Below, piece by piece: positions 1 to 64,000 of a stretch of DNA of 64,000 nt (position 1 is the first letter of the stretch; each line of letters begins with the position of its first letter). Below the pieces are notes generated by a model, which did no database searches, was not told the origin of the DNA, and saw nothing but the letters and a program-made list of their open reading frames with translations. Source of the stretch: Lunularia cruciata (lineage: Eukaryota > Streptophyta > Marchantiopsida > Lunulariales > Lunulariaceae); the NCBI GenBank assembly GCA_948567375.1, contig OX419757.1:57223665-57287664 (forward strand), in the 5' to 3' direction. The position numbers were made by a program, and so were the translations under genes.

Positions 1-59
1 TTAATATCCATTCTATGCAAATGAGGACACTTGTGATTCAATTTTTCATCTATAGTTAT

Positions 60-310
60 GATCCATGTTTCATCTTCTTCTTTGTGATACACTCTTTAGT
101 ACATTCATCTTTCTAATCTATAGTAGACTTGTAAGACTTGATATATCTTACCCATTTCTTCTACAATCTTTCCCTTATCATAGTACTTGGAAGTCCTATC
201 CTAAAATTCATGAGAAATGTGGCCATCATGCTAAAAGCAATGCTCTTTTGCATAGGCTTCTTACAAATTCCTCATGAATCTGAATGAAGTGCTCTTGATT
301 ATCAAGAGAA
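60..310 (-). pseudogene. Fragment of an unassigned repeated coding sequence
   Basis: Read on the minus strand, this gives a peptide containing KKPMQKSIAFSMMATFL. It matches a minus-strand peptide around 48640-48885 containing RKPVQKSMALSYMATYL. Shared spacing and conservative substitutions suggest both derive from the same protein. The frame is broken by stops and a frameshift. I do not recognise the family; a transposon-encoded protein is possible because the sequence is dispersed. Confidence 0.35.
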
Positions 311-1481
311 TATAAAATCTATGCATAATGATGAGCCACCATCCTAAATTTATCCTTGTTTGGCTTAACTTTACCTTTACTTGCTGAAAGCATCTCCAAG
401 GAAGGCCTTGAAGTCATTGATGAAGGCATTGAGGAGGACTTTATGCTCAACAACTCCATGAATCTACCAAATCCACCAGTTGAAAGGGGATCAAGAAATC
501 AGTTGTATGCAGAGAAGAGAAGCAAGAGAGAGTAGACCAAATGTCAATGAGAAGCAAAGAAGAAGAGGACTCTATAGGTGGAGAACTCACTTTTGAATAT
601 CAACCAAAGATAATTGTGTGTGTTGCATGGAGAACTTTAAATTGAAAGACAATTTTTTGGAACAAATACAACCTTAAATTGTACAAAAGGAGACAAAATT
701 CCTTGTGGGTTCAAAGGGGAGGGAAAATTTTGCAGCAAGATTGGTCCACATAGCCACCCTCATGGAAGTCTTTTTTTCATTTTGAATAGTTGAGATGGTT
801 TTAAATGATGTGTCAAAATTTGCAAACCTCAAGTGCCATTTTATTATTATTATTATTTATCTTTTTCTAAGGGCATGGGTATATTAGATTTGAGTAGTTC
901 CCTATAACAGTCCCTCCCCCCATAAAATTCATGACAAGACTATTAGGGCATTTCAAGAATGTCCTTTTCATCTCCTATAAATGTCTCATAAGAATAATTA
1001 GGGGGTTTTGGAATTTAATATAGAGTGTTGGGTAAAGGGGATTTGAGATCTTTATGGGGGAGCCCCATTGCCATAAATTATCTATGAGAGATACAAATGT
1101 GACATGTATTGTTCTACAAGGGAGTCATGTGGTCCAATTCACATTAATTCTTTCTCTTAACTATTAAGTGTGGTTGGAAGTGTCATGGTGACCTATTGTT
1201 AGGATGTGGATGACATGGTAGAACTTGATGAAATGAATTTGGATTTGAAAATGATTTTGGCATCCAAGATAGGTGAGAGATGAATCCTTTGAGTTTTGAG
1301 TTAAATTTGAGGAATGGGAAGGAGAGAACTCAAGGAATAGGAATAAGTGGAATATATGATAGATGAGTACTTGGTGCATAAACCTATCTAGGTAAATGAT
1401 TTGGAGTAGAATGTCTATCTTTTGTTGCATTGAGTTGAGTCCAAGGAGTGGAATTTTGAGTTGGAACTCAAAGAGTAAGAG

Positions 1482-1603
1482 AGCTAGTGATTTCAAGAGA
1501 TCCAATGCATCTATGATTTGGAATAGAATGTTTTGGAACAAGAGTGCTAGTGATGTCAAGAGATCCAATGTCTCAATGATGGATTGGAATGTACAAGAAA
1601 AAT
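1482..1603. repeat. Imperfect direct repeat, about 61 bp x 2
   Basis: Two adjacent units share the core GCTAGTGATxTCAAGAGATCCAATG, each followed by a GATTTGGAAT-like stretch. The second unit starts near 1543. Confidence 0.5.
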
Positions 1604-2026
1604 GAGAGATGAGTATTGAGTTCTCTATGTCGTGTGGAGGTACTCAATGCAAATATGAGTCCAAGGAGGAAATTTGGAGGTAGGAAGGGTACTTAACGAA
1701 GATATGAGTCCAAAGAAGGGAATTTTGAGTTGGAAGTTGTGTAGAACCATTGGTAGGGAGTTGGTAGGGCTAGAAACTAGCAAACAAAAGAAGAAACTCC
1801 AAACTTCAAGAAGAAAGAGAGTAAAATAATGAGTCCCATTATATTGGCTTGTATAGCTCTAAGTTAAAAGAGAGTTTGTTGCATGAGATAGAGACAAGAT
1901 AACAAGATTTGAGAGTCATAAATTTTGGAAATTGGATGATTCTCTCCTAAATCTTTATGGTTATAAATTTAAGTTGAATCCATTTTTGTGAGTCAGAGTA
2001 GAGGAGGAGATCCATGGGTTTCGTAT

Positions 2027-2275
2027 GGGCCATGTCTATAAGAGTTCTATAAAAAAACCCTAGTGAGTTAGTAGGAGTAACCAATAGGATTCACCCACAT
2101 AATAGAGTTTAAGAATACAAATGATAGGTTTTGTCATTATCAAGAGTTACCGCTAGCCTAGGTCCATGTCCATAACCATAAGAGTTATTTAAGAAAATCA
2201 CTATGGGTTAGAGGGTTAGTAAGAGTCACCCACATAGTAGAGGTTAAGGAAAAAATGATGAATTTTTTCATTATA
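2027..2275. repeat. Degenerate tandem duplication, about 134 bp
   Basis: Unit 1 (2027-2160) and unit 2 (2161-2275) share CCATGTCxATAA, a GAGTTxTxxAA stretch, TTCACCCACATA or GTCACCCACATA, and an ATGAT...TTTxTCATTAT end. Many differences and small indels suggest an old duplication. It has no visible coding capacity. Confidence 0.5.
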
Positions 2276-3040
2276 AAAAATGGTCAAGAAGGAAAATCAT
2301 GGAGTTTTTTTTAATTAATAAATAAGGTTATCATTAGCAATAGGGGTCAAGAAGTAAAATAATTGGGTCATATCTAGTTGGTAAACATCACCCAAAGGAA
2401 GGAAAAACTCTCTAGTAGTGGTTGAGAAGGAAAACCACTTGGTTCTCTCTAGTTAGAAAAATTCATTGGAGCTCCTTGGGCTCTCTTGTTAGTAGGAGTT
2501 AGATAGAGAAAAGATATGGTAGTTCTGTTGTTAGTCATATAAAAGAGGAAAGAGATTAGAGAAAAGAGATTGGAGAAGGTGGATCTTTTTAGATCTTTGC
2601 TAATGTTTGCAAATGTACAAGGACTAGCTAAGTAGCCTAGAATTTCCACATAATGCATATGAGAGAACATGATAGTAAGGGGTTTTGAGCTGGTATTGAT
2701 GTTTATTGGGAGGACAAATTGGGATTTTTAGAGGGTGTTTTCTAGACATTTGCTTTAATATGCCCTATTTCAATACCTAGCAAGAGTTGAAACATGAGAT
2801 TAAAAAGGCAATGTGGTGGTATTTGTCACTATGGCAAAGTGAAGTTGAACTTGACATTGATAGTAAGGATGGTTTTGAAGATTTGAGGATATGGATGAAG
2901 ATGAAAATTATGCTCATATTGAAGAATGTGCTATATTGTTACAATGGTGGCATTTTGCTCCTCCTTGCTCTTTGGTGGATAGAACCATTGCAAATTACCC
3001 TAGCTAATTCATAACAATGCTTTTCCAAAAGCTAGATCCA
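2276..3040. other. Host DNA, nothing recognised
   Basis: Only short open frames are present. The frame at 2787-3014 lies just upstream of the Harbinger fossil and could be its degraded N-terminal part, but no motif supports that. Confidence 0.4.
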
Positions 3041-4000
3041 ATCTCTTTTAAACAATTGATGAGGATGGATGTAAATTAATTTGATACATTACTGGTTCTA
3101 GTTAAAGGTCATGATGTGTTCAAGTAGAAACACCCAAGAAGGAAGCAAACTTGGTGTGGATCCAACTTGCTATAGCTCTAGACCAATTTGGTCATAGTAG
3201 AAATGGGGCTTGTATAGCTTGAGTCACCAACTTGTGGGTATTAATGCATGGTACACCACACAATTCACTAATAGAGCAATAACAACCATTATAAAAAATT
3301 TAGCAAAAGAGGTTGTGTAGCTTGATAGGGAAGAAAGAGAAAGGATTTTGCAAGTATTTAGAGAAAAAGGAGTCTTGGGCTGCATGGGATTGGTTGATGA
3401 GACCCATTGGCTCAAAGACCAAAAGTTGATTGTGAAACATATTTTTAGTCGGAAAAGATCTTAATCCATCAATGGATAAGTAATTTCTGACAACATGAGG
3501 AGAATAATATGCTTCTCAAGTAGTAAGGATGCATTTGGTGTGGGTAAAGTTGTATGTATCTTGTGCTTGGTGTTCACTAGATTGTAGCAACACTAGATTA
3601 AAAAGATTGAAAAGGTTCTTGTATGCTTTGGTCACACTAGATTGCAATGATTCTTGTATTCTTTAGTCAATTCAGAATCACAAGTTCATGTGTTTAATAT
3701 TTTATCTTACATATTATCATGTAGGGATCCATGGCTCTTGCCATGACATTACTTGTCTAAAAATGTCAACCTCATGGATGTAGTTGAATACGAGACAAGC
3801 CAACAAGTCATTTGGTTCCATCAATATCTTTAGGTGATTTAGCCTATGTGTATCTCATACTTGTGTTCTCAATGAGCAATGCATAGGGATTTTGAAAGGT
3901 AGATGGTATTCATTGTGCAAATTGAGAGTTCAGCTAAAAGGAATCCAAGTAGAAATAGATATTTAGTGTATGCATTATTTTGTTTGATGTTTTGATTAAC
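3041..4000 (+). pseudogene. PIF/Harbinger (HARBI1-like) transposase fossil
   Basis: Scattered frames on the plus strand follow the order of a plant PIF/Harbinger DDE transposase. First comes FKQLMRMDVN near 3050, like the N-terminal F+xxFRM region. Next is an RNGAC segment near 3200, then GCMGLVDETHW near 3380-3410, the usual GxxGxxDGTH block with the first Asp. GIHGSCHDI near 3724-3750 carries the second Asp. NEQCIGILKGRW near 3870-3907 is the VExxFGxLKxRW block with the catalytic Glu, and CMHYFV near 3970 matches CxxLHN. The family catalyses DNA cut-and-paste transposition. Several stops and frameshifts break this copy, and I could not find terminal inverted repeats or a 3-bp TSD. Confidence 0.65.
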
Positions 4001-4281
4001 ACACAAGACTTGTGGGATGATGAAGATAAATACATAGAGAGTTTAGGGGCAAACATTCCCATTGTAGCTCAAGAAATATCTAACAAAGATAGATACTGAT
4101 TCAAAAGAGAGAATACAAGATCACATGTTATAAGTGGTTTCATCTCCTTTAACTAACTTTTTAGGGTTTTTGAACCCTTGATCATTTGATCATTTTTAAG
4201 CAAGTCCTAAGACTTTGACAAGATTTTGACATACTATAATATCTATACTAGTTTTGTATTATCCCGTGTTACAAGCTATTG

Positions 4282-4799
4282 TGTAACAATATGGAGTTTA
4301 TAGATGAGTTAATCAAGACTAATTAAGTATCAAATAGGCCAAATTAGCCAAGAATTATAGGAAGATTCTAGAAACATCTAGGAAGCTATTTAGTATCTTC
4401 CAAGTATTAAGTAATGTGCATACCAAGCAATGATTTCTAAGAGGAAGCTTCTCGGGAAGCTTCTTGGGAAGCTTCTTGGCTAGCTTAGCTTGTTGGCCAA
4501 GTAGGTGGTTTTTTGAAGGAAGCTTCTTGGAAAGCTTCCCGACTAGCTTAGCTTGTATACCAAGTAGGTGACTTCTAGAAGGAAGCTTCTAAATAAGCTT
4601 CCCAATTAACCTCACTTACACTCAAAGAATGTGGCTTTTAGGAAGCTACTTGAGAAGCTTCTCAAGAGCCTTGTATGTTCCTTATAGATACCATAGCCCA
4701 AGCTCATGTAGGGAATTTAGAGGTTCTCTCATCAAGAGTCCCAATGTGATCTTTCACTTTGATCTTCTATTCTCCCATTTCTCTCCTTGGTCTTTTACA
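4282..4799 (+). repeat. 5' LTR of A1
   Basis: 518 bp, starts TGTAACAATATGG and ends TTTTACA. It holds about three degenerate 60-65 bp subrepeats (4440-4680) full of the palindrome GAAGCTTC, with the shared phrase TAGCTTAGCTTG. The 3' LTR is 496 bp and clearly diverged, so the insertion is old. Confidence 0.93.
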
Positions 4800-4800
4800 T

Positions 4801-4812
4801 TGGTATCAAAAC
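4801..4812 (+). other. Primer binding site of A1 (initiator tRNA-Met type)
   Basis: TGGTATCAAAAC lies one base after the LTR. The usual plant initiator-Met site is TGGTATCAGAGC; ten of twelve bases match. Confidence 0.85.
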
Positions 4813-5040
4813 AAGAATGGGGTGGATGGAATTTGTAGACAATCAAAACATTGATATTTTTGTGTCTATATACTATTGAAGCATCATTTCATGCTTTAGG
4901 TAGAATTTTCTAAATGCAATCATCTTGTCTGATGAACCCTTCGTACTTTTGATTGTAACTTATGGACAATGATGGACGTGTTGTATCTACATGTTAACTT
5001 AGATAAATTATAGGTAGTTTGATAGAGTAGAAGCCATGGC

Positions 5041-5998
5041 GGAAATACCCAAAGTTATCATTACCATATAGTAACAAATTGAGCACCTTACTCAATTTTT
5101 CAAAGAACAAGATCATCAACAACAAAAGCATGTAAAGAGAGCACCAAGGAGAAGAGAAAATTCAATTTCTAAAGCCCAAGGTATTTGAAGGCAAGAACCT
5201 CAGAGATGAAATAGAGAATTTTGTGTTTGATGATGAATAATATTTTGAAGCTACAAATCCTCAAGATGAACATAAATAGATAGATTCTCTTGGCTTCAAG
5301 CCAATTGGATGGAGTGGCAAAAATATGGTGGAAATTCTGAATGGAGCAAGCTGAATGGAAATTTGTTGTGCCAATCTTGACATGGTAAAAATTCAAGAGT
5401 ATAATAATTGGACAATTCTAAGCTATAAATGCCACATGAGTCACAAGGGATATTTTGGCAAAGTTGAAGTAGATTGGTTTTATAAGAAGCTACATCACTC
5501 AATTCCAAAATATCATAATACAAATTCTAGATATATTAGAGGGTGAAGCTTTAGATCAATTTATGAGGGGCTTGAAGGCACACACCAAATTAGAAGTGAT
5601 CATGTGGGAGCCTAAACACTTGGAAGAAGCCATGCAGTTGGTTGAGCACTTTGATTCCTTGGTAGTGATAACTTTGTCTTGACCTCAACCTTCACAAAAC
5701 TTGCCCACACACTACATATGGGTGGAAGAGTCGGCACTAATAGAGATCAATGCCATCCAATAGAAAGAATTTTGCCCTAAAAATAGGGAAAGATTGCAAA
5801 AAAATGGTGGTTGCTTTATTATCACCAAATTGGGCATTGCATTGTTGAATATCTAAGAATAAGAATGGATGACAAATTGCCAAATGGAGTTCATGGAGCA
5901 TGATGATTAGAGAAACAAGGAATCTTATTAGGAGAACTTGAGTCATCTACTAGGAACTTGATTAGTTCCAATAGGATTGAAAGCTCAACCTATGTAAG
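5041..5998 (+). pseudogene. A1 gag remnant
   Basis: The reading starts at an ATG near 5036 (MAEIPK) and is broken by many stops. The most convincing part is 5522-5670, with a gag-type helix LEGEALDQFMRGLKAHTKLEV and later LEEAMQLVEHFDSL, matching the end of the retrotransposon gag domain. A damaged zinc-knuckle region (GCF...GIAL) lies near 5800-5850. Gag would form the cytoplasmic particle that packages element RNA. The equivalent in A2 lies at 38850-40006. Confidence 0.6.
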
Positions 5999-6300
5999 TT
6001 GCTTGACTTGCAAGGTATGAGATGTGATTATGCTTGTAGGATTTTGGTTAATTCTAAAAGTTCAAAGAATTACATGTCCATGCAATTAGCAAAGGAATTA
6101 AGTATTCCTATCAAGCCAATAATTGTAAGTAGATTGATTATGGCATATGGTAGGAAGTGTTTTGCATTCCATACCTCACATCTTGTTACATTCAAGATTG
6201 GGAAGGAGTATTTGGAGTGTATGAGGTTTATAGTGGAATCTCTACACTATCATATCATTTTAGGTTTGCATTGGCTTGAATATCATTAGGTTCAATTTGA
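5999..6300 (+). pseudogene. A1 aspartic protease remnant
   Basis: A 96-residue open frame contains ILVNSKSSKNYMS where the family has ILVDSGSSHNFMS. It ends in IILGLHWLEYH, the usual ILGxxWL block. The catalytic Asp is replaced by Asn and the active-site Gly by Lys, so it could not cleave. In active relatives the enzyme matures the Gag-Pol polyprotein. A2 carries the same domain at 38467-38847. Confidence 0.8.
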
Positions 6301-6525
6301 TTGGACAAGATAAAAATTAAAGTACAACACCAATGTAGAAATTAATTATTAGGTTGTTTGGCACCTTTGAGTAATACACCTAAGAATAATTAGTTCCAAG
6401 ATGGGAAGTTTATCAATAAAGTAGCCATAGAGCAAGCTTTGGAGGAAGATAAACCTATTTTTGTAGCGTAGATCAAGTCAGTTGCACATGGAGAGTCTGA
6501 TGAGCACTAGAAGCCTCATCAAGCA

Positions 6526-7571
6526 ATGGTTGACCAAATAGTTCAAGAGTTTGCAAATATATTTTCAGATGATCTGCCAATGGGATTACTATCTGATCAT
6601 GGTAAGCAGTTCAAGATTGAGTTATTGCCAAGAAGTACTCTAAGGAGTAGTCTAATCTATTGGCTCTCACCAAAAGAGTTGGATGAGCTTGGAACAACAT
6701 TGATGGAGTTGTTGGAGAAGGATTTCAAATGACATAGTATATCTCTTTAGGAATCATTGATACTATTTTTCTAAAAGAGGGATGGAGGACTTTGCTTTTG
6801 TATTGATTATCACGACATCAATAAAAAAATAATGAAGAATGCATATCCTTTGCCTTGAGTTGATGACTTGCTAGATGAATTGAGTAGAGCATGATACTTC
6901 TCCAAGTTGGATCTCTAAATTAGTTATTAGTAGATTTCTATTGATGGAGAAAAAATACAAAAGATTACCTTTTGCACAAGGTATGGGCATTTTGAATGCA
7001 AAGTTCTACCTTTTGGGCTCACTAATGCTCTAATAGTCTTCATAGATCAAATACATTTGGTGTTGGATGAGCTATTGGATTGGTATGTGATGGTGTTCTT
7101 GGATGATATTTTAATCCATAGCAAGATGGAGGTAGAATATACAAATCATGTGTGAGGAGACTTAAGGTGACTATAGCAATGGAAGTTCTACTACAAGAAA
7201 TCAAAGTGTGCCTTTTGGAGAATGAAATTACCTTCTTGGGTCATAAGATCTCACAAAGGAGATCAAGATAGAAGAGGAGAAAATCAAGGTCATTATTGAT
7301 TAGCCTACTTCAAAGGATGCCACATAAGTGCATGAATTTAATGGATTTGCAAGTTCTTATCTATGATTCATCTACTATTATGCTCATGTGACTGCATCTT
7401 AACTTTCAATGGACTACCAAGCATGAAGAAACATTCAAAAAGTTGAAACATATGGTATCTTCAAGACCCATTCTTCAACCATATAATCCTCAGCTACCTT
7501 GTGTGGTTGACTTTGATGCTTCTAACTTTGCCATTGGAGTTATGTTGCAATAGGAATTTCAAGATGAGTTT
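6526..7571 (+). pseudogene. A1 reverse transcriptase and start of RNase H
   Basis: The RT begins with the connection sequence (FANIFSDDLPMGL, then [11 protein letters not shown]). It continues in several frames through a degraded YxxINxKxxKNAYPLP block to FLDD at 7096-7107, the RT active site, which is intact. RNase H begins near 7500 with VVDFDASNFAIGV and stops at the B1 insertion. Many stops are present, one of them TAG for the second Gln in the conserved QQEF. Coding resumes at 13280 after B1. Confidence 0.8.
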
Positions 7572-8196
7572 TGTAATACCAATAGCTAGACATATTATCT
7601 AGAGGTGAAAATTGGCTTAGTAACATCTAGAAAGATATTACATATGATAACCTCATAATATCATTCTAGATGTTATGTATGATAGACTAGGTAGATTAGA
7701 TAGAGGTGTCACCAAAAGAGTACTTATACTAATAGGGTAAGAGTGAAAAATAGCCAAAAAAATGTAGAGTCAATTTTGGAGGCCAAAATGGATTAATTAG
7801 GCCTAAAATATAAAAATTCCTCCAAAAAAAGATGAGGTATGCCTTCCTTCCCCTTTTTTGTCTCATTGAGAGCTTTCCAAAATATCTCATCCATGTAATG
7901 ATGAGATTTATATAGGAAGATTCCTTAAAGACTCCCTCCAATCAATGATGGTTTGAACAACCAAATAGGGTTAGAATTGACATGTCACCCATGCATGCAA
8001 ATAATGTAAGGGTAGATCTTGCTGAAATGTCACCTATCTATGTATCTAATCCAAGAGTGGAGCTTCCTTTTAGGAAATACTCTTTGTTATATAATAAAGT
8101 CAAAGTGCTACTTTAGGGCATTGAAGTATTGAAGGTGAAGCTTTGTGTTTCTTCTCTTGTGTTTCTCTTAAGACCACCTATCCTCAAAATATTATA
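7572..8196 (+). repeat. 5' LTR of B1
   Basis: 625 bp, beginning TGTAATACCAATAGCTAGAC. This is the B-LTR subtype without the 156-bp internal duplication seen in B2. A TATA-box-like stretch is at 8088-8098. Confidence 0.9.
8088..8098 (+). promoter_or_regulatory. TATA box of the B1 5' LTR
   Basis: TATATAATAAA lies about 100 bp before the LTR end. The same element occurs in the other B LTRs (13173-13183; TATATAAT at 42689-42696), which supports a conserved core promoter for the family. Confidence 0.55.
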
Positions 8197-8197
8197 A

Positions 8198-8209
8198 TGG
8201 TATTAGAGT
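8198..8209 (+). other. Primer binding site of B1
   Basis: TGGTATTAGAGT follows the LTR by one base. It matches initiator-Met TGGTATCAGAGC except for two C-to-T changes. B2 has the perfect version. Confidence 0.85.
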
Positions 8210-8555
8210 GGGTGTTTCAATCCAAGAGAGTGGATCACCCTTCTTGGAGGAACATGGCTTACTAAGATTGAGTAATCTTGAGGAGAGAAACCATAGTTCA
8301 ATTGATATATTAGGAGTGTATTAGAGAAGAAAATGGTATGGAGGCCCTAAGAGGACAATATCTAGTGCCTCACTTTCCATTCTTCAATCTATTCCACATC
8401 AAGATTATGTACATCCAACATGAGAAAGTGAGAGTGTATCTTGTTTCCATTTTGGAGTAGAGTTCATGGATATAGTGATTAATTTACTAGACTCGGTGAT
8501 TTGCTTGAGATGATCTATGATAGAGAGTGAGATTTGGCAATCTACATTCTATTAT

Positions 8556-9905
8556 GATGGATCTAAATATATCAAGTCCTCTCCCTTTCAACACTCAAGT
8601 AGAAATTTGTTATGCGGTTAGACCAAAAGTAATGTTTAACAATTTCATAGTCCATAATTTTGGTGAAGAATATTATCAATGAGTGAGAGCCTCTAAAGTC
8701 TCAATAGTCTATGCCTCCTCTTGAGTGATCATATTAACCCTCTATTGAAGTAAGAAGTAGCAATTGAGTAGTTGTTGTGTGTAGGAATCATGGATCTGTA
8801 GTTGCAAGAGTTGATGCAAGGAATGCAAGGGATTTTGAACAAGTTTTAGGAGATCAAGTTGACCATGGAGGCATTGCAAAGTCAAGTCTGTACCTTTAGG
8901 AATGATTAAGCAATGCATAAAGGGGAGTCATCCCAAAATCCAACACCAGCGGTCAAAGTACATGGAAAGTCACTCATGCCAATGACACCGACCATAATGT
9001 GGCTTCATTGTTAACCTAGGTTGGTCAACAATGAAGCCACATTGTTACTACGGATGAAGAAGACATAAAATAGTGAGCTTTACAAGGGACAATGTTCCTG
9101 TAACAATGGGAGTAATGAAGAATTGGATTTCAGGAATGAATCAATACTTTCAATTATTCTTGATTAAAATCATTGATCATTCCACAAGTATATTTGCATG
9201 TGGGTACTTGATTGATAAAACCTTCATGTGGTATGATGCTTGGGAAGGATCAATGTTTGAAAAAAGGAAGAGAGATCACTTGGATGGCCATGCAAGAAGG
9301 GCTATTGATCTTCTAATCCGTGGATTCTATGTAAATTGCCCAAACCCGACATGGGATTTGAAGCAAAAGAATAGTGTATAAGAGTATATTCTTATATTTG
9401 GAGGTATTCCTTGATCTATAGGTTACAATAACTGACATGAGTCAAGTAGAATCTCTAAAGGGTTAAAATATCAAATTCACCAAGAAGTAATAGTACAAAA
9501 CCCTTGCACGGTTTTTGAAGCCATTGCTTGTACTCAAAGAATAGCAAAGGCGCTTTGAGGAAGTGAAGTGGGAGTCCCAACTCAACATTATTGGGTTGAA
9601 ACACAACACTTTGGTGGACCAATCCTTATAGAATTGTACAACATTCAATTCCAAGAATGAGGAGCATGACCACTCCAAGGAGAATTGAGATGGGTCAAAG
9701 AAATGAGAGATGGGGTCCCACAAGGAGAAGAAACTCAAGAGAAACAATGTTGTTGTTATAATTGTGGTTGAGTTGAGCATCTAGCCATCAATTTTTGTCC
9801 TCATTTTCTTAGAGATCCTTGGTCTCCATATAGGGAATCTTTGAACAACATGGAGAGACAAACTAAAGAGGAAGATGCGGACATCAGATCAGAAAATAAA
9901 GATCA
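8556..9905 (+). pseudogene. B1 gag remnant with zinc knuckle
   Basis: It starts at ATG 8556, in the same context as the B2 gag. The core gag domain is open at 9073-9381, with NWISGMNQYF and IFACGYLIDKTFMWYDAWE as landmarks. The zinc knuckle near 9748-9792 reads CYNCG, a stop, then H...C, so the CCHC box is damaged. It corresponds to B2 31016-32350. The protein would be the capsid/nucleocapsid. Confidence 0.75.
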
Positions 9906-9989
9906 CCAATAAATGTAACTCACACCCCTATTGGCTCAATGGAGAAGCAAAAAAGCAAGGTAAGGAATAGGACAAGTGCGTAGAGATTA

Positions 9990-10310
9990 ATGAAGACAAC
10001 TCATAATAGATTGTCATAAATGGAGTCTTGAAAAGCAATCAAGTGAGAGTATTGATAGACCCTAGAGCAACAAAAAATTTCTTGTCTCACTTTGTTACAA
10101 TAAAGTTGGGGATGGATCTAGTAGAAGGATGAGAATGAAGAAGTAGAATTACCTAATGGGCATATAGAGAGGATTGCGTCATTACCTAAAAAGGTAACAC
10201 TCTCTATAAGAAAGTATCAAGAAGCAATTGAGTGATACAATTAGTTTGTTATGATGTTATCTTAGAGATGCCATGGATGAAGCACTACAATTGCATAATT
10301 AATTGGAGGA
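9990..10310 (+). pseudogene. B1 protease remnant
   Basis: The frame contains RVLIDPRATKNFLS (usual VLIDSGATxxFLS) and a following MPWMKHYN block. Asp is kept but the DSG triad reads DPR. B2 reads DPG at the same place. Confidence 0.75.
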
Positions 10311-10439
10311 AGAAAGTAGTGAGAACTCACCAATAGAAGATCATTGGGGTTAAAGAGGGAGTACATAGGCAAGAATTACTTTACGTCTTTATGTCATAGG
10401 GACAACAACAATATGTAGGACAAATATATGTTTCATGGG

Positions 10440-11370
10440 CCTAATAAGAGAAGTTTAGAGTACACAACTTGATGGACAAGTTCTTGAGAAACTGAAAGAT
10501 GTGGTCAATGAGGTTCAAGATGTCTTCTAGGATGACTTGCCCTTAAGATTACCACCAAAAAGGAGAGTAGATAATAAGATTGAGATAATTCTTGGGAAAA
10601 CACCTCCTTATAAGGCTCCATATTGTCTATCACCTCATGAGTTGGAGTAGTGTAAGGCTCAAATCAAGGATATGTTGCAAAAAGGGTCTATCCAACCCAC
10701 ATATCACTATATTGGTCTCTTGTCTTGTTTGTGAAGAAAAAGGATGGTACAATGCGCATGTGCATTGACTAGCAAGGCCTAAATAAACAAATAGTGAAGA
10801 AAAAATACCCCTTACCTCACATGAATGACCTATTTGATCAAATCAATGGGGAAAGATACTTCACCAAACTTGATCTACAAAGTTGCTATAACCAAATCTG
10901 GATTGTGGAGGAAGATGTCCACAAAACTACCTTTGAAATGAGGTATGGCCACTTTGAGTATCGGGTGATGCCAATTGGCCTCACCAGCACACGAACCACT
11001 TTCATGGGTTTGATGAATGATATATTTTGTCCATACTTGGATAAATCTATTTTCATTTTCCTAGATGACATTCTTGTTTATAGTAAAACAATGATAGAAC
11101 ACAAGCAACTTCTACAAGAAGTCCTCCAGATTCTATGATGGAATTAATTGTACACCAAAATTTCAAAGTGTGAGTTTGGCAAGTCTAAAGTTAACTACTT
11201 GGGGCTTAGAGTAAGTGCAAAAGTTATCCAAGTGTTAACAAATAAAATACAGGTCATTCAAAAATGGAGTGCTCCAAAAGATAAGACTCAACTCAAGAGT
11301 TTCTTGGGATTGATGTGGTTTTATCTCAATTTGTCAAGGACTTCTCCAATGCTGCACAACCTCTAATGGC
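10440..11370 (+). pseudogene. B1 reverse transcriptase
   Basis: Segments in order: [65 protein letters not shown] and FLDDILVYS at 11058-11084, then [14 protein letters not shown]. The active site FLDD is intact. The longest open part is 10794-11138. Stops interrupt it before 10794 and near 11139. Confidence 0.85.
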
Positions 11371-11930
11371 ACTATTTGGCAAGGGGAAGAAATGGATATG
11401 GGGAATTGCATAAGAATTGGCCTTTTAGGAATTGAGAGATGCATTACTATATGCACCAATCCTGAAATGGTATGACCTAAAACAACCAATCAAGTTGGAT
11501 ATAGATGTATTAGGCATAACAATAAAAGCAATCCTACAACAAGAGTGGCATGATGGATGACACCCAATTTCATATTCTCTTGAAAGTTATTATTGGTAGA
11601 GCAAAACTATCATACCACCAAATGAGAAGAGTTGGCCATTATCCTTGCAACAAGCATTGGAAGCATGATCTTGGTGAGAAGACATTTGTAATGGAGACAA
11701 ACCAAAACCTTTAGTCTACCTTGAGACACAAAAAGATCTACCTTGTTGATAGATTTGTTGTATGGAATAGAGGCAAAGGTTTAACATGACAATCACATAT
11801 GTGGAAAGCAAGAAGCAACTTGCAGATGCATTTACGCAAATGCCTATGGCAAACAATCAGGTGGTAGAGGTCAAGATGAGCCTTGAATTTTGGCCAAGGA
11901 TTCTTGTTGCTACAAAAACTAACCCATAGA
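11371..11930 (+). pseudogene. B1 RNase H remnant
   Basis: Stop-rich sequence matching B2 33790-34330: a WYDLKQPIKLDIDV region with the first acidic residue, then QQEWHDG, later TMTITYVESKKQLADAF. It degrades the RNA strand of the hybrid in active relatives. Confidence 0.65.
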
Positions 11931-12690
11931 TTGTCGGCGCTTGATCATCCAAAGGCATCACCAATACCCAAGGACTTGATTTTTGTGATCATAGGTTATG
12001 GATCTTGGATGACACAAACATTAGAACCACCATCCTAGTGGAATGTCATGATTCCATCATTGTAGGTCAAGTTGGAATGGACAAGACCTTGGATGCAACC
12101 AAATGCCCAAGATGAGCAATGATGTGATGGAGTATGTTTGAAGTTGCCTACTATGTCAACAAAATAAAGCTTCTAATAATCTCCCACAAGAATCCTTCAA
12201 CCCTTTTCTACTCCTACAAAATGCTAGAAATTGGTAAGCATGGATCTGGTTTATGAATTGCCCAAGACCACCTTAGGGTTTAACTCCATCATAATCTTTG
12301 TTGAGCAACTCAACAAAATGATTCATGTGCATCTTCATGTGCATCAAAGACTTGTCTACTCCACAATTAGCTCAATTATACTAAGATGTAATCTTTTCTC
12401 ACCATGGATTATCTTGAGTAATCATCATTGACAAAGGCACTCAATTCACTAGTTTGTCTTGGAGAACACCCTTTGGTTTGTTCAAAACCAAATTTGCCAT
12501 GTCCATGGCTTACCATCTATAGAGCATGTCTTCAATAGTAAAATTAGCCCACTCTCTTTATCCATTGGTCTATGGATGGTAGGCCGTGTACATGATCCCA
12601 AAGATTGTCTTTTGTCGTGCAATTAGCCCAAATCAATTATGGCACTACAACAATCAATTGTGAGTTTGCCTTCCTCAATCTTTATGCACA
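11931..12690 (+). pseudogene. B1 integrase, N-terminal part, truncated
   Basis: Remnants of the zinc-binding region (near 12050-12180) and the start of the catalytic core (PKTTLGFNSIIIFVEQL, 12255-12320) are visible. The reading then decays and joins the 3' LTR directly, without C-terminal domain, chromodomain or polypurine tract. Confidence 0.6.
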
Positions 12691-13279
12691 AGTAATACAA
12701 TAGCTAGATATATTATATAGAGATGAAAATTGACTTAGTAATATCTAGAAAGATGTTATGTATGATAGGCTAGGTAGATCAGATAGAGTTGTCACCAAAA
12801 GAGTACTTATACTAATAGAGTAGGAGCCAAAAACAACCAAAAAACTTTAAAGTCAATTTTGGAGGCCTAAACATATGAATTAGGCCTAAAGAATATACAA
12901 GTGCCTCCTAGGAAAGAAGAGATTGGCCTCCCCTCCCCCTATCTACCTCATTGAGAGCTTTCCAATGGTACTTCATCCATACAATTATGAGATTCCTATA
13001 GGAAGATTACCTAAAGACTCCTTTTGGTCAAAGATGAGTTGACTAACTAGATAGGATCAAAACTAACATGTCACCATGCATAGAACTAATCTAAGGGAAG
13101 AGCTCATTGACATATCACCTATCCATGCATCTGATCCAAGGGTGGAGCTTCTTTTTTGTGAATCCTCTTTGCTATATAATAAAGTCAAGGTGCTATTTGG
13201 AGCATCAAAGTATTGAGGGTGAAACTTTGTATTCTTCTCCTATGTTTCTCTTAAGGTCTCCTATCCTCATAAGATTATA
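12691..13279 (+). repeat. 3' LTR of B1
   Basis: 589 bp, first bases AGTAATACAATAGC where the 5' LTR has TGTAATACCAATAGC, ending GATTATA. Length and sequence differ clearly from the 5' LTR, indicating age. Confidence 0.88.
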
Positions 13280-14090
13280 GTTCCATCCCATTGCCTTTGT
13301 GTCTTTCTAACTAAATACCGTAGAAAGGAATTACTTTGCTCAAGATCAAGAACAATTAGCAATGGTACATGCCACCAAGGTATGGAGGCATTATCACTTG
13401 GAGAAACAAGTGATCAAGCAAACCAATCACAAACCAATCACAAACCCTTGTTGTAGACATTACATCTAGAGCACATGAAAACTTGACATCATCAATAAGA
13501 AGAACAAATGTAGTTGTTTGACATCAAACTTGAGTACAAACCCAATAGATTCCATGTCATCTCCAATGCCCTATCAAGAAGACTTGATTTGAAGACTCTT
13601 CCTCTTATCACAATGGCTATTATGATAGTGTCAATTGATTCAAAAGTCCAAATTGAGTTTAGGACCACCTTATAACAAGACCCCTTCTTTCAGATGGTAC
13701 AAGGTCATCTTGCAGCACACGACCAGGAATACAACACCTTCTCCTTCAAGGAAGGTCTTTTATTATATGAGAATCAGATCTTTGTTTCAACCAAGGGTGA
13801 TCTACAACTTGTGCCCTTCAAGAAGTCCATGACTTACCAATCATTGGTCAGATAAGTACCCTACAACACCAATGGTGGTGGTCCAACATGACATGAGATG
13901 TTCAAGAGATTGTTTGATCCTATTGGAGCTACCAACACAACAAGGCCAACAACTAGAAATTGAGTGGCCTCCTTCAACCACTTCCAATCCCAGTTGCTTG
14001 ATGGGAACATATGAGTTTGGATCTCATCACCACCTTGCCCAAGACAAAGCATGGTCACACAACAATCATGATGTTTGTGGATAAGCTTAG
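13280..14090 (+). pseudogene. A1 RNase H (second half) and integrase zinc-binding region
   Basis: The A1 sequence resumes with CATCCCATTGCCTTTGTGTC, matching the A2 RNase H reading HPISFVSHRLN. It continues through QEQLAMVHATKVWRHYHLE and a TNHKP block, then a linker, to an H2C2-like stretch near 13790-13900 (KSMTYQSLV...TPMVVVQHD), matching A2 36067-36252. Broken by several frameshifts. Confidence 0.75.
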
Positions 14091-14640
14091 TAAGCAAATC
14101 CATTTGGCACCAACCTTTGATATAGTGGATGTTTGAACATTGGCCTAGATCTACTTTAACAATATCTTCAAGTATCATGGGATACCTCATGTACTCATCT
14201 CCAATCTTGATCTTTGATTCACCAAAAAAATTGGCAAGCACTCTTTCAAATACTCAACACTAAGCTTGCTTTGTCCATGGTCTATCATCCTCAAATTGAT
14301 GGAAAAACCAAACATGCAAATTGCACCTTAGAGGAAATACTTTGTGCCTTTATCAACATTCACTATACCAACTGGGTTGATGTTTGGCTGTTGTTGAGTT
14401 TGCTTATAATAATTCCAAATAAGCAAGCATTGGATTCTCTCTCTTCTTCCTTAATTTTGGCCAAGATCCACTTGTTCTAGCTTTAATTCTTGCCCTCCTC
14501 TATCTCATGTCCCCCTCATCCTTCCACCTTCTTGATCACAATATCCTAATCCCTACAACAAGCCAAATCTCATCTCATCTCCTTGTTGCTCAAAATCATT
14601 AGAAACAATATGCAAACTAACATTTTCATGATCTTACCTT
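14091..14640 (+). pseudogene. A1 integrase catalytic core
   Basis: The open stretch 14214-14480 contains WQALFQILNTKLALSM and YHPQIDGKTKHAN. In relatives this reads HPQxDGQTERxN; the catalytic Glu is Lys here. The protein would insert the cDNA into the genome. The minus-strand open frame overlapping it (13861-14241) is a shadow. Confidence 0.8.
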
Positions 14641-15090
14641 TCAACTCAATGATAAGGTCATGTTTTCTTCTAGTAACATACCCCTCCCATTTGATACCCA
14701 AGTCCATAAACTTGCTCCTAATTGGGTAAGTCTATTTGATGTCACCCAAATCATATCTCTAGTTGCTTATCAACTTGCCTTGCCTTGTCATATGTGAATC
14801 CACATTGTCTTTCATATTTCCTAGTTGAAACCCTTTGTTTTAAATCCATCTTCCTTTTCCTCTTGTGTCCAACTTCCTCCTCCTATCCCTATCAACAATC
14901 ATGAGGAGGACAAAGTTGATCCTATCCTTGCACATCACCACATTCAACATGGCCACCAATAACATACTGAATAGAAAGTCTTTGGAAAGGGTATTCCCTT
15001 CATGATGCCACTTAGGAACCTCTTTCTCATCTCCAAAATGCACAAACTGCTATCAAGGAGTGTGAAGCTTCTATGGACATCACTAACTAA
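14641..15090 (+). pseudogene. A1 integrase C-terminus with chromodomain relic
   Basis: After a VCKLAPNWIGPF-type GPY/F region (near 14700-14740) comes a frame with WKGYSLHDAT, then EPLSHLQNAQ (14982-15045). This is the end of a chromodomain (xWKGYxxxxxTWEP). Chromodomains bind methylated histone H3 and steer integration in chromoviruses. Confidence 0.7.
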
Positions 15091-15103
15091 TAGTGGGGGA
15101 AAA
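15091..15103 (+). other. Polypurine tract of A1
   Basis: TAGTGGGGGAAAA directly precedes the 3' LTR, the standard place for the plus-strand primer. A2 has the same tract reversed at 18239-18251. Confidence 0.8.
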
Positions 15104-15599
15104 TGTAACATTATGGAGCCTATATATGAGTTAGTTAAGACTAACAAAGTAGTAAATAGGCCAAATTAGCCAAAAATTATTAGAATATTCTAGAAGTATC
15201 TATGAAGCTACTTGGTACCTTCCAAGTACCGGATAATGTGCATACAAAGTGGTGATTTCTAGGAGAAAGCTTTTTGGCTAACTTAGCTTTGCACACCAAG
15301 TAGGTGGCTTCTAGAAGGAAGCTTGTTGGGAAGCTTCCAAACTAGCTTAGCTTGCATGCAAAGTAGACAGTTTATGAAAGGAAATTTCTTGACAAGCTTC
15401 TTGGTTAACTTGTCATGCACTCAAAGAAAGCAACTTTTAGAAAACTTCTTGAGTAGCTTTTTAAGAGTCTTGTATGTTCTGTATAAAAACCATAGCCCAA
15501 GCTCATGGTAAAAATTCAAATTTTCCTTCATTCAAGAGTCCTAATGTGATCTTTTACTTTGATCTTCTATTCTCCTATTTCTCTCCTTGGTCTTTTACA
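15104..15599 (+). repeat. 3' LTR of A1
   Basis: 496 bp, TGTAACATTATGG ... TTTTACA, followed by the TATTG TSD. It has fewer intact GAAGCTTC palindromes than the 5' copy. Confidence 0.92.
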
Positions 15600-15604
15600 T
15601 ATTG

Positions 15605-17797
15605 TATCATAGCAAATTTTGGGTGTGACTTTTTGATTGTGAAATAAAGCATCATGGAAAGAAGAAAAATCCTTTTGAAATAAAGCATCATGGAACAATA
15701 AGCTTCTTGACTAGAAGCAAAAGTCCAAGTAGTCTAAAATTTGAGGAGTGAATTCATGAATTTATCAATTTAGAGTTGAAATTCCAAATATTTCAATTCA
15801 AAGATGGAATTCTTTATGACACTATGATCTGGTTTTTTATGATATTGGTTCCATTGAATGTTTGCCACTCATCCAACTATTGCACAAGACAATGAATTGA
15901 CCAGTTCTAACTCATTGATTACCACTAGTCTAGGGAGTGCAAAAGACTCAACCATGTATGTTCAATTCTCCCAATGTCAAGCTAGAGCACAAAGAATACA
16001 AGAATGCCTCAAGCATGTCTCAATGTGATTCTTTCCTAGAATCCAAGCAACATATTTTAAGCATAAGTAGACCATCATAAAAATTTGACTTGAGTATAGT
16101 TTGGATAGTAACATAATTGAACATGTGGAGAAAAGTGATCCAATCCAAGCCACAAACAACACAAACCAACTTTTGCACAAACTATGTGGTGTAGGTAAAC
16201 CAAAAATGCCATGCAAACCAACAATGTCATGCAAACATTTGGCCCAACATGCATTGTGCAGACCAACAACTATTGGCAAATCACATTGCCCAAACCATTT
16301 GTGGCTTGCACATTTTGGACCTTGTGGTTTGTGCAATGTTTAGAGGCATTGGTTTGCACTACATTTAGAGGTGCTCATGCTTTCTACATAAAATAGATTT
16401 TGTTTTTCTATTAAAAACTTTGATTTTTTTATTATGAATAGAAGTTCAGGGTTAGAGTTTAAGATTGCATTGAGCTGAGTTGCATTCTACATTAGACAAT
16501 TTTATTAAATACCAAGTTTGTTCTAGTATCTTGATTAGAACCTCAAACATGATTCCTCTTGGGTGTTTAGTCATGTTTGCACATTGGGCATTGAGATCAA
16601 GTGTAAGATCTCAAGAGTTGGTTTAACATGAATACAAATAATACAATAAAGCAATGATTGCAAATATTATACAATCCTTCCATGGTTACAATCTATTTTT
16701 GTGTTTCTGAGCATTGAATGAGTAATAAAAATTACACACCATGAGTTTCATGGTTAAGCAAAGAGTTTAGAGTAATTTTGGAAAATAGACTAGATAGTAT
16801 GTGTATCTTGTAGTTTATATTGTAGCAAAGATTCAACCTAAATTTACAAGCAAAAATAAAGAAAACATACAAAGAAAACAAGATGACCAACAAATTGCAT
16901 TACATAGTAACAATAAGCTGGTCAAAATTTCCTTCCCAATTAAGCTATATTTATGGGAATTGAGCAATAGTACCTTTGGTGTCATAAGAAACACCAACGT
17001 AGGGTTTTGCAACAAGCTGACTCTCCTCCTTTCAATGACTTCAATAGCCTAATTGACTCCATGGAGGTAATAATCATCCCGCTCTGAGTCAAAAGCAGAA
17101 GCTTCTTGTGGACTCTTCAAAATAGTGTAATTTTTCTCTCTCATCTATAAGAACAATAAATCCAAACAAGAAATAAAAGATATCATGAAGATGAATCTCT
17201 CATTTTGACAAGAGTCCACTAATTGTTATGAGAATGAAGGAAACACCATACATTTTTAGCACCCTCACTAGTACTACACAAATTTTCTAAGCTCACCTTT
17301 GTGATTCTAGCAATAGGAGCACAAACTGTATGATTATTAATGCCACTTAAGGTACTTATCACCCCATTTTTGAGCCTTTTAGAGCAACCATAAGATTTGG
17401 TTGCTGAAGCTAAAATTGTTTTGTTGACTTTACTTCTTGAAACATATTGATTCCATCCAAGGAGCACAATTTTTGAGAGAAGCAAATTGGAATTACCACA
17501 CAAATTGATGTACAAGTGAGTGTATCCATTAATGTGTATCTTTCCTTGTACGCTATACATAACATTACTCAATGTTTATCAACTTCCTTGTGAAAGTGTG
17601 TGACCTTATAGGCTGCACTTACAAGTGTGTTTACTAATTAGAGGGATGACCATATAACTAATAGTCTAGTAACTTTTAAGAAATAGTATTAGGATCCAAC
17701 CAATCCTAATAGGCATACTATGAAGTTTCAAACACTTTGTTGATCTATTTTGCATTTTGAGGTGCATCTTGCAATGAAATATTGTAGCTTTGTTTTA
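15605..17797. other. Host DNA between A1 and A2, no confident gene
   Basis: Two things were noticed. One is a stretch at 16160-16350 with repeated GCAAACCA / TGGTTTGC words on both strands, which creates overlapping spurious frames. The other is a minus-strand gene-like fragment near 16990-17575. Confidence 0.5.
16990..17575 (-). pseudogene. Unassigned gene-like fragment with a possible intron
   Basis: On the minus strand an open stretch (17572 down to 17219) includes NNHTVCAPIARITK followed exactly by the donor-like AAAG|GTGAGC. About 145 bases downstream a TTCTTATAG acceptor precedes another open stretch starting MREKNYTILKSPQ. This looks like two exons of a host gene remnant. I do not recognise the protein, and the first stretch is preceded directly by a stop. 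Chance is not excluded. Confidence 0.25.
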
Positions 17798-17802
17798 CTA
17801 TC

Positions 17803-18238
17803 TGTAAAAGACCAAGACCAAGTAGAGAAATAGGAGTATGGAGATCACATTGAGACACTTGAATGTGGATAAACTCCAAATGCCTAGCATGAGCTTTGGT
17901 TCTAGTATTTATAGGGAGCATACAAGGCTCTTGAGAAGCCTCTCAAGAAGTTTCCTTTAGCCATTTTCTTGGAGTGCAAGCCAAGTTAACCAAGAAGCTT
18001 CTCAAGAAGCTTTCTTCTAGAAGTTGCCTACTTGGCTTGCAAGCTAAGCTAGTTGAAAGCTTCTAAAAGCTTCTAGAAGCTTCCTTCTAGAAACTACTTA
18101 CTTAGAGTGCAAGCTAAGCTAGCCGAGAAGCTTCCTAAGAAGCTTCCTAGATACTTTTGGAATATTCTAGGCTAATTTGGCCTATTTGCTATTTTATTAG
18201 CCCAAACTAACTTTGTTGTTAAACTCCATATCATTACA
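17803..18238 (-). repeat. 3' LTR of A2
   Basis: 436 bp; on the plus strand it starts TGTAAAAGACC and ends CATTACA. It contains TTCTAGAAGCTTC at 18071-18083, an alternating TTCnnGAAnnTTC array. Confidence 0.92.
18071..18083. promoter_or_regulatory. Heat-shock-element-like array in A-family LTR
   Basis: TTCTAGAAGCTTC fits three alternating nGAAn pentamers. The preceding TTCTAAAAGC extends it with one mismatch. Other LTRs of the family carry many GAAGCTTC pairs but not always correctly phased. Heat-responsive LTRs with such elements are known in plants; function here is inference. Confidence 0.35.
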
Positions 18239-18251
18239 TATTCCCCCACAG
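18239..18251 (-). other. Polypurine tract of A2
   Basis: Reads CTGTGGGGGAATA on the minus strand, directly next to the 3' LTR, matching the A1 tract. Confidence 0.75.
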
Positions 18252-18300
18252 CTAGTTGATGACGTCTTTGTCACCATTGAAGCTTCAAACTCTTGGATGA

Positions 18301-18690
18301 CTATTTGTGCATTTTGGAGATGAGAAAGAGGTTCATATGTGGATACCTTTTCCAATGGATCTTATATTCCATATATTGTTGATGGCCTTGTTGAATGTGG
18401 TGACGTACAAGGATACAATCAACTAAATATTCCTTATGATCGTTGATAGGGATGGGAAGAGGAGGAGGTTGGACATGAGAGGGAAAAGAAGATGGATTAT
18501 GGACAAAGGGTTTCAACTTGTAAATATGAAAGACAAATTGGATGCATATATGATAAGGCAAAGCAAGTTGATAAGAGATAAGAGAAATGATTTGTGTGAT
18601 CTCAAAGGGTCCTATCCAATTAGGAGCAAGTTTACAAACTTGGGTATCAAGTGGAAGGAGTACGTTACTAGATGGGAGCATGAATTTATC
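18301..18690 (-). pseudogene. A2 integrase C-terminus and chromodomain relic
   Basis: A 126-residue minus-strand frame contains CKLAPNWIGPFEI (the GPY/F module) and ends YKIHWKRYPHMNLFLISKMHK. The latter is a chromodomain end in which WKGYP reads WKRYP and the following TWEP is lost. It corresponds to A1 14700-15060. Confidence 0.75.
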
Positions 18691-19334
18691 ACTAAATTGT
18701 ATGGTGAGATCATAATGATTGTGGTTTGCATATTGTTTTTGATGATTTTGGGCAACAAGGAGGTGAGATTTGGCTTGTTAGAGGGATTGGGAGATGGTGG
18801 TCAAGGAAGTTGAAGTATGAGAGACATGAGATGGAGGAGAAGTAAGAAGAAAATATAGAACAAGTGGATCTTGGCCAAAATTGAGGAAGAAAGGAGAGAA
18901 TCTAGTGCTTGCCCATTTGGGATTATTGTATGCAAACTCTGCAATTGTAAGACATTCATCCCAATTGGTATGGTGAACATTGATGAAGGCACAAAGGATA
19001 TCCTCTAAGATATGATTTGCATGTGTAGTTTGTCCATCAATTTGAGGATGATAGGCCATGGACAAAGAAAGCTTGATGCTGAGTATCTGGAAGAGTGCTT
19101 GCCAAAAATTTCTAGTGAAGCAAGGATTATAGTCAAAGATGAGTACATGCGACATCCCATGATGCTTGAATACATTGTTGAAGTAGATTTGCACCAAGGT
19201 TAGAGCATCCACAATATCAACTATAGGTGCCAAATGGATTTGCTTACTAAGCTTATCTACAAACACCACAATTATTATGTGACCTTGCTTTGTCTTGGGC
19301 AAGGAGTTGATGTGATCTAAGCTCACATGTTCCC
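18691..19334 (-). pseudogene. A2 integrase catalytic core, cut by B2
   Basis: The minus-strand frame reads inward from the B2 border: SLDHINSLPKTKQG, with the first Asp, and VFVDKLSKQIHL. Then come LIFDYNPCFTRNFWQALF, with the second Asp, and YHPQIDGQTTHANH. The third catalytic residue is Thr instead of Glu. The first 18 residues of the long open frame are translated B2 LTR and not element protein. The rest of integrase resumes at 35965. Confidence 0.85.
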
Positions 19335-19937
19335 TGTAATACCAAGAGCTAGCCATATGATCTAGATGTGAAATTTGGGTTGGTAACATCTAGAATGATA
19401 TTATACATGATGGTCAAAATAGATAAGATAAAATTTTCACCAAAAGAGTACTTCTACTAATAGGGCAGAAATTGAAATAGACTTGAGAACCTTAGAACCA
19501 ATAGCTAGACATATGATTTAAAGGTGAGAATTGGTTTGGTAACATCTAGAAGGATGTTACACATGATGGACTAAACAGATCAGAAAGAGGTATCACCAAA
19601 AGGGGCTTGTACTAATAGAGTAGGAACCAAAATATACTTGAAATCTTTGAAAGCAATTTCGGAGGCCTAAACGGATGAATTAGGCCTCAAAAATGTGTTG
19701 AGTCTCCCCCAACAGAGGAGAGGAAAGGTTGGCCTTCCCTCCCCCCTGCTTTGTCTCGTCAAGAGATTTCCAATGGTACCTTATGTGATTATGAGATTCC
19801 TACAAGAAGATTCCCTAAAAGATTCCCTCCGATCGAGGCTTATTTGACCAACCAGATAGGACCTAGACCAAACATGTCATCCATCCAAGTAAGTAATCCA
19901 AGGGTGGAGCTTGCTAACATGTCACCTATTTGTGTCC
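19335..19937 (+). repeat. B2 5' LTR, segment 1
   Basis: Starts TGTAATACCAAGAGC, the same as the 3' LTR at 35231. It carries the roughly 156-bp internal tandem duplication typical of this subtype and ends where the C LTR begins. Confidence 0.9.
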
Positions 19938-20554
19938 TGTGAGCCGGCCTGTCTCTCACTCAGGATGAACCTCTGATGGCTATTATGGTAGCGCACCATG
20001 GACTAAGAAGGCAAGGAAACCGAACTCCATCATACTCTTCCAAGGCTAACACTCCAAGACTCAAGACATCGCTCACTAGAGAACTCAATGAGAGAGAGAT
20101 AGTTGCAAATGAAAGGATGATGAGTACCTCCTCACCCCTTGTTTATATACTTGTGAAATAGTTACGTACCAAAGTTACTAATTACCGTAGTAACTCAAGT
20201 TACTAGACTAAAAGTCAAGTAAAGTCAAAAAGTAAAAAGGAATATCCATTCACATGGGCATATTCCCCTAAGCATGTGGTCTTATCTTGACCCAACCACT
20301 AAGTCAAGGATTCCTTCACATGGGCTATCCTTGGACTAAAGAAGAATTCAAAACAACTAAAATCCAAAATAGTGGTGCTCATCTTTTCTACTTCCTCTAA
20401 AGTAAGGTCCCCTCTATCTTAGCTATGACTAACTTTAGCTAACCATGACTAATATAGAACCATCCTTTATCTCTATATAAATAATATCTCTTAAGTACTT
20501 GTAATACCAAGCTAAATATCACAATACCACACACATGCACAAATAGGTGTTACA
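19938..20554 (-). repeat. Solo C LTR inside the B2 5' LTR
   Basis: 617 bp, on the plus strand TGTGAGCCGGCC ... GTGTTACA, like the LTRs of element C at 54021 and 61157. It lacks about 75 bp present in those (around AAGGCTTGCGGGCCC). No internal sequence is attached, so it is the product of LTR-LTR recombination. I see no clean TSD. Confidence 0.9.
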
Positions 20555-20622
20555 CACCCTAATCCTATGGTGACGCTTCCTTGGAGGAGATCCTCTTTGT
20601 CTATATAATAAAGAGAAGGTGC
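20555..20622 (+). repeat. B2 5' LTR, segment 2
   Basis: Continues the B LTR after the C solo LTR: AATCCTATGGTG...TATATAATAAAG...AAGGTGC. It contains the LTR TATA box and stops at the D1 insertion point. Confidence 0.85.
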
Positions 20623-20720
20623 GTATATAGATCACTACAAAACATACATTGCTATCAACATCATACACTATAGAAGCACAACTCACACATAAGTCATACA
20701 TAGACTCTAAAGTGCCACAA
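20621..20720. repeat. 100-bp direct repeat X (outer copy)
   Basis: GCGTATATA ... AAGTGCCACAA, nearly identical to 21169-21268. The two copies flank the D1 3' LTR segment. The outer copy abuts the B2 LTR through shared GTGC. Confidence 0.85.
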
Positions 20721-21160
20721 TAATCAGATGGTTTACCACTCTCAACTCAACTCAACTCAGATCAATACTTGATTTGTCACTCTATAAATTGCCAACAACT
20801 GGGCACTAATTACAGTCAAGCCACACCCACTCAAGCATAGAGAATTCAGGTGATGCTTGCCGGCCTCTGTCCACCATAGCCAAGAACTCGAAGGCTCAAC
20901 ATTAGAGAAGTGAGCTCTCTGGAGCTCACTTTGAAACTTATACCCCTGGACTCGAGCTAGCTCTGAAACCCTAATGGTCCCACTGACGGCACACTCAATG
21001 GTGCAAAGTGATGGTGGGCCCCACCGTGAAGTCAGTACCCCAAACACAAAATCTGACCATCGGAAAGTAGTCTCTGAGAAACTACTGAAATAACTCTAAC
21101 TACTATCATTGGAACTCTAGTGTCCGAGCATCTAGATGGGGCACTACAAATGGCGTGACA
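20719..21160 (-). repeat. D1 3' LTR, truncated
   Basis: 442 bp matching 30124-30574, beginning (plus strand) AATCAGATGGTTTACC and ending GGCGTGACA. The remaining ~900 bp present in the 5' LTR (29212-30123) are missing here. Confidence 0.85.
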
Positions 21161-21168
21161 ACTATCGT

Positions 21169-21268
21169 GCGTATATACATTGCTACACAACATACATCAC
21201 TATCAACATCATACACTATAGAAGCACAACTCACACATAAGTCATACATAGATTCTAAAGTGCCACAA
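21169..21268. repeat. 100-bp direct repeat X (inner copy)
   Basis: Lies between the LTR segment and the purine tract; see the outer copy at 20621-20720. It is not found next to the 5' LTR. Confidence 0.85.
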
Positions 21269-21270
21269 TC

Positions 21271-21280
21271 GCCCCCCTAG
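21271..21280 (-). other. Polypurine-tract candidate of D1
   Basis: CTAGGGGGGC on the minus strand lies downstream of the integrase. It is separated from the recognisable LTR start by repeat X, which is unusual. Confidence 0.5.
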
Positions 21281-21438
21281 CTGGCGGTTAGGTCCCTCTA
21301 ACTCCAGATAGCCATCTACTCTAAGTATATGGTATACCCTCTAATGGGCAAAGATCAGGAAGCCGGGTGCTACGGAGCCCCATCGTTAGTCATCTGTCTG
21401 CAATCTATACCATTAAAGAATGAACTAGCTATAGGTCA

Positions 21439-21579
21439 AGTATATCTAGGACATAACCACTATCCATGAGGAACCACCATGAAAAGAGGAGTCATACATG
21501 CCATATGCCATCCTCTTGAACAACTATCACACACTAGCATAGTAGTAGCTCCACCAGAAGAGCCACATAACATACACCT
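21439..21579 (-). pseudogene. PHD finger at the end of D1 integrase
   Basis: The minus-strand reading gives RCMLCGSSGG, then VCDSCSRGWHMACMTP, then PHG, a TAG stop (21460-21462) and WLCPRY. The spacing C-x2-C-x11-C-x2-C-x4-H-x2-C followed by GxWxCPxx is the signature of a PHD zinc finger (C4HC3). The CDxCxxGWHxxCxxP block is especially typical. The final ligand Cys is Tyr (TAT) and the stop sits just before the Trp; both look like single-base decay. PHD fingers bind histone H3 tails, often H3K4me3 or unmodified K4. Placed at the integrase C-terminus it occupies the position of the chromodomain in chromoviruses. Confidence 0.85.
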
Positions 21580-22500
21580 CAAGCTTACACGTACAAGTGC
21601 CAAGCTTGGGTCCATAATACCATCAATGTTTGGGAAGTGGCATGGCGCACAATTGTGCACATGATCCTTCCAAACAACACCATCACGTCCTTCTAACACA
21701 AGGACTCCAGATGGCAAAACCTCATGCACTCTCAAGATAGTGCAGCCTGTAGAAACATCAAGTGTTGTTTGTATTGTTTGCTGTAGATATACATAATTTT
21801 TTGGATGAAATTGACGGATCGAGGGTCTATAACCTCCTCCTCGAATGGTAGCATAGCGTAAAGTATCTCTATGCTGAGCAATCACCAAGTTCTCAAAGGC
21901 CATCGGCATCACTCTCCAAAAGATCTTTGCCCGCTGAGAACATGCGCTCATCCATACATCGGGGTCATCCAAGTCCAAAACTATAGTAGCATCTTGACAA
22001 ATAGCTGTAGGTAAATCTAGATCTTGTCTATAGAGTAGAAAGTATGGAGAGAAAGATGCTAAGGAGGCTTGCCGGCCGAACCAATAGCCCATGGCCAACC
22101 AAGGTAATTGGAGATCCCAATCTTCCAAGTGGCCTCTCTGCAAACCATACTTTTGCAATCCTCTCTTCACCGTCTGAACCACTCTCTCTGCTAAGCCATT
22201 TGCCTCAAGGTGATCTCGGGATGTAGTACAATGATCAATCAAAGCCTTGTCACACAAGACATGAAACTCCTCCAAGAACTCTGTACCCTGATCAGTCAAA
22301 ACCTCAGTTGGTGCACCAAAATGACTAAGAACTTGATCCAAGAACGAGTAAGCTGTCCCTTCACTAGACTTATCAGGAAGTGCCACCAACTCAATCCACT
22401 TGGATAAGTGCTCTACCATGACCAAAACATACCGATGATGTCTCACAATCATCGATAAAGGTCTGGTGAAGTCCAAACTCCAACGGTTACCTAATCACAT
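21580..22500 (-). pseudogene. D1 integrase catalytic core and C-terminal region
   Basis: A 338-residue open frame (22476 down to 21460, including the PHD finger) starts at an in-frame TTG inside SLDFTRPL, so the true protein extends upstream. The DDE triad is complete: SLDFTRP, VLTDQGTEF and ANGLAERVVQ. The core is followed by a region with HPKNYVYL and VLPSGVLVLEG, resembling the small beta-barrel that precedes C-terminal readers. It would insert element cDNA in the nucleus. This is the best preserved part of D1. Confidence 0.9.
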
Positions 22501-23060
22501 GATAGGTAATGAGTGTAATTGTGGCGTAGGAGCATTGAATGATGCTCTAACTCAGTCACAAACCACACATCTGGCAACAAACTACTGTACCTCGGTCTGC
22601 ATACCGTGCCACCAATAATGACTTTGGAGTAAGCTATACATATGCTTTACTCCAGAATGTCCTAGCTCCTCATGAGCATGATGGACCAACTATGGTCTCT
22701 ATGCTGGAAGTGGTATTACTCGCACTCTACCATCCTCTCATACACGCAAAAGGTGTCTACCCTCCAATCTGAACCGTCTGGCTTGTTGAAGAACACGGTC
22801 TCTCTCCTTGGCTCCAACTGTGCCACCCACAACACCAGTGCAAAGATAGTCCATCACTAAGACATCATCATGAATGTCTCGCTGAACTGTACCAATATCT
22901 TCACTCTTTGGATCTGTGACCTCAATAACTCCTCCTATATGCGTTAAGAGAAATACCACCAAAGCCTCTACAAATATACACAAAAAGGCCGATGCATGCC
23001 AACTTGGCACCATCTCCTCATCTGTCTCACCATGCCAACGTGCTCCGGTCTGATCCTGTT
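22501..23060 (-). pseudogene. D1 integrase zinc-binding region and RNase H-integrase linker
   Basis: The HHCC motif is visible near 22570-22700 as LVHHAHEELGHSG followed by CVVC, with stops between. Upstream lies an acidic linker (VTDPKSEDIG). The matching region of D2 is at 63720-64000. Confidence 0.75.
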
Positions 23061-23600
23061 GGCTGGGACATGGGTTTCTACTCAACCCATCTGCATCACG
23101 GTTCACCACTCTAGGTCTGTGAACAATGGTGAAATCATACTCTTGTAAAATCAGAGCCCATCGTGCAAGCTTCCTTGAAAGCTTATCAGACTCCATCAAC
23201 CACTTCAGCGGCTGATGATTAGTGATGAGAGTGAAGGAGTTACCAAATAGGTAACATCAAAAATGTGCTACTACCCAAACTACTGCCAAGCACTCTCCCT
23301 CATAGGAACTATACTTCACCTCCACTAAATTGTTGGAGCGACTAGCATAGGCCACCACAAACTCCTTCACCTAATCATCATGCTGGGTGAGCACCGCTCC
23401 AAGCCCCAACATACTCCAATCAATGTGAACTTGAAATGGTCATCCCCTGATCAGTCTCCTCAAAATAGGAGTAGATGTCAACCTCTCCTTGAGCTCTACA
23501 AAAGCTCTCTCCTGCTCATCTCCCCAACACCACTCCTATGTAAGCTTGGTCAGCTTTGTCAAGGCCTTGGTAATGGCACTAAATCCTCTAACATAGCGGC
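23061..23600 (-). pseudogene. D1 RNase H
   Basis: Readings include FQVHIDWSMLGLGAVLTQ, where the first acidic residue is kept, and EFVVAYASRS. Then come YEGECLAVVW, LARWALILQEYDF and NRDADGLSR, the last Asp motif. A TGA replaces a codon that reads AGA in D2 (HF*CYL versus HFRCYL). Confidence 0.8.
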
Positions 23601-24460
23601 AATAGAAGTTTGCCAACCCAAGGAATGCTCGCACTCTGCTCACATCCGTAGGCCAAGGAATACGTGCAATAGCCTCCACCTTGGTCTACTAAACACCAAG
23701 TCCTCCGGGATAGATAGTGTGACCCAAATACTCAACTTGCTCGTGGAAGAACCTACACTTCCCAGGATGTAATTTGAGTCCATGAGATCTCAACCTCTCA
23801 AACACCTCCAACAATTGTCTCTCATGCTCCTCCACAGTAGTGCTATAAACCAAAATGTCATCAATATAGCACCAAGCAAAATCCAATCCAGCTGGGATCC
23901 TATCCATGACCCTCTAGAACTCAGCAAGAGCGTTCTTTAACCTAAATGGTAAGAACCTCCACTAATATAACACATTCTTGCTGTGAGGATCAATAGCCCA
24001 AAATGCTGTCTTGGACTTATCCTCCTCCCTCATTGGCAATTGATGATATCCCGCTCGAAGATCCAAAGTACTAAAGATCTTTGCATGCCCAATTGCATCA
24101 AAAAATCTCCTCCAGTGTAGGCATGGCATACCAATCAGCCCTGGTCTGTTGGTTGATAGGACGGTAATCTCCACACATCCACCTATCTTTATAGTTGCCA
24201 TGCATATCCTTCTTGGCTGGCATCACTATCGCTAATGCATACTCTCCATGTGAAATCTCCACCAAACCAACCTCAAAAAGGTCACTACTCCGGCTTTGAA
24301 TCAATGTCCTCTCCATATCACTATATCGATAAGGACGTCGGAAAACTGGTGTGTCGCTAGTCAGCTCAATCTGTATACCAGGTCCCTTTAGAGCACCCAA
24401 ATCCTTCATATTGAAGGCAAAACAACTCGTGTGACTCCTCAAGAACCTCAAAACCCTCCG
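23601..24460 (-). pseudogene. D1 reverse transcriptase
   Basis: Landmarks in order: IQIELTSDTPVFRRPYRYS, VEISHGEYALAIVMPAKKD, WMCGDYRPINQQT and STLDLRAGYHQLPM. Next are WCYIDDILVYST, with the active site YIDD at 23857-23868, and HPGKCRFFHEQVEYLGH. Frameshifts separate the pieces near 24100 and 23950. Two adjacent TAG codons at 23686-23691 stand where D2 has CAGCAG. Confidence 0.88.
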
Positions 24461-24880
24461 TCTTTCCTCTCTAGTAAGCTTGGGTCCAAGATCTGGATCC
24501 TAAGTATCCTCTTTAACTGTAGTAGGAGTGGAATACGTACTGATTGACTGCTACACTGGGCCCTTGGGAGCAATAGTGTCATGCTCCCGACCACTAGAGG
24601 TCCCAAACTTTGTGTGAAAAACTCCCTCCACTCTGGCTGCAAACTCCACACGTCCTCTAGCTGCATCCCATGTGGACCAAGGGTGTAATCCAAGTAGCCC
24701 ACGCTCACCTGGATGGACTCCAAGTAGACCACTCTCCCTAGTAGCTACTGGATGTGTCCCAAGAATACCATGTCCACTTGGTCCATCGCCCCCAGCATGT
24801 GCTTGAACCATCTTGATAGGCACAGGGCTCACAAGTGCCCGAGTGGTGATGCCTATCAAGTGCATCCTACGCTGCTCTGC
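24461..24880 (-). pseudogene. Linker between D1 methyltransferase and RT
   Basis: Open in one minus-strand frame (24937 to 24551). After the methyltransferase there is a QRRMHLIGITTRA segment, then a low-complexity part with repeated GLLGVHP / GLLGLHP words and FHTKFGTSS. D2 has the same sequence at 61920-62225. No separate domain recognised. Confidence 0.6.
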
Positions 24881-25865
24881 CAAGCCAAGGCTCACTATCC
24901 AGGTCAAACAGTTCAGGTCCATAGCCTGACCTAACACCTGATGCTTGGATGCCTCTCACACTGCTAGAACAATGGTAATACCGGTGCAAAAACCCATCGC
25001 CCGCTCTCTCTTATCAACGTTGGGCTCCACCAATTGCTGTAACTGTGAGTCCCAAACAAGTCTAGGTCCTCCCTCTCAAAAAGCATGAGAGCTTGGGAAA
25101 CTCATGAGTGTGGGAAATGCGGCTCTAGGCTGTCCAACTAGGTTCACCACTGCCATAGGTGACCTATCAGCCACTACCACTATCCGAGATTGACGCCCAA
25201 CATCCAAGATATCATCAACAAGGATGTGGTCAAGTTGTTGAATCCCATCATAAGCGCGCTATAGAACCTCTCTGGGTAAGAAGTTCATCTACCAAAGATG
25301 AAGATGATGAGCCCGTGATCCCACTCTGGCTGCATCTAACAATATAGTAGGTCCCATCCAAGAATGGACATGATGTGTACTTTCTACCACTCTGGTGCGA
25401 GAATCACCCATCAAAGGAACGTTCTCCAAAAGGTAAGCTGGAGAAACAAATTGATGAACCTAGAGATGTTGTAGTATCCGTAACATCTCCCAAAACACAC
25501 CAGAACGAGGATCCTAAAGACCCAATCCTGTACCAGCACGTGTATGGCCTTGACATGGCCATCTTGAAATCACCAAGTGAATAGGCCCATGTCTCTCTAG
25601 GTCATGCGCCCCCAGTAAGGAAATGTCTCCTAGTAGGGCCTTCTAGTAACCTCTGATTGTTGACATCGGTAATAACTCCGGATACTGATAGGCCACATGT
25701 GCCACATGATGTAGAGAGACTTGCCTAGCAGTCTCATCTCTCTCTACATACAAGTACCTCTGTACTCGTATACCCGCATGTAACACCATAGCTAGTCCGG
25801 TGCTGATCCCACCAAACAACTCCAACAGGCATATCTCCTCTATTGGATACTACCAAGCAATGAGT
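24881..25865 (-). pseudogene. D1 cytosine-5 DNA methyltransferase-like domain
   Basis: On the minus strand: ELFGGISTGLA (25790-25825) is motif I, the AdoMet loop, followed by YLYVERDETARQ, the acidic residue that holds AdoMet. SRWPCQGHT (PCQ at 25549-25557) is motif IV with the catalytic Cys. LLENVP (ENV at 25418-25426) is motif VI. A GSRAHHLHLW block resembles motif VIII, and ERAMGF with VLGQAMDLN (24911-24934) corresponds to motifs IX-X. The enzyme family methylates cytosine in DNA using AdoMet. The motif order is canonical (I, IV, VI, X), not rearranged as in plant DRM2; the end resembles DNMT3-type enzymes. It lies between protease and RT in the same orientation. At least five in-frame TAG stops break it. 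Confidence 0.85.
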
Positions 25866-27115
25866 GTGGTATCCAGGGGGGTCAAAGCAATTGCCTCTGG
25901 AGGCTCATCCTCACACTCATCTCTTGATGGTACAAAGGCTCCACTCCAAGCCTACTGCACCAATTGATCTGCATGCTGCTGCAATGCCTCCTCTGAACTC
26001 CACAATGGGACATCCAAGGTGGATGCAACAATCCCACTCGTACTCCAAAGCCAAGTGATATCTTCTGGTACTGGAGTATCCCCTACATGGGTGTTCTCCT
26101 CCAACAAGTCACCAGGCCAAGTAATTGCACCACTAAAAGCTAAAACTGATGTTGCCATGGTCCTAGACTATAGTGAGCCAAGACTGCCACTACTGAAGCG
26201 TACTGGTAGGTGACATACCCGTCCTTCACCAGACTACCAACCAGGTCTATAAGAGGCTGTCTCCTCCCAATAGTCAATGCTGAAACCCATGCGGTATAAC
26301 ATTGCTCCTCCAACTAGCACATCATATGACTCAATTATTGTTGCAATAGCCTGAGCTCTCACCACCGAGCTATTAGTTGGATGACCAGGCTGAACTTGGA
26401 CAACAAGCTCCCCACCTGTGATGTACTGTGTTGAACCACCACCTAGAGATGTTTGGATCTAAAATGGACACCTTTCCACATTAATCTTCCATAACTCCAG
26501 ACCGACAACTGTAGCCTTCCCCAACATAAAGGGCTATGCACCATAGTCTAACAAGACTCTCTGTGGTGTATAGACCTTCCTTGAAGGTCCCACCAAACAG
26601 AAAATCCCCCTTTGGTTATCCAATAGGACAACATTAGGTGTAAACCGGGCTCTCTCAAAGACCGGTCTAGCTAGCAACTTTGGTTATCCAATAGGACAAC
26701 ACTAGGTGTAAACCGTGCTCTCTCAAAGGCCGGTCTAGCTGGCAACTCCTCCAGTCTAGCCGTTGCTGCCTGCCATAAACCACTGATCGTTGAACAGATC
26801 CCATGCTCCTCAACCAAGTCAGCTCCACTACCAACCACCTCTGCTCTAGTAGTAGGAACTGCACCATCCCTACTCTCATACAACGTGGCAGCCAACCGGA
26901 ATACTGGAGCTGGGTCAACTCCCAATGTAAACATATCACTGGCTAAAAACAAAGGACGCCGTATAATCAGCTGAGCCGCCCCCAACATCATGCTAGACTT
27001 AGTCTGTGTAGTAGTAGTTGGCTGACTAGCAGGTAGTCCATCATGTACTCCATCACCACCTACCACACCTGCACTAGGATGTCTAGGAACCATGGATGTC
27101 GTCTGCAATGCCTTA
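25866..27115 (-). pseudogene. D1 protease region
   Basis: The frame has RVLLDYGA followed by a stop and PFMLGK near 26520-26560, where D2 reads LLGSGVQPFML; the family form would be LLDSGAQP. Downstream are ESYDVLVGGAMLY and YWEETASYRPGW, then a less conserved spacer up to the methyltransferase. Upstream (27108-26671) is a Ser/Thr-rich region ending VVLLDNQ. A 68-bp tandem duplication at 26611-26746 shifts the frame. Confidence 0.75.
26611..26746. repeat. 68-bp tandem duplication in D1
   Basis: Two units start TTTGGTTATCCAATAGGACA at 26611 and 26679. They differ at a few bases. D2 has only one unit, so it arose in D1, and 68 is not a multiple of three. Confidence 0.9.
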
Positions 27116-28800
27116 AATAGTATGAAAGATTAGGGAAGTCTGACCTGTCTCCCAACCTCTCCTCTTTGTGGGTCCAACTCCATTGATGCTCCTTTAGGCT
27201 CTGGAGCACATACAACACTCCTAGTCACTGCTGTAGATGCATCCACCTATGCTGCTCCGCACATGAAGTCCAAAGCATCTCTATCACCAACATGTGAGGT
27301 GGAAGCCTTAGCACCCGAATCTGATCTCCTTTGAGCAATAGCCATACTAGCCAATCTCTGCTCCAATTGCTCAATCCGAGTAGCCATAGCTGTGTCAGAA
27401 GTAAGGGCAAGTACTACACACCTACTAGGTGTAGATCCTCTACCACCTTGTCCTCCATGAATTGGAGCTCCTCTACTACCTGCCATAGCAGCCCTACCAC
27501 TCCGTAACTCCGGGTGTAGGTCAAAACACCGATCATTAGTGTGACCAAATCTTTGGCAGTGCTCACATTGCCTCTGTGCTGGCTGTGATGCACCTGAGGT
27601 ATCAAGTCTAATGCCTTGAGTACACTCTCTTTGATGGTGAGGTCCACCACAAGTCCAACAAGCAACACCACCACTCATTGGCTGCTGCTGACCCAAAAAT
27701 GAGGGTAAGGGTCTAACTCCACTAGGCCCTCCACTTGCTCCATAGGGTTTGGGCTGTCCACCATGTCCTCAAAAACCAACTGGGCGTGGTGCACTTTGCT
27801 GCACTCTAGAAGAAGTCACAGCCGTGGATGAGGTCTCCCTACCAAATCCAGATGTCACCACTCTCTCCTCTACCATGTTGAGCTCAATACGCTCAGCCAA
27901 ACCAAAGACCATTGTCAAAGTAGGCAAAGTAGCCTGTAACAACATAACATCACAAACTCTATGTCGTAACTCCCTGTCCAGTATCCCATACCAAAACTAG
28001 ACTGCTTGGGCCTCAGTAACTCCCTGAGTGAAACTAATCAGCCGCCTCATGCAAGTGTATGCCTCACGTAGGCTCTCTCCAGCCTTCCGTTGGAACTCCT
28101 GCAAGCTCCTCAACTTATCATTCTGCACTCCCTGGTAGTTCTGCCTCAAACATAGGAAGAACTCTACCATGGGGTTAAACCCCGGTACCACACCACCTCT
28201 TGTAGCGGTAACTCCACTTGTAGTAGCATGATCTCCAGCTAGTGCACCTCCACTAGCTCCACCAACACTACTTGAGCTAGAACTCGTAGGTACAGCCAAT
28301 CTACTCCTGGCCACCGAACCTGAAGTGATAGAGACATAGTTTGGAGACCAATATTGTCTCTATAACTCAATCTCCTCCAAATGAGCTCTCTTGAACTCAT
28401 GGTAGTCATCCATTGGTGGACCCTCCAAGTGCTGAAACAACCCCTTCCATGCCATGAAGAGTGTGAACAAAGTCAGGTTCTGCATCTATTGCAGATCACA
28501 CCAACTATTGAACTCATGGATGAAGTCATCCAACTCAATAGTACCCACTATACTAGAGTAACGTCTAGGGCCTTTGGAGGCCCCATAAATCTCATCCATG
28601 TCCTACAACAATGGTGTGGACACACCAAGTGCACTTTCAACTGAATCACTCCTATGTCGAACTCCAACTCAAAGTCAATCTCCTCCCTCATTGGGACCTG
28701 AGATACAGGCTGATACCGAGCACCACTCCGAGTAAACCCACTACGTACTGCAGGGCTAACTCCTCTGGAATCTCCAAAGAACTCCATCATGACAAAGTAA
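27116..28800 (-). pseudogene. D1 gag with two zinc knuckles
   Basis: It begins near 28785 (EFFGDSRGVSP) and continues through FNPMVEFFLCLRQNYQG and LREAYTCMRRLISF, a retrotransposon gag domain, in frame 28314-27997. Two CCHC boxes follow in frame 27696-27247. CWTCGGPHHQREC is slightly irregular in spacing, and CEHCQRFGHTNDRC is canonical. Between them is a Gln-rich linker. The protein would package element RNA. Frameshifts lie near 28000-27700 and 28550. Confidence 0.85.
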
Positions 28801-29186
28801 CCACAACAACAAACCCGAACCACCAACTGCAACCGCAAGTTGCAACCGCAAGTGCCCCACTAAGGGCCAACACCAACTAAACACCACCCACTAATGTAAC
28901 TCTAATCGAGATAACTACACTAGGGGAAAGGGCAACATGTAACCTGCCATCATAACACACACTCTCACGGTCTACAGGTCATCACTTCCTGCCTCACCGG
29001 AGAGAAACAAAGGTAGTTTGACTGGTCATCACTCCAACCTCACTACCGAGAGCACACCAGAGCACCAACGCTCAAAAGTCAGGGCGCCTCACACAAACAT
29101 GGTGCACAAATAGGAAGTAGAGAATGGAGGGAGTCCAATTACAAAAAATTTAAATGAAAACCCTCCATCTCATAACACAACACGGG
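28801..29186 (-). other. D1 leader between primer site and gag
   Basis: No open frame of note. It matches the D2 leader (49857-50245), including the GTTGCAACCGCAAG-type words. It probably holds packaging signals, by position only. Confidence 0.5.
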
Positions 29187-29202
29187 ACTGACTGTGCCAC
29201 CA
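29187..29202 (-). other. Primer binding site candidate of D1
   Basis: TGGTGGCACAGTCAGT on the minus strand; D2 has TGGTGGCAGAGTCAGT. It follows the LTR end (TGTCA) within about ten bases. The tRNA is uncertain; similarity to TGGTATCAGAGC is only partial. Confidence 0.6.
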
Positions 29203-29211
29203 TTTGGCATT

Positions 29212-30574
29212 TGACATAAGAGAAGTTCGTATCTAAGTCCTAAGCTACCAGGATCACCAAGAATGGGATCAAACTACCTCTCTTAGCCAAAGCTACATGT
29301 GTATAGATAACGGTGGCATAGTCACTATGACAACAAGTGAGGGTGGACTAGTTGGCTAGGGCACTAGTTCAGAAACAAGAGATCTAGGGGTCAAACCCTG
29401 TTGCGCATAATCTAGCAAGAAAAGCAGATTTTGCCAACCAATGACCAAGATCTACTCTAAACTAGCTAGCCTCATGCCAACAAGCTGGCTTGCTGGCCCT
29501 TCTAGGCTTTGTAGCCTCTCATAGCCCTATACCTCAAAATGCCAAAATTCAGCCAAATGAGGCCTTTCTTTTTGTCACTTCGAACCTCTTCCAAAATTGG
29601 CAAAACTTCTCCAAATCTGCAAAGTCCTCCAAACTAGCAAAACTCCTCTAAATTTGGCCAAACAGCGAAACTCCTCCAAATCTGGCCAAAATTTGACGTA
29701 AATCCCAACCAAAATCTGACATAAACCCTAAAGTTGGTTGTCTACCAAATCCCCCGCTAACTTTCCATTCAAGCCAAATTGACAACACTGGTTTTTCCAA
29801 ATCACAAATTCATGAGAATAGCTTCCAAACTCCACCTTCAATTTGACTTTTTGAGCTCAACTCATAGCAAATTGGTCATGCATTCACCTCTTGAGCTCAA
29901 AATCACAACCATTGCTCAAAATTTGCTCCTTCTTTGCTCAAAATTTGGCCAACGCTTCCGCACACCATCTGCCTAATTGCCAAATCTGCATCAATCAAAT
30001 GAGCTTCTGCACACTAGGGAAACACTGAACTTGAATCGAGCTACCAACCATCCACCAAGCTTGGAGATACCACCAACACTCAAAGTTCTTGCACCCGATT
30101 TCCCTTTGACTTCACTTCTTTGATGTAATCAGATGGCTTACCACTCTCAACTCAACTCAACTCAGATCAATACTTGATCTGTCACTCTATAAACTGCCAA
30201 CAATTGGGCATTGATTACAGTCAAGCCACACCCACTCAAGCATAGAGAATCTAGATGACGCTTGCTGGCCTCTGTCCACCATAGCCAAGAACTCAAAGGC
30301 TCAACATCAGAGAAGTGAGCTCTCTGGAGCTCACTTTGAAACTATACCTCCTGGACTTGAGCTAGCTCTAAAACCCTAATGGTCCCGCTGACGGCACACT
30401 CAATGGTGCAAATGGTGCAAAGTGACGGTGGGCCCCACCGTGAAGTCAATACCCCGAACACAAAATCTAACCGTCGGAAAGTAGTCTCTGAGAAACTGCT
30501 GAAATAACTCTAACTACTATCATTGGAACTCCAGTGTCCGAGCATCTAGATGTAGCACTACAAATGGCATGACA
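29212..30574 (-). repeat. 5' LTR of D1
   Basis: 1363 bp. On the minus strand it starts TGTCATGCCATTTGTAG and ends CTTATGTCA. The D2 LTR is 919 bp; the extra length includes an inserted segment with tRNA-like boxes (about 29290-29690). The part 30124-30574 is repeated at 20719-21160. Confidence 0.82.
29290..29570 (+). repeat. Possible tRNA-derived SINE inside the D1 LTR
   Basis: TAGTTGGCTAGGG (29349-29361) resembles a pol III A box and GGGGTCAAACCC (29387-29398) a B box, about 35 bases apart. This segment is absent from the D2 LTR, which fits an insertion. I found no clear 3' tail or TSD. Confidence 0.3.
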
Positions 30575-30649
30575 ATGCTCCTTTGGAGCATCAAATGTTT
30601 GAGTGTGCAATCTGTGTTTTCTCTTGTCTCTTGTCCTCGGAGTATTACA
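30575..30649 (+). repeat. B2 5' LTR, segment 3
   Basis: Resumes with ATGCTCCTTTGG after D1 and ends CGGAGTATTACA, the same end as the 3' LTR. Confidence 0.9.
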
Positions 30650-30650
30650 A

Positions 30651-30662
30651 TGGTATCAGAGC
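30651..30662 (+). other. Primer binding site of B2
   Basis: TGGTATCAGAGC, a perfect initiator tRNA-Met site, one base after the LTR. Confidence 0.93.
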
Positions 30663-31012
30663 AAGTGTTTTAGTCCAAGAGAGTGGATCACCCCTCTTGG
30701 AATAGCACAAACTACTAAAATTGAGTAATTTGAGGTGGAGAACATAGAGTAATTGCTAGACTTAGGAAAGGATTTAGAGAGCGGATGGGATGGATGCACC
30801 GAGAGGACAATTTCTCACACCTAGCTTTCCAATCTCAAACCCATTCCACATCAAGGTTATGTACATCCAGCGTGAGTAGATGAGGGTATTGCTAGTTTAT
30901 CACTTTGGTGTAGAATTCATGGACAGAGTGATGAACTCACCAAACCCGGTGATTCTACCTATGGTGATATATGACAAAGAGTGGGATTTGAAAATCTACA
31001 TTTTATTATGAT

Positions 31013-32400
31013 AATATGGATATGAATGTCCTAAATCCTCTCCCTTTCAACACTCAAGTAGAAATCCGTTATGTACTGAGACCGAAAGTGATGTTTAGAG
31101 ATTTTGTGGTTAGGAATTTTGGTGAGGAGTATTATCAACAAGTGATAGCTTTTGAGGTCCCAATGGTAGTTTTGATAGCTCGTGCGCCTTCAAGAGTGAT
31201 TATATTGACTATGTATTGAAGTAGACATTAGCAATTGAGTGTTGTAGGAACCATGGATCCACAATTGCAAGAGCTGGTGCAAGGAATGCAAGGGATGTTG
31301 AATGAATTTTGAGAGATTAAGATGACCATGGAGACATTACAAAATCAAGTGCAGATCCTTAGGAACGATCAAGCCATGCAAGAAGAAGAGCCGTCTCAAA
31401 ACCCAATACCTACGACTGAAGTACTTAGAGAGGCACCCGTGCCTACAAACCCTATCAACAATGAAGCCACATTGCTACTCCGGATGAAGAAGATCTACAA
31501 CATCGAGCCTTATAAGGAGCAGCGTACGATAGGAGTAGTGGAAAATTGGATCTCGAGAATGAATTGATATTTCTGATTGTTCTCAACAGAGATCATAGAG
31601 CATGCTACAGGCGTGTTTGCATGTGGGTACTTGACCGATAAATCCCTCACATGGTATGATGCTTGGGAACGATCCATGTTGGCAGAGAGAAGGGAGGTCA
31701 CATGGACAACAATACAAGAAGGATTGCTGAAGAATTTCCAATCGGTGGATTTTGTGCAGATGGCTTGAACCCGACTATAGAGATTGAGACAGCAGACTAG
31801 CGTACAAGAGTATGTGGAGGCATTTCTGGATCTACAAGTTGCAATTATTGACATCAGTCCAGCAGAGGCTCTTGACAATTTCAAACGAGGGTTGAAAGAG
31901 CAGATTTGCCAAGAAGTCATGGTGCAAAATCCTTGCACGGTATTTGAAGCCATTGCTTGTGTGTAGAGAATAGCAGGAGCATTAGGTGGAGGTGAAAGAG
32001 TAGTTCCAACTCAACATTATCGGGCAGAAATGCCACACATGGGTGGACCAGTATCGATAGAATTGGGTAACCTTCAATTCCAAGATCGAGGAGCACGACC
32101 GCTTCAAGGAGAGCGGGGACGGGTAGAAGAATGAAGAGATGGAGTCCCACAAGGAGAAGGGACTCAAGGAGAACAATGACGTTGTTACAATTGTGGCCGT
32201 ATTGGGCACATATCTACCAACTGTCACACTTGTTTCTCTAGAGGCCCTTGGCCTTCGTACAGGCAATCTTTCAACAACATTAAGAGGCACATTGAAGAGG
32301 AGGAGGTGGAAATCACTTTGGAAAACAAAGATTGCTAGTAAATGTACCTCGTGGGCTTACTAGCTCAATAAGGAAGTAGAGAAGCAAGGGAAGGAAGAAG
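31013..32400 (+). pseudogene. B2 gag
   Basis: It starts at ATG 31016 (31013 is out of context). Frames include MDMNVLNPLPFNTQ, VENWISRMN, VFACGYLTDKSLTWYDAWE, SVQEYVEAFLDLQ and FEAIACV. A canonical zinc knuckle CYNCGRIGHISTNC lies near 32172-32215. Stops include TGA at 31568-31570 within MN*YF, where B1 has a Gln codon. The protein forms the particle. The copy is dead but much better preserved than B1. Confidence 0.88.
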
Positions 32401-32429
32401 AATACTGCGCAAAGATCTCAAAAGGTAAC

Positions 32430-32880
32430 CTCACAATTGATTGTCGTGAATGGAATCCTAAAAGGTAATCAAATGAGAGTATTAATAGATCCGGGAGCAA
32501 CAAAGAATTTCTTGTCTCGCTCTATTGCAATAAGATTGGGAATGGATCTAGAGAGAGATGGGAATGAAGAAGTAGAGTTACCTAATGGGTAAACAGAGAG
32601 GATTGAATCATTACCTAGACGGATAACCCTCTCTGTAGGAGAATATCAAGAAGCAATTGAGTGGCAAGTGATACAATTAGCTCGTTATGATGCAATTTTA
32701 GGCATGCCATGGATGGAGCATTACAACCCTATGGTGGATTGGAGGAAGAAAGTAGTGAGAAACCACCAATGGTCAATCATTGGGGTTAAAGAAAAATCAC
32801 ATAGGCAAAAACTGCCTCTATATGTCATAAGGACGGCAATTGTCTGTAAGACCGATAGATGTTTTATGATCTAGTAAGAG
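32430..32880 (+). pseudogene. B2 protease
   Basis: RVLIDPGATKNFLSRS carries the active-site Asp with DPG in place of DSG. The second conserved block is ARYDAILGMPWMEHYNP, followed by a short spacer to RT. A stop interrupts ELPNG*TERI. Confidence 0.85.
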
Positions 32881-33800
32881 AAGTCCAGAGTGCACAACTT
32901 GATGGACAAATTCTTGAGAATTTGAAGGATGTCGTGGATGAGTTTCAAGATATCTTTCCCGATGATCTACCTTCAGGATTACCACCAAAAAGGCGAGTAG
33001 ATCACAAAATTGAGGCACTCTCGGGGAAGACACCTCCTTGTAAGGCCCCATATTGCCTATCACCTCATGAGTTGGAGGAGTGTAAGACTCAAATTGAGGA
33101 GATGCTGCAGAAAGGGTTCATCCAACCTAGCGTATCACCATATGGAGCCCTATCTTGTTTGTGAAGAAGAAGGATGGTACAATGCGCATGTGCATAGACT
33201 ATCAGGGTCTCAATCAACAAACAATGAAGAACAAATACCCCTTACCTTGCATGGATGACCTATTTGATCAATTCTATGGAGCGAGATACTTCACCAAACT
33301 GGACTTGCGGAGCGGTTACAATCAAATCCAAATTGTAGAGGAAGATGTGTACAAAACTACCTTTTGAACTAGGTATGGCCACTTTGAGTATCTTGTGATG
33401 CCTTTTGGCCTCACCAATGCACTTGCCACTTTCATGAGTCTAATGAATGACATATCTTGTCCATACTTGGATAGCTCTGTTATCGTCTTCTTGGATGATA
33501 TCTTAGTATATAGTAGCACAATGTCAGAACACAAACAACATCTATAAGAGGTCCTCCAGATTCTAAGACAGAATCAATTGTACGCCAAAATCTCAAAGTG
33601 TGAGTTTGGCAAGTCTGAAGTAGACTACTTGGGGCATAGAGTAAGTGCAGAGGGCATTCAAGTATTGATAGATAAAATAGAGGTCATTCAAAAATGGAGT
33701 GCCCCAGAAGATCAGACTCAACTTAAGAGCTTCTTGGGGTTGACGGGATTCTATCGTAGATTTGTCAAGGACTTCTCCAAGATTGCATAGCCTTTAACAA
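32859..33800 (+). pseudogene. B2 reverse transcriptase
   Basis: Readings: FPDDLPSGLPPKR, APYCLSPHELEE, SPYGAL, then a frameshift near 33155. Then [43 protein letters not shown], and a TGA stop at 33366-33368. [10 protein letters not shown] (active site 33488-33499) and [18 protein letters not shown] follow. The catalytic aspartates are intact. Confidence 0.9.
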
Positions 33801-34330
33801 CACTACTTGGCAAGGGGAAGAAGTGGACATGGGGAACTACATAAGAGTTTTTCAAGAATTGAAGGCCGCCTTGCTACATGCACCAATCTTGAAGTGGTAT
33901 GACCCAAAACGTCCAATCAAGTTGGCTATAGATGCATCAAGCGTAGCAATAGGAGTAGTCCTACAACAAGAGTGGCATGACGGATGGCATCCAATTGCAT
34001 ATTTCTCTCAAAAGTTGTTACCGGCAAAGTGCAACTACCACACCACAAAACAAGAAGAGGTGGCCATCGTTCTAGCAACCAAGCATTAGAAGCACTCTTT
34101 GGGCGAGAAGGCATTTGTAGGAGAGACAGACCACAAACCTCTAGTCTACCTTGAGACGCAGAAGGATCTATCTCATTGCTAAATTTGGTGGGTAGAGTGG
34201 CAACAACGATTCAACATGACAATCACCTATGTGGAAGGTAAGAAGCAACTTGCAGATGCATTCACCCGCATGCCAATGGCAAACAACTTGGTGGCAGAGG
34301 TTAAGATAAACCCTGAATTCTGGCCAGAGA
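33801..34330 (+). pseudogene. B2 RNase H
   Basis: Landmarks are KLAIDASSVAIGVVLQQEW, HPIAYFSQKL, KQEEVAIVLATKH then a stop, GETDHKPLVYL and KKQLADAFTRM. All four acidic positions can be located. Confidence 0.85.
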
Positions 34331-34800
34331 TTCTGGCTGCTACAAAAACTGATCCACAGATTGTAGAAGCGCAATCATCCAAAGGTGTCACCAACACCCA
34401 AGGACTCACCTTTTGGGATGGCAGATTATGGATCCCAAATGTCCCAAAATTATGCACCATCATTCTAGTAGAATGTCGTGATTTGGCCATTGTAGCTCAT
34501 GTCGGAGTAGACAAGACCTTGGATGCAGTCAAGCGCCATTACTATTGGCCCAAGATGAGCAACAACGTGATGGACTACGTGCGTAGCTGCCTAATTTGTC
34601 AACAGAACAAAGCTTCTAATCAAGCTCTTGCAGGGCTCCTTCAACCTCTCCCCACTCCTACCCAACGTTGGGAACAAGTGAGTACGGATCTCGTCTCTAA
34701 ATTACCCAAGACCACCTTAGGGTTTGATTCCATTGTGGTCTTTGTGGACCGGCTCAACATGGAGTTCAATGTTAGGGATCAAGTGTGGCTATCAACAACC
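34331..34800 (+). pseudogene. B2 integrase N-terminus with catalytic core deleted
   Basis: An open frame from 34216 contains the HHCC region (AHVGVDKTLDAVKRHYYW, then CLICQQ). The first catalytic Asp lies in STDLVSKLPKTTLGFDSIV. At VFVDRLN the sequence jumps to MEFNVRDQVWLS, which normally lies after the core. The second Asp and the Glu are therefore missing, by an in-frame internal deletion. Confidence 0.88.
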
Positions 34801-35215
34801 AACCTCACATAAGTTGGACCTTGTAAGCTCAGACCTCGTTTTATTGGGCCTTTCTTGATTCTTCGTCGCATCGGTGCTGTGCCCTATCACCCTGAGCTAC
34901 CACCACACATGAAGATCCATCCAATGTTCCATGTCTCCCTATTATGAAAATATGCTCCCCGATCAGGCCAGGGTCATTCCACACAAGATATTCGACCTTG
35001 TCCAACACTCATTGATGGCACAAAGGAATATGAAGTGGAGTAGATTATCCAAAAATGTATGCGTGGTACTCGCCATCCACGAATGGAATATCTAGTACAA
35101 TGGAAGGGTTACCCCCTCTATGAAGCAACCTGGGATCCCGTTGCCAATTTGGCACATGCACCGGTGTTGACGCAAGCATTTGAGCAACAATTGCACAACG
35201 AGGACGTTGCATCTT
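34801..35215 (+). pseudogene. B2 integrase C-terminus and chromodomain
   Basis: After a stop at 34810, the reading goes through [20 protein letters not shown], a GPY/F module, to HPMFHVSLL. It then reaches a chromodomain, MEYLVQWKGYPLYEATWDP (35086-35142), with its aromatic cage residues largely in place. Chromodomains recognise methylated H3 and mark this family as a chromovirus. Confidence 0.9.
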
Positions 35216-35229
35216 AAAAGGAGAGAGGT
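35216..35229 (+). other. Polypurine tract of B2
   Basis: AAAAGGAGAGAGGT directly before the 3' LTR. Confidence 0.75.
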
Positions 35230-35230
35230 A

Positions 35231-35964
35231 TGTAATACCAAGAGCTACCCATATGATTTAGATGTGAAATTTGGTTTGGTAACATCTAGAATGATGTTAT
35301 ACATGATGGTCAAAATAGATAAGATAGAAGTATCACCAAAAGAGTACTTCTACTAATAGGGCAGAAACCGAAATAGACTTGAGAACCTTAGAACCAATAG
35401 CTAGACATATGATTTAAAGGTGAGAATTGGTTTGGTAACATCTAGAAGGATGTTACACATGATGGATTAAACAGATCAGAAAGAGGTATCACCAAAAGGG
35501 GACTTCTACTAAGAGAGTAGGAACCAAAATATGCCTGAAATCTTTGAAGGCAATTTTGGAGGCCTAAACAGATGAATTTGGCCTTGAAAATGTGCAGATT
35601 GCCCCCCAACAAAGGAAATTTTGGCCTTCCCTCCCCCTTGCTTCATCTCATCGAGAGCTTTCCAACGATACCTTATGTGATTATGAGATTCCTACAAGAA
35701 GATTCCCTAAAAGATTCCCTCCGGTCAAAGCTTGTTTGACCAACCAAATAGGACCTAGACCAGACATGTCACCCATCCAAGTAAGTAATCCAAGGGTGGA
35801 GCTTGCTGACATGTCACCTATCTGTGTCCTTAATCCTATGGTGGAGCTTCCTTAGAGGAGATCCTCTTTGTCTGTATAATAAAGAGAAGGTGCTCCTTTG
35901 GGGCATTTAATGTTTACATGTGAAATTTGTGTTTTCTCTCTTCTCTTGTCCTCGGAGTATTACA
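35231..35964 (+). repeat. 3' LTR of B2
   Basis: 734 bp, TGTAATACCAAGAGC ... GGAGTATTACA. It contains a tandem duplication with a period of about 156 bp (ACCAAGAGCTA at 35237, ACCAATAGCTA at 35393) that the B1 LTRs lack. Confidence 0.93.
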
Positions 35965-36480
35965 TTCCTAACAAGTAGATGGAATGGGGAGTGGTTGAAG
36001 GAGTCCACTTAGTTTCTAGTTATTGGCCTTGTTGCATTGGTAGCTCTCACACAATCAGACAAACTCTCAAATATCTTGTGCCATGTTGGGCCACCACCAT
36101 TGGTGTTGGAGTGTACCCAAGGTCTTATCCACACCCATGTGACCAACAAGTGGTAAATCATGGGCTTCTTGAAGGCACAAAAGTTGGAGATCACCTTTGG
36201 TTGGAACATAGATTTGGTCCTCATGGAATAGAAGGCCTTCCTTGAAGGACAAGGTGTTGTACTCCTTATTGCATGCTGCAAGATGACCTTATACCATTTA
36301 TAAGAATGGATCTTGTTGTAGAGTTTTCCTAAACTCAGTTTGGACTTTGGAATCGAATGACATTGTCATAATTGCTATTGTGATGAGAGGAATAGACTTC
36401 AAATCAGATTGTCATGATAGGGCATCAGGGATGACATGGAACCAACCGGGTTTGTACTCAAGTTTGATTTCAAACAACTT
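35965..36480 (-). pseudogene. A2 integrase zinc-binding region
   Basis: A minus-strand frame (36252 to 36067) holds KEGLLFHEDQIYVPTKG, AHDLPLVGHMGVDKTL and QWWWPNMAQDI. These are the H-H part and the tryptophan-rich end of the H2C2 domain. It belongs to the integrase cut off at 19334; B2 lies between the two parts. Confidence 0.82.
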
Positions 36481-36990
36481 TAGTTGTTCCTCCCATCAAT
36501 GATATCAACTCTTCATGTGTTCCAAATATAATGTCTGCAACAAGGGCTTGTGATTTATTGGCATGACCACTTTTTTCCCCAAGAGATAATGCCTCCATAC
36601 CTTGGTGGCATATACCATAACTAATTGTTCTTGATCCCAAGTAGAGGAATTCCCTTCTATTGTATTGAGTCTATGGGACACAAAGGAAATGGGATGCAAT
36701 CAATCGATGAATTCTTGTTGCAACACAACTCCAATTGCAAAGTTAGAAGCATCAAAATCAACCACACATGATAGTTGAAGATCATATGGTTGAAGAATTG
36801 GTCTTGAAGACACCATATGTTTTAGCTTTTGGAATGCTTCTTCATGCTTGTTGGTCCATTGAAAGCTAGAGTTCTTCCCCAAGAGATTGGTCAATGGTGC
36901 AGCCACAAGTGCATAATAGTGGATAAACCATTGGTAAAAATGATTGATCAAACAAGTCATCAATTTGAGGCAAGGGATATGCATTTTTCA
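36481..36990 (-). pseudogene. A2 RNase H
   Basis: Minus strand: VVDFDASNFAIGVVLQQEF (first Asp), then a frameshift near 36700 to HPISFVSHRLNTIEGNSS, WDQEQLVMVYATKVWRHYL and INHKPLLQTL (Asp changed to Asn). Preceding it are [10 protein letters not shown] and EEAFQKLKHMVSS from the RT connection. Confidence 0.85.
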
Positions 36991-37225
36991 CTGTTTGTTT
37001 ATTAAGCCCACGGTAGTTGATATAGAAATGAATTACTCCACCCTTCTTTGGAACAAATAGTAATGGTGTTCCCCAAGGAGATGTACTATATTGTATGAAA
37101 TCCTTCTCCAACAAATCTGTAAGTGTTGTCATAACTCCTCCAACTCCTTTGGTGAGAGCCAATAGATTGGTCTCCTCATTGGAGTACTCCCTAGCAATAA
37201 CTCAATCTTGAAGGGCATACCACAA
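36950..37225 (-). pseudogene. A2 reverse transcriptase with active site deleted
   Basis: Minus strand: [51 protein letters not shown] and [11 protein letters not shown]. The sequence then jumps to a [15 protein letters not shown] segment from after the palm. The region carrying FLDD, present in A1, is gone. N-terminal RT sequence continues left of the solo LTR only in part. Confidence 0.85.
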
Positions 37226-38060
37226 TATAATATTTCAAGGACAAGAGAACTCTTCAAGAGAGATACAAGAGAGAAAACATGCATTTCACACTCAATCCTC
37301 CGATGCCCCAAAGGAGCACCTTCTCTTTATTATATGGCCAAAGAGGATCTCCTCCAAGGAAGCTCTACCTTAGGATTAGGTACATGGATAGGTGACCTAT
37401 CAGGAAGCTCCACCTTTAGAATAATTTCTTGGATGGGTGACATGTTAGTCTTGGTCCCATCTGGTTGGTCAAACAAACTTTGACCAAAGGGAATCTTTTA
37501 CAGAATCTTCTTGTAGGAATCTCAAAATCACGTGGGTGAGGTGCCATTGGAAATCTCTTGGCAAGACAAACCAAGGGGAAGGAAGGCCATCCTTTCCTCC
37601 ATTTGGGAAGGAGGGCCAAAATGGAGGAAAGGCGGATTGAAAAGGAAAGGTAGGGAAAGGCGTAAACCCTAAACCTCCCATTCTAGGAGGAGGGGAGGAG
37701 GGGGGGAGGCCTAATTCATCCATTTAGGCCTCCAAAATTGCCTCTAAAGTTTCTATTCCTATTTTGGCTTTTGCCCTATTAAGAGAAGTGCTTTTATGAT
37801 GATACCTCTATCTAATCTATGTTCTAAATCATGTGTAACATCCTTCTAGATGTTACCATCCCAAGTTTCACCCCTAGATCATATGCCTAGCTATTGATTC
37901 TATAGTTTCAAAGCATGTTTCAGTTTTTGGCCTATTAGTAGAAGTACTTTTTTGGTGATAACTCTATTTGATCTACTTACTCCATCATGTATAACATCCT
38001 TCTAGATGTTACCAAACCAAATTTCATCTTTAGTTCATCTATCTAGCTATTGGTATTACA
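37226..38060 (-). repeat. Solo B LTR in A2
   Basis: 835 bp; minus strand begins TGTAATACCAATAGCTAG and ends in a mutated ATATTATA. Flanks 37221-37225 and 38061-38065 are both CACAA, a perfect TSD. No internal B sequence remains, so LTR-LTR recombination removed it. It has the long, duplicated 5' part. Confidence 0.93.
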
Positions 38061-38065
38061 CACAA

Positions 38066-38466
38066 TTAGAGGGTAATTGGGTAGATCATTTAGATCATTC
38101 AGAAACACATCCGTAAACTCTTAAACTATTTGATCAACCATTGCTTGATGAGGCTCCTACCTCTCCTCAAATTCTCCTTGTGCAATTGGCTTGATCCATC
38201 CCGCAAAAAAAAACTTATCTTCTTGCAAAGCTTGCTCTATGGATACTTCATTGATAAACTTCCCATGTAGTGACTCATCACTCTTCAAAGCTTGCTCCAT
38301 GGTTTTTTTTCCTAACAAACTTCCTATCTTGGGACTCATCTCTCTTCAAAGCTTGCCCTATGGTTACCTTCTTGACAAACTTCCCATCTTGGGACTAGCT
38401 ATTCTTATGTGTCTTACTTAGAGGTGCCAGAAAACCTAATTAGAAATTTCTACCTTGATGTTGTAC
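38066..38466 (-). pseudogene. A2 spacer between protease and RT
   Basis: Minus strand contains MVDQIV, as in A1 6526, and a region with three AAGCTTGCTC(T/C)ATGG repeats (38228-38390, plus strand reading), seen once in A1 near 6430. Decayed linker. Confidence 0.6.
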
Positions 38467-38847
38467 TTAAATTTGTCGTCGGTTGCAATCAAATTGAACC
38501 TTATGACATTCAAGCCAAGGCAAACCCAAAATGATATCATAATGTAGAGGTGTCACTATAAACCTCATACACTCCAAACACTCCTTTCCAATCCTCAATG
38601 TAATAGGATGTGAGGTACAAAATCCAAAACCTTTTCTACCATCCGCCATCATTAATTTGCTTCTCATTATTAGTTTGATAGGAATATGTAATTCCTTTGC
38701 TAATTGCATGGACATGCAATTATTTGAAATTCTAAAATCAACCAAAATCCTACAACCCAAATCAAATATCATACCTTGCAAGTGAAGCAAACTTGCATAG
38801 GTTGAGCCTTTGATCCCATTGGAACTAATCAAGTTCCTAACAAGCAA
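38467..38847 (-). pseudogene. A2 protease
   Basis: 126-residue frame: CRILVDFRISNNCMS (DSG changed to DFR) and DIILGLPWLECHKVQFD. Asp is kept. Better preserved than the A1 copy. Confidence 0.85.
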
Positions 38848-40006
38848 CTTGAAATCTTCTACTAGGATTTGTGGTTTCCTTGATCAATGTGCTCCATAGA
38901 CTCCACTTGGGCAATTTGTTGAGGTCACACATTCTTAAGTGGACATTCAGAAATATGATGTCCAACTTGGCAATAATAAAAACAACCACTATTTTTTTGT
39001 AATCTTTCTGTATCCATTGTACCAAGTGGTCTCCATTGCATAACATCAATCTCAATTGGTGTTGGTTCCTCCACTTGTGCATAGTGTACTAGTAGGTTTT
39101 GTGTAGGTTGAGGTTGAGATCAAAGAATCAAAGTGCTCAACCAACTACATGGCTTCTTCCACATTTTGTGGCTCTCGCATGGTAATCTCCAATTTGGTTT
39201 GTAACTTCAAGCCCCTCATGAATTAATCCTGAATTTCATGTTCTTGTATATCTGGAATCCACATGATGATTTTCTAGAATTACATGATATAGCTCATTAT
39301 AGAGCCAAGTTGTTTCAACTTTGCCAACTTATCTTGTGCGGCTTGTGTGGCATTTATAGCTTGAAATTGACCAAGTATTGCATTCTTGAATTCCATCCAT
39401 GTCAAGATTGCTATAACAATTTGAGTTCAACTCGCTCCACTTGAAATTGCCACCAAAGTTTTGCCATGCCATCTAATTGGCTAGAAGCCAAGGGAATCTA
39501 TTTCCATTCATCTTGAAGATTGGTAGCTTCAAAGTAATGTTTGCAGTCAAACATAAAATTCTCCACTGTACTCGTGAGATTCTTGCTTTCAAACACCTTG
39601 AGTTTTGGAAATCAAATTCTATCTTCTCCATCTCAAATTGGTGCTCTCTCTTTGTGTTCTTGTCATTGATGGTCTCGTTCATCCAACAATCGCGTAAGGT
39701 GCTCAATTTGTTGTTGCATAGCAATGATAATGTCAGGTATTGCTGCCATGGCTACTACTCTATCCCACTACTCCCAATTTATCTAATTTATTAACACATA
39801 GATGTAGCATGTCCACCGTTCTCCATAAGTTACAACCGGAAGTATAAAGGATTCCTCAAACAAGATTATCACATGCAAAAAGTCCTGCCCAAAGCGTGAG
39901 GTGATTAATTGTGTGAAATGATGCTTGGGTAGTACTTGGACACACAAATTGTAATGGTTTGGTGGAAATGGATTTGGTGGTCCATAAATTCCATCCATCT
40001 ATTCCT
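38848..40006 (-). pseudogene. A2 gag remnant
   Basis: The minus-strand zinc-knuckle relic CFYYCQVGHHISECP (38950-38995) has one extra residue between the first cysteines. Upstream are FMRGLKLQTKLEI and VEEAM-LVEHFDSL (39110-39230), matching A1 5540-5670. The rest (39240-40006) is stop-rich. Confidence 0.7.
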
Positions 40007-40018
40007 GCTTTGATACAA
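40007..40018 (-). other. Primer binding site of A2
   Basis: GCTTTGATACAA on plus, TTGTATCAAAGC on minus, next to the 5' LTR; initiator-Met type with changes, like A1. Confidence 0.75.
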
Positions 40019-40019
40019 A

Positions 40020-40445
40020 TGTAAAAGACCAAGACCAAGGAGAGAAATAGGAGAATGGAAGATCGCATTGGGACACTTGATTGTGAGTAAACTCCAAATG
40101 CCTAGCATGATCTTTTGTTCTAATATATATAAGGAGCATGCAAAGCTCTTGAGAAGCCTCTCAAGAAGCTTCTTTGAGCCAATTTCTTGGAGTGCAAGCC
40201 AAGTTAACCGAGAAGCTTCTCAAGAAACTTTTTTCTAGAAGCTGCCTACTTGGCTTGCAAGTTAAGCTAGTTGGAAGTTTCTAAAAGCTTCCTTTTAGAA
40301 GCTATTTACTTGGGATGCAAGCTAAGCTAGCCAGGAAACTTCCAAGAAGCTTCTTAGATACTTTTGGAATATTATAGGCTAATTTGGCCTATTTTCTATT
40401 TTGTTAGCCCTTACTAACTTTGTTGCTAAACTCCATATTGTTACA
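40020..40445 (-). repeat. 5' LTR of A2
   Basis: 426 bp, plus strand TGTAAAAGACC ... TTACA, followed by the CTATC TSD. Shorter than the A1 LTRs because part of the GAAGCTTC subrepeat array is missing. Confidence 0.92.
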
Positions 40446-40450
40446 CTATC

Positions 40451-40989
40451 TCTTCCATTTTGAGAATTCCACTATGCATCCATCACATATACCAAAATAT
40501 GCCTCACTCATACATGAAGTTTATGTCTCTCAATCACCTCTCTTCTTAGTGTCTCCTCTTCTCATTGTTTTTATGCACTACAATGTCCAAGTCTTGCATT
40601 GTATATTTTGCTTTATGGATTTATCACTAATCTCACATTATGCATAAAGTATATCTTGGTTATTGATCATATATATTTCATGAGTTTTGGATAACATGTT
40701 CCCTAGAACAACTTTTCCTCTCATCTTCCTATATCCATTTCATAATTCAAAACCAAAGTATACATAATTGAAAACCAAAGGATAAAATATTTGAAATATA
40801 TAAAATAAAACTCATCATAATATAAAAATAAAACCAATCATAATCCAAATGTTTGCAACTATACAATACCAAGGTATGGCCTACATGCTACATGCTACCT
40901 AGGCTGCATACTCTAAAGCATCATGAAATTGCCAATATAGGGTGGGTTTAAGGAAGAAAGGACTATAGAACCACATCCATCTCTTCTTA
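40451..40989. other. Host DNA, nothing recognised
   Basis: AT-rich, with AAACCAAAGTATA / AAACCAAAGGATA short repeats near 40750-40800. No coding signal. Confidence 0.5.
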
Positions 40990-41760
40990 TGATGTTGCAT
41001 CTAGGGCTCAAAAAAGGCTGTTCTTAGATGCTCATTTGGATCTGAATTATAGTCACTAAAATAACATAAGGTCCACTCCTCCTCTAGAAAGGTAATAACA
41101 TGTGTAGAGACTCTAAATCTATCTAGAAGAGCTATGTGTCTATCTAATAAGGAGGTGGATGAAGCAATAGGTGTATCAAGAGGAGAAAATCTCAACAGAT
41201 GTATACTCCATGAGGATGGTTTCTATCATAAGGAAGAGCATCGCTATCTACAATCAATATATCTTTGAGAGATAAACCCAAGAAAGTAATTGCATTGTAA
41301 GTTCTGACCATGAATTCTCTATACTTATCAATAGATCCAATGTCTCTGGATGGCAAGCCATCAGCCATGAACCCATGCATACTCTAGATGGTAGAAAACC
41401 TTGATCCCACATAGATTACAATAGAACTTCTCCTTGCTTCTTTTGACCACTAGTCCAAAGGATAACCTCAAAGTGTGTGCTACAATACTCCATGAACTCA
41501 CTCACACTAGGATGTAGAATATACCATAAAGCACCATTTCTCTATAACGCCGCCACCCTCTCTTACTAGTCTTTGCATACCAATCCAAGAATGGAGGGAA
41601 TAGAAGTCTAATAAGATCTTTCAAGTCAACCAAACAACATACATCCAATTTATAATCCTTCTTTTTTTTCAAATTGGTATGGAAAAGCATGAATAAGTTG
41701 AATACTCTAGATATGCTCATCCTTTGTCTAAGCTTGGCAAGCCTCAATACCACATCATGG
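40990..41760 (-). pseudogene. FCP1/NIF-like phosphatase domain remnant
   Basis: Minus-strand pieces read HPSVSEFMEYCSTHFEVILW then TSGQKKQGEVLL, a stop and SMWDQGF (41510-41390). After a frame change they read GLSLKDILIVDSDALPYD followed by HPHGVYI (41270-41190). The order and wording resemble the FCP1 homology fold (RPxxxEFLxxCxxxFEVxxWTS ... KDxLIVDDSP ... NxIxI), a HAD-type phosphatase acting on phosphoproteins such as RNA polymerase II tail. The first catalytic DxD motif is not visible. Stops and frameshifts show decay. This may be a real host gene remnant. Confidence 0.45.
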
Positions 41761-42052
41761 AAAATCTACTTCATCTCTTGAACCCACAAAGCCTCGTGGT
41801 ATGTACCTCTAAAGCACAAAGGGGTGGCAAGATTATCACTTGTGCAAGGTCTCCAAGACACAATATCCTCTACTATATGCAAAAAAGACTCCTTCCTTGG
41901 CCTGCCTATGAGAGTCAACAAAGTTTGACTTGCACTAGTGGCTTGCTCAACCCCAAACCAAAGAAAGTGAAGTTTGAGTAGCTCTAGTCTCACAATTTCT
42001 ACAAGTAGTGGTAGTGCTGGTGGTAGTAGCGCTAGTCTCACTAATGTGATAC

Positions 42053-42787
42053 TATAATACCAATAGCTAGACATATGATCTGTTAATGAAATTTGGTTTG
42101 GTAACATCTAGAAAGATGCTATACATGATGGACTAAATAGATCAGATTAAGATATCACCAAAAGAGTACTACTAATAGGGCAAAAACCAAAACAGACTTG
42201 ATAACCTTAGAACCAATAGCTAGACATATAATCTAGAGGTGAAATTTGGTTTTGGTAATATCTGAAAGGATGTTATACATGATGGACTAAATAAATTAGA
42301 AAGAGGTATCACCAAAAGGGTACTTGTCCTAATAGGTAGAAACCAAAATGTGCCTGAAATCTTTGTCAATTTTGGAGATCTAAACGGATGAATTAAGCCT
42401 AAAAAATATGCAAATTCCCCCCCCATGGAGGAAATGCTAGTCTTTGCTCCCTTTTGCTTTGTCTTGTTGAGAGCTTTCCAATGGTACTCACCCATAAAAT
42501 TTGGAGATTCCTTCAAGAAGATTCCCTAAAGATTCACTCCGGTCAAAGATGGGTTGACCAACTAGATAGGATCAAAACCAACAAGTAACCCATGCATGCA
42601 ACCAATATAAGGGTAGAGCTTGCTTACAGGTTACCAATCCATATATCTGATCCAAGGGTGGAGCTTCCTTTAGAGGAGTCCCCTTTGCTATATAATACAA
42701 TCAAGGTGCTCCTTTGGGACATCAAAGTTTGAATGTGAAACTTGTGTTTTCTCTTTTGTGTCTCTCTATTATCCTTGGAACATTACA
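42053..42787 (+). repeat. Solo B LTR
   Basis: 735 bp, TATAATACCAATAGC ... GGAACATTACA. Flanks 42048-42052 and 42788-42792 are both GATAC, a perfect TSD. Duplicated subtype; TATA box at 42689-42696. Confidence 0.94.
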
Positions 42788-43051
42788 GATACCCACCCAA
42801 AGGTGAAGTCTGAGTTTGAGTACCTCAAATCTCACAATCTATATCCCTTGTTCCATGAGTCCCCATATCCAAAACTGAGGATGAATCTTTATGAGATCTT
42901 ACTCCATGATCCCTAAACCCTACCCCACCACAATCATCATGTACATGGTTGGTGGTTTGAGTACCCACATCAATGTGACAAAATTGCCAAGGGAAGCATA
43001 TCATCTCTACTTCTAACCACTTGGTTGCCTCCTTGCAAGCATCCTTATACG

Positions 43052-43583
43052 TGTAATACTTTGATGGTAGGAGAACTCTCCAAGAGAGATACAAGAGAGA
43101 AAACACAAGCTTCACACTCAATACTCTAATTCCCCAAAGGAGCATCTTCTCTTTATTATTTACCAAAGAGGATGATCCACTCAAAGAAAGCTCTATCTTT
43201 ATATTAGTTGCTTGGATGGATGACATGTTGGTCCTTGTCCTATCTGGTTGGTCAAACAAGTTCAACCAAAGAGAATCTTCCTATAAGAATCTCATAATCA
43301 CATGAGTGAGGTACCATTTGAAAGCTCTTAATGAAACAAACCTAAGGGAAGGGAGGGGGGAGGATAAAAGAACTCAAACATATTTTCAAGGTCTAATTCA
43401 TCCATTTAGACTTCCAAAATTGACTCTAAAATTTTCAGGCTATTTTGAGCTCTTGCATTATTAGTAGTACTCTTTTGGTGATACTTCTATCTAATCTACT
43501 TAGTCCACCATATACAACATCCTCTCAGATGTTACCAAACCAATTTTCACCTCTAGATAATATACCTAACTAATAGTATTACA
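43052..43583 (-). repeat. Solo B LTR, reverse
   Basis: 532 bp, plus strand TGTAATACTTTG ... AGTATTACA. Flanks ATACG and ATATG agree in four of five bases. Short subtype without the 156-bp duplication. Confidence 0.88.
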
Positions 43584-43599
43584 ATATGCAAGCATAAGA

Positions 43600-44200
43600 G
43601 AATCTAGCAAAGTCCTCATCTCATGTAGAATACTTTGAGTACTCTCCAATAGCTCCATAATAATGACAAACTCTCTAAAATAAAAAAATCTCTTGAAGTC
43701 TATATTCCTTGGCCATCAATTCCTTCTCTCTTATAAGTTTATCCAACTCATCAATCCTCTCAACTTTATCACCAATAAGGCTATCCAACTTGGCATGTCT
43801 TTGACAACATGCTCTCTCTTCTCTTTCCTTCTCTCTAATAGCACTAAGTGTGTTTACCTCCCATGAGTAGTACTATCCTCCATATATAAATGCATCTTCC
43901 ACCTGGCCAATTTTTTTCTCTCCATAAGAATATGCTCCTTTAGCCTCATTTGCTTCTCTCTCTCTCTCTCTCTCTCTCTTCTAATCTACTCTCATGAGTG
44001 CTCAACCTAAACTCATACTTATCTTATCTATGCTCATGAAGACAAACTTCTCTTCTTTCATGTAGATGCCCCTCAAGAGGCATAGAGACATGAGTCTCTC
44101 TAGGTAGAGTAGTGGGCTCAACTTCCATAGGAGCACTTTCATGGAGAAAGTGAGCTTGGGGAGTGTTCTCATGGGGCTCAAATGCATAAGAAGCACTCTC
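43600..44200 (-). pseudogene. Coiled-coil gene fragment
   Basis: Minus strand reads AIREKEREERACCQRHAKL, then VERIDELDKLIREKELMAKE (43700-43870), a heptad-rich, Lys/Glu-rich coil, followed by a stop and MELLESTQSILHEM. Reading continues in sense across the reverse solo LTR into 42793-43046 (KEATKWLEVEMIC), so both LTRs sit in one old transcription unit. Protein family not recognised. Confidence 0.4.
43955..43979. repeat. (TC)n microsatellite
   Basis: About twelve uninterrupted TC units; on the minus strand they give the RERERERE stretch of the coiled-coil fragment. Confidence 0.95.
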
Positions 44201-44210
44201 ATGGAAGAAT

Positions 44211-45234
44211 GTGGAAGAGGGGTGCTTTCATGGGAAATGGGAGCATGAAATGTACAAAAAATCTACACATGATCAAACCTCACAACTTGACAACCATTCA
44301 TCTGTATCCATCATCTCATATCAAAATATCCATATCAAAATAACAAATATGGAAAAATTTCCATCAAAATCATCTCATTTCAAAATATCCAATGACAATG
44401 ACTTTAGAGTTAACCCTTATACTAGCATAAAAACCATTTTCTCCATCATAAATACAAAAATATTACACATATATACAAGTACATGCTCTATGCAAGTCAC
44501 TCTCACTCACCCTTGTAACCATCATGGTCATCAAGTGCCTCCTCTTTGTTGTCCTCACACTCAATGCCATAAACCTCCTCTATCTCTCTTGGACCATATA
44601 CAAGCTCCTCCCCACCCACCAATCCTCTCTCCATGAGCAAGTGTCTGAAGACCTGCCCTACAGAAGACCTGCCGTACAGAAGTCGCACAAAAGCATCTCA
44701 ATTCTAGGTGGTGAAGCTACCTTTGAACTACAACTAGCTTGGCCTCAATAGAAAATAAAACAAGCTCTACCCAATCATAGAACACAAAGGTAAAGCACTC
44801 TATCTTACTCTTCACTATCAAGATGATATTCCTATGTACTACTATGGGATGCTTAGATGGAATAAAAAGAGAACATAACATATGGAAGAATGGCATGAAT
44901 GCAAGGTATGCAAAATGTTGTGCTAAATATCTCTTGGCATTATGGTCTCTCATTGGAAATCAGTCTTCACCCAAACTCTATGGGACTGTCTTCCTCCTTG
45001 GAATGCTCTCCCTAGGCAAAAAAAATGCTTCCCAAGTCACCTTAGTAGTGAGAACTAACTCTCAACTCTCTAATGCTTCCTCAATGAGTGTCCTTGTTCC
45101 AAGTCCGTGAAAATTCAGTACATGATAGAACCATCTATCATGTATGTTGATCCACATCTTCATATAGATAGCTAAGAACACCCAACCACACTCCTATCAA
45201 TGTACATGCATTGCACACCAACTAATCAGAAAAA
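44211..45234. other. Host DNA, no confident gene
   Basis: Short overlapping frames on both strands (44211-44636 plus is Ser/His-rich and low complexity). A short duplication AGAAGACCTGCC occurs near 44660-44685. No family recognised. Confidence 0.45.
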
Positions 45235-45770
45235 GATGAAGGTGCGTGTGAACTCAAACGTACTTTGAAAGTAAGGTTAACCTTTCCAAGCACATAGCAA
45301 GAAGCACAAAGTTGGTAAATTAGTGGTCAATACAGATGAAAGTGAGCGTGACATCAAACTTGCTATGAAAAGTAACATGTACCTTTCCAAGCACATTGCT
45401 AGATAGTAGTAGTAAATACAGATGAAGGTGAGTGAGACCGCAATCTTACTTTGAATAGTAAGATTTACCTTTCCAAGCACATAATTAGATAGCTATGGAA
45501 GATATAGATGAAGGTAAGTGTGACCTCAAACTTCCTATGAAAAGTAACATGTACCTTTCCAAGCACATTGCTAGATAGCAATGGCAGATATAGATGAAGG
45601 TGAGTGAGACCTCAAACTTACTTTGAACAATAAGATGTACCTCTCTAAGCACATATCAAGATAACTATGGCAAAAAATATAGATGAAGGTGAGTGGGAGC
45701 TCAAACTTACTTTGAAAAGTAAAATGTACCTTTCTAAGCACATAGCTAGCTAGATAGTAGTGGCAAAATG
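45235..45770. repeat. Tandem array, six units of 86-100 bp
   Basis: Units start GATGAAGGTG-like at 45235, 45335, 45421, 45507, 45594 and 45682. Each has ...TCAAACTTACTTTGAAAAGTAA..ATGTACCTTTCCAAGCACAT..., here abbreviated. A decayed relative follows near 45860. Units differ from each other by many bases. Confidence 0.9.
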
Positions 45771-46848
45771 ATGTCTTTTAACAACAAAGTAATGCATCAG
45801 ATATAAATATATGCTATAGATATATGCAAAAACTGATTAAGTAGACATGATTAAGCAACTTTAGATATAGTGAGTATGACCCCAAACTTACTTGGTTTTG
45901 CTCATGTTTGATGGTTGAATCACAAATTCAAATAAAGCTAGAAGGTACCAAGTAGATTAGCCTTGGACTAATCAAACAAGGTTGAGGTTTACAAAAACTA
46001 AGGAAGCATAACTATTTGTGTGGAAAGACAATAAAATCAAACTGACATTGACATGATTTAAATCAACATGGATTTCAATTGTGACAAATTATCCCTATGT
46101 AGACTGCCATCATGCAGATGTGCAAACCATAGTTGGGAGGTTTTCACTGGCCATGCAAACTACTTCTCCCTACACAAAACACTCAATGGTGGTTTGCACA
46201 GAGAAGTGGCTTGCATGGTTGGTGCAAACCTCTCAAAGGTGGTCTACACAAAGTGAAAGCACCTTCTGAGGGGCATGTAGGCTTGCAAGATGAGTTCTCA
46301 AGAATTCATATTCATTCATGATTGTAGAATTTTAACATCCAAGATGAAAAACTCATGTGGGAGCATGAGTACTCTATTTTGAGTGCAACTTTCAAGTTGA
46401 GAGCATTTAAATCAATCTTGTGTATTTTTTTGTTGCTTCCTTGATTTGTATTCTTTCTATCAAGCTCTATTTCACATAGGGCATGTACTTGATCAATGTA
46501 TTAAATCTCACCTACTAAGGTCCTTCAATTGTTTTTGCTACACTTTGCTCCTCTTAGTCAAGCACTCTCTTATACCCTTGCCTTGCCATCTTTGATTTCT
46601 GATCACACTATCTCTTTGTGATTTCTGGTTGATTTTTGGTTTGTTTGTTTTGTCCATGTTTGCTCTTTCCCTCTCTTTGTTTATGTTCTCTCTCATCTAC
46701 TCTCCTTCCCTGTGAGTATCTCTCCATGAACCCCAAAATTTGGGAGTCCATAGGGTTTGAATTCAATACTTTCTTTCTTCTACTTGGCACTAAACCTTTT
46801 GAATGCTTTTCTATGAATGCCCTTTCTAAGAGTTGAATCCCCTAAACC
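45771..46848. other. Host DNA, nothing coding recognised
   Basis: 46100-46260 holds GCAAACCA/GGTTTGCA words in both directions, like 16160-16350, and gives three overlapping spurious frames. No gene supported. Confidence 0.45.
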
Positions 46849-47080
46849 TCTCCTCTTGCTCCTTCCCTCTCTTTGTTTATGATTTCTTGTTTGTTCTCTC
46901 TATCTATTTGTTTCTATTCTCTACCCTTCCTACAAGTATTCTCTCCAAAAGTCACCAATCTCTCCTCTTGCCCCTTCCCTCTCTTTGTTTATGATTTCTT
47001 ATTTGTTCTCTCTATCTATCTCTCTATTTGTTTCTATTCTCTACCCTTCCTACAAGTATTTTCTCCAAAGGTCACCAACC
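46849..47080. repeat. Tandem duplication, about 112-120 bp x 2
   Basis: Unit 1 (46849-46960) and unit 2 (46961-47080) share TCTCCTCTTG, CCCTCTCTTTGTTTATG, TGTTTCTATTCTCTACCC and GTCACCAA. A more diverged relative lies at 46660-46725. Confidence 0.88.
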
Positions 47081-47729
47081 TTGGAAGGATGTCCTTATTG
47101 ACCTATAAGGACTCTGTCCCGAGGTTTCTCCCTCCCAAGATCTCAATTCTTTCTTTGTTTTCAGTTTTTGCTTGGCTCTAAACCATTCAAATGCCCTCAA
47201 ATGCATTTTCTACAAGTTGGATCTCCTAAACCTTTTGGGTCAATTTCCTAAACCCACTTAGGTTGATTTCCTAAACTCATCTCTTCTTTATGAATCCTTC
47301 TCTTTTTTCAAATTTTCTAAACAAACCTTCAAAAACAAATCTCTTTCTTTGACAAATTCTGATATACTTGATAGAACAACAAAAAATTCATCATTCTTTT
47401 CTTCTTAAGTAAATCTCTCCATTTTTTAAGTACTTGCACATAGCTTTGGGAGGGTGAAGAGTCACCACCGAGCAAATCTTTTGCATCCTTAACCAAATCA
47501 GATCAAGTGTTCATTAAACATGGTGTTCAAATTGGACAATGAATTGATGGTCAACTAACAATGAACAAAGCTAAGTTGAGCACAGATCTGAATTAAACAC
47601 TAAAAACAAAGTAGAAGATTATATATTTAGAGATATATATGAACCCAAGAGAATACATGTGTGAAAAACACATCTCAAATGGTACCTAACCACTCTTATT
47701 ATTGTTACTACTCAACCACTATTCTCTAC
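47081..47729. other. Host DNA, nothing recognised
   Basis: AT-rich and pyrimidine-rich; no open frame or motif of interest. Confidence 0.45.
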
Positions 47730-48890
47730 ATATAACATGGTTTCATCTAAGCTAGGAACCATGCTCATCAAGCTCATGATGCTTTTTATTTCCTCTAGTG
47801 TTTGCCCAACTTCTGCTAACTCTATAATTGCTTTTTTGAGACCATTTGGACTTGGCACTCCCTTACTTAATTCTCAACTTCTCCACCTTGGCAAGTCTCT
47901 TCTTAGTCTTGGAATTCTTCTCCATTTCACTTTGCATTCTTAGCTTCTCCATCTAGGCAGGTCCTTGAGCTTCAATTTTAGAAAGCATGCATCTCTACCT
48001 AGCTTCAATTATTATTGTTCTCAATTTTGTAACACATGAAAGATCATGTGCAAACATGGCCATGGTGGAAGAGGTTGGTCTCTTAATTCAAGATATCTTC
48101 CTTCTCTTCTTAGAGGATTTACTCTCTCTTCCCACTCCATCATTCTCACCATTGAGCTCCCTTTCTCTTTCTTGATCTCCTTTGGTGGTGGTTCATTGGT
48201 TCATACATGGAATACTTGGTGTAGTTTGATGCTCTAGATGTGATGGGGTTGTGCTCACCTCTTTCTATAATCTGTGTTCACTTTTGCTCTCTTGATGCAA
48301 GTGCTAAACTATAGCAATGTCTTAAGAGTATGGTACATAAGGAACATATTCTAGTTCTTGTGTGCTAGGTTCAAGAAAAATAGTAAAATCAATGCAATGC
48401 AAACCAATTCTTGATGTAGGTGTGGACTCTCCAACATGATAATCCCTTGGGTGCACTTGGGGTTCACTTGTGACTTGGGAAGAGGAACCATCTTCCAATA
48501 TTATCTCTGCAAAATCATTCTCTATACCTAGAGTAATAAGGGCAAGTGGAGCAACATTAGCTTTGCTACCTAACAACCTATCCGTTCTAGTATAGTAGGT
48601 ATAAATATGATGAAGCTTGCTATCAATTGTCTTAAATCCTCTTTTTTGCTCCTTGTTTGTGAGGCCTACTCACATGGATTTATACTTTCTAATTTCAAGC
48701 TGATTTGTATAAAGCCATGTGATGGGTCCATTTCTTTGTTAATATCTCTTAAATTTGTCAATTTAGGAAAACCCCTTCCAAAATTTACAAGGTAAGTGGC
48801 CATGTAGCTTAAGGCCATGCTCTTTTGCACTGGTTTCCTGCAAGGGCCTACATGGATTTGCTTGAAATGGTTTGATTCTTCAAGATAATC
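47730..48890 (-). pseudogene. Unassigned minus-strand pseudogene with coiled coil
   Basis: Minus-strand reading: RKPVQKSMALSYMATYL near 48830 and NFGRGFPKLTNLRDINKEMD near 48770. An open frame follows at 48576-48322 (GSKANVAPLALITLGIEN...). Then stop-interrupted pieces such as TSSTMAMFAHDL and a Lys/Arg-rich coil (KLRMQSEMEKNSKTKKRLAK) near 47920. The first segment recurs at 60-310. Not recognised; a transposon protein or a repeated host gene are both possible. It ends at the border of D2. Confidence 0.35.
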
Positions 48891-48918
48891 TAGTAGTTGA
48901 CCATATTAGTGTGATACT

Positions 48919-49837
48919 TGATACACCATTTGTAGCTTTGCATCTATATTGCTTGGATACTAGAGTAGTAGCAATAGTAGTTAGAGGTATTTTGGTAGTT
49001 ACTTGTGGATTATTTTCTATTGGTCAGATTTTGTGTTTTAGGTACTAACTACATGGTGGGGCCTACCGTCACTTGCATCATTTTCACTGTTGGGTGTGCC
49101 ATCAGCAAGACCGTTGGTGTGAGACCTAGGTTGAAATCAGGAGTATACCTTGGGAGTGCAGCTCCAGAGAGCTCACTTCTCCATTGTTGGGCCTTTGAGT
49201 TCCTGGCTAGAGTGGATAGAAAGAAAAAGAGCATCACATGGAGTCTCTTAGCTAGAGTGGGTGTGGCTTGACTATAATCAGGGCCCAATTTTTGGTAGAT
49301 CATTGAGTGACAGATCAAGTATTGATCTAATTTGAGTTGATTCAAGTTGATGAAGAACTGATCACAACAGAGAAGTGAGAGTAAGGGAGAAATTGGGTGC
49401 AAGAACTATGAGTGTTGGTGGTATTTTCAAGCTTGGTGGATCATGGTGTCTTGATCAAGTAGTTTAGATTTGCTTAAGAGAGATTGTGTGTGGAAGTGTT
49501 GGTCAAATTTGGAGTCAAAGAGAAGCAATTTTCAAGTGGTAGTTGTGATTTTGAGCTCAAGAGATGAAAGTAGGACCAATTTGTTGCGAGTTGAGCTCAA
49601 AAAATGAAATTGAAGGTGGAGTTGGGAGCACACCCTTGAGAATCAAAGATTGGAAGAAATAGATTTTTCCAATTTGGCTTGAGTGAAGAGTTAGCAAAGG
49701 ATTTAGTGTCAGCCAAATTTAGGGATTTATGTCAGATTTTGAGAAGTGTTTATGTCAAATTTTGGCAAGAAGAACTTTGATCCCATTCTTTGGTGATCTT
49801 TGTAACTCAAGAGGTAAATAGGTACTCTGATTATGTC
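48919..49837 (+). repeat. 5' LTR of D2
   Basis: 919 bp; starts TGATACACCATTTGTAG (D1: TGTCATGCCATTTGTAG) and ends GATTATGTCA. It lacks the roughly 400-bp insert with tRNA-like boxes seen in D1. Confidence 0.82.
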
Positions 49838-49840
49838 AAA

Positions 49841-49856
49841 TGGTGGCAGAGTCAGT
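49841..49856 (+). other. Primer binding site candidate of D2
   Basis: TGGTGGCAGAGTCAGT, three bases after the LTR, matching D1 with one difference. Confidence 0.6.
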
Positions 49857-50245
49857 CCGGTGTTGCTTTATGAGATCAAGGGTTTTTGTTTAGCCTTCTT
49901 GTGATTGGACCCCTTCTATTCTCTACTTCTTGTTTGTGCATCTTGTTTGTGTGAGGTGCCCTAAATTTAGGGCATTGGTGCTTTGGTGTGCTTTTGATAG
50001 TGAGGCTGGATTGATGACCAGTCAAACTATCTATGTTTCTCTTTGGTGAGGCAAGAAGTGATGATCTATAGACCGTGAGAGTGCGTGTTGTGATGGCATG
50101 TTACAAGTTGCCCTTTCCCCTAGTGTACTTGTCTTAGTTAGAGTTACATTAGTGGGTAGTTTTTCGTTAGGGTTGGCTCTCAATGGTGCTTGGTTGGTAG
50201 TGTTGAGGTACTTGTGGTTTGCGGTTGGCAGTTGGTGGTTTGCCA
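49857..50245 (+). other. D2 leader
   Basis: Untranslated stretch between primer site and gag, alignable to the D1 leader; stop-rich. Confidence 0.5.
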
Positions 50246-52390
50246 CAACGGAGTTCTTTGGGGATTCTAGAGGAGATAGCCCTACAAATATGCAGTGGTT
50301 TTACTCAGAGTGGTGCTTGGTATTAGCTTGTATCTCAGTTCCCAATGAGAGAGAAGATTGACTCTAAGTTGGAGTTTGACCAAGGAGTTGATTTAGTTGA
50401 AAGTGCACTTGGTGTGTCCGCACCGTTGTTGTGGGACATGGATGAGATTTATGAGGCCTTCAAAGGCCCTAGGAATTACTCTGGTATAGTGGGTACCATA
50501 AAGTTGGATGACTTTATCCAAGAGTTTGATAGTTGGTGTGATCTGCAATAGATGCAGAACCCGACTTTGTTCACACGCTTTCTGGCATGGAAAGGGTTAT
50601 TTTAGCATTTAAGGGGTCTATCAATGGACAATTTTGATGAGTTTAGGAGAGCTCACTTGGAGGAGATTGAGTTATGGAGGCAATATTGGTCTCCAAACTA
50701 TGTCTTTATCACTTTAGGCTTGGTTGCCAAGAGTAGATAGGCAATACCCACAAGTTCTAGCTTGAGTAGCATTGGTGGAGCTAGTGGAGGTGCACTAGAT
50801 GGAGATAGTGCTACTACGAGTAGAGGTACCGCTAGAGGAGGTGGTGTGGTAATAGGGTTTAACCCCATGGTGGAGTTCTTCCAGCGTTTGAGGTAGAACT
50901 ACCAAGGAGTGCGGGACTGACAAGCTAAGGAGCTTGTAGGAGTTCCAATGGAAGGTTGGAAAGAGCCTACGCGAGGCATATATTCACATGAGGTGGTTGA
51001 TCAGTTTCACTTAGGGAGTTATTGAGGCCCAAGCAGTCAAGTTTTATTATGGAATAATGGATAGGGAGTTATGACATAGACTTCATGATGCTATGTTGTT
51101 ACATGCTACTTTGCTCACTTTGGTAGTGGTCTTTGGTTTCGTTGAGCGTATGAGCTCAACATGGTGGAAGAGAGAGTGGTGATATTTGGATTTGGTAGGG
51201 AGACCTCATCAACAACTGTGACTTCTTCTAGAGTGCAGCAGAGTGCACCATGTCTAGTTGGTTTTTGAGGACATGGTGGACAGCCTAGGTCCTATAGAGC
51301 AAGTAGAAGGCTTACTATGGTTAGACCTTTACCATCATTTTTGGGTTAGCAGCAGCCAGTGAGTAGTGGTGTTGCTTGTTGGACTTGTGGTGGACCTCAT
51401 CATAAGAGAGAGTGCACTTAGGGCAATGGACCTGATACCTATGGTGCATCACAGCCAACATAAAGACAATGTGAGCATTATCACAAACATGGTCACTTTA
51501 GTGACCGATGCTTTGACCTACACCTAGAGTTACAAAGTGGTAGGGCTTTTATGACTGGTAGTAGAGGAGCTCAATTCATGGAGGACGAGGTGGTAGAGGT
51601 GGTCGTAGAGGATCTACACCTAGTAGGGGTGTAGTACCTACCCTTACTTCTAATACGTCTATGGCTACTTGGATTGAGCAGTTGAGACTGGCTAGTATGG
51701 CCATTGCTCAGAGGAGATCAGATTTGGGTGTTGAGCTTCTACCTCATATGTTGGTGATAGAGATGCTTTGGACTTCATGTGTGCAGCATCACAAGTGGAT
51801 GCATCTGTAGTAGTGACTAAGAATACAATACGTGGTCCAGGAGGAGCATCAGTGGAGTTGGACCCACAAAGAGGAGAGATTGGGAGATAGGTCTGACTTC
51901 CCTAATCTTTTATGCTCTCTAAGGCCCTACAAACATCATCTATGGCTCCTAGATGTCCTAGTGCAAGTGTGGTAGGTGGTGATGGGATGCATGATAGATT
52001 ACCTACTAGTTTACTACCTACTACCACACAGACTAAGTCTAGCACAATGTTGGAGGCGGTTCAGCTGATTATGCACTATCTTTTATTTTTGACCAATGAC
52101 ATGTGTAGATTGGGAGTTGAACCAACCCTAGTGTTCAGATTGGCTGCCATGCTTTGTGAGAGTAGGGATGATGTGGTTCATGCTTCTAGAGTAGAGGTGG
52201 TTGATAGTGGAGCTGACTTGGTTGAGGAGCATGGGATCCGCTCAACGACCAGTGTTTATGGCAAGCAACAACGGCTAGATTGGAGGAGTTGCCAGCTAGA
52301 CCGACCTTTGAGAGAGCGTGGTTCACGCCTGGTGTTGTCTTATTGGATAACCAAAGGGGGATTTTTTGTTTGGTGGGACCTTTAGGGAAG
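50246..52390 (+). pseudogene. D2 gag and gag-protease linker
   Basis: Starts EFFGDSRGDSP near 50249, then the open part 50345-50551 (LDDFIQEFDSWCDLQ). SLSSIGGASGGALDGD and FNPMVEFFQRLR follow. Zinc knuckle 1 CWTCGGPHHKREC is at 51380-51418, and knuckle 2 has CEHYHKHGHFSDRC, where the second Cys is Tyr. The linker (51912-52385) matches D1 27108-26671. Many TAG stops. Confidence 0.82.
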
Positions 52391-53114
52391 GTTTATACAC
52401 CACAGAGGGTCTTACTTGGCTCTGGTGTGCAACCTTTTATGTTGCAGAAGGTTGCAATTGTTGGTTTAAGGTTATGAAAGACCGATGTGGAGAGATAACC
52501 ATTTCAAATCCAAACATCTCTAGGAGGTGGTTCAACATAGTACATCACATGTGGAGAGCTTGTTGTCCAAGTTCAGCTTGGTCATCCGACTGATAGCTCG
52601 GTGGTGAGAGCTCAAGCTATTGTGACCATAGTTGAGTCATATGATGTGCTAGTCAATAGAGCAGTGCTATACCCCACGGGTTTCAATATTGACTATTGGG
52701 AGGAAATAGTCTCCTATAGACCAGGTTGGCAATCAGATGAGGGACAAGTATATTGCCTACCAGTACACTTCAATAGTGGTAGTCTTGACTCACTAAAGTC
52801 TAAGACCATGGAAACATCAATTTCAGCTTTTAGTGGTGTTGTTACTTGGCCTAATGACTTATTGGAGGAGAATGCTCCTATAGAGGATACTCTAGTGCCG
52901 GAGGAGATCACTTGGATTTGGAGTACAAGTGGAATTTTTCTATCTACCTTGGATGTTCCATTGTAGAGTTTGGAGGAAGCATTGCAATAACATGCACATT
53001 GGTTGGTGCAATAGGCTTGAAGTGGAGCCTTTGTACCACCATGAGATAAGTATGAGGATGAGCCTCCAAAGTTGATTACCTTGACACCTTTGGATACCAC
53101 ACTCATTGCTTGGC
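52391..53114 (+). pseudogene. D2 protease region
   Basis: RVLLGSGVQPFMLQK near 52405-52450 has Gly where the catalytic Asp should be, so this copy is inactive. ESYDVLVNRAVLYPTGFNID and YWEEIVSYRPGWQSDEGQ follow in frame 52601-52966, as in D1. The tail leads into the methyltransferase. Confidence 0.75.
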
Positions 53115-54020
53115 AGTATCTAGTAGAGGGAGTATGTCTATTGGAGTTGTTTGGTGGGATTAGCACCGGACTAGCTACAATACTACATGCAATTATACGA
53201 GTACAAAGGTACTTGTATGTAGAGAGAGATGAGACTACTAGGCAAGTCTCTCTACATCATATGGCATACTTGGCCTATCAGTATCCTAAGTTATTATCAA
53301 TGTCAACAATCAAGGGTTACTAGAAGGCCCTACCAATAGACATTTCCTTACTGGGGGTGCATGATTTGGAGAGACATGAGCTTGTTCATTTCGTGATTTT
53401 TGGATAGCCATGTTAGGGATATACACATGGTAAGCAAGGTTTGGGTCTTTAAGATCCCTATTCTGGTGTGTTTTGGGAGATGTTACAATTACTACAACAT
53501 CTCTAGGTTCATCAGACCATTTCTCCAGCTTAAAATTTGGAAACATCTCTTCGATGGGTAGTAGTGAGTACACATCAAGTCCATTCTTGGATGGGACCTA
53601 CTGTTTTGTTAGATGCAGCCAAAGCGGGATCACAGGATCATCGTCTTCATCTTTAATGGACAAACCTCTTACCTAGAGAGGTTCTACAACATGCTTATGA
53701 TAGGATTCAACAACTAGACCACATCATTGTTGATGACATCTTGGATGTTGGGCGTTAGTCTCAGATGGTGATAGTGGTTGATAGGTTACTTATGGCAGTG
53801 GTGAACCTAGTTGGATAGCATCAAGTGGCTTTTCCTACACTTATGAGTTTCCCACGCTCTCATGCTTTTTGAGAAGGTGCTCCTGGAATGGTTTGGGACT
53901 CACAGTTAGAATAGTTGGTGGAGCCCAACATTGATGAGAGAGAGCAAGCGATGGGTTTTTGCACCGGTATTGTCACTTTTCTAATAGTATCAAAGGCATC
54001 TAGACGTCAAGTGTTAGGTC
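53115..54020 (+). pseudogene. D2 cytosine methyltransferase-like domain, N-terminal part
   Basis: LLELFGGISTGLATI (about 53138-53180) is motif I, followed by YLYVERDETTRQV. PC with the catalytic Cys is at 53408-53413, directly followed by a TAG where D1 has Gln. The motif VI region reads ETS instead of ENV. EREQAMGF and SKASRRQVLG lead to the insertion of C at the first half of motif X. Stops at 53321, 53450 and 53504 sit at the same three places as stops in D1. The rest of the domain is at 61849. Confidence 0.82.
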
Positions 54021-54712
54021 TGTGAGCCGGCCTGTCTCTCACTCAGGATGAACCTCTGATGGCTATTATGGTAGCGCACCATGGACTAAGAAGGCAAGGA
54101 ACCCCAACTCCATCATACTCTTCCAAGGCTAACACTCCAAGACTCAAGACATTGCTCACTAGAGAACTCAATGAGAGAGAGATAGTTGCAAATGAAAGGA
54201 TGATGAGTACCTCCTCACTCCTTGTTTATATACTTGTGAAATAGTTACGTACCAAAGTTACTAATTACCGTAGTAACTCAAGTTACTAGACTAAAAGTCA
54301 AGTAAAGTCAAAAAGTAGAAAGGAATATCCATTCACATGGGCATATTCCCCTAAGCATGTGGTCTTATCTTGACCCAACCACTAAAGCAAGGATTCCTTC
54401 ACATGGGCTATCCTTGGACTAAAGAAGAATCCAAAACAAAAAGGCTTGCGGGCCCAAGAGTTCTCAACTCTTTCCCCAAAGCCAAACACCTAGGAATAAT
54501 ACCAAGTCAACACACTAAAATCCAAAATAGTGGTGCTCATCTTTTCTACTTCCTCTAAAGTAAGGTCCCATCTATCTTAGCTATGACTAACTTTAGCTAA
54601 CCATGACTAATATAGAACCATCCTTTATCTCTATATAAATAATATCTCTTAAGTACTTGTAATACCAAGCTAAATATCACAATACCACACACATGCAGAA
54701 ATGGGTGTTACA
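54021..54712 (-). repeat. 3' LTR of C
   Basis: Plus strand TGTGAGCCGGCC ... GGGTGTTACA. Contains several GTAAC/GTTAC words (54245-54290) and CTATATAAATA near 54632. Confidence 0.97.
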
Positions 54713-54723
54713 TTTACCCCCGG
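54713..54723 (-). other. Polypurine-tract candidate of C
   Basis: CCGGGGGTAAA on the minus strand, adjacent to the 3' LTR. Confidence 0.6.
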
Positions 54724-54760
54724 ACTAAGTTTTCACTTTGTCCTCAAAGTGAAGGTCTCT

Positions 54761-56842
54761 CTACCTTTTATGGTACATCTTCAACTTATCATGGTTAATC
54801 CTATCAAAGTGTCTTCCTCCCAACTCCTTGAGATCATAAGTGTAATTTCCCCACACCTTCTCTACTATGAAAGGTCCAAAGTACTTAGGCAAAAACTTCT
54901 TTTGTACTCTCTTGAATCGAATGGAATCAAACAACATTACCCAATCACCTTCTTTGAAAGGCTCCACCTTCTTCTTGCCTTGCCTCTTGTCATAGCTCTC
55001 CTTTTGTTTCCTTTGGGCTTGCTCCACTCGAACCATAGCAACTGCTCTTGCCTCTTCCAACTCCATGAGTTGATCCTTCCTTGACTTCTCTGCATCACTT
55101 CCTTGTGCTTTCTTCAATCTCCTATGAATGCTTTGGAAGGTAGGAAGATCAAAGTGAATAGGTAAGGTAGACTCAATACCATACACCAATTGGAATGGAG
55201 AATATCCAGTGGAAGTCTTCATGGTTGTCCTATACTCCCACAAAACTGCATGAATCCTCTTGTCCCAATGATGTTTAGCCCCCTCCATTTCTGCATCTTT
55301 GGCCAACATCATGCACAAGGTCTGATTGGTTCTCTCTGCCAAGCCATTGGAATTTGGCTTATAGGATGTAGTTACTCTATGTGTGATAGAGAAATGTCGT
55401 AGCATGGCTGTAGTAATGCTTCCTGTAAACTCTCCTCCTCTATCAGAAACCAACTCCAAAGGGCATCCAAACCTAGTGATAATGCGTTCATAAAGAAATC
55501 TACCCACTTCATCTTCATTCTTGTCCCTCAATGGTCTAGCCTCAACCCACTTGGTAAGGTAATCAGTAACTACCACAATGTACCGATTGTTCCTTGGGGT
55601 TCTATTGAGAGGTCCTACAAAATCAATTCCCCACTTCTCAAAGGGTCCTAGCAATGGAATTGATCTAAGTGGTGGAGTGGATGTAGACTTTCTAGCAAAA
55701 GCTTGAAAAACATGACAAGTTTTGCAATAATCAAGACAATCCTTGAAAATCCCTCTCCAATGGTAACCTGCATCTAGAATCTTGAAAGCAGTCACCTTTC
55801 CTGCAAAGTGTCCTCCACATACTAAACCTTCATGAAACTCCTTTATGAGTAGGATAGACTCTTCCTTACCCACTGCTCTTCGAAGTAGACCATCTGCTCC
55901 TTGGTGAAAAAGAATATCATCCACCATTGTGTAAGGTCTAGATCTTGCTGCAAGGGCCTTCCTCTCCCTAGCATGCATCCCTTCTGGATAGTTACCTCTT
56001 GTCACAAAATCCACAATCTCCTTGTACTCCATTGGAATCTCTTGAGTGACTGAGATTGTCATGAGCTCCTCATCCGGGAAGGAATCATCTACTGGCTCAT
56101 CTCCATCATGATCATAGGCTCTAGATAACAAATCAGCATTTGCATGTTTCTTTCCTGGCCTATCCTCAATTGTGTAGTCATACTCAGACAAGAGTATCAT
56201 CCACCTTGCTAGTCTCCCTTCAACATTAGGCTTGTTGAAGATGTACTTCAAAGCCTTGTGATCCGTGACAATTGTGGCTTTCCCTCCAATCAAGTAGTGT
56301 CTAAACTTCTTGAGACCAAAGATCACTGCCAACCCTTCTCTCTCTGTGACAGAGTAGTTCTTCTCTGCTGAAACCATCTGCCTACTAGCATAAGCTATTG
56401 GATGATCATGCCCATCTTGGTCTAATTGACTAAGAGTGCATCCTATAGCTACATTAGAAGCATCAGTGTAGAGGATGAAAGGCTTACTCCAATCAGGTTT
56501 AGCAAGAATTGGAGCTACAACAAGGGATTGCTTGAGCTCCTCAAAAGCTTTGAGAGCCTCCTTGTCTTCCAAAATCACCATGTAATCTACACCCTTCTTC
56601 ATGTAGATGGTCAATGCATAAGCCTTGTTGGAAAATGAGAAGATGAACCTCCTATAGTACCCAACCATTCCCAAGAATTGGCGTAACTTTGTCAAGCTTG
56701 AAGGGAATGGAAGGTCTGAGATTTTCCTCACCTTCTCAGGATCAACTGCTATTCCATCCTTGGAGATGATGTGCCCCAAAAAGTAGACCTTCTTCACATC
56801 CAAAAATGCACTTCTCTGGGTTGAGTGATGCATTTGCCTCAT
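54761..56842 (-). CDS. C pol, RT end - RNase H - integrase
   Basis: 693 codons open on the minus strand, lying downstream of the RT frameshift, so the listed start is not a true start. It begins with the RT end (VYFLGHIISKDGIAVDPEK, FLGMVGYYRRF). RNase H follows, with all acidic motifs: LYTDASNVAIG, TEREGLAVIF, VTDHKALKY and NADLLSR. The integrase has an HHCC zinc region (EFHEGLVCGGH ... CKTC) and the DDE triad in GIDFVGP, LVSDRGGEF and NGLAERTNQ. The C-terminus has KYFGPFIVEKVW, a GPY/F module, and ends YHKR without a chromodomain. All catalytic residues I can place are intact. It copies and integrates element cDNA. Confidence 0.93.
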   Translation of the reverse strand: MRQMHHSTQRSAFLDVKKVYFLGHIISKDGIAVDPEKVRKISDLPFPSSLTKLRQFLGMVGYYRRFIFSFSNKAYALTIYMKKGVDYMVILEDKEALKAFEELKQSLVVAPILAKPDWSKPFILYTDASNVAIGCTLSQLDQDGHDHPIAYASRQMVSAEKNYSVTEREGLAVIFGLKKFRHYLIGGKATIVTDHKALKYIFNKPNVEGRLARWMILLSEYDYTIEDRPGKKHANADLLSRAYDHDGDEPVDDSFPDEELMTISVTQEIPMEYKEIVDFVTRGNYPEGMHARERKALAARSRPYTMVDDILFHQGADGLLRRAVGKEESILLIKEFHEGLVCGGHFAGKVTAFKILDAGYHWRGIFKDCLDYCKTCHVFQAFARKSTSTPPLRSIPLLGPFEKWGIDFVGPLNRTPRNNRYIVVVTDYLTKWVEARPLRDKNEDEVGRFLYERIITRFGCPLELVSDRGGEFTGSITTAMLRHFSITHRVTTSYKPNSNGLAERTNQTLCMMLAKDAEMEGAKHHWDKRIHAVLWEYRTTMKTSTGYSPFQLVYGIESTLPIHFDLPTFQSIHRRLKKAQGSDAEKSRKDQLMELEEARAVAMVRVEQAQRKQKESYDKRQGKKKVEPFKEGDWVMLFDSIRFKRVQKKFLPKYFGPFIVEKVWGNYTYDLKELGGRHFDRINHDKLKMYHKR

Positions 56843-57695
56843 CCAAGCGTTGCAAGACTTTGATTAGGTGCTCAAAGTGCTCCTCCTTGCTCCCATAGAC
56901 ACAAAAGTCATCAATGAAATCTCTCACAAATTTCCCAATGAAAGGTTCAAATACCTTGTTCATGAACCGTTGGAATGTGGCTGGAGCATTGCAAAGCCCA
57001 AAAGGCATGACCTTGAAAGCGTAAGTTCCCCAAGGTGTGGTGAATGTGGTGAGTTGTTGATGCTCTGGTGCAATCTTGATTTGGTTATATCCACTATAAC
57101 CATCTCCAAAACTGTACCTCTCATGACCTGCAACCTCCTCCAAGATCTCATCAATGAATGGCAATGGGTAGTAGTCCTTCTTGGTAACAGCATTGAGCTT
57201 CTTGTAATCCACACATACCCGAAGCTTGCCATTCTTTTTCTTCACAATGACAATTGGAGACACCCATTCTGAATTCTCCACCTCAAAGATAAATCCAGCC
57301 TCCTTGAGCTTATCAATCTCCTCCTTCACAACCAAAGATATTGGTGGGCTAATGCGACGTTGCTTTTGGCGGATTGGTCTTGCATGTGACTCCACCTCTA
57401 TCTTGTGCTCCTCCAAGGTGACTTCCTTCAAATCCTTGTAACTAAAAGCAAACACATGGATGAACTTGCGGAATATCTCCTCAAATCTCACCTTCTCCTC
57501 CTTGGTAACATTTGGGCCATACTTGAGGGTAGATAACCTTCTCTCTACCTCCTCAAGTGTCAATGGTGATTTATCTGGGTCCTTCAAAACCTCTGGCTTA
57601 GGTGCAAAATCCATAGCACACAAAGGATACACATCTGAATCAGATTCAGATTCATCCTCCTCCGTGGAAGTCTCCTCTTCCATGCTTGTGTCCAC
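56742..57695 (-). CDS. C pol, reverse transcriptase
   Basis: 317 codons on the minus strand. An acidic N-terminal stretch (EEETSTEEDESESDSD) is followed by a connector with LEEHKIEVESHARPIRQKQR. The RT core follows: WVSPIVIVKKKNGKLRVC, DYYPLPFIDEILEE, YSGYNQIKIAP and FKVMPFGLCNAPATFQRFM. The active site FIDD is at 56907-56918, within RDFIDDFCVYG. Near 56802-56820, at a short A/T run, the reading must shift frame to reach the next ORF. Its true start depends on the gag-protease junction near 57725; the two frames overlap by about 110 bp. One extra G there would join them, suggesting a 1-bp deletion more than programmed frameshifting. Confidence 0.92.
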   Translation of the reverse strand: MDTSMEEETSTEEDESESDSDVYPLCAMDFAPKPEVLKDPDKSPLTLEEVERRLSTLKYGPNVTKEEKVRFEEIFRKFIHVFAFSYKDLKEVTLEEHKIEVESHARPIRQKQRRISPPISLVVKEEIDKLKEAGFIFEVENSEWVSPIVIVKKKNGKLRVCVDYKKLNAVTKKDYYPLPFIDEILEEVAGHERYSFGDGYSGYNQIKIAPEHQQLTTFTTPWGTYAFKVMPFGLCNAPATFQRFMNKVFEPFIGKFVRDFIDDFCVYGSKEEHFEHLIKVLQRLDEANASLNPEKCIFGCEEGLLFGAHHLQGWNSS

Positions 57696-59587
57696 ACCTG
57701 AAGCTCCTCCTTCAGAATCAGATTCCCATAATCAGAAGATGGGGTATCTGAATGTGAGGTGTTGGTGGTGTTAGTCACAGGAACAGTGACTCTATGGTTT
57801 GATGGCCCAATCCTTAAGTACCCTTTGTGCCATCGATCAGTTGTGCGTGCTGCTCTCAACCATGGCCTCCCAAGAAGTAAGTCATAGCTTGAATCCTTCA
57901 AGACTTGGAAAGTCATGAGATTTTGAACTCCCATAACTGAAACTACCACCTTATCCATCACTCCTACTGGTCGAACTTGTTGCTTGTTTGCCATGCTCAC
58001 CACAAATGTTGAAGCTCTTGAGGGTATCATACCCAACTTCTTCATCAACCTTTCTGACATGGCATTCACTGCTGATCCTCCATCAACCAATGCATCCTTG
58101 ATGTTGTGACCATTCACTCTCACATCAATCTTGGAGGCATATTCACAAGCTTCCCATGGTGCTGGCTTGGCATCCACCACCCCCATTGATATTGGAACTT
58201 TTGCCTTCTTCTTCTTCTTGCTCCTTGTAGAACTCAAACCACCTCTAAGCTCCTTTCTCAAGGTAGGGTTCAAAGCAATTAATTGGCCCACTGTGATGTT
58301 AGCCTTGTGACTACCAACATCCTCCAACACATTGTAGTTCCATTGTTGCTTGGAGATCAAGAAGTCCTCCATCCCCAACTTCTTCCTTGGAGTCTTTGTT
58401 GTTGATGGTGTTGAGGTGCGAGTGCTCCTAGTAGACATAGGAGTATCCTTGCTTGAAGTAAATCCTTGAGAAGAGTGAACATCCTCTGCAAAACGAGCTC
58501 TCTTCTTCTCTTGTGCCAAAAGCTCCAAATTAGGACCCTTGGAGTTTGAGCACTCTCCCTTCTCATACTTGCTCTCAACCACATCTATGGATGCTATCCC
58601 CTTACCTTTGTTGGGATTAGGAGCCACTTGGGTTTCACTACCTCCCTCTTTCCCTCTATTGGCTCCCTCATAACCCCTTCCTCCATGGTAAGTGGAATTT
58701 GGGCAATTCCTTTGGATATGGCCTCTTCCCCCACAACCAAAACAATTTCTATCATTGAAATTGTTGGCTGGTTGGCCTCCTCTATATGGATGGTTTCCAT
58801 AACTCCTAGGCCCTCTCCCTACATTCTGATCCACCTCTCTCTTCTCCCATAATTGCACCACATTGATCTTGAGATCCGCAAGTTGTTCTGTGATGGTTTG
58901 GAGTGGATCTTTTGGTGGAGGTGCAAGAACTGGAGCAACTACTACTTGTGGTGCAACCCTTGTCACCAAAGTATCAGAAGTTCCACCATACTTGTAGCCT
59001 TGAGGAGGATGCACAACCTCCTTCACCACCAAATCACTTTCATCCCCTTCCAAACTCTCCTCCATACGAATTGCGATCTTGATAGCTTCAACCTTGGAAG
59101 AAGGTTTCTCATATCTCACCTTGCTTCTAATTTGTGGTCTCAATCCTCCCACAAAATTCTTGGTGAGCATGGCCCCTATGCCAATCATTGTAGTCTCCAC
59201 ATCATCCCCACCCTTCCTCAACACTATGCGAAATCTGGACTCCAACTTTTCCACTCTTTCCACATAAACCCTCACTTTCTCTCCATCTCCTTGCTTGAGA
59301 AATGTAACCTCACTCATCAATCTCTCATAACTCTCATCAGGAAGAAAGTTCTCAATGAGTGCTGAAGTCAAAGTCTCCCAAGACTCCTCTTCCCCCTCTC
59401 TCCTCTCTCTCTTTTGGTATTCTGACTCATACCATGTAAGTGCTGCATCCTCAAAGAAATCTGGTAATAATGAGGCCCACTCATTCTTCCTCCTCTCATT
59501 GTTTCCTATGCAAGCTCTCTTGAAGTCTCTCACAAAGGCCTCCACATCTTCTCCATCCTTGCCAAAGAAAACCGGAAGTTTCCCCAT
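57584..59587 (-). CDS. C gag-protease
   Basis: 667 codons, starting MGKLPVFFGKDGED at an ATG just after a pyrimidine-rich leader. Residues 1-180 form a retrotransposon gag domain (AALTWYESEYQK, NFLPDESYERLMSEV, FVGGLRPQI). A CCHC knuckle CFGCGGRGHIQRNC lies near residue 285 (58703-58744). A Ser/Thr- and Lys-rich linker follows. The aspartic protease has DALVDGGSAVNAMS (DGG in place of DSG/DTG; about 58074-58095) and SYDLLLGRPWLRAA. The last ~37 residues are out of frame relative to pol. The protein forms the virus-like particle and matures the polyprotein. Confidence 0.93.
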   Translation of the reverse strand: MGKLPVFFGKDGEDVEAFVRDFKRACIGNNERRKNEWASLLPDFFEDAALTWYESEYQKRERREGEEESWETLTSALIENFLPDESYERLMSEVTFLKQGDGEKVRVYVERVEKLESRFRIVLRKGGDDVETTMIGIGAMLTKNFVGGLRPQIRSKVRYEKPSSKVEAIKIAIRMEESLEGDESDLVVKEVVHPPQGYKYGGTSDTLVTRVAPQVVVAPVLAPPPKDPLQTITEQLADLKINVVQLWEKREVDQNVGRGPRSYGNHPYRGGQPANNFNDRNCFGCGGRGHIQRNCPNSTYHGGRGYEGANRGKEGGSETQVAPNPNKGKGIASIDVVESKYEKGECSNSKGPNLELLAQEKKRARFAEDVHSSQGFTSSKDTPMSTRSTRTSTPSTTKTPRKKLGMEDFLISKQQWNYNVLEDVGSHKANITVGQLIALNPTLRKELRGGLSSTRSKKKKKAKVPISMGVVDAKPAPWEACEYASKIDVRVNGHNIKDALVDGGSAVNAMSERLMKKLGMIPSRASTFVVSMANKQQVRPVGVMDKVVVSVMGVQNLMTFQVLKDSSYDLLLGRPWLRAARTTDRWHKGYLRIGPSNHRVTVPVTNTTNTSHSDTPSSDYGNLILKEELQVWTQAWKRRLPRRRMNLNLIQMCILCVLWILHLSQRF

Positions 59588-59822
59588 CTTAACCCCTCAC
59601 TATCTTTCTTTTCTCTTAATTTTTTTTTTCTCTTTTTTTTTCTCTCACTCTATTACTAATAGAGTATATACATGACTAACACCATCTGAGAATAATCCAC
59701 TCTAGGGAACACAAAAGGTTCAGGTTGCTCTAAGATTTCTATAGCAACATCAAATCCTAGAGTGCATATTAATCTAACTCTCATGGATAGTTTATCCATA
59801 AGTTGAAAGATTATCTCCATCA
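59588..59822 (-). other. C leader between accessory ORF and gag
   Basis: On the plus strand it has a T-rich run (59620-59645), that is an A-rich run just upstream of the gag start in sense. No open frame. Confidence 0.5.
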
Positions 59823-60320
59823 CTAATCTTGAGAACTAGCTGATGAAGGTGGTAGTATTTCTGTAGCTGTACTAAGACTCTCTCCAAGATCCTTCACCAA
59901 AGTTTCCAAAAGTGCTTTTACTCCACTACACTCATGTCCTTTTGGAAGTCCTTCAACTCCACAAACCTCACACAACTCCTTGGTCTTAGATCTTCTCCCT
60001 CCCAATCTTGGTGAAGAAGGTCCAACATGCAAACCCAAGTCAAGTAAGCCTCTCCTTTCCCTCAATCTCTTGCTCTCAAAGGTTAATGGACATGAACTTG
60101 CCTTATGTCCCTTCTCTCCACATAGAAAGCACTTAGACTCACTCTTTCCTCCAAGTGGTGTAGGTTTTTGGATCCTCTCAACACTCTCTTCAAATTCTAT
60201 TGTAAACTCTCTTTTCCTCAAATCCACCCCTACAATCACCTCAAACCCTTGGGGAACCTTGCATAATCTCAATTTCCACTCTTGATGACCCTCCATGTTC
60301 CCAAAGATGAATCTAAACAC
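59823..60320 (-). CDS. C accessory ORF with zinc knuckles, upstream of gag
   Basis: 165 codons in the sense direction of C, between the 5' LTR and gag. A globular N-terminal part (FEVIVGVDLRKREFTIEFEE) is followed by CFLCGEKGHKASSC (60095-60136), a canonical CCHC zinc knuckle. Then comes an Arg-rich stretch, a second Cys/His cluster CEVCGVEGLPKGHEC, and a C-terminal helix with ALLETLVKDLGESL. Another open stretch (60457-60269) in a different frame reads YWLGDLSDIVRKGQFYRVEI and may be its upstream part before a frameshift. It resembles the nucleic-acid-binding ORFs (plant DUF4283-zinc knuckle type) rather than gag, which C has separately. An extra sense ORF upstream of gag is uncommon; Ogre-type elements are one precedent I recall. 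Function unknown. Confidence 0.65.
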   Translation of the reverse strand: MFRFIFGNMEGHQEWKLRLCKVPQGFEVIVGVDLRKREFTIEFEESVERIQKPTPLGGKSESKCFLCGEKGHKASSCPLTFESKRLRERRGLLDLGLHVGPSSPRLGGRRSKTKELCEVCGVEGLPKGHECSGVKALLETLVKDLGESLSTATEILPPSSASSQD

Positions 60321-60457
60321 TCAAACATGCTTTTTGTTGATCTCAAACTTCTCATGCATGAGATCTCCACTCTGTAGAATTGACCCTTCCTCACAATGTC
60401 ACTCAAATCTCCCAACCAATATGTCACAGTCCTCTGAAATTTTCCACACTTGATCAC

Positions 60458-61134
60458 AACTCTAGGGCGTCCCTCCCTGCAAAATTTTAGATCTTTTCAT
60501 CAAGCCATTTGGCCTAGACACTTTTCTATTCAGCACCCATATTTCAGATTTGGTCTGAAAACCACCCCCCTCACTTCAAAAACTCATAACGCACTGCGCA
60601 AAAATGATCTCTCTCTAATTGTTGTGGCAGCAGGTAGGATACAATGCACTGAATTTTCTTGGAAATTTTCAGGACAATTCACTGAAAATTGAAGAAATGG
60701 CAGACTCTGTACAATTTTCCAGAGAGCATGCAGTTGCGGGAGCACTTTACCCTATCAACTTTCAAAAATTCTAGCCCAGTGCGCATAGAAGCTCTCTCAA
60801 TAATTTCAAGTGTGCTAACTGAAAGATAACCCAAGCTATCATGTGTAGAAATCTCAAGTCCAGATCTCAAACTTGAGATTTTGCCCAAAATCACCTTAAT
60901 CCCCAAAATCTGCAATCCACCTCACACAATCTCTCCAATTCCTCTCATGTGTACAAGATGTACAAAATCACCTCAAAGACATCATAATGAACTACAGGGT
61001 ATACAAATGGATCTTGGTTCTCTAACATAAGTTCAGCCCTCTCCTCTCCTAATGTTCTCTCCAAGTGAGCTCTCATAGCCTCCTTCTGCCTAATGTAGAA
61101 TTGGACGCGGAACATTATCTTGCCTTCTAGAGAG
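60458..61134 (-). other. C 5' leader
   Basis: Between primer site and accessory ORF. Contains a 77-codon minus-strand frame at 61178-60945 that partly lies in the LTR and shows no motif. Otherwise no coding signal. Confidence 0.5.
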
Positions 61135-61135
61135 G

Positions 61136-61152
61136 TCCCGGCAACGGAACCA
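61136..61152 (-). other. Primer binding site of C (tRNA-Asp-like)
   Basis: TGGTTCCGTTGCCGGGA on the minus strand, four bases after the LTR end. It differs at two positions from TGGCGCCGTTGCCGGGG-type tRNA-Asp sites known from Athila-like elements. Distinct from the Met-type sites of A and B. Confidence 0.75.
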
Positions 61153-61156
61153 AAAA

Positions 61157-61848
61157 TGTGAGCCGGCCTGTCTCTCACTCAGGATGAACCTCTGATGGCT
61201 ATTATGGTAGCGCACCATGGACTAAGAAGGCAAGGAACCCCAACTCCATCATACTCTTCCAAGGCTAACACTCCAAGACTCAAGACATTGCTCACTAGAG
61301 AACTCAATGAGAGAGAGATAGTTGCAAATGAAAGGATGATGAGTACCTCCTCACTCCTTGTTTATATACTTGTGAAATAGTTACGTACCAAAGTTACTAA
61401 TTACCGTAGTAACTCAAGTTACTAGACTAAAAGTCAAGTAAAGTCAAAAAGTAGAAAGGAATATCCATTCACATGGGCATATTCCCCTAAGCATGTGGTC
61501 TTATCTTGACCCAACCACTAAAGCAAGGATTCCTTCACATGGGCTATCCTTGGACTAAAGAAGAATCCAAAACAAAAAGGCTTGCGGGCCCAAGAGTTCT
61601 CAACTCTTTCCCCAAAGCCAAACACCTAGGAATAATACCAAGTCAACACACTAAAATCCAAAATAGTGGTGCTCATCTTTTCTACTTCCTCTAAAGTAAG
61701 GTCCCATCTATCTTAGCTATGACTAACTTTAGCTAACCATGACTAATATAGAACCATCCTTTATCTCTATATAAATAATATCTCTTAAGTACTTGTAATA
61801 CCAAGCTAAATATCACAATACCACACACATGCAGAAATGGGTGTTACA
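61157..61848 (-). repeat. 5' LTR of C
   Basis: 692 bp, appears identical to 54021-54712. Confidence 0.97.
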
Positions 61849-62230
61849 GGTCAAGCTATGGACTTGAACTATTTGACGTGGATTGTGAGCCTTGGCTTGA
61901 CAGAGTAGTGTAGGATGTGCTTCATAGGCATCACCACTTGAACACTTGTAAACCCTATGCCTATCAAGACAATTCAGGCACATGCTAGGGACGATTGACC
62001 AAGTGGACAAGGTATTCTTGGGATGTAGCCAGTGGGTACTAGGGAAAGTGTTCTACTTAGAGTCCATCTAAGCGAGCATGGTCTACTTGGATTACACCTT
62101 TGGTCTACTTGGGATGTAGCTAGAGGACATATGGAGTTTGCAGCCAAATTAGAAGGAGTTTTTCACTCAAAGGTTGGGACCTCTAGAAGTCGGGTGCATG
62201 ACACTGTTGCTCCCAAGGGCCCAATGTAGC
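61849..62230 (+). pseudogene. D2 methyltransferase C-terminal end and linker
   Basis: Resumes with GQAMDLNYLTWIVSLGLTE, the motif X continuation that matches D1 24934-24880. Then FIGITT and the linker with GLLGLH and FHSKVGTS, as in D1 24551-24750. Several stops. Confidence 0.82.
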
Positions 62231-63130
62231 AGCCATTTAGTACATCTTCCACTCTTATGACAATTACAGAGGATACTTGGGAGCCAGATCTTGGATCCAA
62301 GCTTATAGGAGAGGAAGGACAGTGGGTTTGGAGGTTCTTGAGGAACTACACAAGTTGTTTGGCCTTCAATATGAAGGATTTGGGTGCTTTTAAGGGACAT
62401 GGTATATGGATTGAGTTGACTAGCAATACACCAAGTTTTTGATGTCCTTATCAATATAGTGATATGGAAACGACATTGATTTAGAGCCAGAATAGTGACT
62501 TTTTTGAGGCTGGTTGGTGGAGATTTCACATGGAGAGTATGCATCAATGATAGTGATACCAGCCAAGAAGGATATGCATGGCAACACATAGGTAAATGTG
62601 TGGAGATTACCGTCCTATCAACCAACAGACTAGGGCTGATTGGTATGCCATGCCTACACCGGAGGAGATCTTTGATGCAATTGTGCATGCAAAGGTCTTC
62701 AATACTTTGGGTCTTTGAGCAGGATATCATCAATTGCCAATCAAGGAGGAGGATAAGTCCAAGATAACATTCTAGGATATTGATCCTCATGGAAAGGATG
62801 TGTTATATCAGTGGAAGTTCTTACCATTTGGGTTAAAGAATGTTCTTGCTGAGTTCCAGAGGGTTATGGATAGGATCCTAGCTATATTAATGATATTTTG
62901 GTCTAAAATACTACTATGGAGGGAGCATGAGAGACAATTGTTGGAAGTGTTTGAGAGGTTGAGATCTCATGGACTCAAATTACATCATGGGAAGTATAGG
63001 TTCTTCCATGAGCATGTTGAATATTTGGATCACATAATCTACCTTGGAGGACTTGGTGTTCAGCAGACCAAGGTGGAGGCTATTGCACATATTCCTTGAC
63101 CTATGAATGTGAGCAAAGTGTGAGCATTCC
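62231..63130 (+). pseudogene. D2 reverse transcriptase
   Basis: NYTSCLAFNMKDLGAFKG, IELTSNTPSF, VEISHGEYAS and PAKKDMHGN in one region. Next come QWKFLPFGLKNVLAEFQRVM (62809-62870) and HERQLLEVFERLRSHGLKL. The active-site region near 62885-62905 has lost bases; the YIDD motif no longer reads. GVQQTKVEAIA keeps both CAG codons (63061-63066) that are TAG in D1. Confidence 0.85.
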
Positions 63131-63660
63131 TTGGGTTGGCAAACTTCTATTGCCACTATGTTAGAGGATTTAATGCCATTGCAAAGGCCTTGACAAAGTT
63201 GACCAAGCTTACACATGAGTTGTGTTGAGGAGGTGAGCAAGAGAGAGCTTTTGTAGAGCTCAAGAAGCTCAAGAAGCTCAAGAAGAGATTGACATCTGCT
63301 CCTATTTTGAGAAGACCGATCAAAGGACAACCATTTCAGGTTCACACTGATTGGAGTATGTTGGGGCTTGGATTAGTGCTCACCCAATATAAGGGGAAGG
63401 AGTTTGTGGTGGTCTATGCTAGTCGCTCCAAAAATTCAGCGGAAGCAAAGTATAATTCAAATGAGGGGGAGTGCTTGGTAGTAGTTTGTATAGTAACACA
63501 TTTCAGATGTTATCTATTTGGTAACCCCTTTACTCTCATCATTGATCATTAACCATTCAAGTGGTTGACGGAGTCTAACAAGCTTTCAAGGAAGCTTGCA
63601 CAATGTGCTCTGATTTTATAAGAGTATGATTTCATGGTTATCACAGACATGGAGTGGTGA
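63131..63660 (+). pseudogene. D2 RNase H
   Basis: The open frame 63289-63552 has PFQVHTDWSMLGLGLVLTQ, EFVVVYASRSK, EGECLVVV, HFRCYLFGN and LIIDH, the RNase H acidic motifs in order, followed by SRKLAQCALI. A short in-frame AAGCTCAAG repeat (63260-63285) duplicates KLKKL residues. Confidence 0.85.
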
Positions 63661-64000
63661 ACCTTTATGCAGATAGGTTGAGTAGAAACCCATGTCCTAG
63701 CAAGCAAGATTTGACCAGAGCAAGTTGGCATGGTGAGACAAATGAGGAGATGGTGTTAGGTTGGCATGCATATGCCTTTCTTTGTATATTTTTTGAGACT
63801 TTGGTGGTATCTCTCATAGCGCATACATGATAAGTTATTGAGGTCACATATCCAGAGAGTGAAGATATTGGTATAGTTCAGCAAGACATTCATGATGATG
63901 TCTTAGTGATGGACTATTGTTGCATTGGTGTTGTGGGTGGCACAATTGGGGCCAAGGAGAGAGACCATGTTCTTCAGCAAGCCTTATGGTTCAGATTGGA
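63661..64000 (+). pseudogene. D2 RNase H end and integrase linker (incomplete)
   Basis: Matches D1 22738-23110: LYADRLSRNPCPS, then a linker with SEDIG and DVLVMDYCCIGVVGGTIGAK. It runs to the window edge before the HHCC zinc region. Confidence 0.8.

What the first reader, a model, noticed from the sequence alone, without database searches (positions are those of the whole stretch)
24881..25865. Ty3/gypsy family D carries a cytosine-5 DNA methyltransferase-like domain between protease and RT
D1 shows motif I (ELFGGISTG), motif IV with the catalytic Cys (SRWPCQG), motif VI (LLENVP), a motif VIII-like block and motif X (LGQAMDLN). They are in canonical order and share orientation with protease and RT. 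D2 has the same domain at the same place, so it is a family trait and not a chance capture. Order argues against capture of plant DRM2, whose motifs are permuted; the end is DNMT3-like. From memory, retroelement methyltransferases were reported in a charophyte alga and dinoflagellates; a vascular-plant version would be worth documenting.
Basis: partly seen in the sequence, partly recalled or inferred. Interest (0 to 1): 0.92.

Follow-up and report, generated by a model that had tools for sequence, protein, structure and literature searches.

The report
Liverwort retrotransposon with DNA methyltransferase
A jumping gene present in very many copies in what appears to be a liverwort genome carries its own DNMT3-like DNA-methylating enzyme, placed just before a probably leaky stop codon, so it may write the very mark that hosts use to silence jumping genes.

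Summary
The minus strand of 24881-25865 encodes a C5 cytosine methyltransferase, motifs I-X in canonical order, between protease and RT of a Ty3/gypsy-type element. It passes Pfam's cut-off. A relative (65% identical) folds at pLDDT 82; all 50 Foldseek rows shown are DNMT3 entries. D1 and D2 are decayed copies of a family with 1,774 junction matches genome-wide; some copies have open frames of about 1,430 aa.

Corrections and additions. (1) The host is most likely a liverwort (its DNMT3 paralogs branch beside Marchantia and Riccia), not a vascular plant. Named relatives occur in other liverworts, Sphagnum and Closterium. (2) MTase and RT are separated by an in-frame UAG CAR YYA, the tobacco mosaic virus leaky-stop context, in 34 of 36 loci and in a relative with 52% MTase identity; so the MTase is on the Gag side. 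(3) The integrase ends in a PHD finger. (4) The ends are DIRS-like, A-coding-B-A-B, with 4-bp target duplications. (5) The 21 element MTases in my tree form one clade apart from plant DNMT3.

The Klebsormidium element KnitGypsy-Dnmt3 (2018) is the known precedent: a new variant of a known kind. Likely role, inferred: methylating the element's own cDNA or new insertions.

The parts
30126..30575 (-). D1 5' terminal repeat A1 (about 450 bp)
   Evidence: 91.8% identical to A2; same repeat beginning TGTCACG in young copies
27523..28599 (-). D1 Gag region from MDEIYG to the second CCHC knuckle
   Evidence: motif positions; matches the Gag part of less decayed copies; copy L009 against Marchantia P0140
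26290..26680 (-). D1 protease region (active-site stretch VLLDYGA at 26537-26557)
   Evidence: outer limits approximate; identified by motif; a retropepsin profile matches only weakly (below cut-off), in the relative L035
24840..25918 (-). D1 DNMT3-like C5 cytosine methyltransferase domain (8 stops in this copy); catalytic Cys codon within 25547-25561
24551..24553 (-). conserved in-frame UAG followed by CAG TCA (CAR YYA), between MTase and RT
23695..24220 (-). D1 reverse transcriptase core
   Evidence: tblastn; Pfam RVT_1 on other copies
23125..23529 (-). D1 RNase H
   Evidence: Pfam on other copies
22180..22719 (-). D1 DDE integrase core (rve)
   Evidence: Pfam on other copies
21439..21606 (-). 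D1 C-terminal PHD finger of the integrase
   Evidence: PF00628 in copies L013, L014 and in L035
21167..21269 (-). D1 repeat B1
   Evidence: 93.2% identical to B2
20721..21161 (-). D1 repeat A2
20619..20721 (-). D1 repeat B2 (3' end of the element; the last bases seen in young copies are missing)
48926..49340 (+). D2 5' terminal repeat A (76% to D1 A)
53042..54020 (+). D2 MTase domain, first part
   Evidence: (no Pfam match)
61843..62226 (+). D2 MTase motif X and tail after the nested insertion
62227..62229 (+). D2 in-frame UAG followed by CAG CCA
62230..63998 (+). D2 RT-RNase H and following stretch, running to the window end

Best explanation
The D family is a Ty3/gypsy-type retrotransposon of a liverwort. 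It encodes Gag-protease-DNMT3-like methyltransferase in one ORF, then a conserved UAG in TMV-type readthrough context, then RT-RNase H-DDE integrase-PHD finger in the same frame, between DIRS-like repeats (A ... B-A-B). Shown by sequence: the architecture, the C5-MTase homology (and the fold of a relative), conservation of the catalytic motifs, the UAG CAR YYA, the repeat layout with 4-bp target duplications, and recent amplification (A repeats up to 99.3% identical). Inferred: ribosomes read through the UAG part of the time, so the MTase is made at Gag level and packaged. In the particle or the nucleus it methylates the element's new double-stranded cDNA or fresh insertion. The PHD finger steers integration to chromatin by reading the H3 tail. 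The likely benefit is early marking of new copies, which limits damage to the host or hides the cDNA from defences against unmethylated DNA. My odds: identity of the domain about 0.97, leaky stop about 0.85, self-methylation rather than another target about 0.5.
For: Domain: profile against DNMT3A E 1.3e-20; against plant DNMT3, probability 99.1; fold of P0001. Family trait: 123 PF00145 and 111 P0001 matches scored, both lower bounds; 6 of 6 junctions taken without regard to MTase have it upstream. Constraint: the MTase is the best conserved part of the Gag-side protein, 74% to Marchantia P0140 against Gag 63 and PR 60, and 52% to L035 against PR 45 and Gag 26; pN/pS 0.35 for MTase (20 stop-free copies), 0.31 for RT (17). 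Leaky stop: TAG in 36 of 36 loci, CAR YYA in 34 of 36; 1,704 of 1,774 junction matches genome-wide have TAG; L035 has TAG CAA TCA. CAR YYA after UAG is described as essential for TMV readthrough (PMC2754532, passages). Repeats. Retrotransposon DNMTs that methylate CG de novo are reported for Symbiodinium (PMC5890265, abstract and Discussion).
Against: No activity, expression or methylome data were available. CpG observed/expected is 0.46-0.48 in five 9-kb loci holding a copy each, 0.33 in D1, 0.18 in the whole window and 0.82 in the L035 contig, so CpG loss gives no special support for self-methylation. All own-genome copies descend from few masters, so the 1,774 junctions are not independent; the independent support for the UAG is chiefly L035. 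P0144 and P0148 have MTase and RT in one ORF without a stop, so readthrough is not universal in the wider group. The integrase segment shows weaker constraint (pN/pS 0.58, 9 copies, low divergence). One of the 14 aligned relatives (P0015) lacks the catalytic Cys. In the phylogeny the branch to the element MTases is long and the program warned of joined long branches.
Confidence: 0.72

Rival explanations
1. The MTase acts on host DNA, not mainly on the element: it dilutes or redirects the host's methylation, as an offensive function.
For: It is predicted to be made at Gag level; host and element DNA share the nucleus; de Mendoza et al. discuss effects of retrotransposon DNMTs on the host methylome (PMC5890265, Discussion).
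Against: Pfam shows no targeting module above cut-off on the Gag-side protein; in Klebsormidium the host methylome was described as not highly divergent from that of land plants.
Confidence: 0.15
2. The MTase methylates RNA (the packaged genomic RNA), as DNMT2-type enzymes do with tRNA.
For: It would sit with the genomic RNA if it is part of the Gag-side protein; de Mendoza et al. raise RNA methylation for the Symbiodinium LINE.
Against: Profile and fold matches rank DNMT3 (DNA enzymes) first; DNMT2 chains rank far lower (E about 1e-4 against 1e-20).
Confidence: 0.12
3. The domain is an inert passenger or only a structural part.
For: D1 and D2 are broken; 12 of 33 copies aligned over the domain (D1 among them) have stops in it, although they were picked as best matches.
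Against: Motifs I, IV, VI and X stay in relatives with down to 46% identity to P0001, the catalytic Cys in 13 of 14, and in 25 of 33 own copies all four motif strings; the MTase is more conserved than Gag or protease.
Confidence: 0.08
4. The domain is a recent capture of the host's own DNMT3.
For: Best solved-structure relatives are DNMT3; the host has at least two DNMT3 genes.
Against: 21 of 21 element MTases form one clade (100/99) apart from 9 of 9 plant DNMT3 rows; identity of P0001 to MpDNMT3a/b is only 24-28%; no DUF3444, which plant DNMT3s carry, appears in the Pfam results for the element proteins.
Confidence: 0.05
5. The UAG is a true terminator and RT-integrase is made another way (reinitiation, splicing, or editing of UAG).
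For: No protein evidence for readthrough exists here; two relatives examined have no stop at all there.
Against: The frame is continuous across the stop in intact copies and in L035, and the 3' context is CAR YYA; a chance match of that context is about 1 in 512 by my own arithmetic with equal base use.
Confidence: 0.12

Closest known systems
KnitGypsy-Dnmt3 of Klebsormidium nitens (de Mendoza et al. 2018, PMC5890265; parts 1-2, the Discussion and passages read)
   Same: DNMT3-type MTase in the Pol polyprotein of a gypsy-type element; DIRS-like repeat structure; unrearranged MTase domain; clusters in a divergent clade away from the host's multi-exonic Dnmt3
   Different: Host is a charophyte alga, with fewer copies than Symbiodinium. 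In the main text 'PHD' and 'protease' do not occur and 'stop codon' occurs once, for premature stops; figures and supplements were not seen, so these parts may exist there too.
SymbioDIRS-Dnmt3 of Symbiodinium (same paper)
   Same: DNMT3-type MTase in a retrotransposon Pol ORF, A-coding-B-A-B repeats, CG methylation de novo reported
   Different: Uses a tyrosine recombinase; the liverwort element has a DDE integrase and 4-bp target duplications
Plant DNMT3 (PpDNMT3a/b, MpDNMT3a/b)
   Same: C5-MTase of DNMT3 type with canonical motif order
   Different: Host genes with a C-terminal DUF3444 (PMC6453930, passages; PF11926, which I take to be DUF3444); separate clade
Gypsy elements with readthrough candidates, such as RIRE2 of rice (named in PMC2754532)
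   Same: A readthrough candidate in a plant gypsy element
   Different: No MTase is mentioned in the passages seen; the RIRE2 paper itself was not read
Chromoviruses (gypsy integrases with a chromodomain; search listing)
   Same: Chromatin-reading module at the integrase C-terminus
   Different: Here it is a PHD finger, nearest by sequence to CHD4, KMT2D/C, PHF12, KDM5B, DPF and PHF21A PHDs

Membership tests
DNMT3-type C5 methyltransferase | Motifs I, IV (PCQ), VI (ENV), VIII, IX, X in unpermuted order | tested here: met
   AlphaFold model of relative P0001 matches DNMT3 entries over 320-363 alignment columns
DNMT3-type C5 methyltransferase | Closest among solved enzymes to DNMT3, ahead of DRM, HaeIII/HhaI and DNMT2 | tested here: met
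   DNMT3A E 1.3e-20; 4onj 'DNA methyltransferase' (a DRM, as I recall) 5.8e-11 and DRM2 3.1e-8; HaeIII 1.5e-6; DNMT2 1.3e-4
DNMT3-type C5 methyltransferase | Falls inside the plant DNMT3 clade | tested here: not met
   element clade 100/99 apart from 9 plant DNMT3 rows; so DNMT3-like, not a plant DNMT3 ortholog. No animal DNMT3 row was put into the tree on purpose
DNMT3-type C5 methyltransferase | De novo DNA methylation activity | not testable with these tools
   needs biochemistry
KnitGypsy-Dnmt3 elements | DNMT3-like MTase in the polyprotein region of a gypsy-type element | tested here: met
KnitGypsy-Dnmt3 elements | DIRS-like A-coding-B-A-B repeats with gypsy domains | tested here: met
   B doubled in 7 of 7 3' ends examined and in D1; A doubled in 8 of 10 copies tried
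KnitGypsy-Dnmt3 elements | Common ancestry of MTase and RT with the K. nitens element | not tested
   no sequence named as K. nitens was among the rows listed
Ty3/gypsy | Order PR-RT-RNase H-rve integrase | tested here: met
   for RT-RH-INT; protease by motif only
Ty3/gypsy | Simple pair of LTRs at the two ends | tested here: not met
DIRS elements | Tyrosine recombinase and (recalled) no target duplication | tested here: not met
   rve DDE integrase; 4-bp duplications in 6 of 7 copies
TMV-type leaky stop | UAG CAR YYA in frame between two ORFs | tested here: met
   34 of 36 loci, L035
TMV-type leaky stop | Measured readthrough | not testable with these tools
   needs a reporter assay

The most novel reading that the evidence does not exclude
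There is one old, widespread lineage of retroelements (streptophyte algae, bryophytes and unidentified hosts seen in metagenomes) that joins a DNMT3-like writer, a leaky stop that sets its dose to Gag level, a histone-reading PHD integrase, and split A/B-A-B ends whose internal B-A joint holds both termini (a 16-bp joint identical in two lineages with 52% MTase identity). It methylates its own cDNA before integration as a self-restraint or stealth strategy, and has been doing so since before or near the origin of land plants.
Probability: 0.35. Interest if true: 0.88.

Novelty: new variant of a known kind. Interest (0 to 1): 0.73.

Why it matters
DNA methylation is a main weapon of plants against transposons, yet here a very successful transposon keeps a conserved DNA methyltransferase. 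Some liverworts are established laboratory plants, so whether a retrotransposon methylates its own cDNA becomes a testable question in a land plant. The readthrough stop and the PHD integrase give further testable parts.

Tried and rejected
Plant DRM origin: rejected, because the motif order is canonical and the host's own DRM-like gene (L002) is permuted. Capture of host DNMT3: rejected. Bacterial origin from Streptomyces-like enzymes with the same AGWPCQG string: the four bacterial or phage rows lie apart on a long branch; not excluded for the deep root. CpG depletion as evidence of self-methylation: inconclusive. Target duplication of D1: none recognised, its 3' end is incomplete. Viral contigs gave 6 loci with only 31-53% identical partial matches; those I translated are Streptomyces- or phage-type enzymes. 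Genome contigs gave 5 loci, of which only L035 matches most of the domain. Comparative genomics of Chlamydomonas (PMC8226300) was searched for PHD and methyltransferase in gypsy elements: neither word occurs.

Literature for a land-plant version: searches. Among the listed papers only the 2018 paper (PMC5890265) was recognisable as being about DNMT-bearing retrotransposons. I looked at passages of PMC5784723, PMC6453930, PMC9985172, PMC9289625, PMC11244446, PMC9516144, PMC10538959, PMC8616336 and PMC10952607 and saw no report of one in them; other listed papers were not opened. Most subscription papers and bioRxiv preprints are outside that library, so this does not show that nothing is in print.

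Rows left out: of the tree, P0013 and L034 (motif search failed) and P0186, P0213, P0225 (dropped by me as close to other rows); of the pN/pS count, copies with stops, and L006 because it is the same place as L028.

Full report
WHAT IS IN THE WINDOW. The window is part of a 566-Mb assembly (G000:C6:57223665-57287664). On its minus strand lies D1, an element of about 10 kb (20619-30575). Between protease and RT it encodes a cytosine-5 methyltransferase domain (about 24840-25918), with motifs I, IV, VI, VIII-like, IX-like and X in this order and one frame. Pfam PF00145 scores 24.8 bits against a cut-off of 22 and the best solved relative is DNMT3A (E 2.9e-6). D1 is dead: 8 stops in the domain; its A repeats are 91.8% identical. 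D2, on the plus strand, has the same layout; its pieces are 64-79% (Gag-MTase) and 72-77% (RT side) identical to less decayed copies. Its MTase is interrupted by a young nested gypsy element and reaches no Pfam family.

FOLD AND FAMILY OF THE ENZYME. A profile of 14 relatives (A1) matches DNMT3A in the PDB at E 1.3e-20, ahead of 4onj ('DNA methyltransferase', a DRM as I recall, 5.8e-11), DRM2 (about 3e-8), HaeIII/HhaI (about 1e-6) and DNMT2 (about 1e-4). Profile-profile comparison with plant DNMT3 covers motifs I to X (276 columns, probability 99.1, E 9.3e-19); with short environmental DNMT3-like enzymes E 1.4e-24. AlphaFold2 on the environmental relative P0001 (65% identical to D1; 35 sequences aligned) gives pLDDT 82.1 and pTM 0.85, with residues 1-25 and 140-147 (from the catalytic Cys on) below 50. 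The 50 Foldseek rows shown, of 180 with E <= 0.001, are all DNMT3A, 3B or 3C entries, best E 7.2e-18, target-normalised TM up to 0.84. This is a model of a relative, not of the window's broken copy.

FAMILY TRAIT, COPY NUMBER AND CONSTRAINT. In the own genome 123 PF00145 matches (of 2,161 first-look candidates) and 111 P0001 matches covering nearly the whole query (of 13,362 candidates) were scored; both are lower bounds. The PF00145 list includes host genes (L001-L004). Open frames reach 1,448 aa. A 24-nt pattern at the MTase/RT junction, with any codon at the stop, occurs 1,774 times, the reversed control 0. Of six such junctions on contig C1, chosen from the listed plus-strand places without regard to MTase, 6 of 6 encode MTase upstream, 5 of 6 in more than one piece. 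Of 33 copies aligned over the whole domain (32 loci from elsewhere in the genome plus D1; L006 and L028 are one place), chosen by best match and thus biased to intact ones, 25 have all four motif strings searched and 32 have WPCQG. Pooled pN/pS among stop-free copies is 0.35 for MTase (20 copies), 0.31 for RT (17) and 0.58 for integrase (9, low divergence). Between copy L009 and Marchantia P0140 the MTase is 74% identical, Gag 63%, protease 60%; against L035 52%, 26% and 45%. The MTase is thus the best kept part of the Gag-side protein.

THE STOP BETWEEN MTASE AND RT. In every own-genome copy examined (36 loci, 35 places, D1 and D2 included) a TAG stands at the aligned position, usually about 105 codons after the end of the P0001 match, and RT follows in the same frame where the reading frame is open (L027 is frameshifted there). 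The next six bases are CAR YYA in 34 of 36 (30 CAGCCA, 2 CAGTCA, 2 CAGCTA; exceptions CAGCTT and CAGCCT). Genome-wide 1,704 of 1,774 junction matches have TAG; TAA and TTG are among the others listed. Since the copies share recent ancestors, this is not independent evidence. The independent case is L035, a 9.3-kb contig filed under a cyanobacterial MAG. Its ORF 3-3488 is Gag-protease-MTase, then TAG CAA TCA, then ORF 3492-6632, RT-RNase H-integrase-PHD. CAR YYA is described as essential for readthrough of the TMV UAG, with 32% readthrough measured in plants for the wild-type TMV sequence (PMC2754532, passages read). I infer a leaky stop, so that the MTase belongs to the abundant Gag-side product. 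P0144 and P0148 have MTase and RT in one ORF, so the stop is not universal.

PHD FINGER AND ENDS. PF00628 lies at the integrase C-terminus in L013, L014 and L035, in the Marchantia protein P0076 (precomputed), and by alignment in D1 at 21439-21606. Its nearest solved relatives by sequence are PHDs of CHD4, KMT2D, KMT2C, PHF12, KDM5B, DPF and PHF21A; that many of these read the H3 tail with unmethylated K4 is recalled. Young copies begin with repeat A (about 449 bp, TGTCACG...) and end B-A-B, with B about 107-110 bp ending ...CGACA (two of the seven alignments run longer: 118 bp in L067, and on into A in L057). A-A identity is 96.5-99.3% in 8 of 10 copies tried; in two the fetched flanks gave no match. 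B is doubled in 7 of 7 3' ends and in D1; 4-bp target duplications are seen in 6 of 7 copies. This is the DIRS-like layout stated for KnitGypsy-Dnmt3 (figure legend); the 4-bp duplications and the DDE integrase set it apart from DIRS elements proper. The internal B-A joint CACGACAGCTGTCACG is exact in 7 of 9 joints printed, altered in D1, found 560 times in the genome, and present in the distant L035. A and B repeats could not be checked in L035, whose contig ends overlap. I infer that the joint serves as the template for both termini.

ORIGIN. In a tree of 46 MTase domains, 21 of 21 element enzymes form one side of a branch (100/99), 9 of 9 plant DNMT3 rows another (99/98), 12 environmental DNMT3-like rows another and 4 bacterial or phage rows another (the program warned of long branches). 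The element clade includes enzymes placed elsewhere in their proteins: RNase H-MTase-integrase-PHD in P0151 and P0153, MTase-integrase-PHD in P0152 (P0153 reaches no PF00145 match but E 2.4e-38). Either one acquisition was followed by movement of the domain, or related acquisitions happened more than once. RT-integrase identity to the liverwort element is 64% for L035, 55% for P0144 and 38-46% for P0148 and P0151-P0153, against 31% for another gypsy element in the window.

HOST. The genome has two DNMT3 genes with canonical order (L001, L004). L001 groups with Marchantia and Riccia (100/99), outside their pair (95/91), with Calypogeia further out; L004, of which only part was read, sits with MpDNMT3a and Riccia (89/94, open fork). 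The host is therefore most likely a complex-thalloid liverwort outside Marchantia plus Riccia. Lunularia cruciata, reported at 580 Mb with Ty3/Gypsy bursts (PMC9985172, passages), fits but was not tested. Sources name relatives of the element MTase in Calypogeia fissa, Marchantia polymorpha, M. paleacea, Riccia sorocarpa, Sphagnum and Closterium.

NOVELTY. DNMT3-bearing gypsy elements with DIRS-like repeats are known from Klebsormidium, and DNMT-bearing LINE and DIRS elements from Symbiodinium (PMC5890265). I found no paper on a land-plant version in seven searches of an open-access library and the passages opened. Schmid et al. 2018 list five Marchantia methyltransferases without DNMT3, although MpDNMT3a and b are now named in databases. 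New here, as far as I can tell: high-copy bryophyte families, placement before a probable leaky UAG, the PHD integrase, the 4-bp duplications, and the conserved B-A joint; whether the Klebsormidium element shares some of these I could not see.

Noticed in passing
54021-61848: A different, very young gypsy element is nested in the MTase of D2: its 692-bp LTRs are 100% identical (692 of 692) and its ORFs lie on the minus strand.
   Followed up: partly
19938-20554: A solo-LTR-like copy of that same nested element, 97-98% identical, stands just beyond the 3' end of D1.
   Followed up: no
26610-26747: A 70-bp tandem duplication in the D1 protease region (94% identical) coincides with the change of reading frame between Gag and MTase.
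   Followed up: no
6796-7152, 10710-11554, 33185-34758, 36415-36948: Remnants of further gypsy RT or integrase elements, 26-41% identical to the D family.
   Followed up: no
45330-45670: Direct repeats spaced 86 bases apart, three overlapping copies of a 169-nt stretch, 80-86% alike.
   Followed up: no
L035 (CADCWO010000201.1): A complete-looking relative of the element sits in a contig filed as a cyanobacterial MAG, and its two ends overlap as if circular; probably a eukaryotic contaminant. P0023 is likewise named as a bacterial MAG protein.
   Followed up: partly
P0151, P0152, P0153: Unnamed metagenome elements carry the related MTase between RNase H and integrase, or just before the integrase, and also end in a PHD finger.
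   Followed up: partly
L057 (G000:C11:34594493-34595793): One copy is followed directly by another A repeat after B (B-A-B-A), as if tandem copies or a replication intermediate.
   Followed up: no
L029-L032, L034, L036-L039: Streptomyces and phage C5 methyltransferases share the string IAGWPCQGIS...GLDDPRSGLW (or close to it) with the element enzymes, yet the four rows used lie far apart from them in the tree.
   Followed up: partly
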